Assembly: GCF_030122845.1 (NCBI RefSeq)
Contig: NZ_CP126084.1
Span: 1,860,001 to 1,924,000 of the forward strand
DNA length: 64,000 nt
Reading direction: 5' to 3'
Source: Paenibacillus woosongensis
Lineage (GTDB): Bacteria; Bacillota; Bacilli; Paenibacillales; Paenibacillaceae
This document shows, piece by piece, positions 1 to 64,000 of the stretch. The position numbers and the translations under genes were made by a program. The notes below the pieces were generated by a model. It ran no database searches. It was not told the DNA's origin and was given only the letters and a program-made list of their open reading frames with translations. Within the stretch, counting starts at the first letter, position 1. Every line of letters begins with the position of its first letter.

Positions 1-1
1 T

Positions 2-3000
2 TATGTTCCGATCGTTCATCAAGATGAAGTGGTCGGGGTATTTTTGATCTCGAAGGATATTACGGAAGTCAAGGCCGTTCAGGAAAGTCTGGAGCAGTCG
101 CGGCAGCTGTACGAGCTGGTATCGAACTATGCGGAGGATGTCATAGCCTCTACCGATCTGGAGGGCAATTGCCTATCGATCTCACCGGCGATCCGGAATT
201 TGCTAGGCTATGAGCCCCATGAGCTGATAGGAAAAAATCTTCGGCATCTTATAATACAGAATGAAAGCAAATCAGCAGAAGAGGAGGGCAGCTGGGACAA
301 TGACCGCTCCGTACTAATTAATTTGGTCCAGCATAAGAACGGCGGGGAAGTATGGGCCGAAACAAGAATACGAATCATTTACGATGAACATGGCGTTCCT
401 GCGAAAGCGCTTGCAATAGCGCGGGATGTCACGGCCCGGCAAGAGGCTGAAATCAAGCTGCGCAAAAGCGAAGAGACTTTGGCGCAAGCCCAGAGGCTTG
501 CCGTTATAGGTTCGTGGGATTTAGACATGCTGACCGGGCGATTCTCAACCTCCAACGAATTCAACCGAATCTTCCGGCAGAAATTCCGCACCATGCCGGA
601 AATGAATGAGGCGCTGCGCAAACGGCTTCATCCCGTGGATGTTCCACTCTATGAACAAGCGATGAACGATATATTACAGGGTGTTCCTTACGAAATTACG
701 TACCGTATCATGCTTGAATCGGATGAGCTGCAGGTGATTCGTTCCCAAGCGACGATAGAATGCGATTCAAGCGGCGCACCTGCCCGAATAATCGGGGTAG
801 TACAGGACATTACCGACCGCCAGAAGATCGAGGCGGCGCTTAGGGAGAGCGAGCGCCAGTTCAGGCTCATATCCGAATATTCCATGGACTTGATTTCCCG
901 TCATACGGCGGATGAGGAAGCCGTATACTTATTCGCTTCGCAGTCCTCGGTAAGCCTGCTGGGCTACGAGCCGGAGGAAATGACAGGCCGCAGCGCGTAT
1001 GAATTTTACCATCCGGAGGACGTGCCGATGGTGAAGGAATACCTGGAGACGCAGATGAAGTCCCGCAAAGTATACACAGTCACCTACCGGATACGCTGCA
1101 AGGACGGCCGCTACATCTGGTTTGAAAGCACGGGGAGGTACAGGTATGACCAGCTCACCGGCGAAATCGACGAGATGATTGTCATCTCCCGCGACGTGAC
1201 GGAGCGTAAAGAAAGCGAGCGGCGTCTGCAGGAAAGTCAACAGCGTTACAAATCTCTGTTTGAATACAGTCCGGCCAGCGTATATTCCATGGATCTGCAC
1301 GGGCGTTACCTCACGCTGAATTTCAATTTTGAGCTGCTGACGGGCTACAGCCGGGAAGAGCTTACTATGATGTGTTTCCATGATCTCATCGATCCGGCCG
1401 ATCTGGTCAAGACTGTTCACCATTTCGAGCTGGCGAAGGAAGGAAAACCGCAAACCTATGAGACCGCAGTCATTCACAAGGACGGAACCCATATAGCGAT
1501 CGCTGTGACAAACGTGCCGATCATGGTCGATAAGCGCGTTGTCGGGGTGTACGGTTTAGCCAGCGACATTACGGAAAGAAAGCGTTATGTGGAACAGATC
1601 GAGAAGCTCAGCTATCTGCATTCGCTGATTTTGGGATCGGTGTCCGAAGGGATATACGGTCTCGATGAGAGCGGCAGGACGGTCTTTATCAACAAAGCAG
1701 CAGCTGATATGCTTGGATATGAACAGAAGGATTTTATCGGAAAGTCCAACCATTCCTTGATTCATCATACGACCAGCGATGGGTCGGATTATCCGGCAGA
1801 GCTGTGCCCGATCTTTCAGACCATGCAGGACGGTATTTCGCGGGCGGTAAAAGAGGATGTGTTCTGGCGAAGAGACGGCTCCAGCTTCCTGGTGGAGTAT
1901 ACGGTAAATCCGATGATCGAAAGAGGGCAGATCGTGGGTTCTGTTGTGGTCTTTCAAGACATTACGGGGGAGAGGGAGATTTTACGGGCCAAAGAGTCGG
2001 CTGAACGAACGGCGCTCGCAAAATCAGAATTTCTTGCCACGATGAGCCATGAAATCCGCACTCCGATGAACGGCGTTATCGGCATGACGGATCTGCTGCT
2101 GGAAACGGAGCTTAACGAGGAGCAGCGATATTACGCCGACATTATCTCCAGCAGCAGCCATGCGTTATTGGCTATTCTGGACGATGTGCTCGATTTCAGC
2201 AAAATCGAAGCCGGAAAGATGGCGCTTGACTATGAGCAGTTTGATCTAAACGCCTGCGTATGGAATGTTGTCGAGCTGTTTCTGCCCAGTGCGGATAAGA
2301 AGGGAATTCAGCTTACCTATCATATCGCTCCGGATGTGCCCGAGCATATCGTAAGCGATCCCGTAAGACTGCGGCAAATTCTCGTGAATTTGATCGGCAA
2401 TGCTTTGAAGTTTACGGAGCAGGGTGAAATAAGCATCAGTATTGTCAAGAAAGAGACATTGACGCCCCCTGCGGTGTTACTGGAAGTCAGCGTGAGCGAT
2501 ACGGGGATCGGCATATCGGAGGATCAGCGGCATAAATTGTTTCAATCCTTCTCCCAGGTTCACCCCGCCATTAACCGAAAATACGGAGGAACTGGGCTGG
2601 GATTGGCTATTTGCAAAAAAATGGTCGAGTTGATGGGCGGATCTATTACTGTGGAGAGCAAGGAAGGGTATGGTTCGACCTTTCGCTTTACACTCATCAG
2701 CGGAGAGCGGGAAGTAGAGCCGGATTGTGAAGGGCTTGCGCTGGGACAGCAGCTGGAGCTGCTAGGCTGTCCGGAGAAGCAATCGTCCTCCGGGCCGAAT
2801 TTCTGCCCAGACGGAGCGGGACAGGGGATCTCCGCCACCGTGGCTGTGAACGAAACGGCTGCAGCGCGTGAAGCGGGCTTGGAGCGTCCGGCCTTTCCCC
2901 TGAAGCAGGAAGATCTTCTCTCGGTGCTTGTTGTCGAAGATCACCCGGTGAACTGCCAAATTTTCGTCCACATGCTTGAGAAGCTTGGGCTTGCGCCTGA

Positions 3001-3316
3001 TGTAGCCCATAACGGCGTTGAAGCCATGGAGGCTCTATCCTCAAGACCCTATGATCTCATATTTATGGACATCGAAATGCCGGTGATGGATGGGATCAAG
3101 GCGGCCCGTCTGATCAGGCAGTGGCTGCCGGTGGATCAAATGCCGGTCATCGTAGGCATGAGCAGCAGTGAAGTCATTGAGCAGCAGCGCGAGCGTTGTC
3201 TGGCCAGCGGTATGGCGAACCTCTTGCAGAAGCCGCTTTGCGATCACGAGGTTGCCCTTCTGCTCCTGGAATGGAGCAGAAGGCTTGGTAAAGCATGCCC
3301 TGAATTAAAGGAATAG
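2..3316 (+). CDS. Multi-PAS hybrid sensor histidine kinase (5' partial)
   Basis: The reading frame is open to the left edge, and the first residues (about to KDITEVKA) are the end of a PAS domain, so the true start lies outside the window. Five more PAS domains follow, each closed by a typical (R)DVT/DIT-E-R(K/Q) linker. Then comes a HisKA domain with MSHEIRTPMNG, phospho-acceptor His about residue 674 counted from the GTG at 29. The HATPase has an N box (GNALKF), DTGIGIS and GGTGLGLAI. The C-terminal receiver domain has the phospho-acceptor in FMDIEMPVMDG, about residue 1014. No transmembrane segment is visible in this part, so it may be a cytoplasmic sensor, but the N terminus is missing. 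The signal is unknown. A strong terminator follows directly, so the gene ends its transcription unit. Confidence 0.93.
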   Translation, partial: YVPIVHQDEVVGVFLISKDITEVKAVQESLEQSRQLYELVSNYAEDVIASTDLEGNCLSISPAIRNLLGYEPHELIGKNLRHLIIQNESKSAEEEGSWDNDRSVLINLVQHKNGGEVWAETRIRIIYDEHGVPAKALAIARDVTARQEAEIKLRKSEETLAQAQRLAVIGSWDLDMLTGRFSTSNEFNRIFRQKFRTMPEMNEALRKRLHPVDVPLYEQAMNDILQGVPYEITYRIMLESDELQVIRSQATIECDSSGAPARIIGVVQDITDRQKIEAALRESERQFRLISEYSMDLISRHTADEEAVYLFASQSSVSLLGYEPEEMTGRSAYEFYHPEDVPMVKEYLETQMKSRKVYTVTYRIRCKDGRYIWFESTGRYRYDQLTGEIDEMIVISRDVTERKESERRLQESQQRYKSLFEYSPASVYSMDLHGRYLTLNFNFELLTGYSREELTMMCFHDLIDPADLVKTVHHFELAKEGKPQTYETAVIHKDGTHIAIAVTNVPIMVDKRVVGVYGLASDITERKRYVEQIEKLSYLHSLILGSVSEGIYGLDESGRTVFINKAAADMLGYEQKDFIGKSNHSLIHHTTSDGSDYPAELCPIFQTMQDGISRAVKEDVFWRRDGSSFLVEYTVNPMIERGQIVGSVVVFQDITGEREILRAKESAERTALAKSEFLATMSHEIRTPMNGVIGMTDLLLETELNEEQRYYADIISSSSHALLAILDDVLDFSKIEAGKMALDYEQFDLNACVWNVVELFLPSADKKGIQLTYHIAPDVPEHIVSDPVRLRQILVNLIGNALKFTEQGEISISIVKKETLTPPAVLLEVSVSDTGIGISEDQRHKLFQSFSQVHPAINRKYGGTGLGLAICKKMVELMGGSITVESKEGYGSTFRFTLISGEREVEPDCEGLALGQQLELLGCPEKQSSSGPNFCPDGAGQGISATVAVNETAAAREAGLERPAFPLKQEDLLSVLVVEDHPVNCQIFVHMLEKLGLAPDVAHNGVEAMEALSSRPYDLIFMDIEMPVMDGIKAARLIRQWLPVDQMPVIVGMSSSEVIEQQRERCLASGMANLLQKPLCDHEVALLLLEWSRRLGKACPELKE

Positions 3317-3319
3317 AGG

Positions 3320-3357
3320 AACAAGCCGGCGATCGGATGATGGGTCGCCGGCTTGTT
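3320..3357 (+). terminator. Rho-independent terminator after hybrid kinase
   Basis: A 13-bp perfect stem (AACAAGCCGGCGA / TCGCCGGCTTGTT) with a 12-nt loop sits 4 bases after the kinase stop. It may also serve the convergent degV gene. Confidence 0.85.
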
Positions 3358-3366
3358 TGCTGTTGG

Positions 3367-4221
3367 TTATTGTATCGATTTCGTATATAAAATGCCAATC
3401 GTCTTGGCGCCGCAGTGGCTGGAAATAACACAGCCTGCATCCGAAATAGCCACTTCCCGGGCTTTCGTCTTCGACTTTAATATTTGCTGCAGGTGAATGG
3501 CGTCATCCTCGGCCAAAGAATGAGTAATGAAGATAATGTCTTTATCCATGGCATCGACTTGTGCCAGCGCATTGTTCAGCAGCTGATCGAGCACCTTCTC
3601 CCGGCTGCCGCGGATTTTGGAGGCAGGAGTCATCTTACCATCGATGACCTTGATAACCGGCCGGATTTTCAGCAGGCTTCCCACAAGGTTCTGCATGCCC
3701 GAGCATCGCCCGCCCTTATATAAGTAGTCCAGCGAGTCGATGACGAATTCCGTTTCCACCAGGGGTCTTGTTTTCTCCAGCAGGTCAATGATTTCAGCTA
3801 CGCTGCGCCCTTCGTCAGCGGCTTTCACCGCCTTCATGACAAGCAGACCGATTCCGGTCGACAGGTTGCGCGAGTCGAATACTGTGACTTGATCCTCTTC
3901 GAACTCTGCGGCAGCAATCAAGGCGTTTTGGTAAGTGGAAGATAATTCGGACGACAGGCTTATGTATATAATTTGCTGACCCTCCTTAACCGCAGGAGTG
4001 AAAGCCTGAATAAAGTCAGCTGGAGATGGAGCCGCCGTCTTCGGCAAGCGCCCGCTTTTCGCAACTTTGTTATATAGCTCGGGGGTCGTCAGGTCAAGCC
4101 CGTCCCTGTACATCTCGTCGTCAAACGTAACATACAGCGGAACGATCCCGATCCCGTACTCTTGGACCCATGCTGCAGGCAGATCGCAGGTACTGTCCGC
4201 AAATATTCTAATGGTTCGCAA
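3367..4221 (-). CDS. DegV family (FakB-like) fatty-acid-binding protein, copy 2
   Basis: This is a 284-aa DegV-fold protein. Visible family motifs are the N-terminal FADSTCDLP, a central TAAPSPADF segment and the C-terminal SSHCGAKTIGIL. Proteins of this family (FakB in Staphylococcus) hold a fatty acid while the kinase FakA phosphorylates it for phospholipid synthesis. The gene lies 26 bp downstream of a second degV gene on the same strand. The two products are clearly alike along their whole length, which points to a tandem duplication. No fakA is in the window. The role is inferred from the family; ligand preference cannot be read from the sequence. Confidence 0.88.
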   Translation of the reverse strand: MRTIRIFADSTCDLPAAWVQEYGIGIVPLYVTFDDEMYRDGLDLTTPELYNKVAKSGRLPKTAAPSPADFIQAFTPAVKEGQQIIYISLSSELSSTYQNALIAAAEFEEDQVTVFDSRNLSTGIGLLVMKAVKAADEGRSVAEIIDLLEKTRPLVETEFVIDSLDYLYKGGRCSGMQNLVGSLLKIRPVIKVIDGKMTPASKIRGSREKVLDQLLNNALAQVDAMDKDIIFITHSLAEDDAIHLQQILKSKTKAREVAISDAGCVISSHCGAKTIGILYTKSIQ

Positions 4222-4247
4222 AGTGATCCCTCCAAATGAATTTCGGA

Positions 4248-5117
4248 TTATCCGATCCGGTCTTCGGAGCCCTTGTGCATATACATGATCGCCACGGTAT
4301 GAGGACCGCAGTGGCTGGAAATGACGCAGCCTGCTTCGGCAATCGCTACTTCCCGTACCGGGGTCTGTTCCCTGAGAATGGCGGCGAGCCGGCGAGCCTC
4401 TTCCTCGGCAAGGGTATGGGCCACGATAATTAAATCATCGTCCATCTGCTCCTTTTTGGCAAGGGCGTTATCGAGCATTTGCTGAACAGCCTTCTCTTTT
4501 CTGCCGCGGACTCTGTAAGCTGGAATAATGCTCCCGTCTACGACTCTCAGCACGGGACGAATCTGGAGCAGGCTGCCGATAAAGTTCTGCATGCCCGAGC
4601 ACCGGCCGCCTTTGTACAGGTACTCCAGCGTATCGATGACGAACTCCGTGTTGACCAACGTTCTGGAACTTTCAAGCAAAGCTACAATTTCTGGACCGCT
4701 GTAGCCCTGCTGGGCAGCCCTGACCGCTTTCATCACGAGCAGGCCAATCCCGCTGCACAAATTAAGCGAGTCTACGACATGGATCCGTCCTTCAGGAAAT
4801 TCGCCTGCGGCAATAAGCGCGTTCTGATACGTTGATGACAGGCTGGAGGAAATGCTGATATAGACAATATCCTGCCCTTGCTCGACATATGGAGCAAACG
4901 CATCCATAAAGTCTTTGGGAGAGGGAGCCGTCGTCTTCGGCAGATTCCCTGCGGCTGCGACTCTTTCGTAAATGCCGACCGGTGTAATGTCGATGCCGTC
5001 GCGGTACGTCTTGTCATTAAAAACGACATATAGCGGAATAATGCCGATGCCGTATTCATCGATCCAAGACGCCGGCAGGTCGGACGTGCTGTCCGCAAAA
5101 ATTTTAACTTGTGCCAT
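4248..5117 (-). CDS. DegV family (FakB-like) fatty-acid-binding protein, copy 1
   Basis: This 289-aa protein is a paralogue of the next gene downstream. It shares FADSTSDLP at the N terminus, TTAPSPKDF in the middle and SSHCGPHTVAIMY near the C terminus. The start has an AAGGGG ribosome site a few bases upstream. It is the first gene of a two-gene unit. The family binds fatty acids and hands them to a FakA-type kinase. Two adjacent copies in other Firmicutes often differ in preference for saturated and unsaturated chains, but that is only a suggestion here. Confidence 0.88.
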   Translation of the reverse strand: MAQVKIFADSTSDLPASWIDEYGIGIIPLYVVFNDKTYRDGIDITPVGIYERVAAAGNLPKTTAPSPKDFMDAFAPYVEQGQDIVYISISSSLSSTYQNALIAAGEFPEGRIHVVDSLNLCSGIGLLVMKAVRAAQQGYSGPEIVALLESSRTLVNTEFVIDTLEYLYKGGRCSGMQNFIGSLLQIRPVLRVVDGSIIPAYRVRGRKEKAVQQMLDNALAKKEQMDDDLIIVAHTLAEEEARRLAAILREQTPVREVAIAEAGCVISSHCGPHTVAIMYMHKGSEDRIG

Positions 5118-5183
5118 AAGTATCCCCTTATTTCAGATAGTCCAGCTTTATTTTAACAAAAAGCTTGCACGTTTAACATCTCC

Positions 5184-5224
5184 AATAAATTGCCCCCGCG
5201 ATAACTTGGAAGATTACCGTGGGG
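5184..5224 (-). terminator. Terminator for the small membrane protein gene
   Basis: A GC-rich inverted repeat (TTGCCCCCGCG ... CGTGGGGGCAA) lies just past the stop of the 5242-5655 gene. Read on the minus strand it is followed by TTTATT. Confidence 0.7.
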
Positions 5225-5241
5225 GCAAGCTGTGTTATAAC

Positions 5242-5655
5242 TTAAACCTGCTGCAAAGTAACGACGATATAAAAGAAGATGATCATCACCACAGATAGTG
5301 AGGATAGCACCGTTCCGATGATGGCGAATACTTTTTTGCGGTTTTTGAGGACGAGTCCTACGATACCGAGAATGAGGGCGATTAAATTAATGATTCCTGC
5401 CCCGAAGATGGCAATGATGCCAAGAATCGCTGCCGAGCTATCCATCAAAGCCTCCTCGATGTTAGCCGGATTATCAATAGCCTGGCCAATGGCCGCGATA
5501 ATTAGAAAGAAAGCTGCGAAATAACCGAGCAGTGCAAGAATACTCATAATGAATGAGGCGATGCCGAGGCCGGAATGCTTCAGAGGGGCCAGGGGCTGAG
5601 CCGCCGCCGGATGCTCATAATTAGGGCCAGGTTGTGCCCCGGGTTGATAATTCAT
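5242..5655 (-). CDS. Small multi-pass membrane protein, DUF4190-like
   Basis: This 137-aa protein has a Pro/Ala/Gln-rich hydrophilic N terminus (about residues 1-28) and then three or four hydrophobic segments (about 30-55, 75-105 and 112-135). This layout is typical of DUF4190-like proteins, which have no known activity. The start is supported by AAAGGAG upstream on the minus strand. It appears monocistronic, with a terminator before the degV pair. No catalytic motif is visible, so I assign membrane location only. Confidence 0.7.
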   Translation of the reverse strand: MNYQPGAQPGPNYEHPAAAQPLAPLKHSGLGIASFIMSILALLGYFAAFFLIIAAIGQAIDNPANIEEALMDSSAAILGIIAIFGAGIINLIALILGIVGLVLKNRKKVFAIIGTVLSSLSVVMIIFFYIVVTLQQV

Positions 5656-5835
5656 TAATAATCAAGCTCCTTTGTAGAAATTTGGTTATGTTAACGTATA
5701 ATCTTCCATAGATTCGGCAAAGAATCAAGAAAAAAATTCATGATCGTCCCAGTTCTGGCAATCGGGCAGCGGACTGGGTTATGATAGGTAAGCGAGTACT
5801 GAATCGCTTATTTTTATGTGGGGAGGGGTAAGGAT

Positions 5836-6225
5836 ATGCAGCGAAGAATGGCCGGAATCGGGGCAATCATCATGTTACTTGCTGTAGCCCTCGGTGCCTT
5901 TGGCGCTCATGTGCTGGAGCCGATCATTGCAGATTCGATGGATACGTACAAGACAGGGGTCCAATATCATATGATTCATGGATTGGGAATGATCCTCGCT
6001 GCTCTGGCGGCCGGATTATGGGGTGACAGCCGCAAGCTGCGCTGGTCTGCTCGATTATTTCTGCTCGGGATTATCTTATTTTCAGGCAGTCTCTATTTGC
6101 TGGCGGTAACGGGATGGAAATGGCTTGGTCCGATTACTCCGCTTGGAGGGGTATCTTTTATTGCAGGGTGGCTTATGCTTGCGTTGTCCGCCTGGGAACA
6201 ATCCAGTGCTCAAATCAGCAAATAG
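5836..6225 (+). CDS. DUF423 family membrane protein
   Basis: This is a 129-aa hydrophobic protein with four predicted membrane helices. The N terminus GAFGAHVLEP matches the DUF423 (YwdK-type) signature. The ATG at 5836 is chosen over the in-frame GTG at 5818 because GGGGAGGGG lies just upstream of it. The family is widespread and uncharacterised. The gene stands alone between divergent and convergent neighbours and is followed by a hairpin. Confidence 0.85.
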   Translation: MQRRMAGIGAIIMLLAVALGAFGAHVLEPIIADSMDTYKTGVQYHMIHGLGMILAALAAGLWGDSRKLRWSARLFLLGIILFSGSLYLLAVTGWKWLGPITPLGGVSFIAGWLMLALSAWEQSSAQISK

Positions 6226-6236
6226 CATGAATGCAA

Positions 6237-6269
6237 AATGCTGCGCCGTTGTCAGGACGGCGCAGCATT
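6237..6269 (+). terminator. Hairpin after DUF423 gene
   Basis: A 13-bp stem AATGCTGCGCCGT / ACGGCGCAGCATT with a 7-nt loop. It lacks a good T run on either side, so it may be a weak or bidirectional terminator. Confidence 0.6.
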
Positions 6270-6309
6270 CATTATGATTGGGCATTTAATTAGAAAAAAG
6301 GCCTTTATT

Positions 6310-6900
6310 CTACGTTTCCATGAAATCAATGACTTCGCTGAGCATGAACGTATATACTTGTTTCTCGTCCACATGATATACGTTGATGGCATAGTTCTCT
6401 GATTGGAAATTCAGTATGCGGCAGGGGATGCTCATCCGTTCCCCATTGCGATTGACCAATATGCGCACCAGCCGATTCTCTGAAATATATTTCTGGATCC
6501 AATCCCCAAAATCCCCGCTCAAAGCCACGGCTGCGAAGCTGTCTTTGGCGGTCGGTGCTATTTTTGGTTTATCTGCAGCTTTTGATTTCTCGGCAGGCTT
6601 CGCCTTATCAGGTTGTTGACCGGATGATTTGTTGTCGGCCGCACCTTGCTTGTCTGGCGTATTCGTTCCAAGCCGTTTGTATGTTTTGGAGATGAAGGAC
6701 TGCTTTTTGGCAGCGAGCAGGGACTCGATGATTTCCCCAAGCTCTATCCCCGAATTGATCCGATAATCGATAATTTCTTCTCCGCCGTTAAGGATCTGCA
6801 GCAGCGATTGGAGTGCAACGGCATTGGATTTACTTTTCACTAGGATTTCCACATTGAATAAATATCCCAATTGTTCATGATCATTATTATTATTGTCCAT
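6310..6900 (-). CDS. Hypothetical protein with basic Lys/Pro-rich linker
   Basis: This 196-aa protein is not one I recognise. The ATG at 6900 is preferred over the one at 6966 because GGGGGAACT precedes it. The N-terminal part (about 10-75) looks globular. A charged Lys/Ala/Pro linker (about 85-130) joins it to a C-terminal beta-rich part (about 130-195) ending ESENYAINVYHVDE...FMET. The C-terminal segment resembles short proteins that bind cofactor or nucleic acid through a small barrel, but that is only an impression. It has no membrane segment or signal peptide, is flanked by non-operonic genes and is presumably cytoplasmic. Confidence 0.6.
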   Translation of the reverse strand: MDNNNNDHEQLGYLFNVEILVKSKSNAVALQSLLQILNGGEEIIDYRINSGIELGEIIESLLAAKKQSFISKTYKRLGTNTPDKQGAADNKSSGQQPDKAKPAEKSKAADKPKIAPTAKDSFAAVALSGDFGDWIQKYISENRLVRILVNRNGERMSIPCRILNFQSENYAINVYHVDEKQVYTFMLSEVIDFMET

Positions 6901-7082
6901 AGTTCCCCCAGATAGACATGTTAAGTCTCGTTCACTCCTAGCTACAAGATAATAAAAATTACCCATTAATCATAGCATCGCTCGCAGGACAATAATAGTC
7001 CTAAAGAATCAAAATGAAACTTTTTTTATGAAAATATCAGAAAGATAAAAAACTGAAATGAGTTCTGCTTACGGATAAGGCA

Positions 7083-7106
7083 AGAAAAACCACTATGAAT
7101 AGTGGT
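7083..7106 (-). terminator. Terminator after mtnA
   Basis: Read on the minus strand, the stem ACCACTAT/ATAGTGGT is followed by TTTTTC. It lies 47 bases past the mtnA stop. Confidence 0.75.
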
Positions 7107-7152
7107 CTTCCCCGCTAGAGAACATGCGTTTTCTGAAAAACTGTGAAAATTC

Positions 7153-8262
7153 TTAATCGGCCTTTTCAAAAAGGGCGGCTAAATTGTCTTTAAACGGCGG
7201 TTTGACGATTCCCTTTTCCGTTATGATCGCTGTGATCAGATGATGCGGAGTAACGTCAAATGAAGGATTAAACACTTTGACGCCAGATGGAGCTGTGCGT
7301 TTGCCGAACCCTTCCGTCACCTCGTACTCAGGCCGTTCCTCAATCGGAATCAGCTGGCCGCTTTCCGTTTCAAGGTCAATCGTTGACAACGGTGATGCGA
7401 CATAGAAAGGAATGTTGTGTGCCTTGGCCAGGACGGCAAGGCTGTATGTTCCGATTTTGTTGGCAACGTCTCCGTTGGCGGCGATTCTGTCGGTTCCGAC
7501 GATGACGGCATCAATCCAGCCTTTGGACATCACGAGTCCAGCCATGTTGTCGCAGAGCAGGGTAACATCGATTCCCGCCTGCTGCAGCTCGAATGCGGTC
7601 AGTCTTGCGCCTTGAAGAACAGGTCTAGTCTCGTCGGCATAGATTTTCAGATCAATGCCCTGCTCCTGGGCGAGATAGAACGGGGCAAGAGCCGTACCGT
7701 ATTTGGCAGTCGCCAGTCCTCCGGCATTGCAGTGGGTGAGGACGCCCATTCCAGAAGCAAAAAGCGGCAGCGCATGCTCTCCGATTTTCCGGCATACTTC
7801 CTCATCTTCCCGGTGAATCGCTATCGCCTCGGCCAGCAACCCTTCATTGCGCTTGGCCTGATCGGCATGTTGGGCTGCGAGCTGCGCTGCCCGAGCCTTC
7901 ATCCGGTCAAGCGCCCAGAACAGGTTGACTGCGGTTGGCCGCGAGGTGGCCAAATGTTCAGCTACTGCCGTTACATGCCCGAGCCAATTGTCGCTGTCTC
8001 CCTGGCAGGCATTTGCTCCTAAGACTACGCCATAGGCTGCTGCAATGCCGATCGCCGGTGCTCCACGCACCTTCATGGCATGGATGCCGTCCCATACCTC
8101 CTCTGGCGTTGTCAGCTCCAAGAACACGATTTCTTCAGGAAGCAGCCGCTGGTCAAGCATCAGGAGCTTGCCGTCTTTCCAGCGGAGACTAAGCAGCGGC
8201 TCTCGGCTTTGCCGGGCTGCCGGGCTGGAATTCGATATTCCACTATGCTGTCCGGTGGTCAT
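7153..8262 (-). CDS. mtnA: S-methyl-5-thioribose-1-phosphate isomerase
   Basis: A 369-aa member of the MtnA / eIF2B-alpha-like family. It converts methylthioribose-1-phosphate to methylthioribulose-1-phosphate in methionine salvage. Recognisable segments are [15 protein letters not shown] near the N terminus, [11 protein letters not shown] (the catalytic Cys region), [20 protein letters not shown] (the catalytic Asp region) and [13 protein letters not shown] near the end. The ATG overlaps the mtnK stop in an ATGA, so the two genes are translationally coupled. Length is normal for the family. I see no lower salvage genes (mtnW, X, B, D) here, so they must be elsewhere or absent. Confidence 0.96.
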
Positions 8263-9482
8263 ACGTTAGCGCCCTCCTTGGCTGCGGCTGCTTTAGCCCA
8301 TTCGATCACTTCGGTGATGGAAGCTGCTGATCTGCTGCCTTTGATTAGCCGTTTGCCGATTTCCAAGGCTGTAACCTTGGCCTGACGGCGGGAGAACTCG
8401 TCTTCGATCGTGTCAATGTCCGCCACATGGGATAATCCGACGATTCGGCGGATTACCTTACAGCCCGCAAATCCGATAGCGTCCTTGCGGATTTGGTCGA
8501 TGTAGAGATCCTGATAGCCAGGTGTCTTGGACATGATATCTATGCCGTCCGCATCCCAAAACTTGCGGAAGTTAAGTTCGAAATGATTCCACACGCCGAC
8601 AATTGTCGTGAGAAGCCAAGAACGGCGCTCCTGCAATACTTCGTCATTGCTGCTCCAGCCGGGCTGCGCTGCATAATTCAGCAATAGATTGGCGATGACT
8701 GCGCCGATATCGAAGCCAATTGGACCGTAATAGGCGAATTCAGGGTCAATGACCTTGGTTGCTTCGGGCGTTATGAAGATGCTGCCGGTATGCAGATCAC
8801 CATGCAGCAGCGCTTGACCATGCGTAAGAAACTTCTCTCTGAGCAGGGCTACTTCAAGGTGCAGAGCATGATCCTGCCACAGCTTCTCGGCTTCTGCCCG
8901 AATGTCTTCGGTAAAGCTGTTATTTGCGGCATCCCTGTATGGATCCTCGAAGATCAAGTCCTCGGTAATTTTGCATAAATCCGGATTGATGAACCTTGCG
9001 GATTGAAGCTTCTTTTCCTGTTGGTTCATGCCGAGGTCGGAGGTGTAGAACAGGGTTGTGGCAATAAATCGGCCGATATGCTCCGCAAAACGGTCATAGG
9101 TGTTTCCGGCGATCAGACCTTGACGCATAATCGTATAACCGGACAAGTCTTCCATAACCGTGATGGCCAGCTCGTCATCGCCTCCATAAATCGCCGGAAC
9201 GAGATCCGGGCACAACCGGTGCTGAATTTCCAGCGCATTGCGTTCGATGCGGGCTCGATCAAGGCTGAGCGGCCAGGATTCGCCAACCACCTTGGCATAA
9301 GGCAGGGCTTGTTTTATAATCAGGCTCTTGTTTTGCTGCGGGTCGGCAACTCTGAATACCAGATTCAAGTTGCCATCACCGATTTCCTCGCAGGACAGCG
9401 CGGCATCAGCCGCGAAAAAGCCAGGAATCGACTTGGCATAGGCAGTGGCATCTTCTAGGGAAAAGGGACGGTATGAGGACAT
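8259..9482 (-). CDS. mtnK: S-methyl-5-thioribose kinase
   Basis: This 407-aa protein has the choline-kinase/APH fold. It phosphorylates methylthioribose with ATP, the step before MtnA. Motifs are [11 protein letters not shown] (nucleotide loop), [12 protein letters not shown] (catalytic loop, HGD) and [15 protein letters not shown] (the DFG-equivalent metal site). The start has GGAGGTG upstream on the minus strand. It is the first gene of mtnK-mtnA. Bacillus homologues sit behind an S-box (SAM) riboswitch, but I could not find S-box sequence in the leader, so control may differ here. Confidence 0.95.
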
Positions 9483-9551
9483 GGTAAAGCACCTCCAGAT
9501 GATAAAAATATGTTTTTAAATTGTTTCTATATTTAATTATAGAAAATATCA

Positions 9552-9566
9552 TTAAACTTAGTTTAA
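9552..9566. promoter_or_regulatory. 15-bp 7-1-7 palindrome between mtnK and dps
   Basis: TTAAACT-T-AGTTTAA is a perfect inverted repeat in the divergent mtnK/dps intergenic region, about 70 bases upstream of mtnK. The geometry is that of a small dimeric repressor site. Function is not shown. Confidence 0.35.
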
Positions 9567-9629
9567 AGTTAGTATATCGGAAAAGTGTGATATTATCATT
9601 CTTTTTTTCAAAGAGGTGTGATTTAAATT

Positions 9630-9655
9630 GTTTCGCCTAAGCCAGGGTCGGGTAT
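9630..9655 (+). promoter_or_regulatory. Sigma-B-like promoter for dps
   Basis: GTTTCG, a 14-bp spacer, then GGGTAT matches the general stress sigma-B pattern (GTTT.. / GGGTAT). It lies about 110 bases upstream of the dps start. Bacillus subtilis dps is a sigma-B gene, which fits, but whether this organism has sigma-B cannot be told from the window. Confidence 0.45.
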
Positions 9656-9769
9656 GATACTTATATGGTACCTGGAAGCCTGGTATGTAACTTACATTCA
9701 CTTCAGGCATGATTTGCATGCTCTAGGGTGAATATATAAACAATCACGAAAGAAATGAGGGACTGTATT

Positions 9770-10243
9770 ATGGCTAAAGCTGATTCCAAGTCTGCAAGCA
9801 AGGCGAGCAAAACAAGTTTGGAGCAGGTTTTAAACGAGCAGGTCGCCAACCTGAACGTGCTGTATGTTAAGATACACAACTATCATTGGTATGTGAAGGG
9901 GGAAAACTTCTTCACGCTGCATGTCAAATTCGAGGAGCTCTACAATGACGTTACGGAAAAAATGGACGCCATAGCCGAGCGCCTGCTGACGATTAAAGGT
10001 AGCCCGGCTGCAACAATGAAGGAGTATCTGGAAATTGCCACGATTCAAGAGGCTTCCGGCAAGGAAGACGAACGCGCCATGGTTCAGGCACTGGTTGAGG
10101 ACTTCGCTACCTTGTCCGAGTCGTTCCAGGAAGGCATTGAACTGGCCGACAAAGAAGGCGATGAAGCGACAGCTGATTTGCTGACCGGCTTCAAAGGCGA
10201 TTTGGAGAAGCAGATGTGGATGCTTCGCACGTATTTAGGATAA
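9770..10243 (+). CDS. dps: Dps/ferritin-like DNA-binding stress protein
   Basis: This 157-aa Dps protein has a Lys/Ser-rich N-terminal tail (MAKADSKSASKASK), as in Dps proteins that bind DNA. The ferroxidase signature HNYHWYVKGENFFTLHVKFE is followed about two helices later by EKMDAIAERLLTIKG, which supplies the second-subunit iron ligands. It protects DNA and stores iron, usually in stationary phase. The ATG at 9770 is used rather than that at 9755 because of the upstream AAATGAGGG. It is monocistronic with its own terminator. Confidence 0.95.
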   Translation: MAKADSKSASKASKTSLEQVLNEQVANLNVLYVKIHNYHWYVKGENFFTLHVKFEELYNDVTEKMDAIAERLLTIKGSPAATMKEYLEIATIQEASGKEDERAMVQALVEDFATLSESFQEGIELADKEGDEATADLLTGFKGDLEKQMWMLRTYLG

Positions 10244-10263
10244 TTGCACGATGGGGTACAAAG

Positions 10264-10294
10264 CAGGGCTGGATCGATTAGCGATCCAGCCCTG
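10264..10294 (+). terminator. Terminator after dps
   Basis: CAGGGCTGGATCG / CGATCCAGCCCTG, a 13-bp perfect stem, is followed by TTTGATTTG. Confidence 0.85.
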
Positions 10295-10369
10295 TTTGAT
10301 TTGATCGTCCAACAGGCATTTCCCCTGCGAATATACAGCCCATAATGATCTAAAAATTGAAAAATAAGG

Positions 10370-10397
10370 TTGACAGATTATGAAGAAAAGGTAGTAT
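10370..10397 (+). promoter_or_regulatory. Sigma-A promoter for the PhzF-like gene
   Basis: TTGACA, 16-bp spacer, TAGTAT, about 45 bases upstream of the start codon. Confidence 0.6.
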
Positions 10398-10441
10398 TGA
10401 ACTACGATTGTTTGTAGCGTGAAAGGAGAGGGCGGATCGAT

Positions 10442-11287
10442 ATGGCGCAGGATGTCCATACATACAGGGTATTTACTGATGATGCCAGCCAGGGAAATGC
10501 GGCTGCCGTTATCGAGTACGATGGCTGGTCGGATGCAGAACTACTTGAATTAGCGAGGCGTTCCGGTGCGCCTGTTACGGTGTTCGTGCAGTTTGGCAGC
10601 GCCCAGGAGCGGGACGCTGTCTTGCGGTATTTTTCCACTGAGAAGGAAATGACGTTTTGCGGACACGGGACACTGGCAGCCGGCGCCTATATGATGCAGC
10701 AATGCCAATTTGATCGTTTGCAAGTCATTACCGGGTCGGGGACGCCTATCGTCATAACAAAATCTCCCCAGGGCCATTATTATTTTAAGACTGAACGGGT
10801 ACGCCGTCTGGATATGATACCGGACCGGATCGAAATAGCTCATATGCTTGGGGTGGAACCTGGCGTTATTATTTCTGATCATGCGCCTTTTGGTGCCGCC
10901 AGCATCGGCTCTCCCAAATTGCTGGTTCCGCTTTGTCATTTAACGGATCTGGATGCAATGGCCCCTAAGTTCGAGGAGATCAAGGAATGGAGCCGGAAGC
11001 ACCGTGTAAACGGAGTCTATGCATATGCCTTTCAGCAAACGAAAGAGGAGGCGAAGGACGCGGGGGCTCTGTATGTCCACGCCCGCGGCTTTAATCCGTT
11101 GTTTGGCATTCCGGAGGATGCTGCCACTGGCGTAGCAGCCGGGGCGCTTGGCGATCTTTTGTTTCAGGAGGGAGGGCCGTCAAAATATGTTTTCGTACAG
11201 GGCAAGCATGTTGGCGCCGAAAGCGAAATCCGCGTCATGGTCGCGGCCGAAAGTGTGGAAATTGGCGGCTCTGTGCTGAAATTATAG
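10442..11287 (+). CDS. PhzF family isomerase/epimerase-like protein
   Basis: This 281-aa protein has the two-lobed PhzF/diaminopimelate-epimerase fold. Visible signatures are DDASQGNAAAVI near the N terminus, MTFCGHGTLAAGAYMM (first-lobe GHGT motif) and DAATGVAAGALGDLL (second-lobe motif). PhzF itself isomerises a phenazine intermediate. Most bacterial homologues are of unknown substrate and no phenazine genes are nearby. The gene has its own promoter and a terminator before the next cluster, so it is probably not part of that cluster despite the closeness. Confidence 0.88.
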   Translation: MAQDVHTYRVFTDDASQGNAAAVIEYDGWSDAELLELARRSGAPVTVFVQFGSAQERDAVLRYFSTEKEMTFCGHGTLAAGAYMMQQCQFDRLQVITGSGTPIVITKSPQGHYYFKTERVRRLDMIPDRIEIAHMLGVEPGVIISDHAPFGAASIGSPKLLVPLCHLTDLDAMAPKFEEIKEWSRKHRVNGVYAYAFQQTKEEAKDAGALYVHARGFNPLFGIPEDAATGVAAGALGDLLFQEGGPSKYVFVQGKHVGAESEIRVMVAAESVEIGGSVLKL

Positions 11288-11322
11288 TATAACGGCTTAC
11301 TAGGTGATAGTTAGCGATATAT

Positions 11323-11376
11323 AAAAACAGTGTTTTCGAAAGGGAAATCTTTATTCTTTCAAAAGCACTGTTTTTC
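11323..11376 (+). terminator. Terminator between PhzF-like gene and the biosynthetic cluster
   Basis: AAAAACAGTG ... CACTGTTTTT outer stem, with an inner TTTCGAAAG/CTTTCAAAA pairing, followed by TTTTTC. Confidence 0.7.
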
Positions 11377-11516
11377 TTTGTTTAATTCTATTTTTATCTA
11401 TAAATATATAAATTAGATTTTAAATAATTCAAAAAATAACAACATTTTACAATAAAATATGATATATTAAATACAAGAAATAGATAATATGGCTAAAAAT
11501 GGATCGGGGGAAACAG

Positions 11517-12854
11517 ATGAATACGATTCTTCCAACGTCAAATGAAGTAGACGATATGTTTAGCCAAGCAGGACAAGTTCTAGCCGCCAGGCCAAGAATC
11601 ATCGTATCGCCGCAAATCCGGAGCGCCGCAAAGATGAAGCAGGACGCCGCTGCGACGGAGAAGCTGCTGGATCTGATAGAGTTAACGATCGAGCGATTGT
11701 TCGGCGGGGATATGGTGCGGGTAGCCCGCTGGCTAGGCTATTCGGATACGGTGCTGCGCTGGGTTCAAGCCAGTCCGCGCCTGGACAGACGGCATGTACT
11801 GGTCCGCAGTGACATATATGACGATCACGGTGAGCCCAAATTGCTGGAATTAAACTTGGGAAGCAGTGTAGGCGGGCTGCTGGAAGCTTCCTTTCATTCA
11901 ATCCTGCTTAAGCTGCCATCGGTTCGTGAGGCCGTTCGCAAGCAGGAGGCTGAATGGTTGCAGACGCTAAGCGAATGGGCCTGGCATGTGGTAGGGTCGT
12001 TTCTCTCGCATCACGCAAATCCGCTGATGGCTTTTGTCGAAAGTGACTTCTCGATGCCCGCCATGCAGGCGACGCTGAAGCACATCGCTGACCGGTTTCA
12101 TGAGATCACCAAGACACGGGTAACGGTATGCACGCCGAAGGAGCTTGAGCGCCGGAAGGATGGACTTTATGCCAGGGGCGAGAAGGTAGATGTCATTTAC
12201 CGACTATTCGAACTGGAGGATTTGCAGCGGTCCCCCTCTGAGTTTGAACATATACTTGACGCGCTGGAGGATCGCCTCGTAGAAATGCCGATGGGTTTCT
12301 CCTGCCGGATTGCCGGCAGCAAGGCATTGTTTGCCCTTCTGTCCGATCCTGCATATCAGACAGGCCTTTCAGTGGAAGACACCAAATGGGTCAGACGGCA
12401 TATACCCGAAACCAGACTGCTAACCACTAGGAATAGAGCTTATGCTCTGCGCGAGAGGGAACGATTGCTCATCAAACCTGCAGACGGATACGGTGGGGCA
12501 GGCATCATCTGCGGCTGGGAGGCGTCTGAAGCCGAGTGGGGCACCCGTATTGATTCCTATTTGTCCTCGGCATCTCAGGTAGCAAGGGCCGTCGTCCAGG
12601 AAAGAATTGCGCCTTCTACCGGTCCCGTTGTTATAGCGAAGCCGGGAGGTGCCGTTTATCAGGAACAGGCTAGTTTTTTATGGGGATGCTATCTGTTTGG
12701 AAACCGGCATATCGGGCATGTTTTACGGACAAAAGAGATCAAGGAGAGTTCTGTGATCAATTACGCGAACGGAGCAGCGATAGGTCCGGTCTTTTACAGC
12801 GAAGAGAAGGAAAGGACGGATGCCCGTGCAATCGATACTGATTTTATGCCGTGA
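11517..12854 (+). CDS. Circularly permuted ATP-grasp ligase (cluster gene 1)
   Basis: This 445-aa protein resembles the circularly permuted ATP-grasp enzymes (glutathionylspermidine-synthase-like). The substrate half comes first (LLELNLGSSVGG, about residues 100-115). The nucleotide half is near the end: LLIKPADGYGGAGI (P-loop-like Lys, about 320) and VVQERI (about 361). The ATG at 11517 has TCGGGGG upstream. Such enzymes join a carboxylate to an amine through an acyl phosphate. It is the first gene of a tight ten-gene unit and overlaps the next gene by 35 nt. The cluster also holds a diverged paralogue (17599-19038). The exact substrate is unknown. Confidence 0.75.
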   Translation: MNTILPTSNEVDDMFSQAGQVLAARPRIIVSPQIRSAAKMKQDAAATEKLLDLIELTIERLFGGDMVRVARWLGYSDTVLRWVQASPRLDRRHVLVRSDIYDDHGEPKLLELNLGSSVGGLLEASFHSILLKLPSVREAVRKQEAEWLQTLSEWAWHVVGSFLSHHANPLMAFVESDFSMPAMQATLKHIADRFHEITKTRVTVCTPKELERRKDGLYARGEKVDVIYRLFELEDLQRSPSEFEHILDALEDRLVEMPMGFSCRIAGSKALFALLSDPAYQTGLSVEDTKWVRRHIPETRLLTTRNRAYALRERERLLIKPADGYGGAGIICGWEASEAEWGTRIDSYLSSASQVARAVVQERIAPSTGPVVIAKPGGAVYQEQASFLWGCYLFGNRHIGHVLRTKEIKESSVINYANGAAIGPVFYSEEKERTDARAIDTDFMP

Positions 12855-13698
12855 AGAAACGCCGGATGTCACTGAACTGGCCGCCGCTTTAAATGGAAGG
12901 GGACTTGATACGATTTGCGCAAGGCCCTATGAAATTACGGTAGACATGGATATGTCAGGCACCCGCTTTAAATTCAATGACCAGACGCTGAATCTGGCTT
13001 GCGTGCTGGGCTGGGTGTCGCTGTCTCAGCGCGAGTATGGGCTGTGGCTGCTGAAGGCTTTTGAAATATGCGGGATCCCGGTAATTAACGGCTCAGATGT
13101 TCTCGGCAGCGGCCAAAATAAGTTCCTGAACTCGGTTTTGCTTACAGTGCATCAAATTCCGCATATCCCCACCCGGTTTATCGGCTCTTGTGAGCAATTG
13201 GAGGAAACAGCGGAAATATTAGAATTTCCCCTCGTACTGAAACCTGTAATTGGTGCAAAAGGCGAGCAGGTGGTGCGAGTTGATGATATAAACAGTCTGA
13301 GAAACCTGGCCCCTTATTACCTGCGGGATCATAAGGCGCTATACGTCCAGGCGTGCCTGGACAAGCCGGGCAGGGATATTCGTGTCAGAGTTGTGGATTA
13401 CAGAGCAGAATTTGCTTTTTTTCGCTATGCAGTCGATGGGGGCTTTTTGACGAATTTGTCCAGCGGGGGAACCTGGGAGGCTTGTCCTCTTACACCGAGG
13501 ATGATCGAGCTGGCCGAATTGTGTTCCCGCATATTTCAGGCACCCGTGGCAGGTGTCGATTTACTGGAAGTGGACGATGACGATTATGTTGTCATTGAAG
13601 TGAACACCACGCCCGCGATTACTTGGCCGCACATGGAAACCGTCAGACATGTGGCTGATTTAATCGAACAGAGGGTGCACTTATCATTCGGGCGCTAG
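12820..13698 (+). CDS. RimK-type ATP-grasp ligase (cluster gene 2)
   Basis: This 292-aa protein is of the RimK/LysX kind. Features are GSGQNKFLNSVLL (pre-grasp), FPLVLKPVIGAKGEQVV (ATP lysine and flexible loop), LYVQACLDKPGRDIRVRVV and, near the C terminus, GVDLLE...YVVIEVNTTPAI with the Mg-binding E-x-N. RimK and LysX relatives add amino acids to a carboxylate, often building amino-acid chains or lysine on a carrier. The gene starts inside gene 1 and probably depends on translational coupling. No carrier protein (LysW-like) is visible nearby. Confidence 0.85.
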   Translation: MPVQSILILCREETPDVTELAAALNGRGLDTICARPYEITVDMDMSGTRFKFNDQTLNLACVLGWVSLSQREYGLWLLKAFEICGIPVINGSDVLGSGQNKFLNSVLLTVHQIPHIPTRFIGSCEQLEETAEILEFPLVLKPVIGAKGEQVVRVDDINSLRNLAPYYLRDHKALYVQACLDKPGRDIRVRVVDYRAEFAFFRYAVDGGFLTNLSSGGTWEACPLTPRMIELAELCSRIFQAPVAGVDLLEVDDDDYVVIEVNTTPAITWPHMETVRHVADLIEQRVHLSFGR

Positions 13699-13753
13699 GT
13701 CCGGGATGGTAGTTCATCATAAATTTAAAATTTCGTGATGAGGAGTGATTGAA

Positions 13754-14494
13754 GTGGTACTAAGTCCGGATCAGTTTGTGGAGAAGCTCAAAACTATTGT
13801 CGAGGAAAACAAGAAAATTACCCATCCGCTTTATCAGATTATTATGAAAGGGGAAGCAACACCGGAGCTTTTGAAAAACTTTGTGTTGCACCGCTATCAT
13901 ATCAAAAGCTTCTGGACCCGCAATATTTCGGCGATTCATTCAAAAACTCCAGATGTCGAAGTACGCAAGGAGCTCGCCGAGAACATTTACGAGGAGGAGA
14001 CCGGCCAGCTTACTGGAACGATGCGGCATCTTGAACTGTTCTTCAAAATCGGCGAGCAATTCGGCCTGACGTGGGAGGACATTGAAAACTGCGATATTCT
14101 CCCCGAATCCGAGGCAGTCATTGAATGGAACAATAAGGTTTGCGGGCCGGATCATCATTTGGTAGAGGCTGTAGCTGCATTGATCGTATATATGGAAGGA
14201 CAGCCGCCAGTTACTTGGGATGGACGAACGATGAATGAAGCGATGAAGCATTTTTATAACCTGAACCAGGAAGGCGTGCAGTATTTTACGATCCACAGCT
14301 CCAATGATATGGAGGTGGAGGAGGATCATGCGGAAGCCGGATACAATATTCTCCGCAAATATGCAATAACCGAGGAGCTGCAGGAGAAGGCAATCGCAGC
14401 CCTGTATAAATCGATTGAAGTACGTATGAAGCATTTTAGTGCGATCCTTCGCGTAACCGGAATTGAAGCGGAAGCAGAGCCCGTTCTTGGATAG
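13754..14494 (+). CDS. Haem-oxygenase-like diiron oxidase (cluster gene 3)
   Basis: This is a 246-aa all-helical protein of the PqqC/TenA-like, haem-oxygenase-like diiron oxidase (HDO) superfamily. The likely iron ligands are visible in order: a Glu in ENIYEEETG, His of MRHLELF, Glu of VYMEGQ, then YFTIHSSNDMEVEEDH supplying His, Asp/Glu and His. Known HDOs cleave C-C bonds (BesC), hydroxylate nitrogen (SznF) or decarboxylate (UndA). GTG at 13754 is preferred to GTG at 13745 because AGGAG is then spaced correctly. In this cluster it most likely tailors an amino acid; reaction type cannot be read from sequence. Confidence 0.75.
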   Translation: MVLSPDQFVEKLKTIVEENKKITHPLYQIIMKGEATPELLKNFVLHRYHIKSFWTRNISAIHSKTPDVEVRKELAENIYEEETGQLTGTMRHLELFFKIGEQFGLTWEDIENCDILPESEAVIEWNNKVCGPDHHLVEAVAALIVYMEGQPPVTWDGRTMNEAMKHFYNLNQEGVQYFTIHSSNDMEVEEDHAEAGYNILRKYAITEELQEKAIAALYKSIEVRMKHFSAILRVTGIEAEAEPVLG

Positions 14495-14505
14495 ACCGTT
14501 CCAGA

Positions 14506-14548
14506 CAGTTAATAGGAAGTCCTTGCGATAAGGGTTTCCTATTAACTG
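14506..14548 (+). terminator. Intra-cluster hairpin (attenuator or processing site)
   Basis: CAGTTAATAGGAA / TTCCTATTAACTG forms a 13-bp perfect stem with a 17-nt loop that has extra pairing. There is no T run, only GATTTATC. It lies between cluster genes 3 and 4 and could reduce read-through or protect the upstream mRNA. Confidence 0.5.
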
Positions 14549-14587
14549 ATTTATCTAAGGAATCCCTCATATACGAAGGAGGATTTT

Positions 14588-15607
14588 ATGGCCCAGCTGA
14601 TAGATGTAACCTTGCGAGACGGCGGATACGTTAACGGTTTTGATTTTTCGTTAGAGGCTGCAAAACACATTGTAAGCGGGCTGCAAAAGGCGGGTGTGGA
14701 CTGGATCGAGATCGGCTACAGGAACGGCCCGGCCAAGGGAACGGCGGGACTGGGCATGACGGCAGCTACGAATGATGATTATATAGCGGCATTAAAGGAG
14801 TTTGCGCCGCTCGCCAACCTGGTCGTCATGCTTCATCCGCACAACATTCAAGCCGAAGATCTTCGGTCTATGAAATCGCTGGGCGTGTCGCTCGTGCGCG
14901 TATGCCTTAGGCAGGACCTCTTAGAAGAGGGGCTGGATACGATTCGGGAATGCACAAGGATAGGGCTGTCTACCTCGGCGAATTTTGTGCGAATCACTTA
15001 TTTTACGAGCCAAGAAATAAAGCAAATGACGCTGAAAGCGGAGGCAGCCGGAGCAGACATCGTCTACTTTGCCGATTCCAATGGGCACTTGGTACCAGAT
15101 CAGGTGAAATCGATTGCCGATGTCCTGAAGTCCACGTTGACGATTCCGGTTGGCTTCCATGCGCACAACAACCTGTCCATGGGTCTGGCCAATACGGTAG
15201 CAGCGCTGGAGTGTGGCGTGGATTGGGTAGACAGCTCCTTGCGCGGCATGGGGCGAAGCGGCGGGAACCTGGCTACAGAAGTGTTTGCCGCCTATATGGA
15301 GCGCTGCTTCGGAGCCGCCCGCTATAAGCTGATTGAAATGATGGACACTGCGGAATTTGTACAGGAAGAAATCCTTCTGTCTGAACAATATATGACACCG
15401 ATGACCAAAGATATTTTGTTTGGCATGATGAACTTCTCGACAGATTTAAAACAGTTGATTATGGATGCAGCTCTACAGCACAACGTGTACTGGAAGGAGC
15501 TTGCATATGGGCTCGGCACATACCCCCCGGATAAAATCACGGGCGAGGATATTGCTTTTATTGCTTCCCGAATCAAAAAAAACAATCGGGAGCTGCAGCA
15601 TCTGTGA
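14588..15607 (+). CDS. DRE-TIM metallolyase / HMGL-like aldolase (cluster gene 4)
   Basis: This 339-aa TIM-barrel protein starts DVTLRDGGYVNGF, the DRE-TIM signature, and carries the metal-binding GFHAHNNLSMGLAN (H-x-H about residues 191-193) and a VDSSLRGMGRSGGN segment. It resembles 4-hydroxy-2-oxovalerate aldolase and its relatives, which make or break C-C bonds next to a 2-oxo acid. Length fits the DmpG type, but no partner dehydrogenase (DmpF) is present, so a biosynthetic condensation or retro-aldol step in this cluster is more likely than catechol degradation. The ribosome site is GAAGGAGG. Confidence 0.8.
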   Translation: MAQLIDVTLRDGGYVNGFDFSLEAAKHIVSGLQKAGVDWIEIGYRNGPAKGTAGLGMTAATNDDYIAALKEFAPLANLVVMLHPHNIQAEDLRSMKSLGVSLVRVCLRQDLLEEGLDTIRECTRIGLSTSANFVRITYFTSQEIKQMTLKAEAAGADIVYFADSNGHLVPDQVKSIADVLKSTLTIPVGFHAHNNLSMGLANTVAALECGVDWVDSSLRGMGRSGGNLATEVFAAYMERCFGAARYKLIEMMDTAEFVQEEILLSEQYMTPMTKDILFGMMNFSTDLKQLIMDAALQHNVYWKELAYGLGTYPPDKITGEDIAFIASRIKKNNRELQHL

Positions 15608-15618
15608 GGTGATTCCAG

Positions 15619-16671
15619 GTGAGTAGCCTCTTGAAGCATATGGTTGTCAGCGGCCAGCCGCTCCAGCGGGGAGCGCAATACGGGGAGGAGTTCCGGCGAG
15701 AAATCAGAGATTTTTTGGATGATAATATCGCACGGATCAACAGCGTCAGATGCCAGCCATTAACCTTGAAAGAAGCGTTAAGCATGACCGACAGCTACAT
15801 TCCGCATATTGAAGCTTGCACTCCCGAACTCGCCGAGGAGATCAAAGGGTTGGCGCAAGGGGCCGGAATCAGCTACCGGGAGGGCATGCTGCTTCAGCTT
15901 CGGCGTGAGATTATCGCTGCTGGGCTTGAATGCACTGCATTTGCCTGCTTTAACCAAGAAGGCCGTGCCGTCATTGCGCAAAATATCGATTTGGCGGGCC
16001 AGTTAACGGACTTGGGAATTATACTGGAAGTCCGCACGCCTGAGAATGCTCCTGATTTGCTGATGTATACGCATGTAGGACTAATCGGATATTTGGGCAT
16101 CAACAGCTATGGACTTGGCGTTGGGTTGAATATGGTGCTTAGTTCAGGATGGCGTGCCGGTGTCCCCCCGTATTTGCTAATCCGCCACCTGCTTCATCAG
16201 CGAACGCTGGAGCGATGCTTACTTGAAATCGGGCGAATTCGCCGAGCATCCTCCAGAAACTTGCTGATGACGGACGGCATTCGGCTGATCAATGTAGAAA
16301 TGACCGTGGATAAAGCGCGTTTAATCGAAAATGACCTTCTGGTGCATACCAACCATTATTTGCATAAGGATTTCATAAACTGTGACCTGGTTAAGCCCGG
16401 CACCTCAACGTATCCCCGTCTTGAACGGACCCATGAAAGGCTGCGGCACTACGGCAGAAGGCCTTCGGTGAAGCAGATGGAGGAACTGCTCGGCTACCAC
16501 GAAAATGGTGCGGGAAGCCTCTGTGTTCATCAAGACGGGGACCCGCGCAAAGTCGCCACCGTCGCTTCTGTAATTATGGAGCCGTCCGAAGGGAGGCTGA
16601 GGGCCTGCAAAGGCTATCCTTGCACAGAGCCATTCCATGACTACCGGCTGGAAAGGAGTTGTATGGCATGA
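15619..16671 (+). CDS. C45 peptidase / acyl-CoA:6-APA acyltransferase-like (cluster gene 5)
   Basis: This 350-aa protein fits the family of isopenicillin N acyltransferase and C45 peptidases, Ntn hydrolases that self-cleave to expose an N-terminal Cys. Candidate nucleophile is C105 in GLECTAFAC; downstream NIDLAGQ and GLIGYLGINSYGLGVGLN are family-like. GTG at 15619 follows GAGGTG. The family acylates or deacylates amino groups. In this cluster it could cap, tailor or deprotect a ligated product, or act as self-protection. Autocleavage is inferred, not seen. It overlaps the next gene in an ATGA. Confidence 0.75.
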   Translation: MSSLLKHMVVSGQPLQRGAQYGEEFRREIRDFLDDNIARINSVRCQPLTLKEALSMTDSYIPHIEACTPELAEEIKGLAQGAGISYREGMLLQLRREIIAAGLECTAFACFNQEGRAVIAQNIDLAGQLTDLGIILEVRTPENAPDLLMYTHVGLIGYLGINSYGLGVGLNMVLSSGWRAGVPPYLLIRHLLHQRTLERCLLEIGRIRRASSRNLLMTDGIRLINVEMTVDKARLIENDLLVHTNHYLHKDFINCDLVKPGTSTYPRLERTHERLRHYGRRPSVKQMEELLGYHENGAGSLCVHQDGDPRKVATVASVIMEPSEGRLRACKGYPCTEPFHDYRLERSCMA

Positions 16672-17618
16672 AGGAATGTTTCATTCAATTAAATGATAGG
16701 GCCGTTCCCTATGAAGAGGCGACGATCCATGTAGGATCGGCAGCGATGAAATACGGAGCGTCCGTATTTGAAGGGATCCGCGGCTATTGGGATGCTGATC
16801 GGCATCGAATGCACTTATTTTCCTTATCCGAGCATGTGGACCGTCTTTTGGATTCCATGAAAATTATGGGGATGGAGCATTCCTGGAATAAAAAGCGGGT
16901 GATTGGGAATATCCGCAATATTATCCTCGTCAATCAATTGCAGGAGGACTGTTATGTCCGCGTCGCCGCTTCCGTGGAAGCAGACGGTTCATTGGAGGCG
17001 AGAGGGCCCGTTCTGCTCAGCGTGGCTGCTTTTCCGCAGCAGCGCAAGCCGCATTCTGATCGGGGCATTCATATATCGGTCTCTTCCTGGCAGCGTATTT
17101 CCGACCAAATGATGCCGCCAAGGATCAAGTGCATCGCCAACTACCAGAACGGCCGCTTGGCGATGCTGCAGGCCAAATCGGACGGCTATGACAATACTCT
17201 TCTGCTGAATCAGCACGGCAAAATCGCGGAAGCTCCGACAGCGGCTTTTTTTATCGTAAAAAACGGCAGGCTGATCACCCCTTCCGTCACGTCCGGCATA
17301 CTGGAAAGCATCACCCGCAGGCATATCCTGAGTTGGGCCAAGGAAATGGGCCTGACTGCCGAAGAGCGAGAGCTCGATCGCACGGAGTGTTATTTGGCCG
17401 ATGAAGCCTTCCTCTGCGGTACGGGGGCGGAGATTCTCCCTGTAATTAGTGTTGACCGCTACAAGCTTGGCGGCGGGAGTATCGGGCCGGTCACGGCGCT
17501 GCTGATGAATAAATACTTCAATACGGCATATGCCAAAGAAGAAGGCCTGGAACCCAATTTGGAGGATATTGTTACTTATCCGAAGGAGGAGATCGAAAAT
17601 GCAGCGCTTCCTATATGA
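16668..17618 (+). CDS. Class IV PLP aminotransferase, IlvE-like (cluster gene 6)
   Basis: A 316-aa fold-type IV aminotransferase. The N terminus has KYGASVFEGIRGYW; the PLP lysine is K154 in PRIKCIANYQNG, followed by GYDNTLLLNQHGKIAEAPT and GTGAEILPV. The canonical AEGSxxN phosphate-cup segment reads AEAPTAA, an unusual variant. Branched-chain aminotransferases, D-amino acid transaminases and aminodeoxychorismate lyases share this fold. Here it probably aminates a 2-oxo acid made by the cluster. ATG at 16668 (not the TTG at 16659) has AAAGGAG upstream. It overlaps gene 7 by 20 nt. Confidence 0.88.
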   Translation: MKECFIQLNDRAVPYEEATIHVGSAAMKYGASVFEGIRGYWDADRHRMHLFSLSEHVDRLLDSMKIMGMEHSWNKKRVIGNIRNIILVNQLQEDCYVRVAASVEADGSLEARGPVLLSVAAFPQQRKPHSDRGIHISVSSWQRISDQMMPPRIKCIANYQNGRLAMLQAKSDGYDNTLLLNQHGKIAEAPTAAFFIVKNGRLITPSVTSGILESITRRHILSWAKEMGLTAEERELDRTECYLADEAFLCGTGAEILPVISVDRYKLGGGSIGPVTALLMNKYFNTAYAKEEGLEPNLEDIVTYPKEEIENAALPI

Positions 17619-19038
17619 ACAGGATTATCGCCGGATGGTTGCCAGCTCCGGGAATCGGCTGGACGAGGAGATCAAGGAGCTGGAAGGCCGGCTGGAGAAC
17701 GATGGTTATGTGTACCGGAACAAGCCGTTTCAGCTTTACCCGAGAGTCGTCATTCTTTCTTCCTCCGACCGCGAATGGATCCGAAGAGAAGCCGAGCAGC
17801 TGATCGACATACTGGAGAAGGTGATCCGTCTTTATGAAGAAGATCCGGCCACCAGGCAGTATTTTATGCTGGATGAAGCCGCTTCCCGCCTGGTACGGAT
17901 AGATCCTGGATATCAGCGCAAAATCCGTATTTCCCGGTTCGATACCTATCTTGTGCCGGGTAATGAGAGCTTTAAGGTTTTGGAAAACAATACAGATTGC
18001 CCGGCCGGTGTCATCTTTACAGGGCGCGTCAATAAGGTGCTCAGGCAAATTCCGTCACTCTCCACCTATTTGGAGAATATCCCTCCGCTATACGAAGAAG
18101 GTATCCACAAGCCCGATGCTTTTATCAATGAATTAGTCTCTGTCTTCGCCGAGTTCTCTCCCGGTTCAAGGCTTCGCAGCATGGCGATCCTTCAGCTGGA
18201 AAACCGGGTCAGCCTAGAGGTGAAGGAGATGGTTGAACTTCTCCGCAAATCAGGAGTCGAAGCCGTCGTCACGGATCCCCGGCAGCTTTCTTATCGGGAA
18301 GGCAAGCTTTATGCCGGAAATCAGCGCATAGAGCTCATCTGGAATAAAATAAACACCGCCGATTTTATCCCTCTTCTTGACGATTCCGCAGCGCTGTCCG
18401 ACCTGATATGGGCATGCGACGACCTGGCCGTCTGCCATGTCAATTCTTTTCAAGCCCGCTTCATTACAGAGAGCAAGCTATGCTTGGCCTATCTTTCGGA
18501 TCCAGCCTTCCGCAAGCATTTCACGGATGAAGAATGCAAAATACTCGATAAGCATATCCCCTGGGCACGCAAGCTATCGGCCGTGTCCCCTGAAGATCAT
18601 GAAGGGCAGGGTATGCGCAAGCTGTTCAAGCTTCGCCGGAAGAAACTGGTGTTAAAGACCGCCTATGACATTAGAGGTGAAGGGGTCGTCATTGGTCTGT
18701 CCACCTCGCAGGAGCAATGGGAAGAACTGATCGATCAATGCTGGAACAAACCTTTTATCGTACAGGAACTGGTAGCCGCACCGGAAATCCCGGTTCCTAC
18801 CGGCCCGGATCACTCCCTGGTCCACAAAAAATTCAGCGCGGATCTGTTCATGTTTGGCGGATCATTTCAAGGCTTTGGCTCGAAATTGAGCGATGAGCTG
18901 AAGGTGAACGTCTTTCAGGGAGGGAGCAAGCAGGCGATCTTCTCCGTGGATAACAGCGCTGCTGAATCGCGAGGGAGCGAGCAGACAGCTTGCACCTCCT
19001 GCCGCAACTGTACAAATACCGGCGAACGGTGCTCTTGA
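17599..19038 (+). CDS. Circularly permuted ATP-grasp ligase with Cys-rich tail (cluster gene 7)
   Basis: This 479-aa paralogue of cluster gene 1 shares the order of motifs: KVLENNTDCPAG in the substrate half, a HIPWARKLS segment matching gene 1's HIPETRLLT, then LVLKTAYDIRGEGV (about 352) and FIVQELV (about 388). The glycine loop YGGAG of gene 1 is replaced by IRGEG. After the conserved end there is a tail with Cys at 465, 468, 471 and 478 (C-x2-C-x2-C-x6-C), absent from gene 1, which could bind a metal. ATG at 17599 has AAGGAGG upstream and lies inside gene 6. Substrate unknown. Confidence 0.75.
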   Translation: MQRFLYEQDYRRMVASSGNRLDEEIKELEGRLENDGYVYRNKPFQLYPRVVILSSSDREWIRREAEQLIDILEKVIRLYEEDPATRQYFMLDEAASRLVRIDPGYQRKIRISRFDTYLVPGNESFKVLENNTDCPAGVIFTGRVNKVLRQIPSLSTYLENIPPLYEEGIHKPDAFINELVSVFAEFSPGSRLRSMAILQLENRVSLEVKEMVELLRKSGVEAVVTDPRQLSYREGKLYAGNQRIELIWNKINTADFIPLLDDSAALSDLIWACDDLAVCHVNSFQARFITESKLCLAYLSDPAFRKHFTDEECKILDKHIPWARKLSAVSPEDHEGQGMRKLFKLRRKKLVLKTAYDIRGEGVVIGLSTSQEQWEELIDQCWNKPFIVQELVAAPEIPVPTGPDHSLVHKKFSADLFMFGGSFQGFGSKLSDELKVNVFQGGSKQAIFSVDNSAAESRGSEQTACTSCRNCTNTGERCS

Positions 19039-19091
19039 TCGTTATAAATCTAGTATTTTGGCTGCAAAAAAATCATTAGGAGGGATTGTTG

Positions 19092-19760
19092 ATGAGTGCA
19101 TCCCATTATCCGGGATCTGAAGCCTTCAAAGGAATACCGACGGCATGTATTTCCGATGCCCTGGACACCTTCGGGATCAACGGGGGGCTGGAGGGACTGA
19201 AGGCTTTGGGCCCCGGCATGGCTCTTGCGGGACCTGCGTATACGCTGCAGTATGAACCGGTCCCGGAAGGAGAGGCGGCTCAGGCGGGCGAGTTTATTGA
19301 CGAGGTGCCGGAGGGACACGTCGTTGTGATTGCTAATGGCGGCAGGCAGTACTGTACTGTGTGGGGAGATCTGCTGACGTATGCTGCGAAGATCAGGGGG
19401 CTGCGAGGAACTGTTATCGACGGCTGCTGCCGGGATGCAACAGCGATCCTGCAAACTGGTTATCCGTTATTTTCGCTCGGAAGCTATATGAAATCAGGGA
19501 AGAACAGGGTCAGACTTGCAGCCAGGCAGGTACCGGTAACAATTGGCAGTACTGTCGTCTGCCCTGGCGATATTGTAGCTGCGGATGACTCTGGCGTGAT
19601 CGTGATTCCTAAGGATGTGGCGGAGCAGGCATACCGCCGGGTCAAGGAAATTGAAGCGATGGAGGAGCGGATTCTTCTTGATTTGCAAAACGGCATGCCG
19701 ATGAAAGAGGCGAGAATCAAGCATCGCTATAATCAGTACGCGCTGCGGGTCAACGTTTAA
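19092..19760 (+). CDS. RraA-like aldolase/decarboxylase (cluster gene 8)
   Basis: A 222-aa RraA/HMG-aldolase family protein. The signature GTVIDGCCRDATA contains the substrate and metal-binding R114-D115, and DIVAADDSGVIVIP is typical of the C-terminal half. True members with this motif are metal-dependent class II aldolases or oxaloacetate decarboxylases; RraA itself is an RNase E inhibitor, which is unlikely in this setting. ATG at 19092 follows AGGAGGG. With gene 4 it gives the cluster two different C-C bond enzymes acting on 2-oxo acids. Confidence 0.83.
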   Translation: MSASHYPGSEAFKGIPTACISDALDTFGINGGLEGLKALGPGMALAGPAYTLQYEPVPEGEAAQAGEFIDEVPEGHVVVIANGGRQYCTVWGDLLTYAAKIRGLRGTVIDGCCRDATAILQTGYPLFSLGSYMKSGKNRVRLAARQVPVTIGSTVVCPGDIVAADDSGVIVIPKDVAEQAYRRVKEIEAMEERILLDLQNGMPMKEARIKHRYNQYALRVNV

Positions 19761-19784
19761 CTTTAGGTCGGAGGGAGCTGCGCC

Positions 19785-20975
19785 ATGGGACAAATCGTAT
19801 TTCTGAACCGGAGCAAATCATTTCCGTTCAAAAGCTGGATTCCTGAAATCACTGAGAAGCTGACGCTGTTTACACAGCTTGATATACCCGGAGCGGACGG
19901 ATATGATTTTGTATTCAAAAAAGAAGCCTTGGACAAGGATGCGCTCATGGAATGGGAATTGATCGAGCTAAGCGAACGGCACCCTGTAAAAGCTGTCGTA
20001 TGTCACTCGGAATATGACCTCCTCCGTGCCGCCAAATTGCGCGAGTACTTCTGTTTGCCCGGACAAAATGCAGAAAGCGCCCTCGCCTACCGCAACAAGG
20101 TGATCATGAAGGACTGGGCCAGGAAGGCGGGCATCGAAGTTGCTCATTACCTGGAGATCACGACCCCTGCCGACATTGCCGCATTTATTCGCCAATATGG
20201 ATATCCGGTGGTTATCAAGCCGGTCGACGGGGGCGGCTCCCGCCATACCGCCGTACTGCGGGACAGCGGGGAATGCCGGTCATTTCTGGAAAAAGGCGTA
20301 CCTCAAGGAATGATGATCGAATCGTTTGTTGAAGGCGAAATGTATCATGTCGACGGATTAATGCACCAGGGGGAAATGCTGTTCTCCAGTGTCTCCCGTT
20401 ATATGAACGGATGCCTTTCCTTTCATTCGGGCACGAGCCTTGGCAGCGTCATATTGAACTCGGATTCCTCCCGCATCCAAAGGCTGCGTCGCGAAGCGGA
20501 ACGTACGCTGCATGCGCTGCCTGCCGCTCCGGTGATCGCTTTTCATGCGGAGTACTTCTTAACGGAGGACAATCGCATTCTGCTATGTGAGATTGCGAGC
20601 CGGACGGGCGGCGCTCGCGTAGTGGACGCCAACGAAGCGGCGTTCGGCATCCATTTGAACCGGGAGTGGATTCGTCTGCAATGCGGTTTGGACGCCGATA
20701 TAGGAATTACTAGCGGAAATACCGGACGCACGGCAGGTTGGCTGATCGTTCCGCCGGGACAGGGGGTCCTTCGCTCGATTCCGGAAACTACGCCATTTGA
20801 ATGGGTGGTCAGTTATGTACCTGCTTTGCAGAAGGGCGAGCAAATGAGAGGAGCAGTTTCGAGCGTAGACCATATGGCGAGCTTCGTCGTGGAAGGCGCT
20901 GATGAACGGGAGGTTGAGGCGCGCATCACGGAACTGGATCAATGGTTCAGAGATCGAATTCAGGTTGAAGCATGA
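19785..20975 (+). CDS. ATP-grasp amino-acid ligase, BacD-like (cluster gene 9)
   Basis: This 396-aa protein has the usual (non-permuted) ATP-grasp layout: GQNAESALAYRNKVIMKDW pre-ATP helix, YPVVIKPVDGGGSRHT (ATP lysine and glycine loop), MMIESFVEGEMYHVDG and LLCEIASRTGGARV for Mg binding. The pattern is that of L-amino-acid ligases such as BacD and carboxylate-amine ligases. In BacD-type enzymes the Mg motif is usually E-x-N-x-R; here the Asn position is Ala or Ser, a variation to note. It starts 24 nt after gene 8 with GGAGGGAG. It could form the final dipeptide-type bond before export. Confidence 0.83.
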   Translation: MGQIVFLNRSKSFPFKSWIPEITEKLTLFTQLDIPGADGYDFVFKKEALDKDALMEWELIELSERHPVKAVVCHSEYDLLRAAKLREYFCLPGQNAESALAYRNKVIMKDWARKAGIEVAHYLEITTPADIAAFIRQYGYPVVIKPVDGGGSRHTAVLRDSGECRSFLEKGVPQGMMIESFVEGEMYHVDGLMHQGEMLFSSVSRYMNGCLSFHSGTSLGSVILNSDSSRIQRLRREAERTLHALPAAPVIAFHAEYFLTEDNRILLCEIASRTGGARVVDANEAAFGIHLNREWIRLQCGLDADIGITSGNTGRTAGWLIVPPGQGVLRSIPETTPFEWVVSYVPALQKGEQMRGAVSSVDHMASFVVEGADEREVEARITELDQWFRDRIQVEA

Positions 20976-20988
20976 AGGGTGTGCACGT

Positions 20989-22224
20989 ATGAGCCAGAAT
21001 AAGCCATTGTTCTCCGCGCCGTTTGTTATTTATTTGGCAGTGAATACCATGTTTTTCATGGGGATAGGAATTCAGGGAATTGCTATTCCTTGGCTGCTCC
21101 TCGAACAGTCCGGAGGAGCCCTTTCGGTGGGAATCATGCTCTGTATCCGGGCGCTGCCCGGTATTTTTCTGGTGGGGCTGGCCGGAGACTGGGCTGACCG
21201 TTACGACCGGCGCAGGATCTGTTTTTATATGAATCTGCTGCAGGCTGTGCCGATGCTGATTATATCCTATTTAATTGGACAAGATGCTGTGGGATATGTG
21301 TTCGTTTATGCCATTACGCTGTTTCTATCGGTCGGAAACACGTTTTTTGTGCCCGCCATCCGGGCGTATATGCAGGGAATGATTGAAGCTCCTTATTTCA
21401 TGAAGGCAAATTCCCTTCATGAAACTACATCCCAGGCGGGGAATATTATTGGCACCGGACTGGGCGGCATCCTGGTTGCTCTTGTGAACGCGGCCAATAC
21501 GCTGGCTATCGGGGCAGGCGCCTTCTTGTTGTCCGCTGTGTTAGTCATTTGCATGAAAGGGCAGCAGCATGTTGACCAGCATGCTTCACGTGAACGCCCC
21601 GGCCGAAGGAATCTTTCCATAACGGCTAGGTATATCTGGGAGCGCAGAGCGCTGTTAACCGCTATTTTGTTTATATTGATTCCCTCACTCGTGGTACAGG
21701 TCAATAATATTCTTATCGGGGCATATGTCAAAGATATCCTTCATCTTGGCGCGGATAGCTTCAGCCTGGTCAGTATCATGTATTCAGCAGGAGCGATGCT
21801 GTCCGGGGTACTCCTGGTATCTGCAAAAAAGATCGGTACGGGACGCAAAACAATTTTTGCCGCCTTGCTGCTGCTGTCCGCCGCGCAGGGATGGTTCGGG
21901 AATACATATCATATTTCGGCTTCGGCTTCGGCCGTATTTTTAGTAGGTTTTTTTGTGGTGATGTCGCGAAGCTGGATCAACACCAAGATTATGGAGGAAA
22001 CGGAGGACGTGTTCGGCGGGCGAATTCAGAGCGTTGTAAATATGATGAACTCCCTCATGATTTTATTGGCTGGCCTCCTCATAGGCGTATCCGCCAGTGT
22101 ATTGAGCTACCAGGCCATATATCTTGCGGTGGCGGGAATCGGCGCAGCGGCCGCGCTGCTGTCCTGGCATGGCTTCAAGGATGCAAATCAAGCCAAGGAA
22201 CAAAGTCAATCAGGTCTCCACTGA
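20989..22224 (+). CDS. MFS transporter, probable product exporter (cluster gene 10)
   Basis: This 411-aa protein has about 12 hydrophobic segments and the MFS loop GDWADRYDRRRICF between helices 2 and 3. It resembles the Mef/DHA3 group of drug and metabolite exporters. The ATG at 20989 is used; the longer frame overlaps gene 9. It is the last gene before a strong terminator, a usual place for an exporter or self-resistance gene in a biosynthetic cluster. Substrate is unknown. Confidence 0.87.
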   Translation: MSQNKPLFSAPFVIYLAVNTMFFMGIGIQGIAIPWLLLEQSGGALSVGIMLCIRALPGIFLVGLAGDWADRYDRRRICFYMNLLQAVPMLIISYLIGQDAVGYVFVYAITLFLSVGNTFFVPAIRAYMQGMIEAPYFMKANSLHETTSQAGNIIGTGLGGILVALVNAANTLAIGAGAFLLSAVLVICMKGQQHVDQHASRERPGRRNLSITARYIWERRALLTAILFILIPSLVVQVNNILIGAYVKDILHLGADSFSLVSIMYSAGAMLSGVLLVSAKKIGTGRKTIFAALLLLSAAQGWFGNTYHISASASAVFLVGFFVVMSRSWINTKIMEETEDVFGGRIQSVVNMMNSLMILLAGLLIGVSASVLSYQAIYLAVAGIGAAAALLSWHGFKDANQAKEQSQSGLH

Positions 22225-22250
22225 ATTTATATATTCGAATGATAAATAAG

Positions 22251-22304
22251 AACCTCTTACTTGCGGGCAGGCTAGAATTAAGGCGCCCGTGTAAGAGGTT
22301 TTTT
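22251..22304 (+). terminator. Strong terminator closing the biosynthetic cluster
   Basis: AACCTCTTAC ... GTAAGAGGTT with an inner GCGGGC/GCCCG pairing, followed by TTTTTT. Confidence 0.9.
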
Positions 22305-22460
22305 AGTCTTCATTTTTGTCGAAAAGGAATCACTGTGTTGGGGTTATGTCGAATTTTGAATGCTGCATTGAATTTGGCAGGCTGAGGATTTGGGCAGGAG
22401 ATTAGCCTTCTATCCAGCCGTGGCACGTTGCTTAAGCATCCGAAGTAGGTTAGAATAAAA
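22305..22460. other. Non-coding stretch between cluster and suf promoter
   Basis: The whole gap from 22225 to 22592 holds the terminator, the operator cluster and the suf promoter. In this middle part I see no gene and no strong structure, only two copies of TGTCGAA about 28 bases apart. Confidence 0.5.
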
Positions 22461-22508
22461 TGAGAATCAGTGAGAATCACTTAGAATAATTCTAAAGTGA
22501 GAATTATT
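22461..22508. promoter_or_regulatory. Clustered Fur/PerR-type operator repeats upstream of suf
   Basis: TTAGAATAATTCTAA (22481-22495) is a perfect 7-1-7 inverted repeat of Fur/PerR type. It is flanked by TGAGAATCA twice on the left (22461, 22471) and TGAGAATTA on the right (from 22498), giving overlapping half-sites. Control by iron (Fur) or peroxide (PerR) is inferred; both are plausible for Fe-S assembly. Confidence 0.65.
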
Positions 22509-22512
22509 GTGC

Positions 22513-22518
22513 TATAAT
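22513..22518 (+). promoter_or_regulatory. Likely -10 box of the suf promoter
   Basis: TATAAT in GCTATAATGC lies about 75 bases before the sufC start. The -35 region falls inside the operator repeats and is weak, so a repressor bound there would block transcription. Confidence 0.5.
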
Positions 22519-22592
22519 GCAGGGAGCAAAGGGAGGCGTCCCTTTATAATATACGTTATGATTTTAACGACTTAATGGAGGGAGCAGTAAAC

Positions 22593-23375
22593 ATGGCTAC
22601 ACATTTCGTTATTGAAGGACTTAAAGCGACAATCGAGGACAAAGAGATTCTCAAGGGAATCGACATTGAAATAAAGGGTGGGGAAGTCCACGCCATCATG
22701 GGACCGAACGGTACGGGGAAAAGTACGCTCGCTTCCGCGCTGATGGGTCATCCCAAATATGAAGTTACCGACGGCAAGGTGCTGCTTGACGGAGAAGATG
22801 TGCTGGAAATGGAAGTGGATGAGCGCGCTCGCGCAGGCCTGTTCCTTGCCATGCAATATCCGAGTGAAATCAGCGGTGTGACCAACTCGGACTTCCTGCG
22901 GAGCGCGATCAACGCCCGCCGTGGTGAAGGCAACGAGGTATCCCTTATTAAATTTATTCGTCAAATGGAGAGCAAAATGAAGGAGCTTGAAATGAATCCT
23001 GAATTTGCGCACCGTTACTTGAATGAAGGCTTCTCCGGCGGTGAGAAGAAGCGGAACGAAATTTTGCAAATGATGCTGCTTGACCCGAAAATCGTTATTC
23101 TTGACGAGGTCGACTCCGGACTTGACATTGACGCATTGCGCATTGTTGCCGAGGGTGTAAACTCCATGCGCAGCGAAGATCGCGGATTCTTGATCATCAC
23201 TCACTACCAGCGTCTTCTGGATTACATCAAGCCAGATTTCGTCCATGTCATGATGCAAGGGCGCATTGTGAAATCCGGCGGCCCTGAGCTGGCAGAGCGC
23301 CTGGAGAAGGACGGATACGATTGGATTAAAGATGAGCTTGGCATCGTTGACGAGACAGTGGGAGAGCAAGTTTAA
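22593..23375 (+). CDS. sufC: Fe-S cluster assembly ATPase SufC
   Basis: A 260-aa cytoplasmic ABC-type ATPase. Walker A is GPNGTGKST, the signature is [10 protein letters not shown] and Walker [13 protein letters not shown], all as in SufC. It powers the SufBCD scaffold that builds Fe-S clusters and has no membrane partner. ATG at 22593 has GGAGGGAG upstream. It is first in a sufCDSUB unit, the standard Firmicute order, with 24 nt before sufD. Confidence 0.97.
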
Positions 23376-23399
23376 CGGAAGGAGGAAGGAGGAGCTAAG

Positions 23400-25911
<2,512 letters not shown>

Positions 25912-25912
<1 letters not shown>

Positions 25913-26331
25913 TGCAACTTGACGACTTATATCGGCGCGTTATTATGGATCATTATAAAAACCCGCGCAACCGCGGGAAGTTTGACAATGACGTCTTGAC
26001 AGTGGATCTGAACAATCCGACATGCGGGGATCGCATATCTCTTCAGCTTATCGTCGAGGACGGGATCGTAAAGGATGCGCGGTTTACGGGGGAAGGCTGC
26101 TCGATCAGCATGTCATCGGCATCGATGATGACGGAGGCCGTTAAAGGCCTTACCTTCGAGCATGCCCTCCAACTAGCCGACCGTTTCTCTTCGCTGATGA
26201 AGGGCGAGGACGTCCAATTTGACGAACTGGAAGATATCGAAGCTCTATCCGGGGTCAATAAATTCCCTGCCCGGATCAAATGCGCGACACTGGCTTGGAA
26301 CGCATTGAAGAAAGGGATTCAAGAGTCATAA
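25912..26331 (+). CDS. sufU: Sulfur-transfer protein SufU
   Basis: A 139-aa zinc protein that accepts sulfur from SufS. Zn ligands are visible: Cys of NNPTCGDRIS (with the following Asp), Cys of GEGCSISMSSAS and Cys of ARIKCATLAW. The 18-20 residue insertion typical of SufU versus IscU is present. The start overlaps the sufS stop in TAATG. Confidence 0.96.
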
Positions 26332-26352
26332 ATTACAAGGAGGTAATCCACC

Positions 26353-27750
26353 ATGGCTAAGAAGGCTCCCGATATAGGGGAATACAAATATGGTTTCCGC
26401 GACGAGCATAAATCTATTTTCCAGTCAGGCAAAGGCTTGACTCGAGAAATCGTTGAGGAAATTTCGAAAATTAAGAACGAACCGCAGTGGATGCTTGATT
26501 TCCGCCTGAAATCGCTCGAGCAGTTCGAGAAAATGCCGATGCCGCGTTGGGGCGGCGATCTGGATGAGCTTGATTTCGACGATATCCAGTACTACGTAAG
26601 ACCGTCGGAGAAGCAAGGAAAGACATGGGAAGAGGTTCCGGCAGAAATCAAAGAAACCTTCGATAAGCTCGGCATTCCGGAAGCGGAACAGAAGTTCCTG
26701 GCCGGCGTATCCGCCCAGTACGAATCTGAGGTTGTATACCACAGCATGCAGAAGGAATTGGAAGAGCAGGGCGTTATCTTTAGCGATACGGATACAGCGC
26801 TGCGTGAGCATCCGGAAATTTTCCGGGAGTATTTCGGTACGATCGTTCCGCCGACGGATAACAAGTTTGCAGCATTGAACAGTGCGGTGTGGTCGGGAGG
26901 AAGCTTTATTTACGTTCCTAAGGGCGTTAAATGTGAAATTCCTTTGCAGGCATATTTCCGGATTAACTCCGAAAACATGGGGCAGTTCGAAAGAACGCTG
27001 ATCATTGCCGATGAAGACAGCTTCGTGCATTATGTTGAGGGTTGTACGGCTCCTGTATACAGCACGAATTCTCTGCATAGCGCGGTTGTTGAAATCATCT
27101 GTAAGAAGAACGCGCGCGTTCGTTACACGACGATACAGAACTGGGCTCCGAACATCTACAACCTTGTTACCAAGCGGGCTGTAGCTGAAGAGAATGCGAA
27201 TATGGAATGGGTTGACGGCAATATCGGTTCGAAGCTGACGATGAAATACCCAGCAGTCGTACTGAAAGGCCGCGGCGCGAAAGGCAGCGTGCTGTCGATC
27301 GCTGTAGCCGGCAAGAACCAGCACCAGGATTCCGGCGCGAAGATGATCCATTTGGCTCCGGACACAACGTCCACGATTGTCTCCAAGTCGATCAGTAAGC
27401 ACGGCGGAAAAGTAACTTACCGCGGTCTGGCATCCTTTGGCCGTCAGGCAGAGGGCGCTAAATCGAACGTCAAATGCGATACGCTTATTTTGGATAACGA
27501 GTCGACCTCCGATACGATTCCTTATAACGAAATTATGAACGATAACATCGTTCTGGAGCATGAGGCAACAGTATCGAAGGTATCCGAGGATCAGCTCTTC
27601 TATTTGATGAGTCGCGGCTTGACCGAGGACGAAGCGACGCAAATGATCGTTATGGGCTTCATCGAGCCGTTCACGAAGGAACTGCCGATGGAATATGCGG
27701 TTGAGATGAATAGATTGATCAAGTTCGAGATGGAAGGCTCGATCGGTTAA
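26353..27750 (+). CDS. sufB: Fe-S cluster assembly scaffold protein SufB
   Basis: A 465-aa scaffold subunit of SufBCD. Recognised segments: [43 protein letters not shown], and near the end [19 protein letters not shown] with FYLMSRGL. It assembles the cluster and gives it to target proteins. ACAAGGAGG lies upstream. The gene ends the operon, followed by a strong terminator. Confidence 0.97.
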
Positions 27751-27788
27751 TCGTAGATCTTTGATCTCACATGGAATAACCTTTACAA

Positions 27789-27820
27789 ACATCGCGGGTG
27801 ATAAGCCCGCGGTGTTTTTT
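27789..27820 (+). terminator. Terminator of the suf operon
   Basis: ACATCGCGGG / CCCGCGGTGT, 7-nt loop, then TTTTTTTG. Confidence 0.9.
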
Positions 27821-27923
27821 TGTCCAAGGATTGCTCCTGTGTTGGCGTCACTCTTTGGGCGGCTGCTGAATAGGCTATAGCATACCGCCTAGAAGGGATT
27901 TCGAATTGTCTAAAAATAACCAA

Positions 27924-28418
27924 ATGTATCAACACCGCATTTAGCGCGGCATGAGACTAGGGAGCTGCATGAATTAACAGCGTCTCAAACTAACCAGCTC
28001 GAGAATTTCAAGATGGTGGTGGACGACGTTGCGAACCCTCAGCTTAGAGCCCTATACTTTAGAAGCGATCAAGTGCCTTGAGCACAATTTGAAGGAGCTG
28101 CTGCAATTTTACCCGAAAGCGCCGCAATGGCCGCAGGGAACGAGACATGGTAAAAATCCGGGCATGGATTTAACGCCATTTTATGCGGGGCAGCTGCTCG
28201 GGTTCGCCAAGACAGCGGTGCGTACTTACGCGGCTTCGATTACGGAGACAGCTACACCTCAGCTGAGAGAGGCCTTTACGAAGCAATTGAATGCCGCAAT
28301 CCAACTGGATGCGAAGACATTTAATTTCATGCTAGAAAAAGGATATTATCCAGCCTATGATTTGCCGAAGCTGCTGGCGAACGATGTTGCCAATGCCAAT
28401 CGGGTACTAGCTTTGTAA
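27924..28418 (+). pseudogene. CotF-like spore coat protein gene, frameshifted twice
   Basis: The parts read as a CotF-like coat protein only when three frames are joined. ATG at 27924 gives MYQH, then the frame must shift to give HLARHETRELHELTASQT and on to NPQLRALYF. That frame ends in TGA at about 28081. Another shift near 28070 gives EAIKCLEHNLKELLQFYPKA, which runs to the stop at 28418. The last part alone could be read from TTG at 28029, but the out-of-frame upstream homology and lack of a clear ribosome site argue for a broken gene. Coat function is inferred from the family. Confidence 0.65.
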
Positions 28419-28427
28419 ACGAAATTA

Positions 28428-28457
28428 CGAAAAAACCTTCCGCACTCATGCGGAAGG
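28428..28457 (-). terminator. Terminator after minus-strand HD-GYP gene
   Basis: On the minus strand CCTTCCGC / GCGGAAGG with a 6-nt loop is followed by TTTTTTCG. Confidence 0.8.
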
Positions 28458-28487
28458 GTCGGATATGTATGTCGGGAAAATGTTCTG

Positions 28488-29546
28488 TTAAATATAAACC
28501 TCAGTAATCGACAGCTCCCGTTCTTTGGACAAGTCTACGAACCTGTCATCTGTCTGAACGAGCGGGCGGAAGAAATCTGTCTGGTTCGTCATCACGATTG
28601 AACCAACTTCCCCTGAATTCAGCAGCACTTTCTTGCCGATAAAGTTCGGCAGCAGGTGACTGATTAGGGCTTGGGTCGGCTCAGGACTCAATTTGCCAAA
28701 GCTAAGGGAATTCAATTCCCGCAAAACAGTGAGCAGCTCCTGCTTGGATTGGTAGACGCGGTTGGAGGTCATGGCCGTATAGACATCCGCTACTGCCGCT
28801 ATTTTGGCATAAGGATGAATCTCATCCTTGCGCAGCCCCTTAGGGTATCCGCTTCCATCTTCCCGTTCATGATGCTGCAGGGCAACCATTGCAGAGATTT
28901 TGTCTCCCGTAGAATTCAGAATGATTTCCGAGCCATACAATGTATGACGCTTGACCTCATCAAATTCCTCTGGCGTCAGCTTGCCGGGCTTGCCGAGAAT
29001 GTCTTGGGAAATCATGCATTTGCCGATATCGATCAAATAGCCGGCCTTGCCGACTTGATAAGCCTGTTCTTTAGGATAACCAAGCCAAGTTGCGATATAA
29101 TAAGATAGCATTCCGACTTGCATGGAATGATTATATGTATAATTATCACCGTTATTCAGCATCAGTAAGAGGGAAACGACATCCTTCTGGCCGACCAGTT
29201 CATCTACCAGGGGCTGAAGCAGTTTATCGACTTTGGATTCATCGAAGGTACCGCTGGATAGCGCTTCCAGAAAAATGTCTTCGTAACCATCAACAGCTTC
29301 GTTGAATAGCGGTGCAACTTTCATGACGGGATCCTGGTGGGCGTTGTTTGTAGTACGTTCGATGTCTATGGTGCGAGGTTCAATGTCGATGTAGTCGATT
29401 CCGTGCTGCATTAGCTTCACGATCGCATCATTGGTCAGTTCTGTTCCTTTATGCAGAATTAATACGCCGAATTGATTGAAAATATCATGCTTAAGACGGT
29501 CGCCGGGGCTGATTTCGATCACATGTAATTTCAAGAACGATGACAC
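28488..29546 (-). CDS. HD-GYP domain protein with degenerate HD motif
   Basis: This 352-aa protein has an N-terminal domain (about 1-110) shared with the HD-GYP protein at 32919, then an HD-GYP domain (about 120-300). QHHEREDGSGYPKGL and VADVYTAMTSNRVY are conserved, but where the family has HDIGK this protein reads LIDIGK, so the metal-binding His is Ile. HD-GYP proteins normally hydrolyse c-di-GMP. Loss of this ligand suggests reduced activity or a sensing role. It is cytoplasmic with no receiver domain and is transcribed alone, with its own terminator. Confidence 0.88.
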   Translation of the reverse strand: MSSFLKLHVIEISPGDRLKHDIFNQFGVLILHKGTELTNDAIVKLMQHGIDYIDIEPRTIDIERTTNNAHQDPVMKVAPLFNEAVDGYEDIFLEALSSGTFDESKVDKLLQPLVDELVGQKDVVSLLLMLNNGDNYTYNHSMQVGMLSYYIATWLGYPKEQAYQVGKAGYLIDIGKCMISQDILGKPGKLTPEEFDEVKRHTLYGSEIILNSTGDKISAMVALQHHEREDGSGYPKGLRKDEIHPYAKIAAVADVYTAMTSNRVYQSKQELLTVLRELNSLSFGKLSPEPTQALISHLLPNFIGKKVLLNSGEVGSIVMTNQTDFFRPLVQTDDRFVDLSKERELSITEVYI

Positions 29547-29620
29547 CTCTTAATCCGCAGTTTTTCTTAATGATAGCAGGGAATAATTGGATTGGCAATG
29601 AAATTATAGGTCTTTGGATG

Positions 29621-30361
29621 CTATAGCTGCGATATTTGTCCTGGCGCTGCTGGATTCCATGGACCCTGTCCATGGCCCTTCCATTCTGTGCCGTCCTCCC
29701 AGACTTCCTTCTTCCAAATAGGAACGATTTGCTTCAGTCTTTCGATGGCATAACGGCTTGCAGCATAGCTATCATCGCGGTGAGGTGTGGAAACGGCGAT
29801 GATGACGCTGTTTTCGGCGATATCGACTTTCCCGATCCGATGGCTGATGGCGCAAAGGGTGCCCGGCCACTTTGCAGCGATTTCTTCGCCGATCTGCTTC
29901 ATTTTGGACAGGGCCATAGGAATATAGGCTTCGTATTCCAGATGGATCGTCCGCTGGTCGCCGGTCATTTCCCGCGTCGTTCCGACAAAGACTAGCGATG
30001 CGCCATGGTTAGCCGTGTTAACTTTTTGGGTCACTGCGCTAACCGAGAGGGGCTGCGAACTAATTTCGTACATCTGGTCTTCGGGGCCGAGGAAGTCCTG
30101 CTCCTGATCCTCTAGGCCTCCGGACACGGGAGGGATGAGAGCAATTTCGTCCTGCTCGGTAATGAGGAGCTCGCCTGGCGCATATTCTTGATTGACGGCC
30201 AGAAAAGACAGGCTTACCAAAGACGCGGCCTCCGGATATTGATTGGCGATTTCCTGTTTTAAACGGTCAGCGGTTATAGCGTTCTGAGGATATGTGATTT
30301 CGATTTGCGAAGCGCCGATACGATCAGCGAGCCCCGCGAATAGAAAAATTGTCAGCATCAT
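29621..30361 (-). CDS. MoaD-MoaE fusion (molybdopterin synthase)
   Basis: A 246-aa fusion. Residues 1-84 are a ubiquitin-like MoaD ending in LIPPVSGG, the diglycine that carries the thiocarboxylate. Residues about 95-240 are MoaE: GASLVFVGTTREMTG, LEYEAYIPMALSKM, HRIGKVDIAENSVIIAVS and PIWKKEVWEDG. Together they convert precursor Z to molybdopterin. In the fusion the GG is not at a free C terminus, so it must be cleaved or the enzyme must work differently; a cleaved MoaD-MoaE fusion (MoaX) is known from mycobacteria. GAGGTG precedes the first ATG. No other molybdenum cofactor genes are in the window. Confidence 0.9.
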   Translation of the reverse strand: MMLTIFLFAGLADRIGASQIEITYPQNAITADRLKQEIANQYPEAASLVSLSFLAVNQEYAPGELLITEQDEIALIPPVSGGLEDQEQDFLGPEDQMYEISSQPLSVSAVTQKVNTANHGASLVFVGTTREMTGDQRTIHLEYEAYIPMALSKMKQIGEEIAAKWPGTLCAISHRIGKVDIAENSVIIAVSTPHRDDSYAASRYAIERLKQIVPIWKKEVWEDGTEWKGHGQGPWNPAAPGQISQL

Positions 30362-30505
30362 TTCTATCTCACCTCGTAATACTTAATAAACCCTTATAAT
30401 ATATCATATTTAGGGAGACAATGATTAAATTTGAGGTATATAATATTTTACATCTAATCGTTTTACCAGAACGGCTGAACAGGCAGAGACCGAGGGGGGA
30501 CAATC

Positions 30506-31951
30506 ATGCTGCCGGATACGAACCAGGATATTTTAACGATACTGTATACCAACGATTTGCACAGCCATTTCGGTGCCATGAAGCGGATTGCCTCAATAGT
30601 GAACGGCTTTCGCGAGCAGGAAAATGGGGCCCTGCTGCTGCTGGATATCGGCGATCATATGGACCGGGCTGCTCCCGAGACAGAAGGCACGATGGGACAA
30701 GCCAACGTGGATGTTCTGAACCTGATGAGGTATGACGCCGTCACGATAGGCAATAACGAGGGACTGACCTTTACACCGGATCAACTGGGGCAGGCTTATG
30801 CAGGATTGGCGTGCGAGGTTGTATGTGCGAACATGCTGGATGCCGGGACAGGCAAACCGCCTGTATGGATGAAGAAGCAAACTGTGCTTGAGCGGGGAGG
30901 CTTCAAAATCGGTTTGGTCGGCGCAACGGCAGCCTATGCCGAGTTTTACAAGCTGCTGGGCTTGACTGTGCTCGATCCGCTAGATTCGATAGCGAAATCG
31001 GTCAATGAATTGCGCAGCGAAGTTGATCTCGTCGTAGTGATGTCGCATCTAGGCCTGTCCTTTGATCGCCAGCTTGCAGAGCAGGTTCCCGGGATCGACC
31101 TGATTCTTGGCGGCCATACCCATCATCTGCTGGAGGAGCCGCTGTGGATCAGGCAGACGGCGATTGCGGCGGCTGGGAAATTCGGGCGGCATCTCGGGCA
31201 AATTACAATTGGACGGGACGAACTTACCGGGGCAGCGAAGGTCATCTCTGGCATCTGCCTGCCAACCGAGAGCGGATCGGAAGATCCAATGGTAGCTAAA
31301 GCGCTGGAAATACATAAGCACCGGGCTGTAGAGCGAATGGCTCGAACGGTAGCGGTAATCGAAGAGGAATTGCCAATTCGTTACGATGCCGAATCTCCGT
31401 TTGGCAATTTGCTGGCGCAAGCGGTAAGGCGATTTACGGGAAGCGACTTGTCGATCGTCAATAGCGGCCAACTGCTCACCGGACTGCCTGCTGGAGAAAT
31501 TAGCGAAGGCATGCTTCATGAGCGCTGTCCCTCGCCCATCAATCCTTGCCGCATGAATTTGCTGGGCAAGCATATATTGTACAGCCTGGAGGAATCGCTG
31601 CTAGCTGATTTTACGGACAAGGCGATCTTCGGGTTTGGCTTTCGCGGCAAGCAGCTCGGCGGCATCTGTGTTGATGGCATGGAAATCATCTATGACCCGG
31701 AAGGCGAGCCATTTCATAAAGTCATCGAAGCGAGCGTACAGGGCGTTCCGATTGTTCCAGAAGGCATTTATTCGGTGGGCACGCTTGACATGTTTACGTT
31801 TGGCATCGGCTATGAATGCCTGAAGCAGGGCAGCGAGCAGGAATTTCTGCTGCCGGAGTTCTTAAGGGATCTGCTGCGGATGGAGCTTCAGACGGCAGGC
31901 GCCGTTGAGAGCTGCTTCTATCGCCGCTGGAAAAGCCGAACCGTGGGCTGA
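30506..31951 (+). CDS. Bifunctional metallophosphatase / 5'-nucleotidase family protein
   Basis: A 481-aa two-domain protein. The N-terminal calcineurin-type phosphoesterase has LYTNDLHSHFG, DIGDHMDR, IGNNEG, MSHLG and GGHTHH as metal ligands. The C-terminal 5'-nucleotidase domain (about 290-470) carries FGNLLAQAVRRFTGSD. There is no signal peptide, unlike secreted 5'-nucleotidases, so it looks cytoplasmic like YunD of Bacillus. GNHE is GNNE here. The start has GAGGGGGG upstream. Substrate may be a nucleotide or other phosphoester. Confidence 0.9.
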   Translation: MLPDTNQDILTILYTNDLHSHFGAMKRIASIVNGFREQENGALLLLDIGDHMDRAAPETEGTMGQANVDVLNLMRYDAVTIGNNEGLTFTPDQLGQAYAGLACEVVCANMLDAGTGKPPVWMKKQTVLERGGFKIGLVGATAAYAEFYKLLGLTVLDPLDSIAKSVNELRSEVDLVVVMSHLGLSFDRQLAEQVPGIDLILGGHTHHLLEEPLWIRQTAIAAAGKFGRHLGQITIGRDELTGAAKVISGICLPTESGSEDPMVAKALEIHKHRAVERMARTVAVIEEELPIRYDAESPFGNLLAQAVRRFTGSDLSIVNSGQLLTGLPAGEISEGMLHERCPSPINPCRMNLLGKHILYSLEESLLADFTDKAIFGFGFRGKQLGGICVDGMEIIYDPEGEPFHKVIEASVQGVPIVPEGIYSVGTLDMFTFGIGYECLKQGSEQEFLLPEFLRDLLRMELQTAGAVESCFYRRWKSRTVG

Positions 31952-31992
31952 ATTGAAAAGCGGCCAGGCCGCTTGATGAAGAGGAGGAGGCC

Positions 31993-32823
31993 ATGAATTT
32001 TATTGTCGCGGTTATTTTGGGGATTGTAGAGGGTTTGACCGAATTTATCCCGGTATCTTCGACAGGCCACATGATATTGACAGCCAAGCTGTTGGGTTAT
32101 GACGACTCTACTCCCGAGATGAAAACTTTCATGATTGTGATTCAGCTGGGGGCAATTTTGGCTATTTCATGGGTATACAGGGAACGGATTATTCGTTTGC
32201 TAGGGTTGAGCAAGAAACCTGTGCCTGTATTTCGGAACCAAATACCTGCAAGACGTCTTGATCTCCTGCATGTCATTTTGGGCATTGTACCGGCTCTTGC
32301 CGTCGGTTTCTTCTTCAGGGATTTCATCAAAAGTCTGTTCAGTCCCCAAACCGTCCTTTGGGCACTGCTCGTAGGCGGGATATTCATGATCGCTGCCGAG
32401 TGGTACTCGAAGAACAAGGCCCGGGTAACTGCCAAAGATATCGACCAGCTCACCCATAAGCAGGCGTTGTTGATCGGGCTGTATCAATGCATTTCCGTGT
32501 TGTGGCCGGGCTTCTCCCGCTCCGGCTCGACCATCGCGGGCGGCATGTTTAGCGGGGCAAGCTATAAGGCTTCCGCTGACTTCTCTTTCCTGATCGCGAT
32601 ACCGATCATGTTTGCCGTTTCGGGTTATGAAATGCTGGATTCCTACCGATATTTTACTATAGATACTATAGGATTATTTGCTGTCGGTTTTATCGTTTCG
32701 TTTATTGTGGCTTATATCGTGGTCATGGTCTTCTTAAAATCCATTCAGAAAATTCAGCTCAGGCATTTCGCATATTATCGTTTCCTTCTTGCTGCTTTAT
32801 TTTGGACTTTCATCATGCAATAG
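31993..32823 (+). CDS. uppP: Undecaprenyl-diphosphatase UppP (BacA)
   Basis: A 276-aa integral membrane protein with about eight helices. The two active-site motifs are present: GIVEGLTEFIPVSSTGHMIL at the N terminus and WPGFSRSGSTIAGG in the second half. It dephosphorylates undecaprenyl diphosphate so the lipid carrier can be reused in cell wall synthesis; extra copies give bacitracin tolerance. GAGGAGG lies 5 bases before the ATG. It is 41 nt after the nucleotidase gene and may be co-transcribed. Confidence 0.96.
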   Translation: MNFIVAVILGIVEGLTEFIPVSSTGHMILTAKLLGYDDSTPEMKTFMIVIQLGAILAISWVYRERIIRLLGLSKKPVPVFRNQIPARRLDLLHVILGIVPALAVGFFFRDFIKSLFSPQTVLWALLVGGIFMIAAEWYSKNKARVTAKDIDQLTHKQALLIGLYQCISVLWPGFSRSGSTIAGGMFSGASYKASADFSFLIAIPIMFAVSGYEMLDSYRYFTIDTIGLFAVGFIVSFIVAYIVVMVFLKSIQKIQLRHFAYYRFLLAALFWTFIMQ

Positions 32824-32918
32824 ATTCGGGCGACAAGCCAGTCATATCACATTATAAAGCCGCTTTTCGCAATGACATACATTACTAACCTAACCATAGA
32901 GACGGAAGTGGATTTATC

Positions 32919-34013
32919 ATGCGATTAATACCAATCAACTCACTCCAGCCCGGGATGAAATTGGGGAAGAAAATATATAACGAGGACGGCATCATTCTTT
33001 TATCCGAAAATGCAGAGCTTACCGAGGCCGTCATCCGACGTCTGCGCCGTCATGGCCTGAATTTCGTGTATGTGGCCGATCCGCGAACAGAGGACGTCGT
33101 TCCCGTCGACATGATCGAGGAAGAGACACGGCGCAGGGCATTGAAGGAGATTCGAACGAACTTCCGGAAAATGACTGGTCCAGCGGTTAAAGGCCTGGTC
33201 TATCCTTATCTGGGCAAGACGTTCTCCGGCCTCGTTGAGGAAATTATGGATGAGCTCGGTGCGAGGGAGGATGCCATGATCATGATGATGAACATCAACA
33301 GCATGGATCAATATTTATATCGGCATTCTCTTAATGTGTGTATTTATACGATTCTGTTAGGTCAAATCCATGGATACTCCAAGAGCGATCTGACGCTCCT
33401 TGGCCTTGGCGCCCTGCTGCATGATATTGGAAAAACGAAGCTTCCGCTACAGCTGCTGACCAAGGCAGGCAAGCTGACGGATGCGGAGTACGAGCAGGTC
33501 AAGCAGCATGCCGAGTTCGGGTTTAAAATGCTTAAGGATGAGCCGGGCATTCCCTTAGTTTCCGCGCACTGCGCTTACCAGCATCATGAGCGTTTGAACG
33601 GAAGCGGCTACCCCCGGGGACTCAAGGGAGAGGAAATCAGTGAGTTTGCCCGCTGGATCGCCATTACGGACTCATACGATGCTATGACAACACACCGGGT
33701 GTATCGCTCTGCGATGCTGCCTCATCAGGCGCTTGAGGTGTTATATACAGGCTGCGGCCATTTGTACGAGAAATCCAAGCTGGAGGTATTTCGCGACCGG
33801 GTCGCTATCTATCCGCTAGGCATGGCGGTCAGGCTCAGCACGGGAGAAAAAGGCATCGTCGCCAAAATTCATGGCATCTTCCCGCAGCGCCCCGTCGTTC
33901 GCGTATTGACCGACCCGGACGGGGAGGATCTAAAGGTGCCTTACGATGTGGATTTGTCGCAGCAATTATCCGTGGTGATTACGGAAGTAGACGGAATGAA
34001 TCAAATTGGTTAA
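32919..34013 (+). CDS. HD-GYP domain phosphodiesterase
   Basis: A 364-aa protein with the same N-terminal domain as the 28488-29546 product (LQPGMKLGKKIYNEDG) and an intact HD-GYP domain: ALLHDIGKTKLPLQLL, YQHHERLNGSGYPRGL and TDSYDAMTTHRVYR. It is a likely c-di-GMP phosphodiesterase lowering c-di-GMP in the cytoplasm. No receiver or membrane segment is visible. It has a GACGGAAG ribosome site and seems to be its own unit. Confidence 0.92.
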   Translation: MRLIPINSLQPGMKLGKKIYNEDGIILLSENAELTEAVIRRLRRHGLNFVYVADPRTEDVVPVDMIEEETRRRALKEIRTNFRKMTGPAVKGLVYPYLGKTFSGLVEEIMDELGAREDAMIMMMNINSMDQYLYRHSLNVCIYTILLGQIHGYSKSDLTLLGLGALLHDIGKTKLPLQLLTKAGKLTDAEYEQVKQHAEFGFKMLKDEPGIPLVSAHCAYQHHERLNGSGYPRGLKGEEISEFARWIAITDSYDAMTTHRVYRSAMLPHQALEVLYTGCGHLYEKSKLEVFRDRVAIYPLGMAVRLSTGEKGIVAKIHGIFPQRPVVRVLTDPDGEDLKVPYDVDLSQQLSVVITEVDGMNQIG

Positions 34014-34123
34014 CATATTGAGGTGGAATCTTTAGGCGTAATAAGGTCTTTTGAGGGAAGATGTGCCGGATTAGAGCACTCTTTTCTTTTTTAGGTTAAT
34101 AAAAGAAATAAGGTGGGCCAATA

Positions 34124-35260
34124 ATGAAAATACTTAAGCATAACTCTGCGATGACAGCACCGGTGAATCCAAAGGATGATCCCTGGGATCCGATCGTTTC
34201 CCTGCGGGAGTTCGGACGCCATGTGCTGACCAGCGTGGAAATGACGGTTACGAACTTGTGCAATATGCGCTGCGAGCACTGTGCTGTCGGGGACAGCCTG
34301 GTGCTGAAGGAGCCAGAGCAAATACCGCTGGATCTGATGCTGCGGCGCCTGGATGAAGTGGAGCATTTGCGGACGATCAGCATTACCGGAGGTGAGCCGA
34401 CCTTCCGCAAGCAGATGGTGGACGAGAAGATTCTGCCGATTTTGAAATATGCGAAGGAGCGCGGGATCCGTTCGCAGATCAATTCCAACCTGACCCTGGA
34501 TTATGAGCGGTATGTGAAACTGATTCCCTATCTGGATGTGATGCATATCTCGTTCAACTATACGAATGAACAGGATTTCTATGAGATAGGCTTTGCCAAT
34601 AGCGGGCATCCTGTGAAGAAAGAAGTCGCCTACAAGCTGTATCACACGATGATGGAGAATTCGCGGAAATTGAGCGAGGCGGGGATGTACATTTCGGCCG
34701 AATCGATGATCAATTACCGCACTCACGACAAGCTGCCGGCAATTCATAAGCTGATTACGGACATGGGCTGCCGCCGGCATGAGGTTCATCCGATGTATGC
34801 ATCCAATTTCGCCAAAGGGCTGCCGGTGTTATCGCTCGATGAAATGCGCCAGGCGATTCATTCCTTGCTCGATGAGCGTAATAAAGAGATATGGATGCTG
34901 TTTGGGACCCTCCCATTTTATGCCTGCAATAACAGTGAGGCCGATGCCGCGTTGCTGAAGCGGCTGCGCGAGGAACCGATGGTCACGGTACGGAATGATC
35001 CGGACGGCAGAAACCGGGTGAACGTGAATATGTTTACGGGGGAAGTGTTCGTAACGGATTTTGCAGACATACCTTCTTTCGGCAGCGTGCATGAGGAACG
35101 ACTGGATGTTATTTTTGCCAAATGGCTGAACGAACATCCGCTCAATCAGAAAGTAAATTGTTATTGCGAGGCGGCCAGCTGCTGCGGTCCAAACCTGCTC
35201 GTTGCAGACATGTATTATAAGGACACCGACTTCAAATCCCGCAAAGCAATCACATTTTAG
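34124..35260 (+). CDS. Radical SAM / CxCxxxxC protein, YfkAB-like
   Basis: A 378-aa radical SAM protein. The [4Fe-4S]-SAM motif is TNLCNMRCEHC (C-x3-C-x2-C) and SITGGEPTF follows. Near the C terminus NCYCEAASCCGPN gives the C-x-C-x4-C motif that defines the YfkAB group and may hold a second cluster. Function of the group is not known. AAGGTGG is upstream of the ATG. It is followed 18 nt later by the CNNM/CorC-type gene, so they may be co-transcribed. Confidence 0.9.
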   Translation: MKILKHNSAMTAPVNPKDDPWDPIVSLREFGRHVLTSVEMTVTNLCNMRCEHCAVGDSLVLKEPEQIPLDLMLRRLDEVEHLRTISITGGEPTFRKQMVDEKILPILKYAKERGIRSQINSNLTLDYERYVKLIPYLDVMHISFNYTNEQDFYEIGFANSGHPVKKEVAYKLYHTMMENSRKLSEAGMYISAESMINYRTHDKLPAIHKLITDMGCRRHEVHPMYASNFAKGLPVLSLDEMRQAIHSLLDERNKEIWMLFGTLPFYACNNSEADAALLKRLREEPMVTVRNDPDGRNRVNVNMFTGEVFVTDFADIPSFGSVHEERLDVIFAKWLNEHPLNQKVNCYCEAASCCGPNLLVADMYYKDTDFKSRKAITF

Positions 35261-35278
35261 AAAAGAGGCGCTGTACCT

Positions 35279-36685
35279 ATGCCCGATGGACATACGGAGT
35301 TTGAGATTGGCAAGCTGATATTCAATTTGTTTCTAGTCATTATTTTAGTGCTTTTGAATGGATTTTTCGTTGCAGCGGAGTTTTCGCTCGTTAAGGTGCG
35401 TCAGTCCAGGCTGACCCAACTCGTCAGCGAAGGCAACAAGCGTGCAACCTATGCGCTCAAAGTAAATAAAAAACTGGATGCCTATCTATCAGCCACACAA
35501 TTGGGAATTACGTTGGCCTCACTTGGACTGGGCTGGGTCGGTGAGCCGGCCATATCCGAATTGCTGATCGAGCCGTTGATGCATAAAATTGGCGTAACGG
35601 ATTCGACGCTGATTGCTACCGTTTCGGTTGCAGTAGGTTTTGCGATCATCACTTTTTTGCATATCGTTATCGGGGAGCTCGCTCCGAAATCGCTTGCGAT
35701 CCAGAAATCGGAGTCGACTTCGTTATGGCTTTCTGCTCCGCTCCTATTCTTTTATCGAGTATTCCTGCCAGTCATCTGGCTGTTGAATTCGGCGGCGAAT
35801 GGTTTGCTCAGGCTGATCGGCATCGAGCCGGCAGGCGAGGGCGAGGCTGCCCATTCGGAGGAGGAAATCCGCATTCTGATGGATCAGAGCGCGAAGAGCG
35901 GTGTCATCGACCAAGACGAGATGAAGCTGATGGACAATCTGTTTGATTTCTCAGACTTGCTGGCGCGGGAGGTCATGCTGCCGAGAACCGATATGGACTG
36001 CTTGTACACGAATCTCACTTGGGAAGAAAATATGAGGATCGTGGAGGAAACGAAGCATTCCCGATATCCGGTTGCCGTAGAGGACAAGGATCAGATCATC
36101 GGATTTGTACATCTGGCCGATCTGTTCCTGCCCGACGGAGGCAGCTCTAAGAATATTGCTGCCATCGTGCGGCCGATCCTGAATGTGCCTGAATCCATGG
36201 AAGTCAGCCATGTCCTGCGTCTTATGCAGAAGAAGCATTCCCAACTTACCGTCGTGGTAGATGAATATGGGGGCACGGCTGGATTGCTCACAGCGGAGCG
36301 AATTATGGAGGAAATCGTCGGCGATCTTTACGATGAGTTCGACATAGATCGACCTGAAGTTGAGAAGCTCAGCGACGGCACCTTTTCAGTTGACGGCCGG
36401 ATGCTCATCGAAGACGTCAATGATTTGACAGGGGTCACGATCGAACACGATAAAGTGGATTCCATCGGGGGATGGCTATTTAAAGAGTTGGATGGAGCAC
36501 CTACTGTGGGGAAAGTTATTCGGATCGAGAATTTGCTCTTTGAGGTGGCCGAAGCCGAACCGCTTCGCATCATGCGGGTGAATATCAAGCAGCTCGAAGA
36601 TCAGGACGGGACGCAGGAATCAGCTGCCGATGCTACGGATGCAGAATCGAATGAGAAATCCAAAGAATACGAGCCCGGTGTTTAA
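35279..36685 (+). CDS. CNNM/CorC family membrane protein (hemolysin-like)
   Basis: A 468-aa protein with the usual order: DUF21 membrane domain with three or four helices (about 10-195, including GELAPKSLAIQKS), paired CBS domains (about 215-335, with VMLPRTDMDCLY and VVDEYGGTAGLLT) and a C-terminal CorC_HlyC domain (about 350-440). Proteins of this kind take part in Mg or Co export or homeostasis; the hemolysin name is historical. The acidic tail after 440 is variable. GAAAAGAGG lies upstream. Confidence 0.93.
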   Translation: MPDGHTEFEIGKLIFNLFLVIILVLLNGFFVAAEFSLVKVRQSRLTQLVSEGNKRATYALKVNKKLDAYLSATQLGITLASLGLGWVGEPAISELLIEPLMHKIGVTDSTLIATVSVAVGFAIITFLHIVIGELAPKSLAIQKSESTSLWLSAPLLFFYRVFLPVIWLLNSAANGLLRLIGIEPAGEGEAAHSEEEIRILMDQSAKSGVIDQDEMKLMDNLFDFSDLLAREVMLPRTDMDCLYTNLTWEENMRIVEETKHSRYPVAVEDKDQIIGFVHLADLFLPDGGSSKNIAAIVRPILNVPESMEVSHVLRLMQKKHSQLTVVVDEYGGTAGLLTAERIMEEIVGDLYDEFDIDRPEVEKLSDGTFSVDGRMLIEDVNDLTGVTIEHDKVDSIGGWLFKELDGAPTVGKVIRIENLLFEVAEAEPLRIMRVNIKQLEDQDGTQESAADATDAESNEKSKEYEPGV

Positions 36686-36718
36686 AAATAAAAAACTCCT
36701 ATCAAGGCGAGGGAATCG

Positions 36719-36962
36719 TGGTCAAGCCCCAATTTTGTGGACATTGAAAAAAACACCTAGGCTGTAAACTGGCGCCGATACTCTATCGGCGTCAGTTTAT
36801 TTAATTTGCGCTGTGGTCGCCGTCGGTATGGCCTCCATCTTGAGTTCCTCTGAATAAGATTTAAACTTTTGACCTTTAATCGCCATTAAAAATGCACCCC
36901 CTAGAATTCATCGGTTAAACCAAGGGGGTTTTTCCAATGTCCATTCTAAGGGGTGCACTTCA
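36719..36962 (-). mobile_element. Internally deleted IS3-family element (MITE-like, 244 bp)
   Basis: The ends begin TG and finish CA. The outer sequences TGGTCAAGCCCC...TGGACATTG and, inverted, TGAAGTGCACCCC...TGGACATTG match imperfectly over about 27 bp, and a 3-bp repeat TCG flanks both sides (36716-36718, 36963-36965). On the minus strand an ATG at 36886 gives MAIKGQKFKSYSEELKMEA, the start of an IS3-type OrfA. Soon after, another frame reads RRRPQRKLNKLTPIEYRR and ends at 36757, the last residues of an OrfB transposase. The middle, over 1 kb in full elements, is gone. It cannot move by itself. Confidence 0.8.
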
Positions 36963-37016
36963 TCGCTTTGGCAGGAGTTTTTTTTGTTTTTTTGCTGTAT
37001 TGCTGCGATTGGTGGT

Positions 37017-37043
37017 TCATATTCTGGGCGAACGTCATATGTT
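37017..37043 (+). promoter_or_regulatory. Candidate sigma-E promoter for cotJABC
   Basis: TCATATT, 12-bp spacer, CATATGTT resembles mother-cell sigma-E sites, about 75 bases before cotJA. Bacillus subtilis cotJABC is sigma-E dependent. The mobile element ends 54 bases upstream. Confidence 0.5.
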
Positions 37044-37117
37044 AATGGTGAGGATCGGGAGCGGTGTCTTGTCTCCCTGGAAAGCCGAACAATGAATGAC
37101 AGAAGGAGGAACGATCA

Positions 37118-37348
37118 TTGAATCATTCGTTAAGTCATCCCCAAGAGGTAGCCTGGGCCCCCTTTGTCGGCCCTTTTGACCCCTGTCCGCCGATATTGTG
37201 CAAGACGTACAGTACGCCGCCACAGCTGTTTATGCACTTTCAACCGCTGAATCTTCCCCAGTTCAGTCCGAAAGACGCCTTAAGGCACGGAACGTTGTGG
37301 CCTGCACTCTACAGTCCCTATGAATCCAAGTGGGGAAAAGGAAGGTGA
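37118..37348 (+). CDS. cotJA: Spore coat protein CotJA
   Basis: A 76-aa Pro-rich protein. The run PFVGPFDPCPPI, then KTYSTPPQLFMHFQP and KDALRHGTLWPALYSPY, is the CotJA pattern. It starts with TTG at 37118, preceded by AGAAGGAGG. It is first of cotJABC, whose products sit in the inner coat; CotJA is needed for coat incorporation of CotJC in Bacillus. Confidence 0.92.
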   Translation: MNHSLSHPQEVAWAPFVGPFDPCPPILCKTYSTPPQLFMHFQPLNLPQFSPKDALRHGTLWPALYSPYESKWGKGR

Positions 37349-37352
37349 AATA

Positions 37353-37622
37353 ATGTCACACAAAGGCAATTTGGACCCGCAATTTTATGAGATGCTCGAA
37401 AAGCTGCAGGCGCTCGATTTCGTGCTTGTCGAATTAAACCTCTTCCTCGATACACACCCCGACGATTTAGCTTCGATTCAGCAATACAATCAGCTTGTCC
37501 AGGAACGCACTCAGCTTGCCAACCATTTTCAGCAGCTCTATGGTCCCCTGATGAACTTTGGCCATTCTTATTCGAAATTTCCATGGGAATGGTCGAAGGT
37601 ACCGTGGCCTTGGCAGGTGTAA
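37353..37622 (+). CDS. cotJB: Spore coat protein CotJB
   Basis: An 89-aa helical protein starting MSHKGNLDPQFYEML and ending in a Trp/Pro-rich tail PWEWSKVPWPWQV, as in CotJB. The ATG at 37353 follows GGAAGGTG and is 4 nt after the cotJA stop; the in-frame ATG at 37320 lies inside cotJA and is not favoured. It works with CotJA and CotJC in the spore coat. Confidence 0.92.
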   Translation: MSHKGNLDPQFYEMLEKLQALDFVLVELNLFLDTHPDDLASIQQYNQLVQERTQLANHFQQLYGPLMNFGHSYSKFPWEWSKVPWPWQV

Positions 37623-37677
37623 TGCCTGCCCCGCGGAAGTCTGCTGAAATTGCTGATTAAGGAGGGAAATGCAAAAT

Positions 37678-38247
37678 ATGTGGGTCTATGAGAAAAAGCT
37701 TCAGTATCCCGTACGAGTAGGAAAATGTGATCTGCGGATGGCTAAGCTGCTGCTCGAACAATACGGCGGAGCCGATGGGGAATTGGCGGCTGCGCTGCGA
37801 TATTTGAACCAGAGATACACGATTCCGGACAAAGTTATCGGTTTGCTCAACGATATTGGTACAGAAGAATTTGCCCACTTGGAAATGATTGCCACCATGG
37901 TATACAAGCTGACGAAGGATGCGACGGTAGAAGAGCTTGACGCTGCCGGACTGGCTCCGCATTACGTTGCGCACGACAGCGCACTGTTCTATGAGAATGC
38001 TTCCGGCGTGCCGTTTACGGCCGCCTATATTCAAGCCAAGGGCGATCCAATCGCCGATCTGTACGAGGACATCGCGGCAGAGGAGAAGGCGCGGGCTACA
38101 TACCAATGGCTTATCGATATGACCGATGACTGCGATTTACAGGACAGCCTCAAATTTCTGCGGGAGCGGGAGATTATCCATTCGCTGCGCTTCCGCGAAG
38201 CGGTGGAAATTTTGAAGGATGACCGGGGTAAGAAGAAGATTTTTTGA
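37678..38247 (+). CDS. cotJC: Spore coat manganese catalase CotJC
   Basis: A 189-aa four-helix protein of the manganese catalase family. Start MWVYEKKLQYPVRV is typical. Metal ligands are the Glu of LLEQYGG, EEFAHLEMI (Glu and His), EDIAAEEKA and REREIIHSLRF. The ATG at 37678 is preferred to 37669, since AGGAGGG would be too near the first. It may break down peroxide in the developing coat. Confidence 0.94.
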   Translation: MWVYEKKLQYPVRVGKCDLRMAKLLLEQYGGADGELAAALRYLNQRYTIPDKVIGLLNDIGTEEFAHLEMIATMVYKLTKDATVEELDAAGLAPHYVAHDSALFYENASGVPFTAAYIQAKGDPIADLYEDIAAEEKARATYQWLIDMTDDCDLQDSLKFLREREIIHSLRFREAVEILKDDRGKKKIF

Positions 38248-38283
38248 GTCACGCTCTAATATGGATATAAAAGGTGGTATCCG

Positions 38284-38484
38284 ATGTCCAAGTCGAAACG
38301 CGGGAAAGCGTTGTGGACGCTTCCTTCCAGAGGCCGCGGCACCTGCCCGGTATGCAGAAGCACGCGCATCAAATTGCTGTACACGAGAAAAAGCGGCTCC
38401 GAGCAGGTCTTGAAAGTGTGCAAACGCTGCTTCCATGCTTCTCAGGAAAAGATCGACGCTGTAGCTGGGGCGCTTGGTGTGTAG
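38284..38484 (+). CDS. Small zinc-ribbon protein
   Basis: A 66-aa basic protein with two Cys pairs, GTCPVCRST (C-x2-C) and VCKRCFHAS (C-x2-C), 22 residues apart. The spacing fits a treble-clef or ribbon zinc site. Basic residues on both sides suggest nucleic acid binding, though this is only inference. AAGGTGG precedes the ATG. It lies 36 nt after cotJC with no terminator between them, so it may be expressed during sporulation. I do not recognise a named family. Confidence 0.7.
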   Translation: MSKSKRGKALWTLPSRGRGTCPVCRSTRIKLLYTRKSGSEQVLKVCKRCFHASQEKIDAVAGALGV

Positions 38485-38550
38485 TAGGGGGAGCGCAAAA
38501 TTTATTCTAACGAGCAAATAGGCATTGTTTATGCCCTCAAAGAAACGATT

Positions 38551-38576
38551 AAAAGACAGTCTTTGGCTGTCTTTTT
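38551..38576 (+). terminator. Terminator after zinc-ribbon gene
   Basis: AAAAGACAG / CTGTCTTTT with a 7-nt loop and a T tract. It ends the cotJ-zinc-ribbon unit. Confidence 0.85.
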
Positions 38577-38991
38577 ATTATTTTACGCCTAGCATGGGTG
38601 TCATCTCTAGGGTGAGAGTCATGAACGGGGGCTGGCCATCGCCTACCGTTATCCAAGGGCCTAATCTTGTAGAATCCCAGTGGATTCATAGAAGACTTCG
38701 CATGTGCCTATGGAAACAGTGGAAGCGAGAAGATTGCTTTCCAGGTATCTGGAATTTATGATAAGAAAGCTAAGTATGTGCTGGATATACGTATCTTTCT
38801 ATGAATGAGGTATAGCGATATGAGAAAGATTGATCATTTGCTGCATGTCTGTATTGTTGGGGCTGTACTATATGGCGGGATTTTTTTATTCAGGTATTTA
38901 ATTAATAAAGATGCTTACTCTAATATTTGTTCTCTATTGGAAAACTAAAAAGAGATAAAAGCTTCATCTGCTGTAGCGATTTGTGCTGAAA
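38577..38991. other. Mostly empty intergenic stretch before the two-component system
   Basis: Between the zinc-ribbon gene (38484) and the response regulator (39151) I see one terminator, one doubtful small ORF (38820-38948) and the regulator promoter. No convincing larger gene is present. The frame at 38525-38761 overlaps the terminator and reads as random sequence. Confidence 0.5.
38820..38948 (+). CDS. Possible 42-aa membrane miniprotein
   Basis: ATG at 38820 opens 42 codons. The middle, VCIVGAVLYGGIFLFRYLI, is a single hydrophobic segment followed by a polar tail with two Cys in total. GAGG lies 9 bases upstream. It could be a real small membrane protein or chance, and I have no family for it. 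Confidence 0.3.
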   Translation: MRKIDHLLHVCIVGAVLYGGIFLFRYLINKDAYSNICSLLEN

Positions 38992-39046
38992 TTAAGAAAA
39001 ACTTAAGCATTTGCGTTCAACCTTGTTAAGATCTGACGATTATAAT
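38992..39046 (+). promoter_or_regulatory. TTAAG array and -10 box of the two-component promoter
   Basis: TTAAG occurs at 38992, 39003 and 39026, that is with steps of 11 and 23 bases, about one and two helix turns. TATAAT lies at 39041-39046, 10 bases after the third copy. The array matches the one at 41174-41211. Tandem repeats 11 bp apart are typical OmpR/PhoB-family sites, so autoregulation is likely. Confidence 0.6.
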
Positions 39047-39150
39047 AAGGTCACCCGCTGGAGATACCGGGCAGGGATCTCTAGGGGTATGGTATATTTA
39101 CAACATGGTTAGTTGTAACAATGACACAGAACAAAGCAGGGGTGCCGATC

Positions 39151-39861
39151 ATGTCCAGAGAGTCGATTCTACTCGTTGATGATGAGAAGGAAATTATTGA
39201 ATTGATGGAGATCTATCTGAAGAATGAGGGATATACCCTTTTCAAAGCTTCCAACGGCTTGGAGGCTCTTCGTATTCTGCAAATTCACGATATAGATCTT
39301 ATCATTCTAGATATTATGATGCCTGAGATGGATGGCATAGAGGCCTGCATGAAGATCAGAGAGCAAAGGAACACGCCGATCATTATGCTGTCCGCAAAAA
39401 GCCAGGATATGGATAAGATTACAGGGCTCAGCATCGGAGCGGACGATTACGTGACCAAGCCGTTCAATCCGTTGGTGCTGATTGCCCGCGTCAAATCTCA
39501 GCTCCGCAGATATAAGCATTTGAACCGCCAGGATTCGAAAAAAAGTGAACACGAAATCGTCATTGATGAGCTGGTGATCAATACCGCGACCCATACCGTA
39601 ACCGTGGACGATCAGGAAGTGAAGCTGACGCCCCGCGAATTTGCCATTCTGGAAATGCTCGCTCTGAATCAGGGGATCGTGCTCAGCATGGACAAGATTT
39701 ATCAGGAGGTATGGAACGAGCCGTTCATGGATTCTAAAAACACGATTATGGTTCATATTCGGAAAATTCGTGAAAAAATCGAAAAGGATAAGCAAAATCC
39801 ACAATTTATAAAGACCGTGTGGGGCATCGGTTATAAAATGAAGCCGTCAAAGGAGTTGTAA
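39151..39861 (+). CDS. OmpR/VanR-type response regulator
   Basis: A 236-aa two-domain regulator. Receiver: VDDEKEI acidic pair, phospho-acceptor D54 in ILDIMMPEMDG, signalling Ser in MLSAKSQD and lysine in VTKPFNP. The C-terminal winged helix (about 130-232) has LTPREFAILEML and IMVHIRKIREKIE. ATG at 39151 follows AGGGGTG; the ATG at 39121 has no ribosome site. It is 1 nt before the kinase gene and probably acts on its own promoter and the glycosyltransferase operon. Confidence 0.95.
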   Translation: MSRESILLVDDEKEIIELMEIYLKNEGYTLFKASNGLEALRILQIHDIDLIILDIMMPEMDGIEACMKIREQRNTPIIMLSAKSQDMDKITGLSIGADDYVTKPFNPLVLIARVKSQLRRYKHLNRQDSKKSEHEIVIDELVINTATHTVTVDDQEVKLTPREFAILEMLALNQGIVLSMDKIYQEVWNEPFMDSKNTIMVHIRKIREKIEKDKQNPQFIKTVWGIGYKMKPSKEL

Positions 39862-39862
39862 C

Positions 39863-41089
39863 ATGACCCGCATGAAGCTGTTCAAATCCATCCGATGGAG
39901 ATTCTTGCTGATCCATATCGTAAGCAGTCTGCTAACCGCCCTAGTTTTGCTTCTAGGCAATTTGCTTGCGAATTACATTTTGCAATTCAATAAGATCAAT
40001 GCGGCGCTCGTATGGGTGATTAACCATATTGGCTCCATGCCTGTCATGGTCGTGTCTGGAGCTGCTCTATATTTATTTTTCTATTACATGTTAAGCAGAC
40101 CCCTGGTTCGATACGCCAGCGAAATTGCAGATACCCTGCAGCTCATGGAGAATGGCAAGTTCCATGCACCCGTACCGGTGCAATCTCCCCACGAGCTTGG
40201 TCTGATTGCTTCCCGGGCAAATCGCGTCGCCGAAGAGCTGAACGACTATTTGCGGGAAATCAACCATGGGCTTCAGGAGATTGCCAAGGGACATTTTCAG
40301 TACGATATTCCGGTCAAGCCTGATCATGATTTGGGTGAGATTGCAAAGAGCATAAATGAAATGAGCGCGCAATTGCATCATTCCATACAGGAGGAGCGGA
40401 AAGCGGAGAAGACAAAAAATGACCTGATCACCGGGGTGTCACACGACCTGAGAACACCGCTCACTTCAATTCTGGGATTTCTGGAGCTGATCGAAAAAGA
40501 CCGCTATTTCGATGAGGTCGAGCTTCGCTATTATATTGGCATTGCCTATGAAAAGTCCGTGACATTAAAAAAACTCATCGACGATCTATTTGAATATACG
40601 CGGATTAATAACGATATGCCGCTGGATCTGAAGCAGATCGACATGAATGATTTTTTCCGGCAGCTTGCCGAGGAATTTGTGCCTAACCTGGAGAGCGCAG
40701 GCGTATCCTGCCGTGTCCATGCACCTGAACATCCTGTCATCATTAAAGCCGATGGAGATCATCTCGTTCGAGCTTATGAGAACTTAATCTCCAACGCGAT
40801 TCGATATGGCAGTGCCGGCAAACGTATCGATATATACATTCAGGAACGAGAAGACAAGGCCATCATTCAGGTCGTGAATTATGGCGATCCGATTCCTGAA
40901 CGCGATTTGCCGTTTATATTTGACCGATTTTATCGGGCCGATAAATCCAGATCCAAGCAGACAGGGGGAGGCACGGGACTCGGGCTTGCCATTACCAAAA
41001 GCATCATCGAGGTTCATGGCGGCACCATATCCGCGAGCAGCAGCGAACGGCAAACCTGCTTTGAAACGATCCTCCCTACAACCCAATAA
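39863..41089 (+). CDS. VanS-like sensor histidine kinase
   Basis: A 408-aa membrane kinase with two helices (about 12-38 and 50-75) separated by only a few residues, so there is almost no outside sensor domain. A HAMP-like region (about 75-180) is followed by HisKA with GVSHDLRTPLTS (H194) and HATPase motifs NLISNAIRYG, FIFDRFYRA and GGGTGLGLAI. Such short-loop kinases often sense membrane or cell-wall changes. It is coupled to the regulator gene, and a terminator follows. Confidence 0.94.
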   Translation: MTRMKLFKSIRWRFLLIHIVSSLLTALVLLLGNLLANYILQFNKINAALVWVINHIGSMPVMVVSGAALYLFFYYMLSRPLVRYASEIADTLQLMENGKFHAPVPVQSPHELGLIASRANRVAEELNDYLREINHGLQEIAKGHFQYDIPVKPDHDLGEIAKSINEMSAQLHHSIQEERKAEKTKNDLITGVSHDLRTPLTSILGFLELIEKDRYFDEVELRYYIGIAYEKSVTLKKLIDDLFEYTRINNDMPLDLKQIDMNDFFRQLAEEFVPNLESAGVSCRVHAPEHPVIIKADGDHLVRAYENLISNAIRYGSAGKRIDIYIQEREDKAIIQVVNYGDPIPERDLPFIFDRFYRADKSRSKQTGGGTGLGLAITKSIIEVHGGTISASSSERQTCFETILPTTQ

Positions 41090-41104
41090 ATGCGTCGTCT
41101 TCAG

Positions 41105-41131
41105 CCTTTCACGATTGTGAAAGGTTTTTTG
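41105..41131 (+). terminator. Terminator after the histidine kinase
   Basis: CCTTTCAC / GTGAAAGG, 4-nt loop, then TTTTTTG. Confidence 0.9.
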
Positions 41132-41173
41132 TTGTCTCTTCCCCCTGAAACATAAGCAGTTGCACTGTTTTAA

Positions 41174-41222
41174 TTAAGGATTTGTTAAGCAATCCGAAGC
41201 CATTTATTAAGAAGTCTATTAT
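41174..41222 (+). promoter_or_regulatory. TTAAG array and promoter of the glycosyltransferase operon
   Basis: TTAAG at 41174, 41185 and 41207 (steps of 11 and 22), followed by a TATTAT box at 41217. The layout repeats that of the two-component promoter at 38992, which suggests that the same regulator controls this operon. Confidence 0.6.
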
Positions 41223-41280
41223 ACGGTTATAGATGTGTAATCCACACATCAAGACCGCCTGACATGAAAGGAGTAAGACC

Positions 41281-42570
41281 ATGCTGAATAGAGCAATTCG
41301 TTGTCATCCGCCTAAACCGAGGCTCGCCATTGTACTCGTGATACTTATTTTCGCCTTGGCTGCCTTTCTGAGAATAGATTTTCTCACCTCTGTCCACCAC
41401 AAGGTATCCCATGATTCCATTTATTACGACGAAATGGTGAGGCAGCTTCTGGAGACAGGGGTTTATGCCTATAAAGATACGGAGCCCAACGCCCAGGTTA
41501 CGCCGGGATACCCTTTATTCATGGCTGCGGTCTATAAGCTGGCCGATTATGAGCGCCAGGATCCTTTTCCGGCAATCCGGTACACCCAGGTGGTGATGAG
41601 TCTCCTGACGTTATGGCTGATCTATGTTATTGCCAAAAGGCTTGGGGGACGGACTGCCGGCATCGTGGCCTTATTGATTGGAGCCGTATATCCGCCGTTT
41701 GTCTGGAGCAATGCGAGTATTCTCACCGAGACCTTGGCGACATTGTTCTTCGCGGCCTACGTCTATCTGCAGCTCCTTGTATTCGAAAGGAAGACGCCCG
41801 CCCTTGCTTTACTAGGCGGGGCCGCCATGGGACTCCTTGTGCTGACCCGGCCTGAATTTTTGATACTCCTGTTTCTGATCTATGTTTTTCATTATTTTTG
41901 GCAAAAGGAAACACGTACGACCTTAAAGCTGTTTTTGTTTACCGTGATCGGGACGGCCGCGGTGCTGTCTCCGTGGGTAGTACGGAATATGATTACGCTG
42001 AATGAAGTCGTGGTGGCGTCCACCCAGGTGAATCCTTTTCAAGCAGGAACCTACCCGGACAAAAACTATGATGACGGATTGGTCGACCGCCGAGGGAAGA
42101 CGCAAATGGAAATTGCCAAGGAGCGCTTGAAGATCGGCTTTACGGAGCATACCTGGGAATTCGCCAAATGGTATACGTACGGCAAGCTAAAACATACGTA
42201 CTCCAAAATGTACTTTGGCAGCGGTCATGAGCCGCTATATCCAGTGATTCCGTTTGTGCCATGGAGCTGGCTGAACTGGCTGCATCGCGGGCTTGTCTTC
42301 TCCGCTCTCGCCTCGCTTTTCGTATTTGCGAGAAAGTGGAGACAGCCTGCGGCAATTCTTGCGATTATCCTTGTGACGATGTCGCTGGTCAGGCTCGTTT
42401 TCGTGCCGGAATACCGGTACAACTATACGGTCATGCCGTTCATAATCATCATAGACAGCATCGTTGGCGTCGCCATGATTCGCAAATGGCTGCCTGCCAA
42501 GCAAACGGTCTTAACTGCTGAAAGGAGTGTAAACGATGTTTCACCATCGCCATCATCACCTCAATCATGA
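41281..42570 (+). CDS. GT39-like membrane glycosyltransferase
   Basis: A 429-aa protein with about ten hydrophobic segments. The first outside loop has HDSIYYDEMVRQLLETG, resembling the acidic catalytic loop of ArnT/PMT-type (GT39/GT83) enzymes that use a lipid-linked sugar. A further motif is LTRPEFLILLFL. It likely transfers a sugar from undecaprenyl phosphate to an extracytoplasmic acceptor. GAAAGGAG precedes the ATG. It overlaps the GT2 gene by 35 nt. Together with GT2 it forms a plausible lipid-sugar donor and transfer pair. Confidence 0.85.
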   Translation: MLNRAIRCHPPKPRLAIVLVILIFALAAFLRIDFLTSVHHKVSHDSIYYDEMVRQLLETGVYAYKDTEPNAQVTPGYPLFMAAVYKLADYERQDPFPAIRYTQVVMSLLTLWLIYVIAKRLGGRTAGIVALLIGAVYPPFVWSNASILTETLATLFFAAYVYLQLLVFERKTPALALLGGAAMGLLVLTRPEFLILLFLIYVFHYFWQKETRTTLKLFLFTVIGTAAVLSPWVVRNMITLNEVVVASTQVNPFQAGTYPDKNYDDGLVDRRGKTQMEIAKERLKIGFTEHTWEFAKWYTYGKLKHTYSKMYFGSGHEPLYPVIPFVPWSWLNWLHRGLVFSALASLFVFARKWRQPAAILAIILVTMSLVRLVFVPEYRYNYTVMPFIIIIDSIVGVAMIRKWLPAKQTVLTAERSVNDVSPSPSSPQS

Positions 42571-43288
42571 CAAGATTCTCGCCATCGTACCTGCCTACAA
42601 CGAGGAGGAAGGTATTGAACAAGTGATCGCTTCACTGCAGAAATATGCACCCTATGCAGACATTCTGGTGGTCAATGACGGCTCAACGGATGATACGAGA
42701 CTGCTCGCAGAGAATGCGGGAGCAGCGGTTCTCCACCTCTGCAGCAACCTGGGCATCGGCGGCGCCGTACAGACCGGTTATCGGTATGCTGCAGAGTACG
42801 GTTACGATTATGCCGTCCAGATTGACGGCGATGGCCAGCATGATCCTGCTGATCTTGCCAAACTGCTCTGCTGCATGCGCAAGACAGGTGCAGATATGGT
42901 TGTAGGCTCCCGTTTTATCGAAAAAGAGGGCTTCCAGTCCACGTTCGCTAGAAAGCTCGGCATTGATCTGCTTGGGGGTCTGGTTACACGATTGACCGGA
43001 AAACGAATTACCGACCCTACCTCGGGCTACCGTTTATGCAACCGCAGGGCAATTGCTTTGTTTGCACAGCAGTATCCTACAGATTATCCAGAGGTCGAGG
43101 CTCTCGTGATGCTCGATAACTGCCAGCTGTCCTTCCAAGAAATTCCTGTGGTGATGAAAGAGCGGCAAGGCGGCGTGTCCAGCATCTCGCCTCTCCAATC
43201 CATTTATTATATGTGCAAGGTGATCTTAGCCATTCTCATGATGAAGACAAGGAAAAAGAAAATGTGGGAGATGAGTCATGAAACCTGA
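42536..43288 (+). CDS. GT2 family glycosyltransferase (dolichol-phosphate-mannose-synthase-like)
   Basis: A 250-aa GT-A enzyme. The segment ILAIVPAYNEEEGIEQ starts the fold; DGSTDD and QIDGDGQHDP carry the metal- and sugar-nucleotide-binding Asp residues. It resembles DPM1/PpmS enzymes that load a sugar on a polyprenyl phosphate. There is a His-rich start MFHHRHHHLNH. The C-terminal half has no strong membrane anchor. It probably makes the donor for the upstream GT39-like enzyme. AAAGGAG lies upstream of the ATG. Confidence 0.9.
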   Translation: MFHHRHHHLNHDKILAIVPAYNEEEGIEQVIASLQKYAPYADILVVNDGSTDDTRLLAENAGAAVLHLCSNLGIGGAVQTGYRYAAEYGYDYAVQIDGDGQHDPADLAKLLCCMRKTGADMVVGSRFIEKEGFQSTFARKLGIDLLGGLVTRLTGKRITDPTSGYRLCNRRAIALFAQQYPTDYPEVEALVMLDNCQLSFQEIPVVMKERQGGVSSISPLQSIYYMCKVILAILMMKTRKKKMWEMSHET

Positions 43289-43679
43289 TATCTATTTGTT
43301 CAGCTTCATCATCAGCCTCAGCTTCGCCGCGACGATTCTTTATCTCATCCGCAATCAAAAGCTGAAGGAGCAGTACGCACTGCTCTGGCTGACACTCAGC
43401 GTCATGATGATGGTTCTGACCTTATTTCCATCCATCTTGGACGATGTGGCCAGACGGATCCGCATTGAGTATGCCCCATCGCTGCTTTATTTGCTTAGTG
43501 TGGTAGGGATTTTATTTATTCTGCTTCACCTTACGATGGCCGTATCCTCACTTGCCCAGCGCAATGTGGAATTGATCCAGACCCTTGCCCTGCATGAGTG
43601 TAAAATCCATGCTTTGATGAAGCAGAACGGGCAGTCTGAGAAGGAGGAGGGAACCGAAGGTCAGCGGGCGAATGATTGA
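43278..43679 (+). CDS. DUF2304 membrane protein
   Basis: A 133-aa protein with three hydrophobic segments (about 5-22, 35-52 and 65-88) and the motif LKEQYALLWL, which is characteristic of DUF2304. Members often sit beside GT2 polyprenyl-sugar synthases, as here, and may help anchor or flip the product; this is inferred from context. It overlaps the GT2 gene by 11 nt. Confidence 0.83.
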   Translation: MKPDIYLFSFIISLSFAATILYLIRNQKLKEQYALLWLTLSVMMMVLTLFPSILDDVARRIRIEYAPSLLYLLSVVGILFILLHLTMAVSSLAQRNVELIQTLALHECKIHALMKQNGQSEKEEGTEGQRAND

Positions 43680-43704
43680 ACATTGAAAAGGAGTTTTTAG
43701 GATC

Positions 43705-45498
43705 ATGATGAAGATCAAGAAAGCAATTCTAGCTGTAAGCCTTGCCGTCTCGCAAGCGGCATTCGTTATGCCTGTGTACGCGGAGTCCGCGTACGAGGTG
43801 CAGGACAAGCAAGTGCAGCTGAATGGAGTCACGAATCGACTGGTCTTATATCTAAATAGCCGCAAAATGGAGCAAAACGGCTTAGAATACACCGCCATTC
43901 GCGAAGCAACAGTGAAGCAAGGCATAACTTATGTCAGTTTGCGTTCGATAACGGATCGCTTGGGCTACAAAGTTGAGTATGACGCAAATACGAATGAAGC
44001 GCTGGTCAGCGGCGGCGAAGCATCCGAAGCAAGATTCAAAGCAAATCGAAATACGTATATTCTAAATGGGGCATCATATCCAATGAATGGCACTCCATAT
44101 ATGGACGAAGGGGTTCTCATGCTTCCGCTGCGATCCTTATCCGCAGCTTACGGCCTCAAGATTACACTGGAGGGAAGCCAAGCAATCCTGGAGCTCCCCG
44201 CCGGTACTGCAACTGATCCGGAACCTGAGCCAGAGCGCAATGAACCTCCGGTTGCCTTATTTGCAACGGATAAACATAAATATCGCATAGGGGAATTCAT
44301 TCGCTATGACGATCAGAGCACAGATGATGAGGATGCTATCGTGGAGCGCAAATGGGACAATCATGAGCCTGCCTTTTTCGAGCCTGGCATCGTAGAGGTG
44401 ACTCTACAAGTGACCGACAAGCATGGCTTGTCCTCTACTTACAAGCAGCAGATTGAGATTACTTCAGAGCTGCTCTATACGAAAGAAGAGTTTGATCGTT
44501 TGTTCACGCCTGTGGGCAGTAATTTTGAAATTGCGGGAAGCTCCGTGCTGTCCTTTGATGCCTTACCCTATACCTATCGGACAGAGCCGTATACCTTATT
44601 TCGGGCTAGCGGCCCCGAGACTGTAAATTATGAGGGCATCCTGTATCAAGACACGATCGAAGGGACTACACTATTTATGATCCATCACAAGAACGACCTG
44701 GGTGAAAAGGCAAAATTCTATGTCGTTGCCGAGAACAAAGGCGAAGCTCCCGCCAATATCGAAATAGGCGGTCTGGGCTTCGCCGGCCCTAGCATTCATC
44801 CCGAAGTGGCGGGAAGGTCGGCTGCAGCAAGATATTTCGAATCGATGATTAGCGGCAGTGCCAGCAAGAGCATGACATTGGTGCCGGGAGAGAAGAAATT
44901 GATATTTACCGAGCTCAGCGCAGCCGCCGTACCAAACGGCGATGTCGTTACCCTGAATGCCGATCTTGTGAGCGATGGCCCTATTCAATATACCGTGCTG
45001 ATCGTCAAGGCAAACCACGATCCCTTGGAGATGATTTCTGCACTGCCTTACCTTGATCCGAAGGAATCGATCATTCGGGGTACTTTCCAGGATTCGGCCC
45101 GCGTATTTGAGTATAACGGGCTGGTAGGTACGAAGCCGGAGCGGCTGCCGCTAACCGATAATACCACCGATCCTTTTCAAAAAGGCATCGACGGAATCAA
45201 GCTCACCGAAGCCACGAACTCCGGCAATTACGGAGTGCTCTATTATATCGTTCTTCATCGTGTCGCGCCTAACACGCTGATCACCTTCAACCCGCGCGGC
45301 GGCCTTTATTCTGGTGCGGCGAGAGTGAATAACGATGTCATTCATATTAAGCATATTGGATCTACCAAGGACAGCACCAGCGTCCTCTATCGAACGGGTG
45401 ACCAAGAAGAAAAAGTAGAATTATGGATAACCCCGGCCGCAGGCAGCAATTTGCCGTTTACGTTTCTGTTCTTGCCGCTGCCTGAGGCGAGGAATTAA
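43705..45498 (+). CDS. Secreted stalk-domain protein (copper amine oxidase N-like)
   Basis: A 597-aa exported protein. A signal peptide (about 1-27) ends near MPVYAESAY. Residues about 45-165 hold two units of the Cu_amine_oxidN1 stalk domain (GITYVSLRSITDRLGYKVEYD and LMLPLRSLSAAYGL). A PKD/Ig-like segment (about 175-250) and a long beta-rich region without known motifs follow. These stalk domains occur on surface proteins of Paenibacillus-type bacteria and do not bind copper. The last gene of the glycosyltransferase operon, it could be the glycosylated acceptor. Confidence 0.82.
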   Translation: MMKIKKAILAVSLAVSQAAFVMPVYAESAYEVQDKQVQLNGVTNRLVLYLNSRKMEQNGLEYTAIREATVKQGITYVSLRSITDRLGYKVEYDANTNEALVSGGEASEARFKANRNTYILNGASYPMNGTPYMDEGVLMLPLRSLSAAYGLKITLEGSQAILELPAGTATDPEPEPERNEPPVALFATDKHKYRIGEFIRYDDQSTDDEDAIVERKWDNHEPAFFEPGIVEVTLQVTDKHGLSSTYKQQIEITSELLYTKEEFDRLFTPVGSNFEIAGSSVLSFDALPYTYRTEPYTLFRASGPETVNYEGILYQDTIEGTTLFMIHHKNDLGEKAKFYVVAENKGEAPANIEIGGLGFAGPSIHPEVAGRSAAARYFESMISGSASKSMTLVPGEKKLIFTELSAAAVPNGDVVTLNADLVSDGPIQYTVLIVKANHDPLEMISALPYLDPKESIIRGTFQDSARVFEYNGLVGTKPERLPLTDNTTDPFQKGIDGIKLTEATNSGNYGVLYYIVLHRVAPNTLITFNPRGGLYSGAARVNNDVIHIKHIGSTKDSTSVLYRTGDQEEKVELWITPAAGSNLPFTFLFLPLPEARN

Positions 45499-45548
45499 TA
45501 GAGTAGGGTGGAAACTAGGTATTTAATTTAGGATGATATTTTCTGAAG

Positions 45549-45590
45549 AACAAAGAACCTTCGTAAATTTGCGGAGGGCTTTGTTTTTTT
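45549..45590 (+). terminator. Terminator of the glycosyltransferase operon
   Basis: AACAAAG ... CTTTGTT outer stem with inner CCTTCG/CGGAGG pairing and a T run. Confidence 0.8.
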
Positions 45591-45709
45591 GTCGTACTAT
45601 TAAAATGCTTGTATTCATTTTCATGATATGATGCCGATATATAATTTAAGTTCAAAAATGTATTTTGAGGAAAAAAAAGGGTGTTTGAATTTGAGACAGG
45701 TGATAAAAT

Positions 45710-46051
45710 ATGAAAGAATATAAAAAGAATAAAATAATATTCTTGAAATTAAGAAAAGTATTCTTCGACATACTTCTTATTATTGGAAGTTGTGTTTTAG
45801 GAACTTACAGTTGGATATGGTTGGCCTCTATTTTTCTTTCAAGTAGAACTACGTTAGTATCTGTTAAGAATATGGATGTTGTAGTGAGATCTTTATTTTT
45901 ATTTGTATTATTCGTAGGAGGTTATGTATGTTTATTATTGTGGCTCAGGAAGGTAAGACATAGATATTTCATTTTAGTAAATATTTTTTTGTATTTATTC
46001 TTTTATTTTTTGCACCACAAATTCCAATCACTATATCGAATATTCAGGTGA
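45710..46051 (+). CDS. AT-rich orphan membrane protein
   Basis: A 113-aa protein with three hydrophobic segments (about 17-42, 57-78 and 85-103) and a basic N terminus MKEYKKNK. I recognise no family. Base composition is strikingly AT-rich compared with the rest of the window, and codons are dominated by A/T endings, which suggests recent gain. The start has AGGTGAT upstream. It overlaps the next gene by 4 nt. Confidence 0.55.
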   Translation: MKEYKKNKIIFLKLRKVFFDILLIIGSCVLGTYSWIWLASIFLSSRTTLVSVKNMDVVVRSLFLFVLFVGGYVCLLLWLRKVRHRYFILVNIFLYLFFYFLHHKFQSLYRIFR

Positions 46052-46416
46052 TGATCTCATTGCCGAAAACGGAGCAGCGAAACGAAATCTATGCAGAGAT
46101 GTCTCAGAAACTAAAACAATCCGGTCTCCCTTATGAAATAAATATTAGTCTCAGCGAGGAATATACGATGGATTTTTTAAAAAAAATGTCCGTTGTTGTA
46201 GCTAGAACGCGGAATGGGAAAGGTGAGAAGTATGAAATTGAACAGCTTATTCAAATATTACCTAATAGAGTTTCGTATCTGAAGATAAATATGAATCAAA
46301 ATGAAAATGACAATAAAAATGTTCGCCTGCTTTTGGATGAAACTAAAGAGATTATGGAATGTTACCCTTCTAATAACTGCGAGGAAGTAGGTATTGAAAA
46401 TATAAAGAGATTTTAG
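46048..46416 (+). CDS. AT-rich orphan cytoplasmic protein
   Basis: A 122-aa soluble, charged protein starting MMISLPKTEQRNEIYAEM. It is coupled to the AT-rich membrane protein by an ATGA overlap. I recognise no family or motif. The pair could be a small transferred module, for example an immunity-like unit, but nothing in the sequence proves that. A long palindrome with T-rich flank follows. Confidence 0.5.
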   Translation: MMISLPKTEQRNEIYAEMSQKLKQSGLPYEINISLSEEYTMDFLKKMSVVVARTRNGKGEKYEIEQLIQILPNRVSYLKINMNQNENDNKNVRLLLDETKEIMECYPSNNCEEVGIENIKRF

Positions 46417-46441
46417 TTCATTCGAATGAACTAAAATCTCT
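46406..46441. terminator. 36-bp perfect palindrome, bidirectional terminator
   Basis: AGAGATTTTAGTTCATTC is followed at once by its exact inverse complement, with T/A-rich flanks on both sides. It lies between convergent genes (46416 and 46464) and would stop transcription both ways. Confidence 0.8.
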
Positions 46442-46463
46442 ATTTTTATAACTAATAACTATA

Positions 46464-47060
46464 CTATGGGATGATTTGCGCTTGACCCCATTCGAAAAAA
46501 AGCTCTGGATGATGGTGACTAACATAAGCGAGAAAAGGCTGCAGGCGGCCGATGTTGAATAGGCTTTTCAGCATACGTTGAGGATACGGCTGTACTGTTC
46601 GATATGAATTCACATGATCGATGACCTTTAGTATATTTTCAGGAGTTACATAGACGTGCCGCAATGCGGTATCGACACGAGTGAACCCTACCCGTTTCAT
46701 CTCCTTGATTACCAATACTAACTGTTCGGCGATAAAGTCTGGAAAGTCTACTCTGCTGGAGAGAAATGCTTTTAACCCAGGCCCGCTGAAATATTCCATC
46801 ACGATGTAATTCCTGCCGACCTCATAGACCAGCGGAATAAAAGAAGCGGAAGCAGCCGCAAGAAGAGCCCTGGCTTCGGTCTCCGCATCTGATTCATTCA
46901 CAAAAATTTTAACGCATCGCTGGGCAGATATTTGAAATACTGCTCCTTGAGCACCTGCACCAATATAAGGAAGCTCAGTCGGGTTATGATGACCGATTTG
47001 ATACGGGACACCTGGTGTATTAGTACCAGGAAAAACAGTAATCCTATCGAAGTTATTCAT
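46464..47060 (-). CDS. Ser/Thr kinase-like protein, degenerate active site
   Basis: A 198-aa kinase-fold protein. The N lobe has IGAGAQGAVFQI (glycine loop), VKIF (ATP Lys) and an IVMEYFSGP hinge. The C lobe reads DTALRHVYVTPENILKVIDHV, where the usual HRD and DFG motifs are altered (RHVYV and IDH). It resembles the small YrzF-type kinase-like proteins of Bacillus and may be weak or inactive. The ATG at 47060 follows GGAGGTC; the ATG at 47072 lies before that ribosome site. It overlaps the HipA-like gene by 8 nt. Confidence 0.65.
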   Translation of the reverse strand: MNNFDRITVFPGTNTPGVPYQIGHHNPTELPYIGAGAQGAVFQISAQRCVKIFVNESDAETEARALLAAASASFIPLVYEVGRNYIVMEYFSGPGLKAFLSSRVDFPDFIAEQLVLVIKEMKRVGFTRVDTALRHVYVTPENILKVIDHVNSYRTVQPYPQRMLKSLFNIGRLQPFLAYVSHHHPELFFEWGQAQIIP

Positions 47061-47847
47061 ATTGACCTCCATGATATTTGTAATGTTTATACCAGACAGG
47101 GAAATTATAGATTATGGACTGAATCAAGGAATTCATAGCATTTCGCCGATGTTCCATATAATTTACCAAGGTGATTACATCCTGTCCGGATACGCCCCAC
47201 TCCACTGGAATATTGCTGGCCGCATGAAACAAGTCGTTCCTTGTCAAGGAATGCAGCTTGGATAGCGATTCGCGAAAAGGGTGGGTACCATCAATAAAAG
47301 GGACGAAGCGTTGATAAAGCGTTCCCCAAAAAGCCTTGTAATTGTTCATTTTATTAAGCAGAGTTTCAGAGTTCCAATGGGGTCCGTTAAACACATTGGC
47401 TTGATCGATCATCCATAACTTTGGCTCAGGCCCTCCTGCAATGATTAAATTTTGCTTATCCTGCGTCCAAATATGCCGATCATTATTATCAAGCCAGTAA
47501 TCAAATAAAATCATATCAGCGGCCTGACGGATATTTGTGCATCTAGCAAGGTCAAGGTCGCTCGGATGGAGGATGCCATGGGGGATGAACAGGCTGCCGA
47601 AATGCGGACCTGCTTGTGAGGAAGGACAGCCAGTTACTCCTTCAGGTATGAAAATGACCTTGCCGTCAGGAATAGGGAGGTTCATCCTTTTGGCTAATTG
47701 ACTGCAGATTAATTCGTTGACTAGAACCTTGATTCCCTGAGGATTGGATAACAATTTAATCACATAATGGTTTCCGTCGCTGCAAAGCACTAGATGGGGC
47801 ATGCTCCAACCTGGTAAAGGTTGAATATACTGGGTGACTTGTAGCAT
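47053..47847 (-). CDS. HipA-like kinase domain protein
   Basis: A 264-aa protein similar to the HipA/PI3K-like kinase group. YVIKLL (ATP Lys), FDYWLDNNDRHIWTQDKQN (catalytic loop, N-x-D-R-H) and WMIDQANVF (metal Asp) are present, so it could be active. It lacks the HipA N-terminal domain, and no HipB regulator gene is beside it, so it is not a classic toxin pair. ATG at 47847 follows GAGGGGTG. It is first of a two-gene kinase-like unit. Confidence 0.7.
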   Translation of the reverse strand: MLQVTQYIQPLPGWSMPHLVLCSDGNHYVIKLLSNPQGIKVLVNELICSQLAKRMNLPIPDGKVIFIPEGVTGCPSSQAGPHFGSLFIPHGILHPSDLDLARCTNIRQAADMILFDYWLDNNDRHIWTQDKQNLIIAGGPEPKLWMIDQANVFNGPHWNSETLLNKMNNYKAFWGTLYQRFVPFIDGTHPFRESLSKLHSLTRNDLFHAASNIPVEWGVSGQDVITLVNYMEHRRNAMNSLIQSIIYNFPVWYKHYKYHGGQYE

Positions 47848-47963
47848 AATATCACCCCTCTCATTTATTACAATTAATTTATTCCGAAATACGATTAAAG
47901 TTTGTTCCAATGAACTAGTAGGTTCGTGGATTTTAAGATTTTTTGAGGAATGCATCGGGTTAA

Positions 47964-48113
47964 TTCCACGATCAATCGCAATTCAAGCGGAATCAGCTTC
48001 AAACCAGAATGGACGAGATGAAGAAGACGCTGGATCGTCTCGATATAAAAATAACAAGATATGAGCAGACCGTATTTGAAAAAGAGAGAATGCTGAGAAT
48101 ACCGGCAGAATAG
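47964..48113 (+). pseudogene. MerR-family regulator remnant (C-terminal coiled coil)
   Basis: An open frame from 47964 to TAG at 48111 reads QFKRNQLQTRMDEM and KKTLDRLDIKITRYEQTVFE, the dimer helix found at the end of MerR regulators. The DNA-binding half is missing and no start fits. It lies 24 nt before the MFS gene, where an intact MerR regulator of a drug pump is often found. The 5' part may have been lost when the kinase pair arrived. Confidence 0.6.
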
Positions 48114-48137
48114 CTTCTTACTAGGGAGGGATGAAGC

Positions 48138-49319
48138 GTGGAGCGTCTTTGGACGAAGTCGTTTATTTTCATGACGGCAGGAACGCTGCTGCTGTTCACT
48201 GGATTTTATTTGCTGCTTCCAGCGCTGCCGCTGTTCATCAAAGAGCTGGGCGGCGACGAAGCGCAGGTCGGCATGGTAACAGGGGCGTTTATGTTGTCTG
48301 CGGTCATTTTCCGTCCGATCGTCGGCGTGTTGCTGGATCGGTTCGGCAGGCGTCCCTTTATCGTTTGGGGGCTAATTCTTTTCGCCTTGGCGATGTATAT
48401 GTACGACTGGATCGGCGGCATCGCCGTCTTAATATGGATTCGCATCGTGCACGGGATGAGCTGGGCCGTATCTACAACGGCTCTTTTTACGGCCGCTACG
48501 GATATGATTCCCGCTACCCGCCGCGGGGAAGGCATGGGATGGTTTGGAACGGCTACGACCCTGGCAATGGCGGTCGGTCCAATCTTCGGCATCTGGTTTA
48601 TGCAACATCTCTCATACAGCGCTCTGTTTCTATCCGCCGCGGTTCTCTCCGTCGTAGCGCTGCTCCTTACATTTGGCGCCAAAATCCCGTATCAGCCGCA
48701 TAAGAGAACTGCAAGGATCGAGCTTTTCGAGAAATCCGTTTTGCCTGTCACGGCTGCCGTCTTTTTCCTGACGATTGCTTATGGGGGCATCACGACCTTT
48801 GTTCCGCTGCTTGCCAGCTCAGTCAACGTTAACTCCGGCACATTCTTTCTGGTGTATGCGGTAACGCTGTTTTTATTTCGTCCCATCGCGGGAAAACTAT
48901 CGGACCGATATGGCGAAGCATTTGTCATTATCCCGTCTCTTATCATTACGATGCTGGCATTGATCGTCCTCAGCTTCTCAACCGGGCTATTCGGCATGCT
49001 TGCCTCCGCTGTTCTGTACGGTATCGGTTTTGGCTCTGCGCAGCCCACACTTCAAGCGGCAACGATCCGTCTGGCCCATCCGGAACGGAGAGGGGTAGCC
49101 AATGCGTCATTATTGACCGCTACCGATCTTGGCATCGGGCTGGGCGCAATCGTGCTAGGCTGGGTCTCCCAGCATACCAGCTATCAGATATTGTTTACGG
49201 TTAGCGCGGCTTCGGTCGCATTCTCCCTGCTGCTGTTCATTTTCTTAGTAAAACACTTGTTGAAAAATAAAGAACTGCGCCCGCAGAACGACAGTGCTCT
49301 TACGTCTGAAACGAATTGA
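48138..49319 (+). CDS. MFS transporter (drug/metallophore exporter type)
   Basis: A 393-aa protein with 12 hydrophobic segments and the loop 2-3 motif GVLLDRFGRRPFIV. Helix 4-5 region reads RIVHGMSWAVSTTALFTAATD and a second GKLSDRYGEAF motif marks the other half. It is similar in style to YwoG/CntE-type exporters. GTG at 48138 has GGGAGGG upstream. It is followed by a strong terminator. Substrate is unknown; the regulator before it is broken. Confidence 0.88.
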   Translation: MERLWTKSFIFMTAGTLLLFTGFYLLLPALPLFIKELGGDEAQVGMVTGAFMLSAVIFRPIVGVLLDRFGRRPFIVWGLILFALAMYMYDWIGGIAVLIWIRIVHGMSWAVSTTALFTAATDMIPATRRGEGMGWFGTATTLAMAVGPIFGIWFMQHLSYSALFLSAAVLSVVALLLTFGAKIPYQPHKRTARIELFEKSVLPVTAAVFFLTIAYGGITTFVPLLASSVNVNSGTFFLVYAVTLFLFRPIAGKLSDRYGEAFVIIPSLIITMLALIVLSFSTGLFGMLASAVLYGIGFGSAQPTLQAATIRLAHPERRGVANASLLTATDLGIGLGAIVLGWVSQHTSYQILFTVSAASVAFSLLLFIFLVKHLLKNKELRPQNDSALTSETN

Positions 49320-49358
49320 CACAGCTTCACTGTACCGCAGCATATGCCGAGATTGGCC

Positions 49359-49396
49359 AACCGGAGGCTTTGGATCACCAAAGTCTCCGGTTTTTT
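49359..49396 (+). terminator. Terminator after MFS gene
   Basis: AACCGGAGGCTTTGG / CCAAAGTCTCCGGTT with one mismatch and a 4-nt loop, then TTTTG. Confidence 0.9.
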
Positions 49397-49431
49397 GTTT
49401 CCAAAACATGTAATTATTTTCCGAAAAACTA

Positions 49432-49476
49432 TTGACCAATACGATATATCGCTATAATATAACGATATATCGTATT
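49432..49476 (+). promoter_or_regulatory. Promoter and palindromic operator of the PadR gene
   Basis: Two 14-bp arms AATACGATATATCG (49438-49451) and CGATATATCGTATT (49463-49476) enclose CTATAATATAA. A TATAAT box lies in the 11-bp gap and TTGACC (49432) just before the left arm, 15 bases away. A dimer bound here would cover the promoter, so autorepression by the PadR product is likely. Confidence 0.75.
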
Positions 49477-49492
49477 GAGAGGTGAACGTAGG

Positions 49493-50206
49493 GTGAGGAT
49501 TCACGATTACGGTGCTTGGCGGGCTAATCAGCCCCAGCGTAGAGGACATTCCAAGGAAGAGGTTTACCAGGATATATTTATAAGACATCGCCACGGTGGA
49601 GGACGAGGAGGCTTTGGGGGACGGGGAGAAGGCAGACGTTTTTTTGAACGGGGGAAGTTCAAGTTTGCTCTCCTTGAGCTGCTGGCGTCGGAACCGATGC
49701 ACGGATACCAGTTGATTAAGACGATGGAAGAGAAAACGGGCGGCTTGTATTCGCCAAGCCCCGGCTCCGTGTATCCGAATTTGCAGTGGCTTGAAGATAT
49801 GCAGCTTATAGGCTCGACCGAGAAGGACGGCAAGAAGCTGTACCATATCACGAATGAGGGACGGACTTATCTTCAAGAACAAAGAGGGGAAGAAACGGAG
49901 CGGCCGGAGTATCCCTGGGAGCATCCTGGACGGCACCGCCCCGATGGCAGAGGGCATGGCAAGCATCTATTGCGCGGTCTGATGAAGGATTGGTCGGAGG
50001 TTGTTCATTTGATGGCGAGAGCGTCGGAAGCGGCAAAGGTAAATCCCGGCTCCAAGCAGGCGCAGGAGTTTCAAGAAATCATGTCCAAGCTGAGGGTCAG
50101 CTTATCCGAAAACCTGGCGGCCTTTCCGGGCTCAGACAAGGATGGAACTGTGCCGCCTCCATCCGGAAATGACCCGTTCTCGGACGATGGCCGGGACGGT
50201 GAATAA
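49493..50206 (+). CDS. PadR family transcriptional regulator
   Basis: A 237-aa regulator. A Gly/Arg-rich N-terminal stretch (GGGRGGFGGRGEGR, about 32-45) precedes the winged helix with FALLELLASEPMHGYQLI and SPGSVYPNLQWLEDM. The C-terminal half is long and charged (PadR subfamily 2). GTG at 49493 has GAGAGGTG upstream. It probably represses its own palindromic promoter and the ABC exporter genes downstream, which are now broken. The Gly/Arg tract is unusual for the family. Confidence 0.9.
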   Translation: MRIHDYGAWRANQPQRRGHSKEEVYQDIFIRHRHGGGRGGFGGRGEGRRFFERGKFKFALLELLASEPMHGYQLIKTMEEKTGGLYSPSPGSVYPNLQWLEDMQLIGSTEKDGKKLYHITNEGRTYLQEQRGEETERPEYPWEHPGRHRPDGRGHGKHLLRGLMKDWSEVVHLMARASEAAKVNPGSKQAQEFQEIMSKLRVSLSENLAAFPGSDKDGTVPPPSGNDPFSDDGRDGE

Positions 50207-50218
50207 GGAGTGGAGCCT

Positions 50219-50287
50219 GTGTCCGGACAAACTAATGAAGAGCAGCTGGCTCTGGAAGTACAGGACGTGATATCCATTGAGTGCTAA
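50219..50287 (+). CDS. Possible 22-aa leader peptide before ABC genes
   Basis: GTG at 50219, with AAGGAG upstream, opens 22 codons (starting MSGQTNEEQLAL). Its stop overlaps the TTG start of the ABC remnant at 50277. It may couple translation to the next gene or be a leftover of a deletion. No family is evident. Confidence 0.25.
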   Translation: MSGQTNEEQLALEVQDVISIEC

Positions 50288-51864
50288 CAGCGTATTAAAG
50301 CCGTTTTTTAAACAATCCTGGCGCATTTATCTCGCATCGTTTACGCTGCATGCGATCGCAAGCACCGTTTACGCTTATTTTCCCAAGGTGCTGGGAAATT
50401 TTACGGATCAGCTTCAGGCGGGTACGCAGGGGGCACACGATGTTGGACGTTACAGCCTAATGCTGCTCGCGGTCGGTGTAGGGCACGCGCTTATCGGCGG
50501 CTACGGACAGTATCTGATCATGTACGTCGGCCGCTGGTTTGACTTTGTCACCCGCCGCAGGCTATTCCTGCATTTCTCCGAGCTGAGCGAGCATTATTAT
50601 TCGCGCAACGGTGTAGGGAATGCTGGCGGGCAAGAACGATTACGGCGGACTGCTCACGATCTGCCTCATCTATTTCGTGTTGTCAATTTCGGGGCTGCTG
50701 TTCACTTATTTGCAGAACAATCTGCAGCAGTACGCCGGACAGAGCATTGTCGCCAAAATACGCAAGCAGTTGTTCGAGCATATTACGAAACTGTCCATGT
50801 CTTATTTCGACAAGACACCGAGCGGCAGTCTGATTACGCACGTGTCCAGCGATACCGAAACACTAAATCAATTTTTTCATCAGGTGCTGCTTACGCTGCT
50901 GCGCGATGGCTTAACTCTGCTCTTCATACTCGTTATGATGTTCCAGCTTGACGCAACGCTTGGGGCTTATTGTCTGGTACTCCTCCCGTTGATTGCGGTG
51001 ATCGCGGCAGCTTTCCGTTCATTCATGCGCAATACATACCAGATGGCCCGCACGCGCCTGGCCCGGCTCGTATCGTTCGTCGCCGAGAATCTGTTCGGTA
51101 TGAGCCTAATCCAGGCATTTCATCAGCAGAAAGAGCAGGCGGAGCAGTTTAAGGAGCGAAACGATGCTTATTACAAGGCCAATATCCGCGAGATTCGCAT
51201 GCATGTGATGTTCAACCGCTCATTTGATCTGCTGAGCAATCTAACGATCGCTTTCGTAGTATGGGTCGGCGGCAAGGGGGTTCTGAACCACGCACTTGAA
51301 TTCGGCGTACTGTATGCGTTCATCACGTATATCCGCCAATTTTTCCAGCCGATCAACGCCATTACGCAGCAGTGGAATACGCTGCAGTCAGCTACCGTTG
51401 CAGTCAATCGAATCTGGGGAGTGCTCGATCTCAAACCAGAAATCGTGGATGCTCTGCAGCCGCAGAAGCTGGAGCGGGACTCGGTACAAGGCCGCATCGA
51501 CTTCGATCATATTACCTTTGGCTAAGAGAGCGGTGCGCCGGTCATTCGCGATTCGAGCCTGCATATCCGTCCCGGGGAGATGATCGGCATTGTGGGGGCG
51601 ACCGGCGCCGGCAAGAGCTCACTCATCAGCCTGCTGTGCCGGTTCTACGATGTGCAGGAGGGCAGCATTCGGATCGACGGCATCGATATCCGCGATTTGC
51701 CGCAGGCTGACCGGATTATCGTCATGCGTCACGGTATGATCGTCGAGGAAGGGACGCATACGGAACTGCTCTCGGTCCAGGGTTATTATGAAGAGTTGTA
51801 TTGTCATTCGCAAGGCCTTCATTTTTTAAAACAGAATCATAAAGAGGAGGAAATGTCATGTTAA
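50277..51864 (+). pseudogene. Broken YfiBC-like ABC exporter pair (fused remnant)
   Basis: At least three lesions are visible. First, 50277 to about 50615 encodes only the start of one exporter's membrane domain (to EHYYSRNGVG). Near 50615-50620 the sequence jumps, in a different frame, into the membrane domain of a second exporter (LAGKNDYGG onward). Second, that frame ends in TAA at 51523-51525 ([17 protein letters not shown]). Third, after Walker A (GATGAGKSS) and DIRDLPQ the frame passes straight to [18 protein letters not shown], losing the Q loop, signature and Walker B. No working transporter can be made. Confidence 0.85.
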
Positions 51865-52184
51865 TTCAAACAAGAACGATCGTTGTGCAAAAAGATAAGG
51901 TGGATCTCGTCATTGAACGGTTTACTAAAGATAGCCCGATAGATACGATGGAGGGCCTTATCGACAAAACCGTCATGGTTAACCGGAAAAAACAGGAGCA
52001 CGAAGAGGTCGTTGTTATGATCCGCTGGAGATCGGTTGATGACTGGAAAAACTGGGAGAAAAGCGATGTTCACATTCAAGGGCATCGGCAGAATAAAGGC
52101 AAACCGGCGCCGGAATACATTATTAGCACGACCGTCAATATGTATGAAGTGAAAGCCGTGAAGGAAGGCTTGAAACAAGAATAG
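51858..52184 (+). CDS. IsdG/HmoA-like antibiotic-biosynthesis monooxygenase family protein
   Basis: A 108-aa ferredoxin-like barrel protein. [13 protein letters not shown] aligns with the DWLKSDVFKAAH of IsdG, keeping the catalytic Trp and the haem His ten residues later. The N-terminal catalytic Asn of IsdG aligns with Thr (IQTRTIVV). Members degrade haem to free iron. The Asn change leaves haem cleavage uncertain. It overlaps the end of the ABC remnant by 7 nt, with AGGAGG upstream, and looks intact. Confidence 0.7.
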
Positions 52185-52199
52185 GCTGATTCGCAAAAG

Positions 52200-52240
52200 A
52201 GGCATTCATATCTCTTGATCTACAAGGGATTTGAATGCCT
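52200..52240 (+). terminator. Hairpin after the IsdG-like gene
   Basis: AGGCATTCA / TGAATGCCT with inner ATCTCTTG/CAAGGGAT pairing. The T run is weak. Confidence 0.55.
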
Positions 52241-52412
52241 GCTTGCTGTTTTCACCTTGAATGGTCATATTTTGAATGATAAATTTCCGTTCATGCTGGG
52301 GATACTAGAGGGATAAGCCACTTCCAGTCTCCCGTAATGGAACGTTCATGTTTACTTTCCAGGTTTCAATAAGCGCTCGTTGTTCAAAGAAGATTCATTG
52401 TGTCGGTAACAA

Positions 52413-52448
52413 GAAAAAAACCTTGACGCCTAGTCTGGCATCAAGGTT
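52413..52448 (-). terminator. Terminator after the CAP-domain gene
   Basis: On the minus strand AACCTTGATGCC / GGCGTCAAGGTT is followed by TTTTTTTC. Confidence 0.85.
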
Positions 52449-52474
52449 TAGTGATGAATACAAGTAAATTCTTC

Positions 52475-53299
52475 TTATTTTCCGATGAATTCTTGAACCC
52501 AGTAGCCGTTGTCATAAGCTACGCCGATGGCCGTAAAGTTAGGGTTCATAATATTTTGGCGATGGCCCTCGCTGTTCATCCAGGCATTCATGACTTCAGC
52601 AGGCGTGCGTTGGCCTTTGGCGATATTTTCACCAGCATAACTATAGGAAACTCCAAACTGCTTCATCATATCGAACGGAGAACCATAGGTTGGCGACTGG
52701 TGGTCAAAATATCCGTTTTGGCGCATATCGGCTGCTTTTGCGGCAGCTACTTTTGTCAAATCGGCTTGCGTCGTCAGCGGCTTTAGGCCTGCTTTGGCAC
52801 GTTCCTGGTTGACCAGATCAACGACTTGTGCGGCATAAGAAGAGGCGTCCGATTGACCAGCGTTCGCGTTGTTGTCCTTGCTAGGCGCTGTTGGCGCCGT
52901 AGGTTTAGTTGTCGTTCCATTGCCGGCATTAGCATCAGAACCGGTTGAAGGCTTCTGGCTAGGCGTCGTCGGTTTTGTGCTTGGTGCTGTTGGTTTTTGA
53001 ACAGGTGCGGATGGCGTGGTCGGTTTCCGATTAGGTACAGATGGTGCTGGTGCAGCTGGTGTTTCCTTCTGCGGCTGCTCTGTTCCTACAGTCGGCCAAT
53101 TAGGAATAACCCATTTCAGATCGTTCAAAGAGCCATTCGAGTTCCATTTTGACAAGATTTGTTGAATTTGTTGATTGCAATCTATGCTAGGAGTTGAAGT
53201 GGCTTCTGCATTTGCTCCTTGCGGCAGAACAAGTCCTGCAGCGAGTACGGCCGTAGCCATGCTTGTGGTTACCAATGTTTTAAAGTGCTTATTCTTCAT
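52475..53299 (-). CDS. Secreted CAP (SCP/YkwD) domain protein
   Basis: A 274-aa exported protein. Signal peptide about 1-30 (MKNKHFKTLVTT ... GANAEA). Residues about 60-150 form a Pro/Thr/Lys-rich linker with repeated KPT and PSAP-like units. The C-terminal CAP domain (about 155-274) has LVNQERAKAGLKPL, YFDHQSPTYG and GHRQNIMNPNFTAIGVA. ATG at 53299 has GGAGGAA upstream, while the frame could start earlier. Function of bacterial CAP proteins is mostly unknown. Confidence 0.92.
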   Translation of the reverse strand: MKNKHFKTLVTTSMATAVLAAGLVLPQGANAEATSTPSIDCNQQIQQILSKWNSNGSLNDLKWVIPNWPTVGTEQPQKETPAAPAPSVPNRKPTTPSAPVQKPTAPSTKPTTPSQKPSTGSDANAGNGTTTKPTAPTAPSKDNNANAGQSDASSYAAQVVDLVNQERAKAGLKPLTTQADLTKVAAAKAADMRQNGYFDHQSPTYGSPFDMMKQFGVSYSYAGENIAKGQRTPAEVMNAWMNSEGHRQNIMNPNFTAIGVAYDNGYWVQEFIGK

Positions 53300-53634
53300 A
53301 ACGTTATTCCTCCAAATCATTCTATTAGTTTTGAAAACAAGATAGATAGACTGATCCGACAATAGTTACAATTTTGTAATTTTGTGCAACCCCATTCTAG
53401 CATGCATTCAGGTGAAAAGGGGGAGGTAAGTTATGGATAAAGGAAGCTGCAATTAGAAATTATAAAACAAGAAAAGAAACTATATATGTAAGAAAATATA
53501 TGGAGGGAGATTTTGATGTTCGAAAATCAAAAAAATATAAAAAACATCATGAAACCGTTGACAATATCTTTTCGCTATTGATATGATGTGGTTATCAAAG
53601 ATTTCAAACTATTTGTTTAATAGAGGGAAAAGCC
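53300..53634. other. Divergent control region between the CAP and LacI genes
   Basis: It holds TTACAATTTTGTAA (53366-53379), a 14-bp palindrome near the CAP promoter, and a 21-codon ORF at 53516-53581 with a strong GGAGGGAG site (start MFENQKNIKNIM) that overlaps the lacI promoter. No larger gene is seen. The ORF may be a chance reading or a leader peptide. Confidence 0.4.
53558..53587 (+). promoter_or_regulatory. Sigma-A promoter of the LacI-family gene
   Basis: TTGACA, 18-bp spacer, TATGAT. The -10 overlaps ATGATGT (53583), which is also the half-site of the operator at 54711, so the regulator may control itself. Confidence 0.6.
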
Positions 53635-54669
53635 ATGAATCAGGGTAGGAGATTGACTATTAAAGAGTTTGCCAAGGAAATTGGCGTCTCGCCTGCTACA
53701 TTGGATCGGGTACTCAATAATAGGGGCAACGTGAAGCGTGAAACCTATGAGAAAGTCATGGAGAAAATTAAAGAATTGAACTACATGCCTAACAAATCGG
53801 CAAGTTTTTTAGCTCGGATGAATGATTTTTCCATGGCCATTGTGTTCCCGGAACATCCGGATTATTTCTGGAAACAGGTAGAAAAGGGAATTCAGGTTGC
53901 TATTGATGAATTTCGTGATTTTGGACTCTCGGTTAGCATCTTTCGGTCCGAAGGATATGATTTGGAGCCGCAGAAGCAAATGGTTCAGCAGCTTATCGAT
54001 TCGGGCAAGTATGAGGCGATCGCTTTGTCGCCAAATGATCCGCTGGATATGGCCGAGCTCATTGATGATGGAGTGGATAAGGGAATTACGATTTGTACAT
54101 TTAACAGCGATTCTCCTTTGAGTAAGAGGCTGTTTTATGTCGGATGTGATTACCGCATTGCTGGCCGCCTTGCAGCTGACGCGTTATGCAAGTTCCTGGG
54201 GGGAAGAACCAGAATTGGTTTGGTGATGTCGTACACTAATTTTCAAATGCAGCAAAAGATTACCGGGTTCCGTGAGGTCGTTGACGAATACGATCATATT
54301 GAGATGATTGGTCCGCTGAGACTTCGTCAGGAGGATTACGATTCCCCGGAAGTTTTTGCCGATTATTTTCGGGAAGTGGATGGAATCTACGTATCAAGCG
54401 CACGGCTCGATGTGGTTGCAAAGCATTTGGATGAGCTTGGGATTGAGCAACGGCCGATTTTGATTGGTCACGATATGACAGAAGAAACAAAGATGTATAT
54501 GGAGAGAGGCATTATTACGGCAACGATCTGCCAGGATCCTGTGAACCAGGGGTATCTCACTGTGAAATCGATGTTTGATCACTTGGTTAACGGGCAAAAA
54601 GTTGGATTGAAAGAGAACATTACCAAATTGGAGTTGGTGACCAAAGAAAATGCGCTTTATTACATTTAA
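53635..54669 (+). CDS. LacI family transcriptional regulator
   Basis: A 344-aa regulator. The N-terminal helix-turn-helix reads LTIKEFAKEIGVSPATLDRV with hinge helix NKSASFLARM. The effector domain (about 65-335) resembles periplasmic sugar-binding proteins. It stands just before a sugar ABC importer and a GH31 enzyme, so it probably senses a sugar such as a xyloside. ATG at 53635 follows TAGAGGG. I find a candidate operator upstream of the importer. Confidence 0.93.
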   Translation: MNQGRRLTIKEFAKEIGVSPATLDRVLNNRGNVKRETYEKVMEKIKELNYMPNKSASFLARMNDFSMAIVFPEHPDYFWKQVEKGIQVAIDEFRDFGLSVSIFRSEGYDLEPQKQMVQQLIDSGKYEAIALSPNDPLDMAELIDDGVDKGITICTFNSDSPLSKRLFYVGCDYRIAGRLAADALCKFLGGRTRIGLVMSYTNFQMQQKITGFREVVDEYDHIEMIGPLRLRQEDYDSPEVFADYFREVDGIYVSSARLDVVAKHLDELGIEQRPILIGHDMTEETKMYMERGIITATICQDPVNQGYLTVKSMFDHLVNGQKVGLKENITKLELVTKENALYYI

Positions 54670-54710
54670 ATAGCGTTAAGTGTAGTAACTGCGCTTTTTT
54701 TTACACCGTA

Positions 54711-54728
54711 ATGATGTACGCACATCAT
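54711..54728. promoter_or_regulatory. Candidate LacI-family operator upstream of the importer
   Basis: ATGATGT-ACGC-ACATCAT is an 18-bp inverted repeat with a central CG, the usual LacI-operator layout, between lacI and the binding-protein gene. The ATGATGT half recurs at the lacI -10. Confidence 0.5.
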
Positions 54729-54845
54729 AACTTGGTTTTAGTTCTGATGTTTTTTTTCTGAGTGGCATTACTGCCTCCGTTTTTAATGCAAAGAAAAGCG
54801 GCAGTGCATGCAAATATAAATAAGTTCTAGCTAGGGGGAATGTGA

Positions 54846-56105
54846 ATGTTTAAGAATGTAAGGGCTCTCATGGCAGCTATGGTTGCGGTTGTAATGCTGT
54901 TAACAGCATGCGCACCAAGTACAGAGTCGGGGAATTCAGGTGCTTCCACGAACTCAGGCAAAGATGGTGACAAGGTAGTTATTCAGTGGTGGGATTCTAT
55001 GACGAGTGAGGCAACTCAAGGTGCAATCCAAACGATTATCGCGGATTACGAGGCGGCTCATCCGAATGTGAAGATCGAACGGACATATATTTCATTTGCG
55101 GACATCAAGAACAAATTGCTCCTTGGTTCCGTTGGCAATCAAATGCCGGATATTGTCTGGCTGGATAACCCGGATCATCAGGCTTTTGCCGCCGCTGGAA
55201 TTTTGGCGGATTTGACAGACGAGATTAAGGAGTGGGGACAGGCGGACAAATATTACGAAGGCCCTTGGTCCTCGACGATGTATGAAGGCAAGAACTATGG
55301 CGTACCCATCGGCAGTAACAATCTGGCGCTCTATTACAACAAGGACATGCTGAAAGCAAAAGGAATTGCGCCGCCAAGCAATTGGGAGGAATTGAAAGAA
55401 GCTGCCAAGCAGTTGACCACGAATGATGTCTACGGATTTGCCATGACTGCGGTGAAAACCGAAGAAGGGACATTTCAATTTCTTCCCCTCATGTACCAAG
55501 CAGGAGCTGACATCGACAGCTTTGACAGCCCTGGTACGGTAGAGGCGGCAACCCTGCTTCAGGATATGGTGAAAAACGGATACATGTCCAAAGAAGTAAT
55601 CAATCAGAAGCAATCCGACACGGTGGTACAGTTCTCCACGGGTAAGGTAGCAATGATGATTAACGGCACTTGGCAAATTCCGCTGCTGAGAAAAGAAGGG
55701 AAAGTCGACTGGGGTGTAGTAGAGCTGCCGGTGAACAAGCAGGGTGGTACGATCCTCGGCGGGGAAAACTGGGCGATTACGAAGGCTTCCAAAAATAAAG
55801 ATATCGCGTTCGACATCATTAAATTCGCCAATGAGCCGGAACGTTTGAAAGCGTTTGATCAGGCGGCCGGACGTCTGCCAAGCCGTTCCGATCTGCTTCG
55901 GGATCCATTCTGGCAGGAAGACGAGGAACTGAAGGTGTTCGCCGATGCGATGGAAGTAGCTAGAGCGAGAGCCTACGGACCAGAATATCCGAAAATCTCC
56001 GAAGCGATTCAAATCATGCTGCAGGAGGTCATTACCGGAAGCAAAACGCCGGAGCAAGCGGTCAAAGAAGCAGGCGCTAAGATTGAGCCGTTTGTTAAGA
56101 AGTAA
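54846..56105 (+). CDS. Sugar ABC transporter substrate-binding lipoprotein
   Basis: A 419-aa extracellular solute-binding protein (family 1). The signal ends in the lipobox LLTAC at about 17-21, so Cys21 is lipidated, followed by a Ser/Gly-rich linker. Then come IQWWDSMTSE, IVWLDNPDH, GVPIGSNNLALYYNKDML and MINGTWQIP, as in sugar-binding proteins. It delivers substrate to the two permeases downstream. TAGGGGG precedes the ATG. Confidence 0.95.
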   Translation: MFKNVRALMAAMVAVVMLLTACAPSTESGNSGASTNSGKDGDKVVIQWWDSMTSEATQGAIQTIIADYEAAHPNVKIERTYISFADIKNKLLLGSVGNQMPDIVWLDNPDHQAFAAAGILADLTDEIKEWGQADKYYEGPWSSTMYEGKNYGVPIGSNNLALYYNKDMLKAKGIAPPSNWEELKEAAKQLTTNDVYGFAMTAVKTEEGTFQFLPLMYQAGADIDSFDSPGTVEAATLLQDMVKNGYMSKEVINQKQSDTVVQFSTGKVAMMINGTWQIPLLRKEGKVDWGVVELPVNKQGGTILGGENWAITKASKNKDIAFDIIKFANEPERLKAFDQAAGRLPSRSDLLRDPFWQEDEELKVFADAMEVARARAYGPEYPKISEAIQIMLQEVITGSKTPEQAVKEAGAKIEPFVKK

Positions 56106-56187
56106 ACCGGAGCATGTAGAAACCATGGCATTCAGCAAGGGGGATGCATTGCTGCATCCCCATACACAGTAAATAGGGGGAGAAGTT

Positions 56188-57117
56188 ATGTCCCATAAAT
56201 CAGCAGTGAGCGGGAGCAGAGAACAGTTCCGTAGAGCCAGGTGGTTCTCATCTTGGAATAACTACTTGTTTGTTGTACCTGCTTTAATATTTATGGTTGT
56301 ATTTATCGGCTTTCCGCTGCTCTATAATCTCATGTTGAGCTTTCAGAATGTCAATGTGTACAATTTGAGCGGCAAGCACGACTTTATTGGATTGTCCAAT
56401 TACATGAAATCATTAAAAGATCCGGTGTTTTACACCGCTCTCCAGAACTCTGCAGTATTTACCGTGCTCAGTATCTTTTTCCAATTTACGATCGGATTTG
56501 CGCTGGCTTTGTTTTTTAATCAGAAATTTCCGGGACGTAATCTGTTTCGTTCTCTGATGCTGCTGGCCTGGATGCTGCCGGTAGTCATTAGTGGAACGAT
56601 ATTTCAATGGATGATGTCCGGCGATTTCGGAGTTATCAATTATTTTCTTCAAGCCTTGGGAATTATTGACCAGCCAATCAACTGGCTGAGCGAAGGCAGC
56701 ACGGCTTTGCTGAGTACGGTCGTGGCCAATATCTGGATCGGTATCCCGTTTAATATGATTATTTTATTGTCCGGACTGCAAGGTCTGCCTGAGCATCTGT
56801 ACGAAGCCGCCAAGCTGGACGGAGCGAACCGTTTGGTGCAATTTCGGCATATTACGCTGCCGCTGATGCGTCCAACGATTCTTGTGCTGATGATCCTGGG
56901 CATCATCAATACGTTTAAAGTATTCGACCTCATCTTTATCATGACCGCAGGCGGGCCAGTAACGTCCTCGACAGTGCTGCCGATTTACGCTTACCAGTTG
57001 TCCTTTGCGACGCTGGAATTCAGTCAGGGTGCCTCGGTATCCATGATTATGTTCTTGATTCTAATCGTTATTTCTATCGGGTATTTGAGAATGTCGAGTA
57101 AGGAGGAGGTCCACTAA
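56188..57117 (+). CDS. Sugar ABC transporter permease, MalF-like
   Basis: A 309-aa membrane protein with six helices. The EAA loop reads EAAKLDGANRLVQFRHITLPLM, where the ATPase docks. It pairs with the next gene, whose ATG overlaps its stop (TAATGG). No ATPase gene is present, as in many such operons that share an MsmX-type ATPase. TAGGGGGAG precedes the ATG. Confidence 0.95.
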   Translation: MSHKSAVSGSREQFRRARWFSSWNNYLFVVPALIFMVVFIGFPLLYNLMLSFQNVNVYNLSGKHDFIGLSNYMKSLKDPVFYTALQNSAVFTVLSIFFQFTIGFALALFFNQKFPGRNLFRSLMLLAWMLPVVISGTIFQWMMSGDFGVINYFLQALGIIDQPINWLSEGSTALLSTVVANIWIGIPFNMIILLSGLQGLPEHLYEAAKLDGANRLVQFRHITLPLMRPTILVLMILGIINTFKVFDLIFIMTAGGPVTSSTVLPIYAYQLSFATLEFSQGASVSMIMFLILIVISIGYLRMSSKEEVH

Positions 57118-57950
57118 TGGCGAATTCTAGATGGCGAATGGGCGGTTCGACCTTCATCGGCATTCTGATCATGATTGTGTTTCTTTTCCCGGTATATTGG
57201 ATGGTAAAAACGTCAATCACGCCGGTGACGGAGCTTTATCACAATCCGCCGCATATATTGCCGGTAGGGGCGACATTCGAATCTTACATTAATAACTTTG
57301 TTCGCAACCAGGATATGGTCGGCTACATCGGCAACAGCTTTATTATCGCTATAGGGACGATGGTTCTGTCGCTGCTGCTGGCGATCCCGGCTGCCTATGC
57401 ACTGGCACGGCTCCCGATCAAGGGCAAAGGCCTCATGATGATTTCCGTGCTATCGATTCAGATGCTGCCCGGCATTATGATGGCGATGCCGCTCTATATT
57501 ATGTTCTCTAAGGTGCAACTGATCGATAATTTTGCTGGATTGATATTTGCGGATCTCATCCATTCCCTGCCGTTTGCCATTATTACGCTGCGTCCATTCT
57601 TTCTGGCGCTGCCAGGCGGGCTTGAGGAAGCCGCGATGATTGATGGCTGTAATAAATTTTCTTCGTTTACGAAAATCATTTTGCCGCTGGTCATGCCCGG
57701 ACTTATGACGGTTGCTGTATTTTGCTTCCTGTTCGGCTGGGGGGACTTCATCTTCGCATTGACATTGACGACTAGCAATTCAGTTCGGCCGCTGACTCTA
57801 GGGCTGTACCGGTTTATCGGCCAATACGGCACGGAGTGGAACAATCTGATGGCGGTTGCCACGATTGCGGCATTGCCAATCATCGTTATTTTTATCTCCA
57901 TGCAAAAATACGTGGTTGGCGGGATTACGGCCGGTTCTATGAAAGACTGA
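57117..57950 (+). CDS. Sugar ABC transporter permease, MalG-like
   Basis: A 277-aa membrane protein with six helices; the EAA loop is EEAAMIDGCNKFSSFTKIILP. With the MalF-like subunit it makes the import channel. It follows directly with a 1-nt overlap. The C-terminal segment QKYVVGGITAGSMKD is typical of the group. Confidence 0.95.
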   Translation: MANSRWRMGGSTFIGILIMIVFLFPVYWMVKTSITPVTELYHNPPHILPVGATFESYINNFVRNQDMVGYIGNSFIIAIGTMVLSLLLAIPAAYALARLPIKGKGLMMISVLSIQMLPGIMMAMPLYIMFSKVQLIDNFAGLIFADLIHSLPFAIITLRPFFLALPGGLEEAAMIDGCNKFSSFTKIILPLVMPGLMTVAVFCFLFGWGDFIFALTLTTSNSVRPLTLGLYRFIGQYGTEWNNLMAVATIAALPIIVIFISMQKYVVGGITAGSMKD

Positions 57951-58006
57951 GCTAACGGGAGCAAGGCAAACGAAACGGGATGAGGAAGAGAGTAGGGGGA
58001 GCTGTG

Positions 58007-58981
58007 ATGAAACCACGGATTTATATCGCAAGGGACTTGCCGGAGCCCGTGGCCTCTTATTTAGAAGAGCATTGCGAGTGTCGATATTGGCAGGGGCCAG
58101 GGGATATATCCGAAGAGCAGTTGGCGGAGAAGATCGGGGATGCAGAAGGCTTGCTTGTTACAGCAACCCCAATTGGGCAAGCGGTGCTTAGAGCAGGATC
58201 GAGTCTCCGTGTCATAAGCAATCTATCGGCTGGCTACAACAATTTGGATCTTAGGGCGTTGCAGCAACGTAAACTGATCGCTACCCATACCCCTTACGTG
58301 CTGGACGAGACGGTGGCTGATCTGGCCATGGCGCTTCTGCTGGCGGCGGCGCGCAGAGTGACTGCTATGGATCGCTTAGTCAAGAGAGGCGGTTGGGTCA
58401 AGGGAATGGATGCCGAGCTTTACGGTCTCGACGTCCATCACAAGCGGCTTGGTATTATCGGCATGGGGCGGATCGGTGAAGCTATTGCCCGCCGCGCGGC
58501 GCTGGGCTTTGAAATGGATGTGGTCTATTACAATCGGAGCCCCAAGCCGGAGGCGGAGGAACGCTTTGGTTTGCGCTACTGCTCTATGGATACGCTGTTG
58601 GATACTTCAGATTTTGTACTTCTGATGACGCCGCTTACGCCTGAGACGAAGCATCTTATGGGCAAGGCACAGTTTGCGCGGATGAAGAGCAACGCTATTT
58701 TCGTCAATGTATCGCGCGGTGAAAATGTCGATGAGGAGGCCTTGATCTATGCACTGCAGCAGGGGCAAATAGCCGGGGCTGGCCTTGATGTATATGAGCA
58801 TGAACCTATCTCGGTGGAACATCCGTTATTGCAAATGGACAATGTGGTCACCTTGCCTCATATCGGTTCGGCTACAGCCGAGACGCGGCTAAACATGGCG
58901 TTTGCGGCGGCGAGAAATTTAGTGCATGCCTTAACCGGACAAACGCCGGTACAGATCGTTCCCGAGCTACAGCAGCAATAA
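58007..58981 (+). CDS. D-isomer-specific 2-hydroxyacid dehydrogenase
   Basis: A 324-aa NAD(P)-dependent dehydrogenase of the glyoxylate/hydroxypyruvate reductase type. The Rossmann motif is LGIIGMGRIGEA. Catalytic Arg is in NVSRGENVDEEAL, Glu in DVYEHEP and His in LPHIGSATAET. ATG at 58007 follows TAGGGGGAG. It lies between the importer and the GH31 enzyme, so it may handle a sugar-acid or oxo-acid from the same substrate; its true substrate is not shown. Confidence 0.92.
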   Translation: MKPRIYIARDLPEPVASYLEEHCECRYWQGPGDISEEQLAEKIGDAEGLLVTATPIGQAVLRAGSSLRVISNLSAGYNNLDLRALQQRKLIATHTPYVLDETVADLAMALLLAAARRVTAMDRLVKRGGWVKGMDAELYGLDVHHKRLGIIGMGRIGEAIARRAALGFEMDVVYYNRSPKPEAEERFGLRYCSMDTLLDTSDFVLLMTPLTPETKHLMGKAQFARMKSNAIFVNVSRGENVDEEALIYALQQGQIAGAGLDVYEHEPISVEHPLLQMDNVVTLPHIGSATAETRLNMAFAAARNLVHALTGQTPVQIVPELQQQ

Positions 58982-59015
58982 TTAATAAATATACAGCATA
59001 TTGGAGGAAACAGAG

Positions 59016-61346
59016 ATGAAATTTACTGATGGGTACTGGCATGTCAGACCAGGCGTTACACTGAACTATCCAGTAGAAGTCCGAGGTGTCAGGACGGCGA
59101 AGGACAAGCTTACGGTATTAGCCTCTTGCAAAAAAATCATCACGCGCGGAGATACGTTGAATACGGCTATTTTAACCGTTAATTATACTACACCGATGCC
59201 GGATGTCATTGCGGTGGAATTGGTACATCATGGCGGACGTCTGCCGAAAGGGCCGGAGTTTGAGAAGCTGAGTTACGGCGATGTGGAGGTGCAGATCGAA
59301 AACGGCGCGGATATCGCCAGTTTGACGAGCGGAAGACTTCGTGTGGAGGTACACAAAAACGAAGGTTGGAGTACGCATTTTCTATACGATGGCAAACGGT
59401 TGACCGGCAGCGGATATAAAAGTCCGGGCCACATCAAGATGCCTGATCAAACAACCTACATGCGCGAGCAGCTCGATTTAGGCGTAGGAGAATATATTTA
59501 TGGTCTTGGGGAACGATTCACCCCTTTTGTAAAAAACGGGCAGGTTGTCGATCTATGGAATGAAGACGGCGGGACCTGCAGTGAGCAAGCCTACAAAAAT
59601 GTACCGTTTTATTTGTCCAACTACGGCTATGGCGTTTTTGTCGATCACCCGGAGCGCGTATCCTACGAGGTAGCGTCTGAAGTTGTCTCCAAAGTACAGT
59701 TCAGTGTGCCCGGCGAAACGTTAAAATATTATATTATCGGCGGAGCCAATTTAAAGGAAGTCCTGAATAATTATACGAAGCTGACGGGGAAACCCGCCTT
59801 GCCGCCGGCTTGGTCTTACGGCCTCTGGCTTACGACCTCTTTTACAACGAGCTATGATGAGGATACGGTGACCAGCTTTATCGATGGCATGAGCGAACGG
59901 GACATCCCTCTTCATGTGTTTCATTTCGATTGCTTCTGGATGAAGGAGTTCCATTGGTGCGACTTTGAATGGGATCAGGAAGTATTCCCCGATCCTGAGG
60001 GGATGTTGAAGCGTCTCAAAAGCAAAGGCCTGAACATTTGTGTATGGATAAATTCCTACATTGCCCAGCAGTCTTATTTGTTTGACGAAGGCAAAGCCAA
60101 CGGCTATCTCGTGAAGACAAAGGACGGCGATGTATGGCAGTGGGACAGGTGGCAGGGCGGTATGGGGCTGGTTGATTTTACGAATCCGGCAGCCGTGCGT
60201 TGGTATAAAGATAAGCTGAAGGCATTGCTGGATATGGGCGTAGACAGCTTCAAGACTGACTTCGGGGAGCGGATTCCGACCGACGTAGTATATTTCGATG
60301 GCTCCGATCCGGTAAAAATGCATAACTATTATACACATTTGTATAATAAAGCGGTGTTCGAGGTGCTTGAAGAGACCAGAGGAAAAAATGAAGCTATGCT
60401 GTTTGCACGCTCGGCTACGGCAGGCGGCCAGCAATTCCCGGTACACTGGGGAGGGGACTGCTCGGCGACATATGTCTCGATGGCAGAAACGCTGCGCGGC
60501 GGATTGTCGCTAGGTATGTCCGGCTTCAGCTTCTGGAGCCATGACATCGGTGGTTTTGAGAATACGGCGACGCCGGATCTGTACAAGCGTTGGACCGCGT
60601 TTGGGCTGCTGTCAACGCATAGCAGGCTCCATGGAAGCCAATCTTACCGGGTGCCTTGGCTGTTTGACGATGAAGCTAGCGACGTGCTGAGGCACTTTAC
60701 ACATCTGAAGGCTACTTTAATGCCGTATTTGTTTAGGACTTCTGTGGAGGCGACGAAAACGGGTGTGCCAGTGATGCGTTCCATGGTGCTGGAATTTACG
60801 GAAGACCCGAACTGCGATACATTGGATCGTCAATATATGCTGGGCGATTCCTTCTTGGTGGCTCCAATATTCAATAGTGAAGGCACTGCAAAATATTATC
60901 TTCCCGAGGGACGCTGGACGAATTACTTAAGCGGGGAAGTTATGGAAGGCGGGCGCTGGATTCAGGAGCAGCATGATTATTTCAGTCTGCCGCTGATGGT
61001 CAGACCAAACAGCCTGATCGCGGTAGGAGCAAATAAACTGGTGCCTAACTATGATTATGCGGACGGAGTGGCCTTGCATCTGTTCGAACTGGGCGACGGT
61101 AAAAAGGCATCCACAGCTGTGTACAATACAAAGGCGGAACTGGAGCTGGAAGTGAGCGTCGAGCGGATTGGCCGGACGCTTACGGTGACAGCAAACGGCA
61201 CGGCTAACAAGCCTTGGGAGCTGGTACTGCGCGGAGTAACGGAAGTGAAGTCTATTGCAGATGGAACGCAATTGGATGGGCCTATGGGTCTGCGCATTAT
61301 TCCGGAGGCGGGTACGCAGAAAATCACCATTGAATTGAATGCTTAA
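59016..61346 (+). CDS. GH31 alpha-xylosidase (YicI-like)
   Basis: A 776-aa cytoplasmic glycosidase. The start MKFTDGYWHVRPGV and HVFHFDCFWMKEFHWCDFEW match the YicI alpha-xylosidase group. The nucleophile is D415 in SFKTDFGERIP and the acid/base D481 in HWGGDCSATYVSM. It removes alpha-linked xylose, for example from xyloglucan pieces. ATG at 59016 follows TTGGAGGA. No signal peptide, so the substrate must be imported by the ABC system in front of it. A terminator follows. Confidence 0.93.
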   Translation: MKFTDGYWHVRPGVTLNYPVEVRGVRTAKDKLTVLASCKKIITRGDTLNTAILTVNYTTPMPDVIAVELVHHGGRLPKGPEFEKLSYGDVEVQIENGADIASLTSGRLRVEVHKNEGWSTHFLYDGKRLTGSGYKSPGHIKMPDQTTYMREQLDLGVGEYIYGLGERFTPFVKNGQVVDLWNEDGGTCSEQAYKNVPFYLSNYGYGVFVDHPERVSYEVASEVVSKVQFSVPGETLKYYIIGGANLKEVLNNYTKLTGKPALPPAWSYGLWLTTSFTTSYDEDTVTSFIDGMSERDIPLHVFHFDCFWMKEFHWCDFEWDQEVFPDPEGMLKRLKSKGLNICVWINSYIAQQSYLFDEGKANGYLVKTKDGDVWQWDRWQGGMGLVDFTNPAAVRWYKDKLKALLDMGVDSFKTDFGERIPTDVVYFDGSDPVKMHNYYTHLYNKAVFEVLEETRGKNEAMLFARSATAGGQQFPVHWGGDCSATYVSMAETLRGGLSLGMSGFSFWSHDIGGFENTATPDLYKRWTAFGLLSTHSRLHGSQSYRVPWLFDDEASDVLRHFTHLKATLMPYLFRTSVEATKTGVPVMRSMVLEFTEDPNCDTLDRQYMLGDSFLVAPIFNSEGTAKYYLPEGRWTNYLSGEVMEGGRWIQEQHDYFSLPLMVRPNSLIAVGANKLVPNYDYADGVALHLFELGDGKKASTAVYNTKAELELEVSVERIGRTLTVTANGTANKPWELVLRGVTEVKSIADGTQLDGPMGLRIIPEAGTQKITIELNA

Positions 61347-61651
61347 ATCGTCATGAATACTATCCAAGTTCATCTTGCTGAAGGGAATAGCATCTTTCAT
61401 GTCCGTTGAGCTCGGAGTTAACTTGCGTATTCAATTAAAGACCTCGTCACTTGACGAGGTCTTTTAGTTGGCCTTCATTATTTTTTGGGATAATATCGTA
61501 ATTTACTAGGATATTTCTATAAAGCAGTGAGGGCTAATATAATAGGTAAAGGTATTTTTCAATTATGAAACCGCTTAAATTAGATGAGGCGTAAATTGGC
61601 GGAGTCGATCATGTGCAACGTTTAGTTTGATAAAGGAGATGAACTAACATC
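61347..61651. other. Intergenic stretch after GH31 gene
   Basis: It holds one terminator (61438-61466) and an AT-rich leader. I see no gene and no clear operator. AAAGGAG at about 61633 is the ribosome site of the next gene. Confidence 0.5.
61438..61466 (+). terminator. Terminator of the sugar-use operon
   Basis: AAGACCTCGTCA / TGACGAGGTCTT with a short loop, followed by TTAG. Confidence 0.9.
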
Positions 61652-63235
61652 ATGTCAAAAGTCGTATACCTGCCGTTAGACGAACGACCGTGCAACTATC
61701 TGTTTCCCCAGCAGCTTGCCAAAATGACCGATCTGCAGATGGTTGTTCCCGAACTAGCGATTCTCGGCAACAAGAAGAAGCCGGCTAATACAGCGGCAGT
61801 CAGGCAATGGCTGCTGAAGGCGGCGAAGGATGCCGATGTGCTGCTCGTATCCATCGATATGCTGGTATATGGAGGGATCGTTCCATCCCGGCTGCATCAT
61901 TTGTCCCTGGAGGAATGCATGCGCCGAATTTCTGTACTGGGTGAAATCAAACGCTCCTATCCCGAGATCAGCATTCATGCCTTCAATCTCATTATGCGGG
62001 TGCCAAACAACAACAAAGATGAGGAAGAGCCCGATTATTACAAATTTCATGGGGGGCAAATTTTTAAATATAGTTATTTGACGGACAAGTCGGAACGCGA
62101 CAACTTATCCGATGCGGAGCAGCAGGAGCTTGATGGCCTGCGGGAAATGATTCCAAGGCAATATCTGAATGATTTCATCGAGCGCAGAGCGGTTAACCAG
62201 GGGATCAATCACTATGCATTAGAGCTGGCGCAATATGGCATTATCGATCATTTGATTATTCCGCTGGATGACAATTCCCAATACGGCTTCTCCCCGCGAG
62301 AGCAGCAGATGATGATTTGCCGGACTCAGGAATTGGATATTATGGACCGCGTCATGATTTATCCAGGTGCCGATGAAATCGGGTGTACGATGCTCTCGCA
62401 TATATTTTGCCAACTTAAAAACTATCAGCCCGAAATATTTGTGCGTTATTCGTCCACTCAGGGACCGTTTATTAAGCCAAAATACGAAGACCGGAGCCTA
62501 AATGAGAGCATCAAATCGCATTTGACCGCTTCAGGTGCCGTGATGGCGGATCATTCCCAGGAGACGCCGTTAGTGCTGGTTGTGCATTCCCCGGCTGTCG
62601 ACCAGGCGGGCATGGCGGAGCAGATCCCGTTCAAGGACAGACATCGCTCTTACTTCTCCGAAATTCATTACCGCGAGATTGTGGAGGCCATGCAAAATTA
62701 TTTGCGCAAAGGGAAGCTGGTTGCCCTGGGTGATGTCGCAACCTGTAACGGCGGCGATCCGGTGTTAATAAATCTGCTGAAGCAGAGGGGACTGCTGGAT
62801 CAATTGACAGCCTATGCCGGCTGGAATACTTCGGGCAACACGCTTGGCACGGTCATCGCTCATTTTATTATCATTTCTTATTATATGGAGCGTTTGGAGA
62901 GCGGAAGCGGGAACAAGGCAGAGAATAGCAATGACATCCTGAAAAGTATCGTTTTGGAGAGCCGCAAATTTTACTACCATCGTCTCGTCGAGGATTTTAT
63001 TTATCAATCTTTGGTTCGTCAGGATATGTTGGAGAATGATTTGCCGGGCTTGAACGCGAGCTATTACGTGATTGAACACTGTCTGGATGAAGTGCAGGCA
63101 ATACTTGCCGCTAAAATGAACAGCGCTGTAGCGCAGTATTTGGGCGACATAAAGGAAGGCCGCATCAGGCTCGGAAATTTGCATTTTCCATGGATTCGAA
63201 TGTTTGAAATCGGATTTGAGCTGGCAATCGACTAG
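61652..63235 (+). CDS. DUF4127 family protein
   Basis: A 527-aa protein starting VVYLPLDERPCNYLFPQQL, the clear DUF4127 signature. It also has IIPLDDNSQYGFSPREQQ, YPGADEIGCTML, ATCNGGDPVL and GWNTSGNTLGTV. The arrangement of Asp/Glu/His-rich motifs suggests a metal-dependent or glycan-related enzyme, but no activity is known. No signal peptide or membrane segment, so it is cytoplasmic. It has AAAGGAG upstream. It may belong with the sugar locus or with the metallo-amidohydrolase that follows. Confidence 0.9.
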   Translation: MSKVVYLPLDERPCNYLFPQQLAKMTDLQMVVPELAILGNKKKPANTAAVRQWLLKAAKDADVLLVSIDMLVYGGIVPSRLHHLSLEECMRRISVLGEIKRSYPEISIHAFNLIMRVPNNNKDEEEPDYYKFHGGQIFKYSYLTDKSERDNLSDAEQQELDGLREMIPRQYLNDFIERRAVNQGINHYALELAQYGIIDHLIIPLDDNSQYGFSPREQQMMICRTQELDIMDRVMIYPGADEIGCTMLSHIFCQLKNYQPEIFVRYSSTQGPFIKPKYEDRSLNESIKSHLTASGAVMADHSQETPLVLVVHSPAVDQAGMAEQIPFKDRHRSYFSEIHYREIVEAMQNYLRKGKLVALGDVATCNGGDPVLINLLKQRGLLDQLTAYAGWNTSGNTLGTVIAHFIIISYYMERLESGSGNKAENSNDILKSIVLESRKFYYHRLVEDFIYQSLVRQDMLENDLPGLNASYYVIEHCLDEVQAILAAKMNSAVAQYLGDIKEGRIRLGNLHFPWIRMFEIGFELAID

Positions 63236-63277
63236 TAGGACAGAATAGGCACACCGGATTTAGTCGGAGACAAACAT

Positions 63278-63289
63278 TATAACGTTATA
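63278..63289. promoter_or_regulatory. Palindrome 1 upstream of the amidohydrolase gene
   Basis: TATAACGTTATA, inside AAACATTATAACG. It shares AAACATTATAA with the second palindrome 47 bases downstream. Confidence 0.4.
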
Positions 63290-63316
63290 TTTACTTTCCG
63301 GCACAGGCGTGTTAAC

Positions 63317-63336
63317 TTAAACATTATAATGTTTAA
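63317..63336. promoter_or_regulatory. Palindrome 2 upstream of the amidohydrolase gene
   Basis: TTAAACATTATAATGTTTAA is a perfect 20-bp inverted repeat with a TATAAT core, 20 bases before the start codon. Binding there would block transcription or initiation. A GntR-type repressor is possible. Confidence 0.5.
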
Positions 63337-63356
63337 AACGGAAATGGGTGATAGTT

Positions 63357-64000
63357 TTGAGTGATTCAAGCGATAGAATCGTGCTTCGCGATGTAAAAAG
63401 GGTGAGCGGTGAGACAATCGACATAGTCATCGAGGATGGCAGGATTGCGGAAATTACCGCCGCCGGTAAAGGAAACGGGCAATTGCTGGCCAATGTTGCG
63501 GGCGCTTATGTGTCGAGCGGCTGGATTGATATGCATGTCCATGCTTTTCCCGAGTTTGATCCCTATGGGGATGAAATCGATGAAATCGGCGTGAAGCAGG
63601 GAGTTACAACGATTGTCGATGCCGGGAGCTGTGGCGCAGATCGGATTGCCGATCTGATATCTGACAGCATAAGGGCCAAGACGAAGGTGTACGCTTTTTT
63701 GAACATTTCGCGGATCGGATTGTCTAGAATTGATGAGCTGTCCCAGCTGGAATGGATCGATAAGGAACAGGTCAAACAGGCAATAGCAGTATACGAAGAT
63801 TTCATCGTCGGACTCAAGGCGCGGATCAGCAGAAGTGTCGTCGGTGACAGCGGCTTGGAGCCGCTTCGTATAGCCCGGGAACTGTCTGACGACACGGGAC
63901 TGCCGCTTATGGTGCATATCGGTTCAGGACCTCCGGATATCCAAGAGGTAATTCCTCTTTTGCAGCGAAAAGATATCATTACGCACTATCTTAATGGGAA
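63357..64000 (+). CDS. Amidohydrolase/deacetylase family metallohydrolase (3' partial)
   Basis: The frame starts with TTG at 63357 (MSDSSDRIVLRDVKRVSG) and runs off the right edge. GWIDMHVHAF carries the first two metal His residues of the amidohydrolase barrel; GLKARISRSVVGDSG holds the (possibly carboxylated) Lys and PLMVHIGSGPPD another His. This matches the EF_0837-type metallohydrolases, found with aminotransferase-like partners. The upstream ribosome site (GGGTGAT) is weak. Substrate unknown, possibly an N-acylated amino acid or a cyclic amide. Confidence 0.82.
   Translation, partial: MSDSSDRIVLRDVKRVSGETIDIVIEDGRIAEITAAGKGNGQLLANVAGAYVSSGWIDMHVHAFPEFDPYGDEIDEIGVKQGVTTIVDAGSCGADRIADLISDSIRAKTKVYAFLNISRIGLSRIDELSQLEWIDKEQVKQAIAVYEDFIVGLKARISRSVVGDSGLEPLRIARELSDDTGLPLMVHIGSGPPDIQEVIPLLQRKDIITHYLNG

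Follow-up and report, generated by a model that had tools for sequence, protein, structure and literature searches.

What does a run of ten co-directional genes, four of them encoding ATP-grasp ligases, make in Paenibacillus woosongensis? The earlier note had placed this block at 11517..22224 of the window (the whole 64,000-nucleotide stretch of DNA that was analysed) and ascribed to it an unrecognised pathway for a peptide-like product. An ORF check found the ten ORFs at that place, and the family names given to them agree with the Pfam and NCBIfam profile results. The unit likely comprises eleven genes, as an upstream PhzF-like gene outside those coordinates appears to belong to it:

10442..11287, forward strand: PhzF-family protein, 281 aa (PF02567, TIGR00654)
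11323..11375, forward strand: terminator-like hairpin between the PhzF gene and g1 (-19.7 kcal/mol, z -6.6)
11517..12854 (ORF from 11499), forward strand: g1, remote circularly permuted ATP-grasp ligase, 445 aa (hhalign)
12820..13698, forward strand: g2, RimK-like ATP-grasp ligase, 292 aa (TIGR00768)
13745..14494, forward strand: g3, haem-oxygenase-like diiron oxidase, HDO (PF14518)
14506..14548, forward strand: 20-pair hairpin between g3 and g4 (-23.9 kcal/mol, z -5.5)
14588..15607, forward strand: g4, HMGL-like DRE-TIM protein, TLRDGGYxN type (PF00682)
15619..16671, forward strand: g5, C45-family autoproteolytic acyltransferase/hydrolase (NF040521)
16659..17618, forward strand: g6, class IV aminotransferase, IlvE-like, AT4 (TIGR01122)
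17599..19038, forward strand: g7, circularly permuted ATP-grasp ligase of glutathione-synthetase fold, 479 aa (PF14403)
19086..19760, forward strand: g8, RraA-like aldolase/decarboxylase (PF03737)
19785..20975, forward strand: g9, L-amino-acid-ligase-like ATP-grasp protein (solved relative 4wd3)
20989..22224 (longest ORF from 20902), forward strand: g10, MFS transporter, 411 aa (PF07690)
22248..22303, forward strand: intrinsic terminator 3' of g10 (-29.5 kcal/mol, z -5.1, T run)

With the starts that we consider more likely for g7 (17599, over the longest-ORF start at 17530) and g10 (20989, over 20902), three of the nine junctions overlap (g1/g2 by 35 bp, g5/g6 by 13 bp, g6/g7 by 20 bp) and the other six are gaps of 11-93 bp; thus, the description of the genes as mostly overlapping was overstated. 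The strong closing terminator is real (not listed by a simple scan, it is revealed by its folding energy and z score), and two Paenibacillus relatives retain its sequence. Two Paenibacillus species also share the hairpin between g3 and g4. Rfam gave no match (E up to 1, positions 8000-24000), and so no riboswitch or T-box to tell which amino acid is involved.

The four ATP-grasp assignments hold, g2, g7 and g9 by family or solved relative and g1 by remote homology. While g2 and g7 pass their family cut-offs (TIGR00768, 150.3 bits, cut-off 143.4; PF14403, 35.9 bits, cut-off 32), g9 has a solved relative annotated "L-amino acid ligase" (4wd3, E 1.4e-22), which we take to be RizA. It is of the same ATP-grasp type as the L-amino acid ligases BacD and DdaF, but falls far under the cut-offs of their models (19.7 bits against 850 and 30.8 against 840). 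The g1 protein stays under the cut-off of CP_ATPgrasp_2 (23.5 bits, cut-off 32), and its search for solved relatives gave nothing below E 0.74; its hhalign comparison with the g7 family reaches a probability of 99.7 over 375 columns. The nearest solved folds to the g7 model (pLDDT 90.9) are 3n6x and 9cjn, the latter being the E-64 ligase Cp1B (PMC12568646; E 3.1e-17, TM 0.63, 16% identity in the structural alignment). The E-64 pathway employs an ANL-type amide synthetase and an Fe/2-oxoglutarate epoxidase, families matched by none of the eleven block genes. Stand-alone ligases are here gathered in one cluster, and Pfam places an NRPS domain in none of its eleven proteins, as in an NRPS-independent ATP-grasp pathway.

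The oxidase g3 (PF14518, 93.9 bits; model pLDDT 89.5) belongs to the HDO superfamily by both its fold and its conserved ligand-type residues: Glu83-85, His95, Glu151, His184, Glu192 and His195 are invariant in 28 rows, and the metal ligands are candidates from among these Glu and His residues, predicted from the alignment. By sequence and fold, its nearest solved relative is the Chlamydia 4-aminobenzoate synthase CADD (1rcw, 8va9; TM 0.76 to CtCADD 8va9), an enzyme with a sacrificial Tyr and Lys. CADD Tyr27 aligns with the invariant Tyr30 of g3, but CADD Lys152 aligns with Met163, and the score with the CADD model (TIGR04305, 92.9 bits) lies below the cut-off of 200. On these grounds, we do not assign g3 to the CADD-type 4-aminobenzoate synthases.

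The DRE-TIM aldolase of the earlier note stands as a superfamily assignment (g4, PF00682, 117.9 bits; Arg10, Asp11, Tyr14, His191 and His193 invariant in 20 rows) but not as a 4-hydroxy-2-oxovalerate aldolase: the scores with these models lie below their cut-offs (165.1 of 286 and 182.8 of 229 bits), and the His that is catalytic in such aldolases, as in DmpG, is replaced by the invariant Tyr14. The RraA-like g8 (PF03737, 128.4 bits) keeps the Arg116-Asp117 pair in all 18 rows, remains below all NCBIfam cut-offs of named activities, and has an uncharacterised solved relative (3k4i, E 8e-56). The aminotransferase g6, with Lys157 invariant in 19 rows, narrowly passes the IlvE model TIGR01122 (246.6 bits, cut-off 245.55) and does not reach PRK06606 (266.9 vs 279). 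In all three Pseudomonas loci read, an isocitrate/isopropylmalate-type dehydrogenase lies between relatives of HMGL and of RraA, in an operon that may be catabolic.

The PhzF gene scores above the cut-offs of its family (PF02567, 127.6 bits; TIGR00654, 122 bits, cut-off 76.2). It accompanies the block at 70-100% identity in the four genus genomes with an HDO, lies inside the Aneurinibacillus cluster (where all eleven genes recur) and adjoins g7 in Nostoc; co-occurrence, a natural g7-PhzF fusion (P0107) and its joint absence with the block from an empty site (see below) led us to reject an unrelated neighbour. The Glu that is catalytic in PhzF isomerases such as YddE is replaced in five of five proteins by Val or Ile (Val45 in the window, Ile in L008). 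Near g7 there occurs either PhzF or a racemase-like enzyme of the enolase superfamily (MR/MLE), and in most other core loci neither was found within the DNA examined; weak PhzF-profile matches occur in L039 (88 bits) and L100 (37 bits), and given the second, PhzF and the MR/MLE enzyme may not be strictly mutually exclusive. The C45 assignment of g5 is sound (NF040521, 215.4 bits, cut-off 85), with Cys105, presumably the nucleophile, kept in five of five proteins compared, and the MFS family of g10 is clear (PF07690, 95.8 bits).

The earlier note had suggested looking for conserved co-occurrence of these genes, and it exists: across phyla these genes stay together and are not scattered homologues without synteny. 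A core of HMGL, HDO, AT4, g7 and RraA was encountered in five phyla, at 19 named loci (near the HDO, HMGL in 19/19, AT4 and g7 in 18/19 each, RraA in 17/19, all five in 16/19) and was found around 0 of 50 more distant HDO matches. We counted RraA as absent from L015 and L022 because the profile matches there fall on ATP-grasp genes and we read them as alignment artefacts; the apparent RraA and ATP-grasp fusion of L024 was discarded, as the RraA match shifts frame within the ORF, and with its broken reading frames that locus does not enter the trees of HDO and RraA. Trees held 19 rows for AT4, 19 for g7, 20 for HMGL, 19 for HDO and 17 for RraA. These rows, like those of the distance comparison, begin at the stop before the gene or at a fixed limit and so may carry a few extra N-terminal residues. 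Within the 17 sets (of 20) that hold all five core genes, i.e. the window and 16 loci, the distances of the core proteins are correlated (rho 0.57-0.91, a level reached in 0 of 999 permutations), which may partly reflect host descent. Nostoc AT4 and g7 group with Firmicutes (support 100/100), unlike Nostoc RraA, which groups with cyanobacteria. Two modules seem to emerge, a carbon-skeleton one of HMGL, HDO and RraA and a second one of AT4, g7 and PhzF.

Four unrelated kinds of amide hydrolase (C45, penicillin amidase, M20, M81) alternate among the loci, so that the C45/IAT-type acyltransferase of the earlier note keeps its family and is more aptly seen as one of several interchangeable amide hydrolases/acyltransferases. 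Considering that none of the four kinds was found in L009, L012 and L014, and RraA is missing from two loci, neither is needed everywhere. Transporters vary likewise, and the Argonema cluster carries a glutamate-cysteine-ligase-like gene.

In the mangotoxin mbo pathway (PMC13185094), stand-alone ligases and an HDO also work independently of NRPS: two ATP-grasp ligases make a tripeptide, which is the substrate of the HDO, MboA. With its four ligases, the present block might follow the same order, whereby the peptide is ligated first and one of its side chains is afterwards desaturated or cleaved by the HDO, while HMGL, RraA and AT4 supply just one monomer. We regard this as rather unlikely, given that the HDO is accompanied by HMGL throughout the 19 loci and by the RimK-like g2 in few (L006-L008, L022). 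Moreover, neither an MboB-type flavin/Fe2S2 reductase nor an MboE-type deiminase was found among the eleven proteins by the Pfam and NCBIfam matches of these eleven. To the mbo gene set the block adds HMGL, RraA, AT4, C45 and PhzF.

In the window, as in L006 and L007 (both named Paenibacillus species), the block is enclosed by dps and sufC. In three genomes of the same genus that lack an HDO (L087, L088, L089) dps adjoins sufC and the whole block, including PhzF, is missing. The GC content (0.49-0.53 across the block) is similar to the surroundings and gives no island signal; plasmid carriage (no HDO match in PLSDB at 1e-20) and a role in anti-phage defence (0 of 10 proteins matching PADLOC at 1e-5) were rejected. 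The iron-related neighbours, and the pairing of a racemase with an MFS exporter that recalls the logic of staphylopine, would suit a metallophore pathway in which PhzF acts as the DapF-fold racemase and the MFS protein exports a metal-binding product. We deem it very improbable, as dps and sufC are neighbours even without the block and no nicotianamine-synthase-like or opine-dehydrogenase-like match occurs among the ten genes and PhzF. The patchy distribution (an HDO in 4 of 295 family genomes) speaks against a cofactor- or thiol-like compound of the cell's own metabolism, made in glutathione style instead of a secreted bioactive peptide. Such a compound would be in keeping with the glutathione-synthetase-type relatives of g1 and g7 and with the Argonema gene, but appears unlikely with an MFS gene in the block and with hydrolases and transporters that differ between loci.

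The best reading remains the unrecognised ATP-grasp pathway of the earlier note, now NRPS-independent, recognised as a conserved unit, enlarged by PhzF and apparently divided into two modules. We give an even chance to the block being a nonribosomal pathway that makes and exports a small peptide with an unusual amino acid. This reading draws on the block's presence and absence at the dps-sufC site, the recurrence of the core in five phyla against none of the distant loci, the correlated distances, the four ligase genes (g7 with an amide-ligase fold that includes Cp1B), the IlvE match of AT4, the Pseudomonas dehydrogenase loci, the alternating amide hydrolases and the Nostoc grouping. We counted against it the hairpin that splits PhzF from g1 in Paenibacillus, a g4 lacking the aldolase His and scoring under the aldolase cut-offs, and a PhzF that lacks its usual Glu and is present in 4 of the 19 loci.

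In the proposed sequence, HMGL and RraA would assemble or shorten a 2-oxo acid through C-C bond chemistry. On this acid or its amide the diiron oxidase would act with O2, either oxidising it or cleaving a C-C bond, and the aminotransferase would convert the 2-oxo acid into an amino acid. Then g7 would couple the new amino acid to a partner, either another amino acid or an acid, the PhzF-fold enzyme would isomerise or epimerise the product, and g1, g2 and g9 would attach further residues or a protecting acyl group, which C45 may remove or exchange; the MFS protein would export the product.

Chain extension of the leucine type uses LeuA, LeuB and IlvE, and nikkomycin offers an aldolase precedent for HMGL with an aminotransferase. 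The block shares with the leucine route an HMGL-superfamily enzyme and an IlvE-like aminotransferase, and in Pseudomonas a LeuB/IDH-type enzyme also adjoins the HMGL relative. Yet with the LeuA models g4 scores 85.2 bits at most, far short of the cut-off of 517, and the dehydrogenase and isomerase of that route are absent from the eleven genes, which hold HDO and RraA instead. The detail that we favour is that the HDO, with O2, would replace the beta-decarboxylating dehydrogenase seen beside the Pseudomonas relatives and in leucine biosynthesis. The full version, an oxygen-driven counterpart in which HMGL joins carbon units, HDO performs a LeuB-like oxidative decarboxylation, RraA trims and the IlvE-like enzyme aminates, followed by ligation, isomerisation by the Glu-less PhzF fold, unmasking and export, is a speculative extension with a small chance of being correct; if true, it would bring a new HDO reaction and a cross-phylum family of antimetabolites.

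We found no description of this gene set as a characterised pathway in the titles and abstract starts listed by our searches of the open-access literature. A 2026 paper (PMC13185094) counts at least 25 clusters with HDO and ATP-grasp genes, among which the present family may be included; its main text contains no occurrence of aldolase, aminotransferase or Paenibacillus. The pairing of HDOs with stand-alone ligases has given rise to unusual warheads, the alkyne of mangotoxin among them (PMC13185094). If our reading holds, the present family would contribute an HDO acting in the company of carbon-skeleton enzymes. Sub-modules exchanged between phyla hint at which enzymes act in neighbouring steps, and since Paenibacillus species hold the gene set intact, the product and its reactions are open to test.

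ORF and family searches placed ten co-directional genes (g1-g10) at 11517..22224, as the earlier note had described. Their portrayal as mostly overlapping held for three of the nine junctions and failed for the remaining ones once the starts of g7 and g10 were moved (to 17599 and 20989, respectively). Among the four claimed ATP-grasp ligases, two match curated models (g2 as RimK family, g7 as CP_ATPgrasp_2), g9 has a clear relative of solved structure (4wd3, E 1.4e-22), and g1 is a distant member, aligned with the g7 family by hhalign at probability 99.7. The strong terminator placed after g10 was recovered as well, folding at -29.5 kcal/mol, with its sequence kept in two relatives. A long hairpin between g3 and g4 (14506-14548, z -5.5), conserved in both P. 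woosongensis and P. ihumii, is a possible attenuator or processing site. Upstream of sufC lies the palindrome TTAGAATAATTCTAA (22481-22495; the sole such site in the window allowing up to 2 mismatches), similar to a PerR/Fur-type box. GC falls to 0.41-0.45 at 44001-48000 and 52001-54000, and is about 0.50 elsewhere in the window.

A profile scan of named genomes for the haem-oxygenase-like diiron oxidase (HDO, g3) gave 69 loci, 19 of which form a close set (E 3e-47 or better, 42-100% identity) drawn from ten Actinomycetota, three Bacillota, three Cyanobacteriota, two Pseudomonadota and one Chloroflexota. In the locus DNA examined, the DRE-TIM protein (HMGL, g4) accompanies all 19, the class IV aminotransferase (AT4, g6) and g7 18 each and RraA (g8) 17, so that the five-gene core is complete in 16. 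RraA was not found in the DNA examined at L015 and L022; the sequence of L014 hardly reaches past its HDO and HMGL genes, which could account for the absence of AT4 and g7 there. HMGL, AT4, g7 and RraA were found by tblastn or profile search at none of the 50 more distant HDO loci (E 1e-15 or weaker), and all five core genes recur in a further genome (L100) from the Saccharothrix family-level sample. Occurrence in the sampled genomes is rare: counting the genome at the centre of each sample, HDO was present in 4 of 295 genomes of the window's family (E 1e-30), 2/398 of its class, 1/292 of the Nostoc phylum and 2/150 of the Saccharothrix family. Across the core set of five proteins, distances are correlated (rho 0.57-0.91; 0/999 permutations equally high), which fits joint inheritance without setting it apart from host descent.

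The block most probably extends upstream by one gene:

10442-11287, PhzF-family gene, upstream of g1

All four HDO-bearing genomes of the window's family carry it (70-100% identity). Of the 36 further genomes among the 40 of the genus searched for PhzF, one had it at 51%, at a locus whose 18 kb held no other gene of the block, and three had matches of 29-32%. In the window, P. woosongensis (L006) and P. ihumii (L007), dps and sufC enclose the full set of eleven; in three relatives without HDO (chosen for the SufC closest to the window's among the compared genomes without it) dps adjoins sufC, and the 14 kb examined held no match to any of the eleven. Aneurinibacillus (L008) also has the complete set, PhzF there being placed between g7 and g8. 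Together with the five-gene core, this bears out conserved co-occurrence in other genomes; the earlier observation is confirmed and extended and its reading, an ATP-grasp-made peptide-like product, partly supported, and we infer the mechanism and product of the eleven-gene block. One metagenomic protein (P0107) is a natural g7-PhzF fusion. A hairpin resembling a terminator follows PhzF and precedes g1, which suggests that PhzF has its own transcript in Paenibacillus. The window's PhzF lacks the usual Glu.

In trees, Nostoc AT4 and g7 cluster with four Firmicutes rows (100/100), Nostoc RraA with two other cyanobacteria (100/100) and Nostoc HDO likewise, weakly (81/49). AT4, g7 and PhzF (which adjoins them in Nostoc) thus appear to travel as one module, on sequence evidence that is good but not final because the tree tool flags long branches. 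At its C-terminus (18987-19035) g7 carries a Cys-rich tail (C-x2-C-x2-C, with Cys-Ser as the last residues), common to four Paenibacillus-type proteins (the window's, P0101, P0102 and P0103) and absent from the remaining aligned g7 rows. An MR/MLE enzyme adjoins g7 in L013, L019, L023 and L100 and lies a few genes off in L024; tblastn found no PhzF in these five loci, and L100 gave a weak PhzF-profile match (37 bits). Both MR/MLE proteins examined score above the 200.65-bit cut-off of the OSBS/NSAR model TIGR01928, at 300.7 and 248.1 bits. In the locus DNA examined, PhzF occurs in 4/19 loci, MR/MLE in 4/19 and neither in 11/19. Amide hydrolases alternate between loci, which we read as a recurring protect-and-release step.

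Amide hydrolase families by locus, assigned on representative proteins
C45: L006-L008, L022
Penicillin amidase: L013, L020
M20: L010, L011, L015-L018, L021, L024
M81: L019, L023

None of the four families was found in the DNA examined at L009, L012 and L014, and the M20 of L021 passes a DapE model. In Argonema (L013, 12912-16787) a glutamate-cysteine-ligase-like gene adjoins the penicillin amidase, a hint of a glutamyl protecting group. P. fluorescens PS862 (L022, 8952-17338) encodes HMGL, HDO, AT4, g7, MFS, a PIG-L-family enzyme, a RimK-like ligase and C45.

The block resembles the mangotoxin pathway, an ATP-grasp peptide pathway with HDO (PMC13185094), but falls outside the mangotoxin type by the tests applied. 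The fold of g7 matches that of Cp1B, the ligase of E-64 (PMC12568646). A supplementary figure of the 2026 mangotoxin paper covers at least 25 HDO + ATP-grasp clusters (PMC13185094), among which this family may be counted; we therefore claim no priority for this block.

By family, fold and conserved residues g3 is an HDO; CADD is its nearest relative, yet g3 has Met at the place of CADD Lys152 and lies outside the CADD family by membership tests. The DRE-TIM Arg, Asp and His are kept in g4, which has Tyr at the place of DmpG's catalytic His and falls outside the 4-hydroxy-2-oxovalerate aldolases by membership tests; g4 is a predicted DRE-TIM enzyme. The RraA Arg-Asp pair is kept in g8, and g6 narrowly passes the IlvE model. 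A search with P0198 found g4 relatives at E 1e-60 or better in 6 of 149 Pseudomonas genomes, and in all three loci read (L098, L099, L101) the g4 relative and a g8 relative (45-48% identity to g8) flank an isocitrate/isopropylmalate-type dehydrogenase, profile-tested in L098 and recognised from N-terminal sequence in the other two; AT4, g7 and HDO had no matches there. The operon at these loci (L098, 5783-8759; also L099 and L101) comes with luciferase-like and nitronate monooxygenases. This independent pairing supports placing HMGL and RraA in a single carbon-skeleton sequence, in which, by analogy, HDO might take the oxidative role that the dehydrogenase has beside their Pseudomonas relatives.
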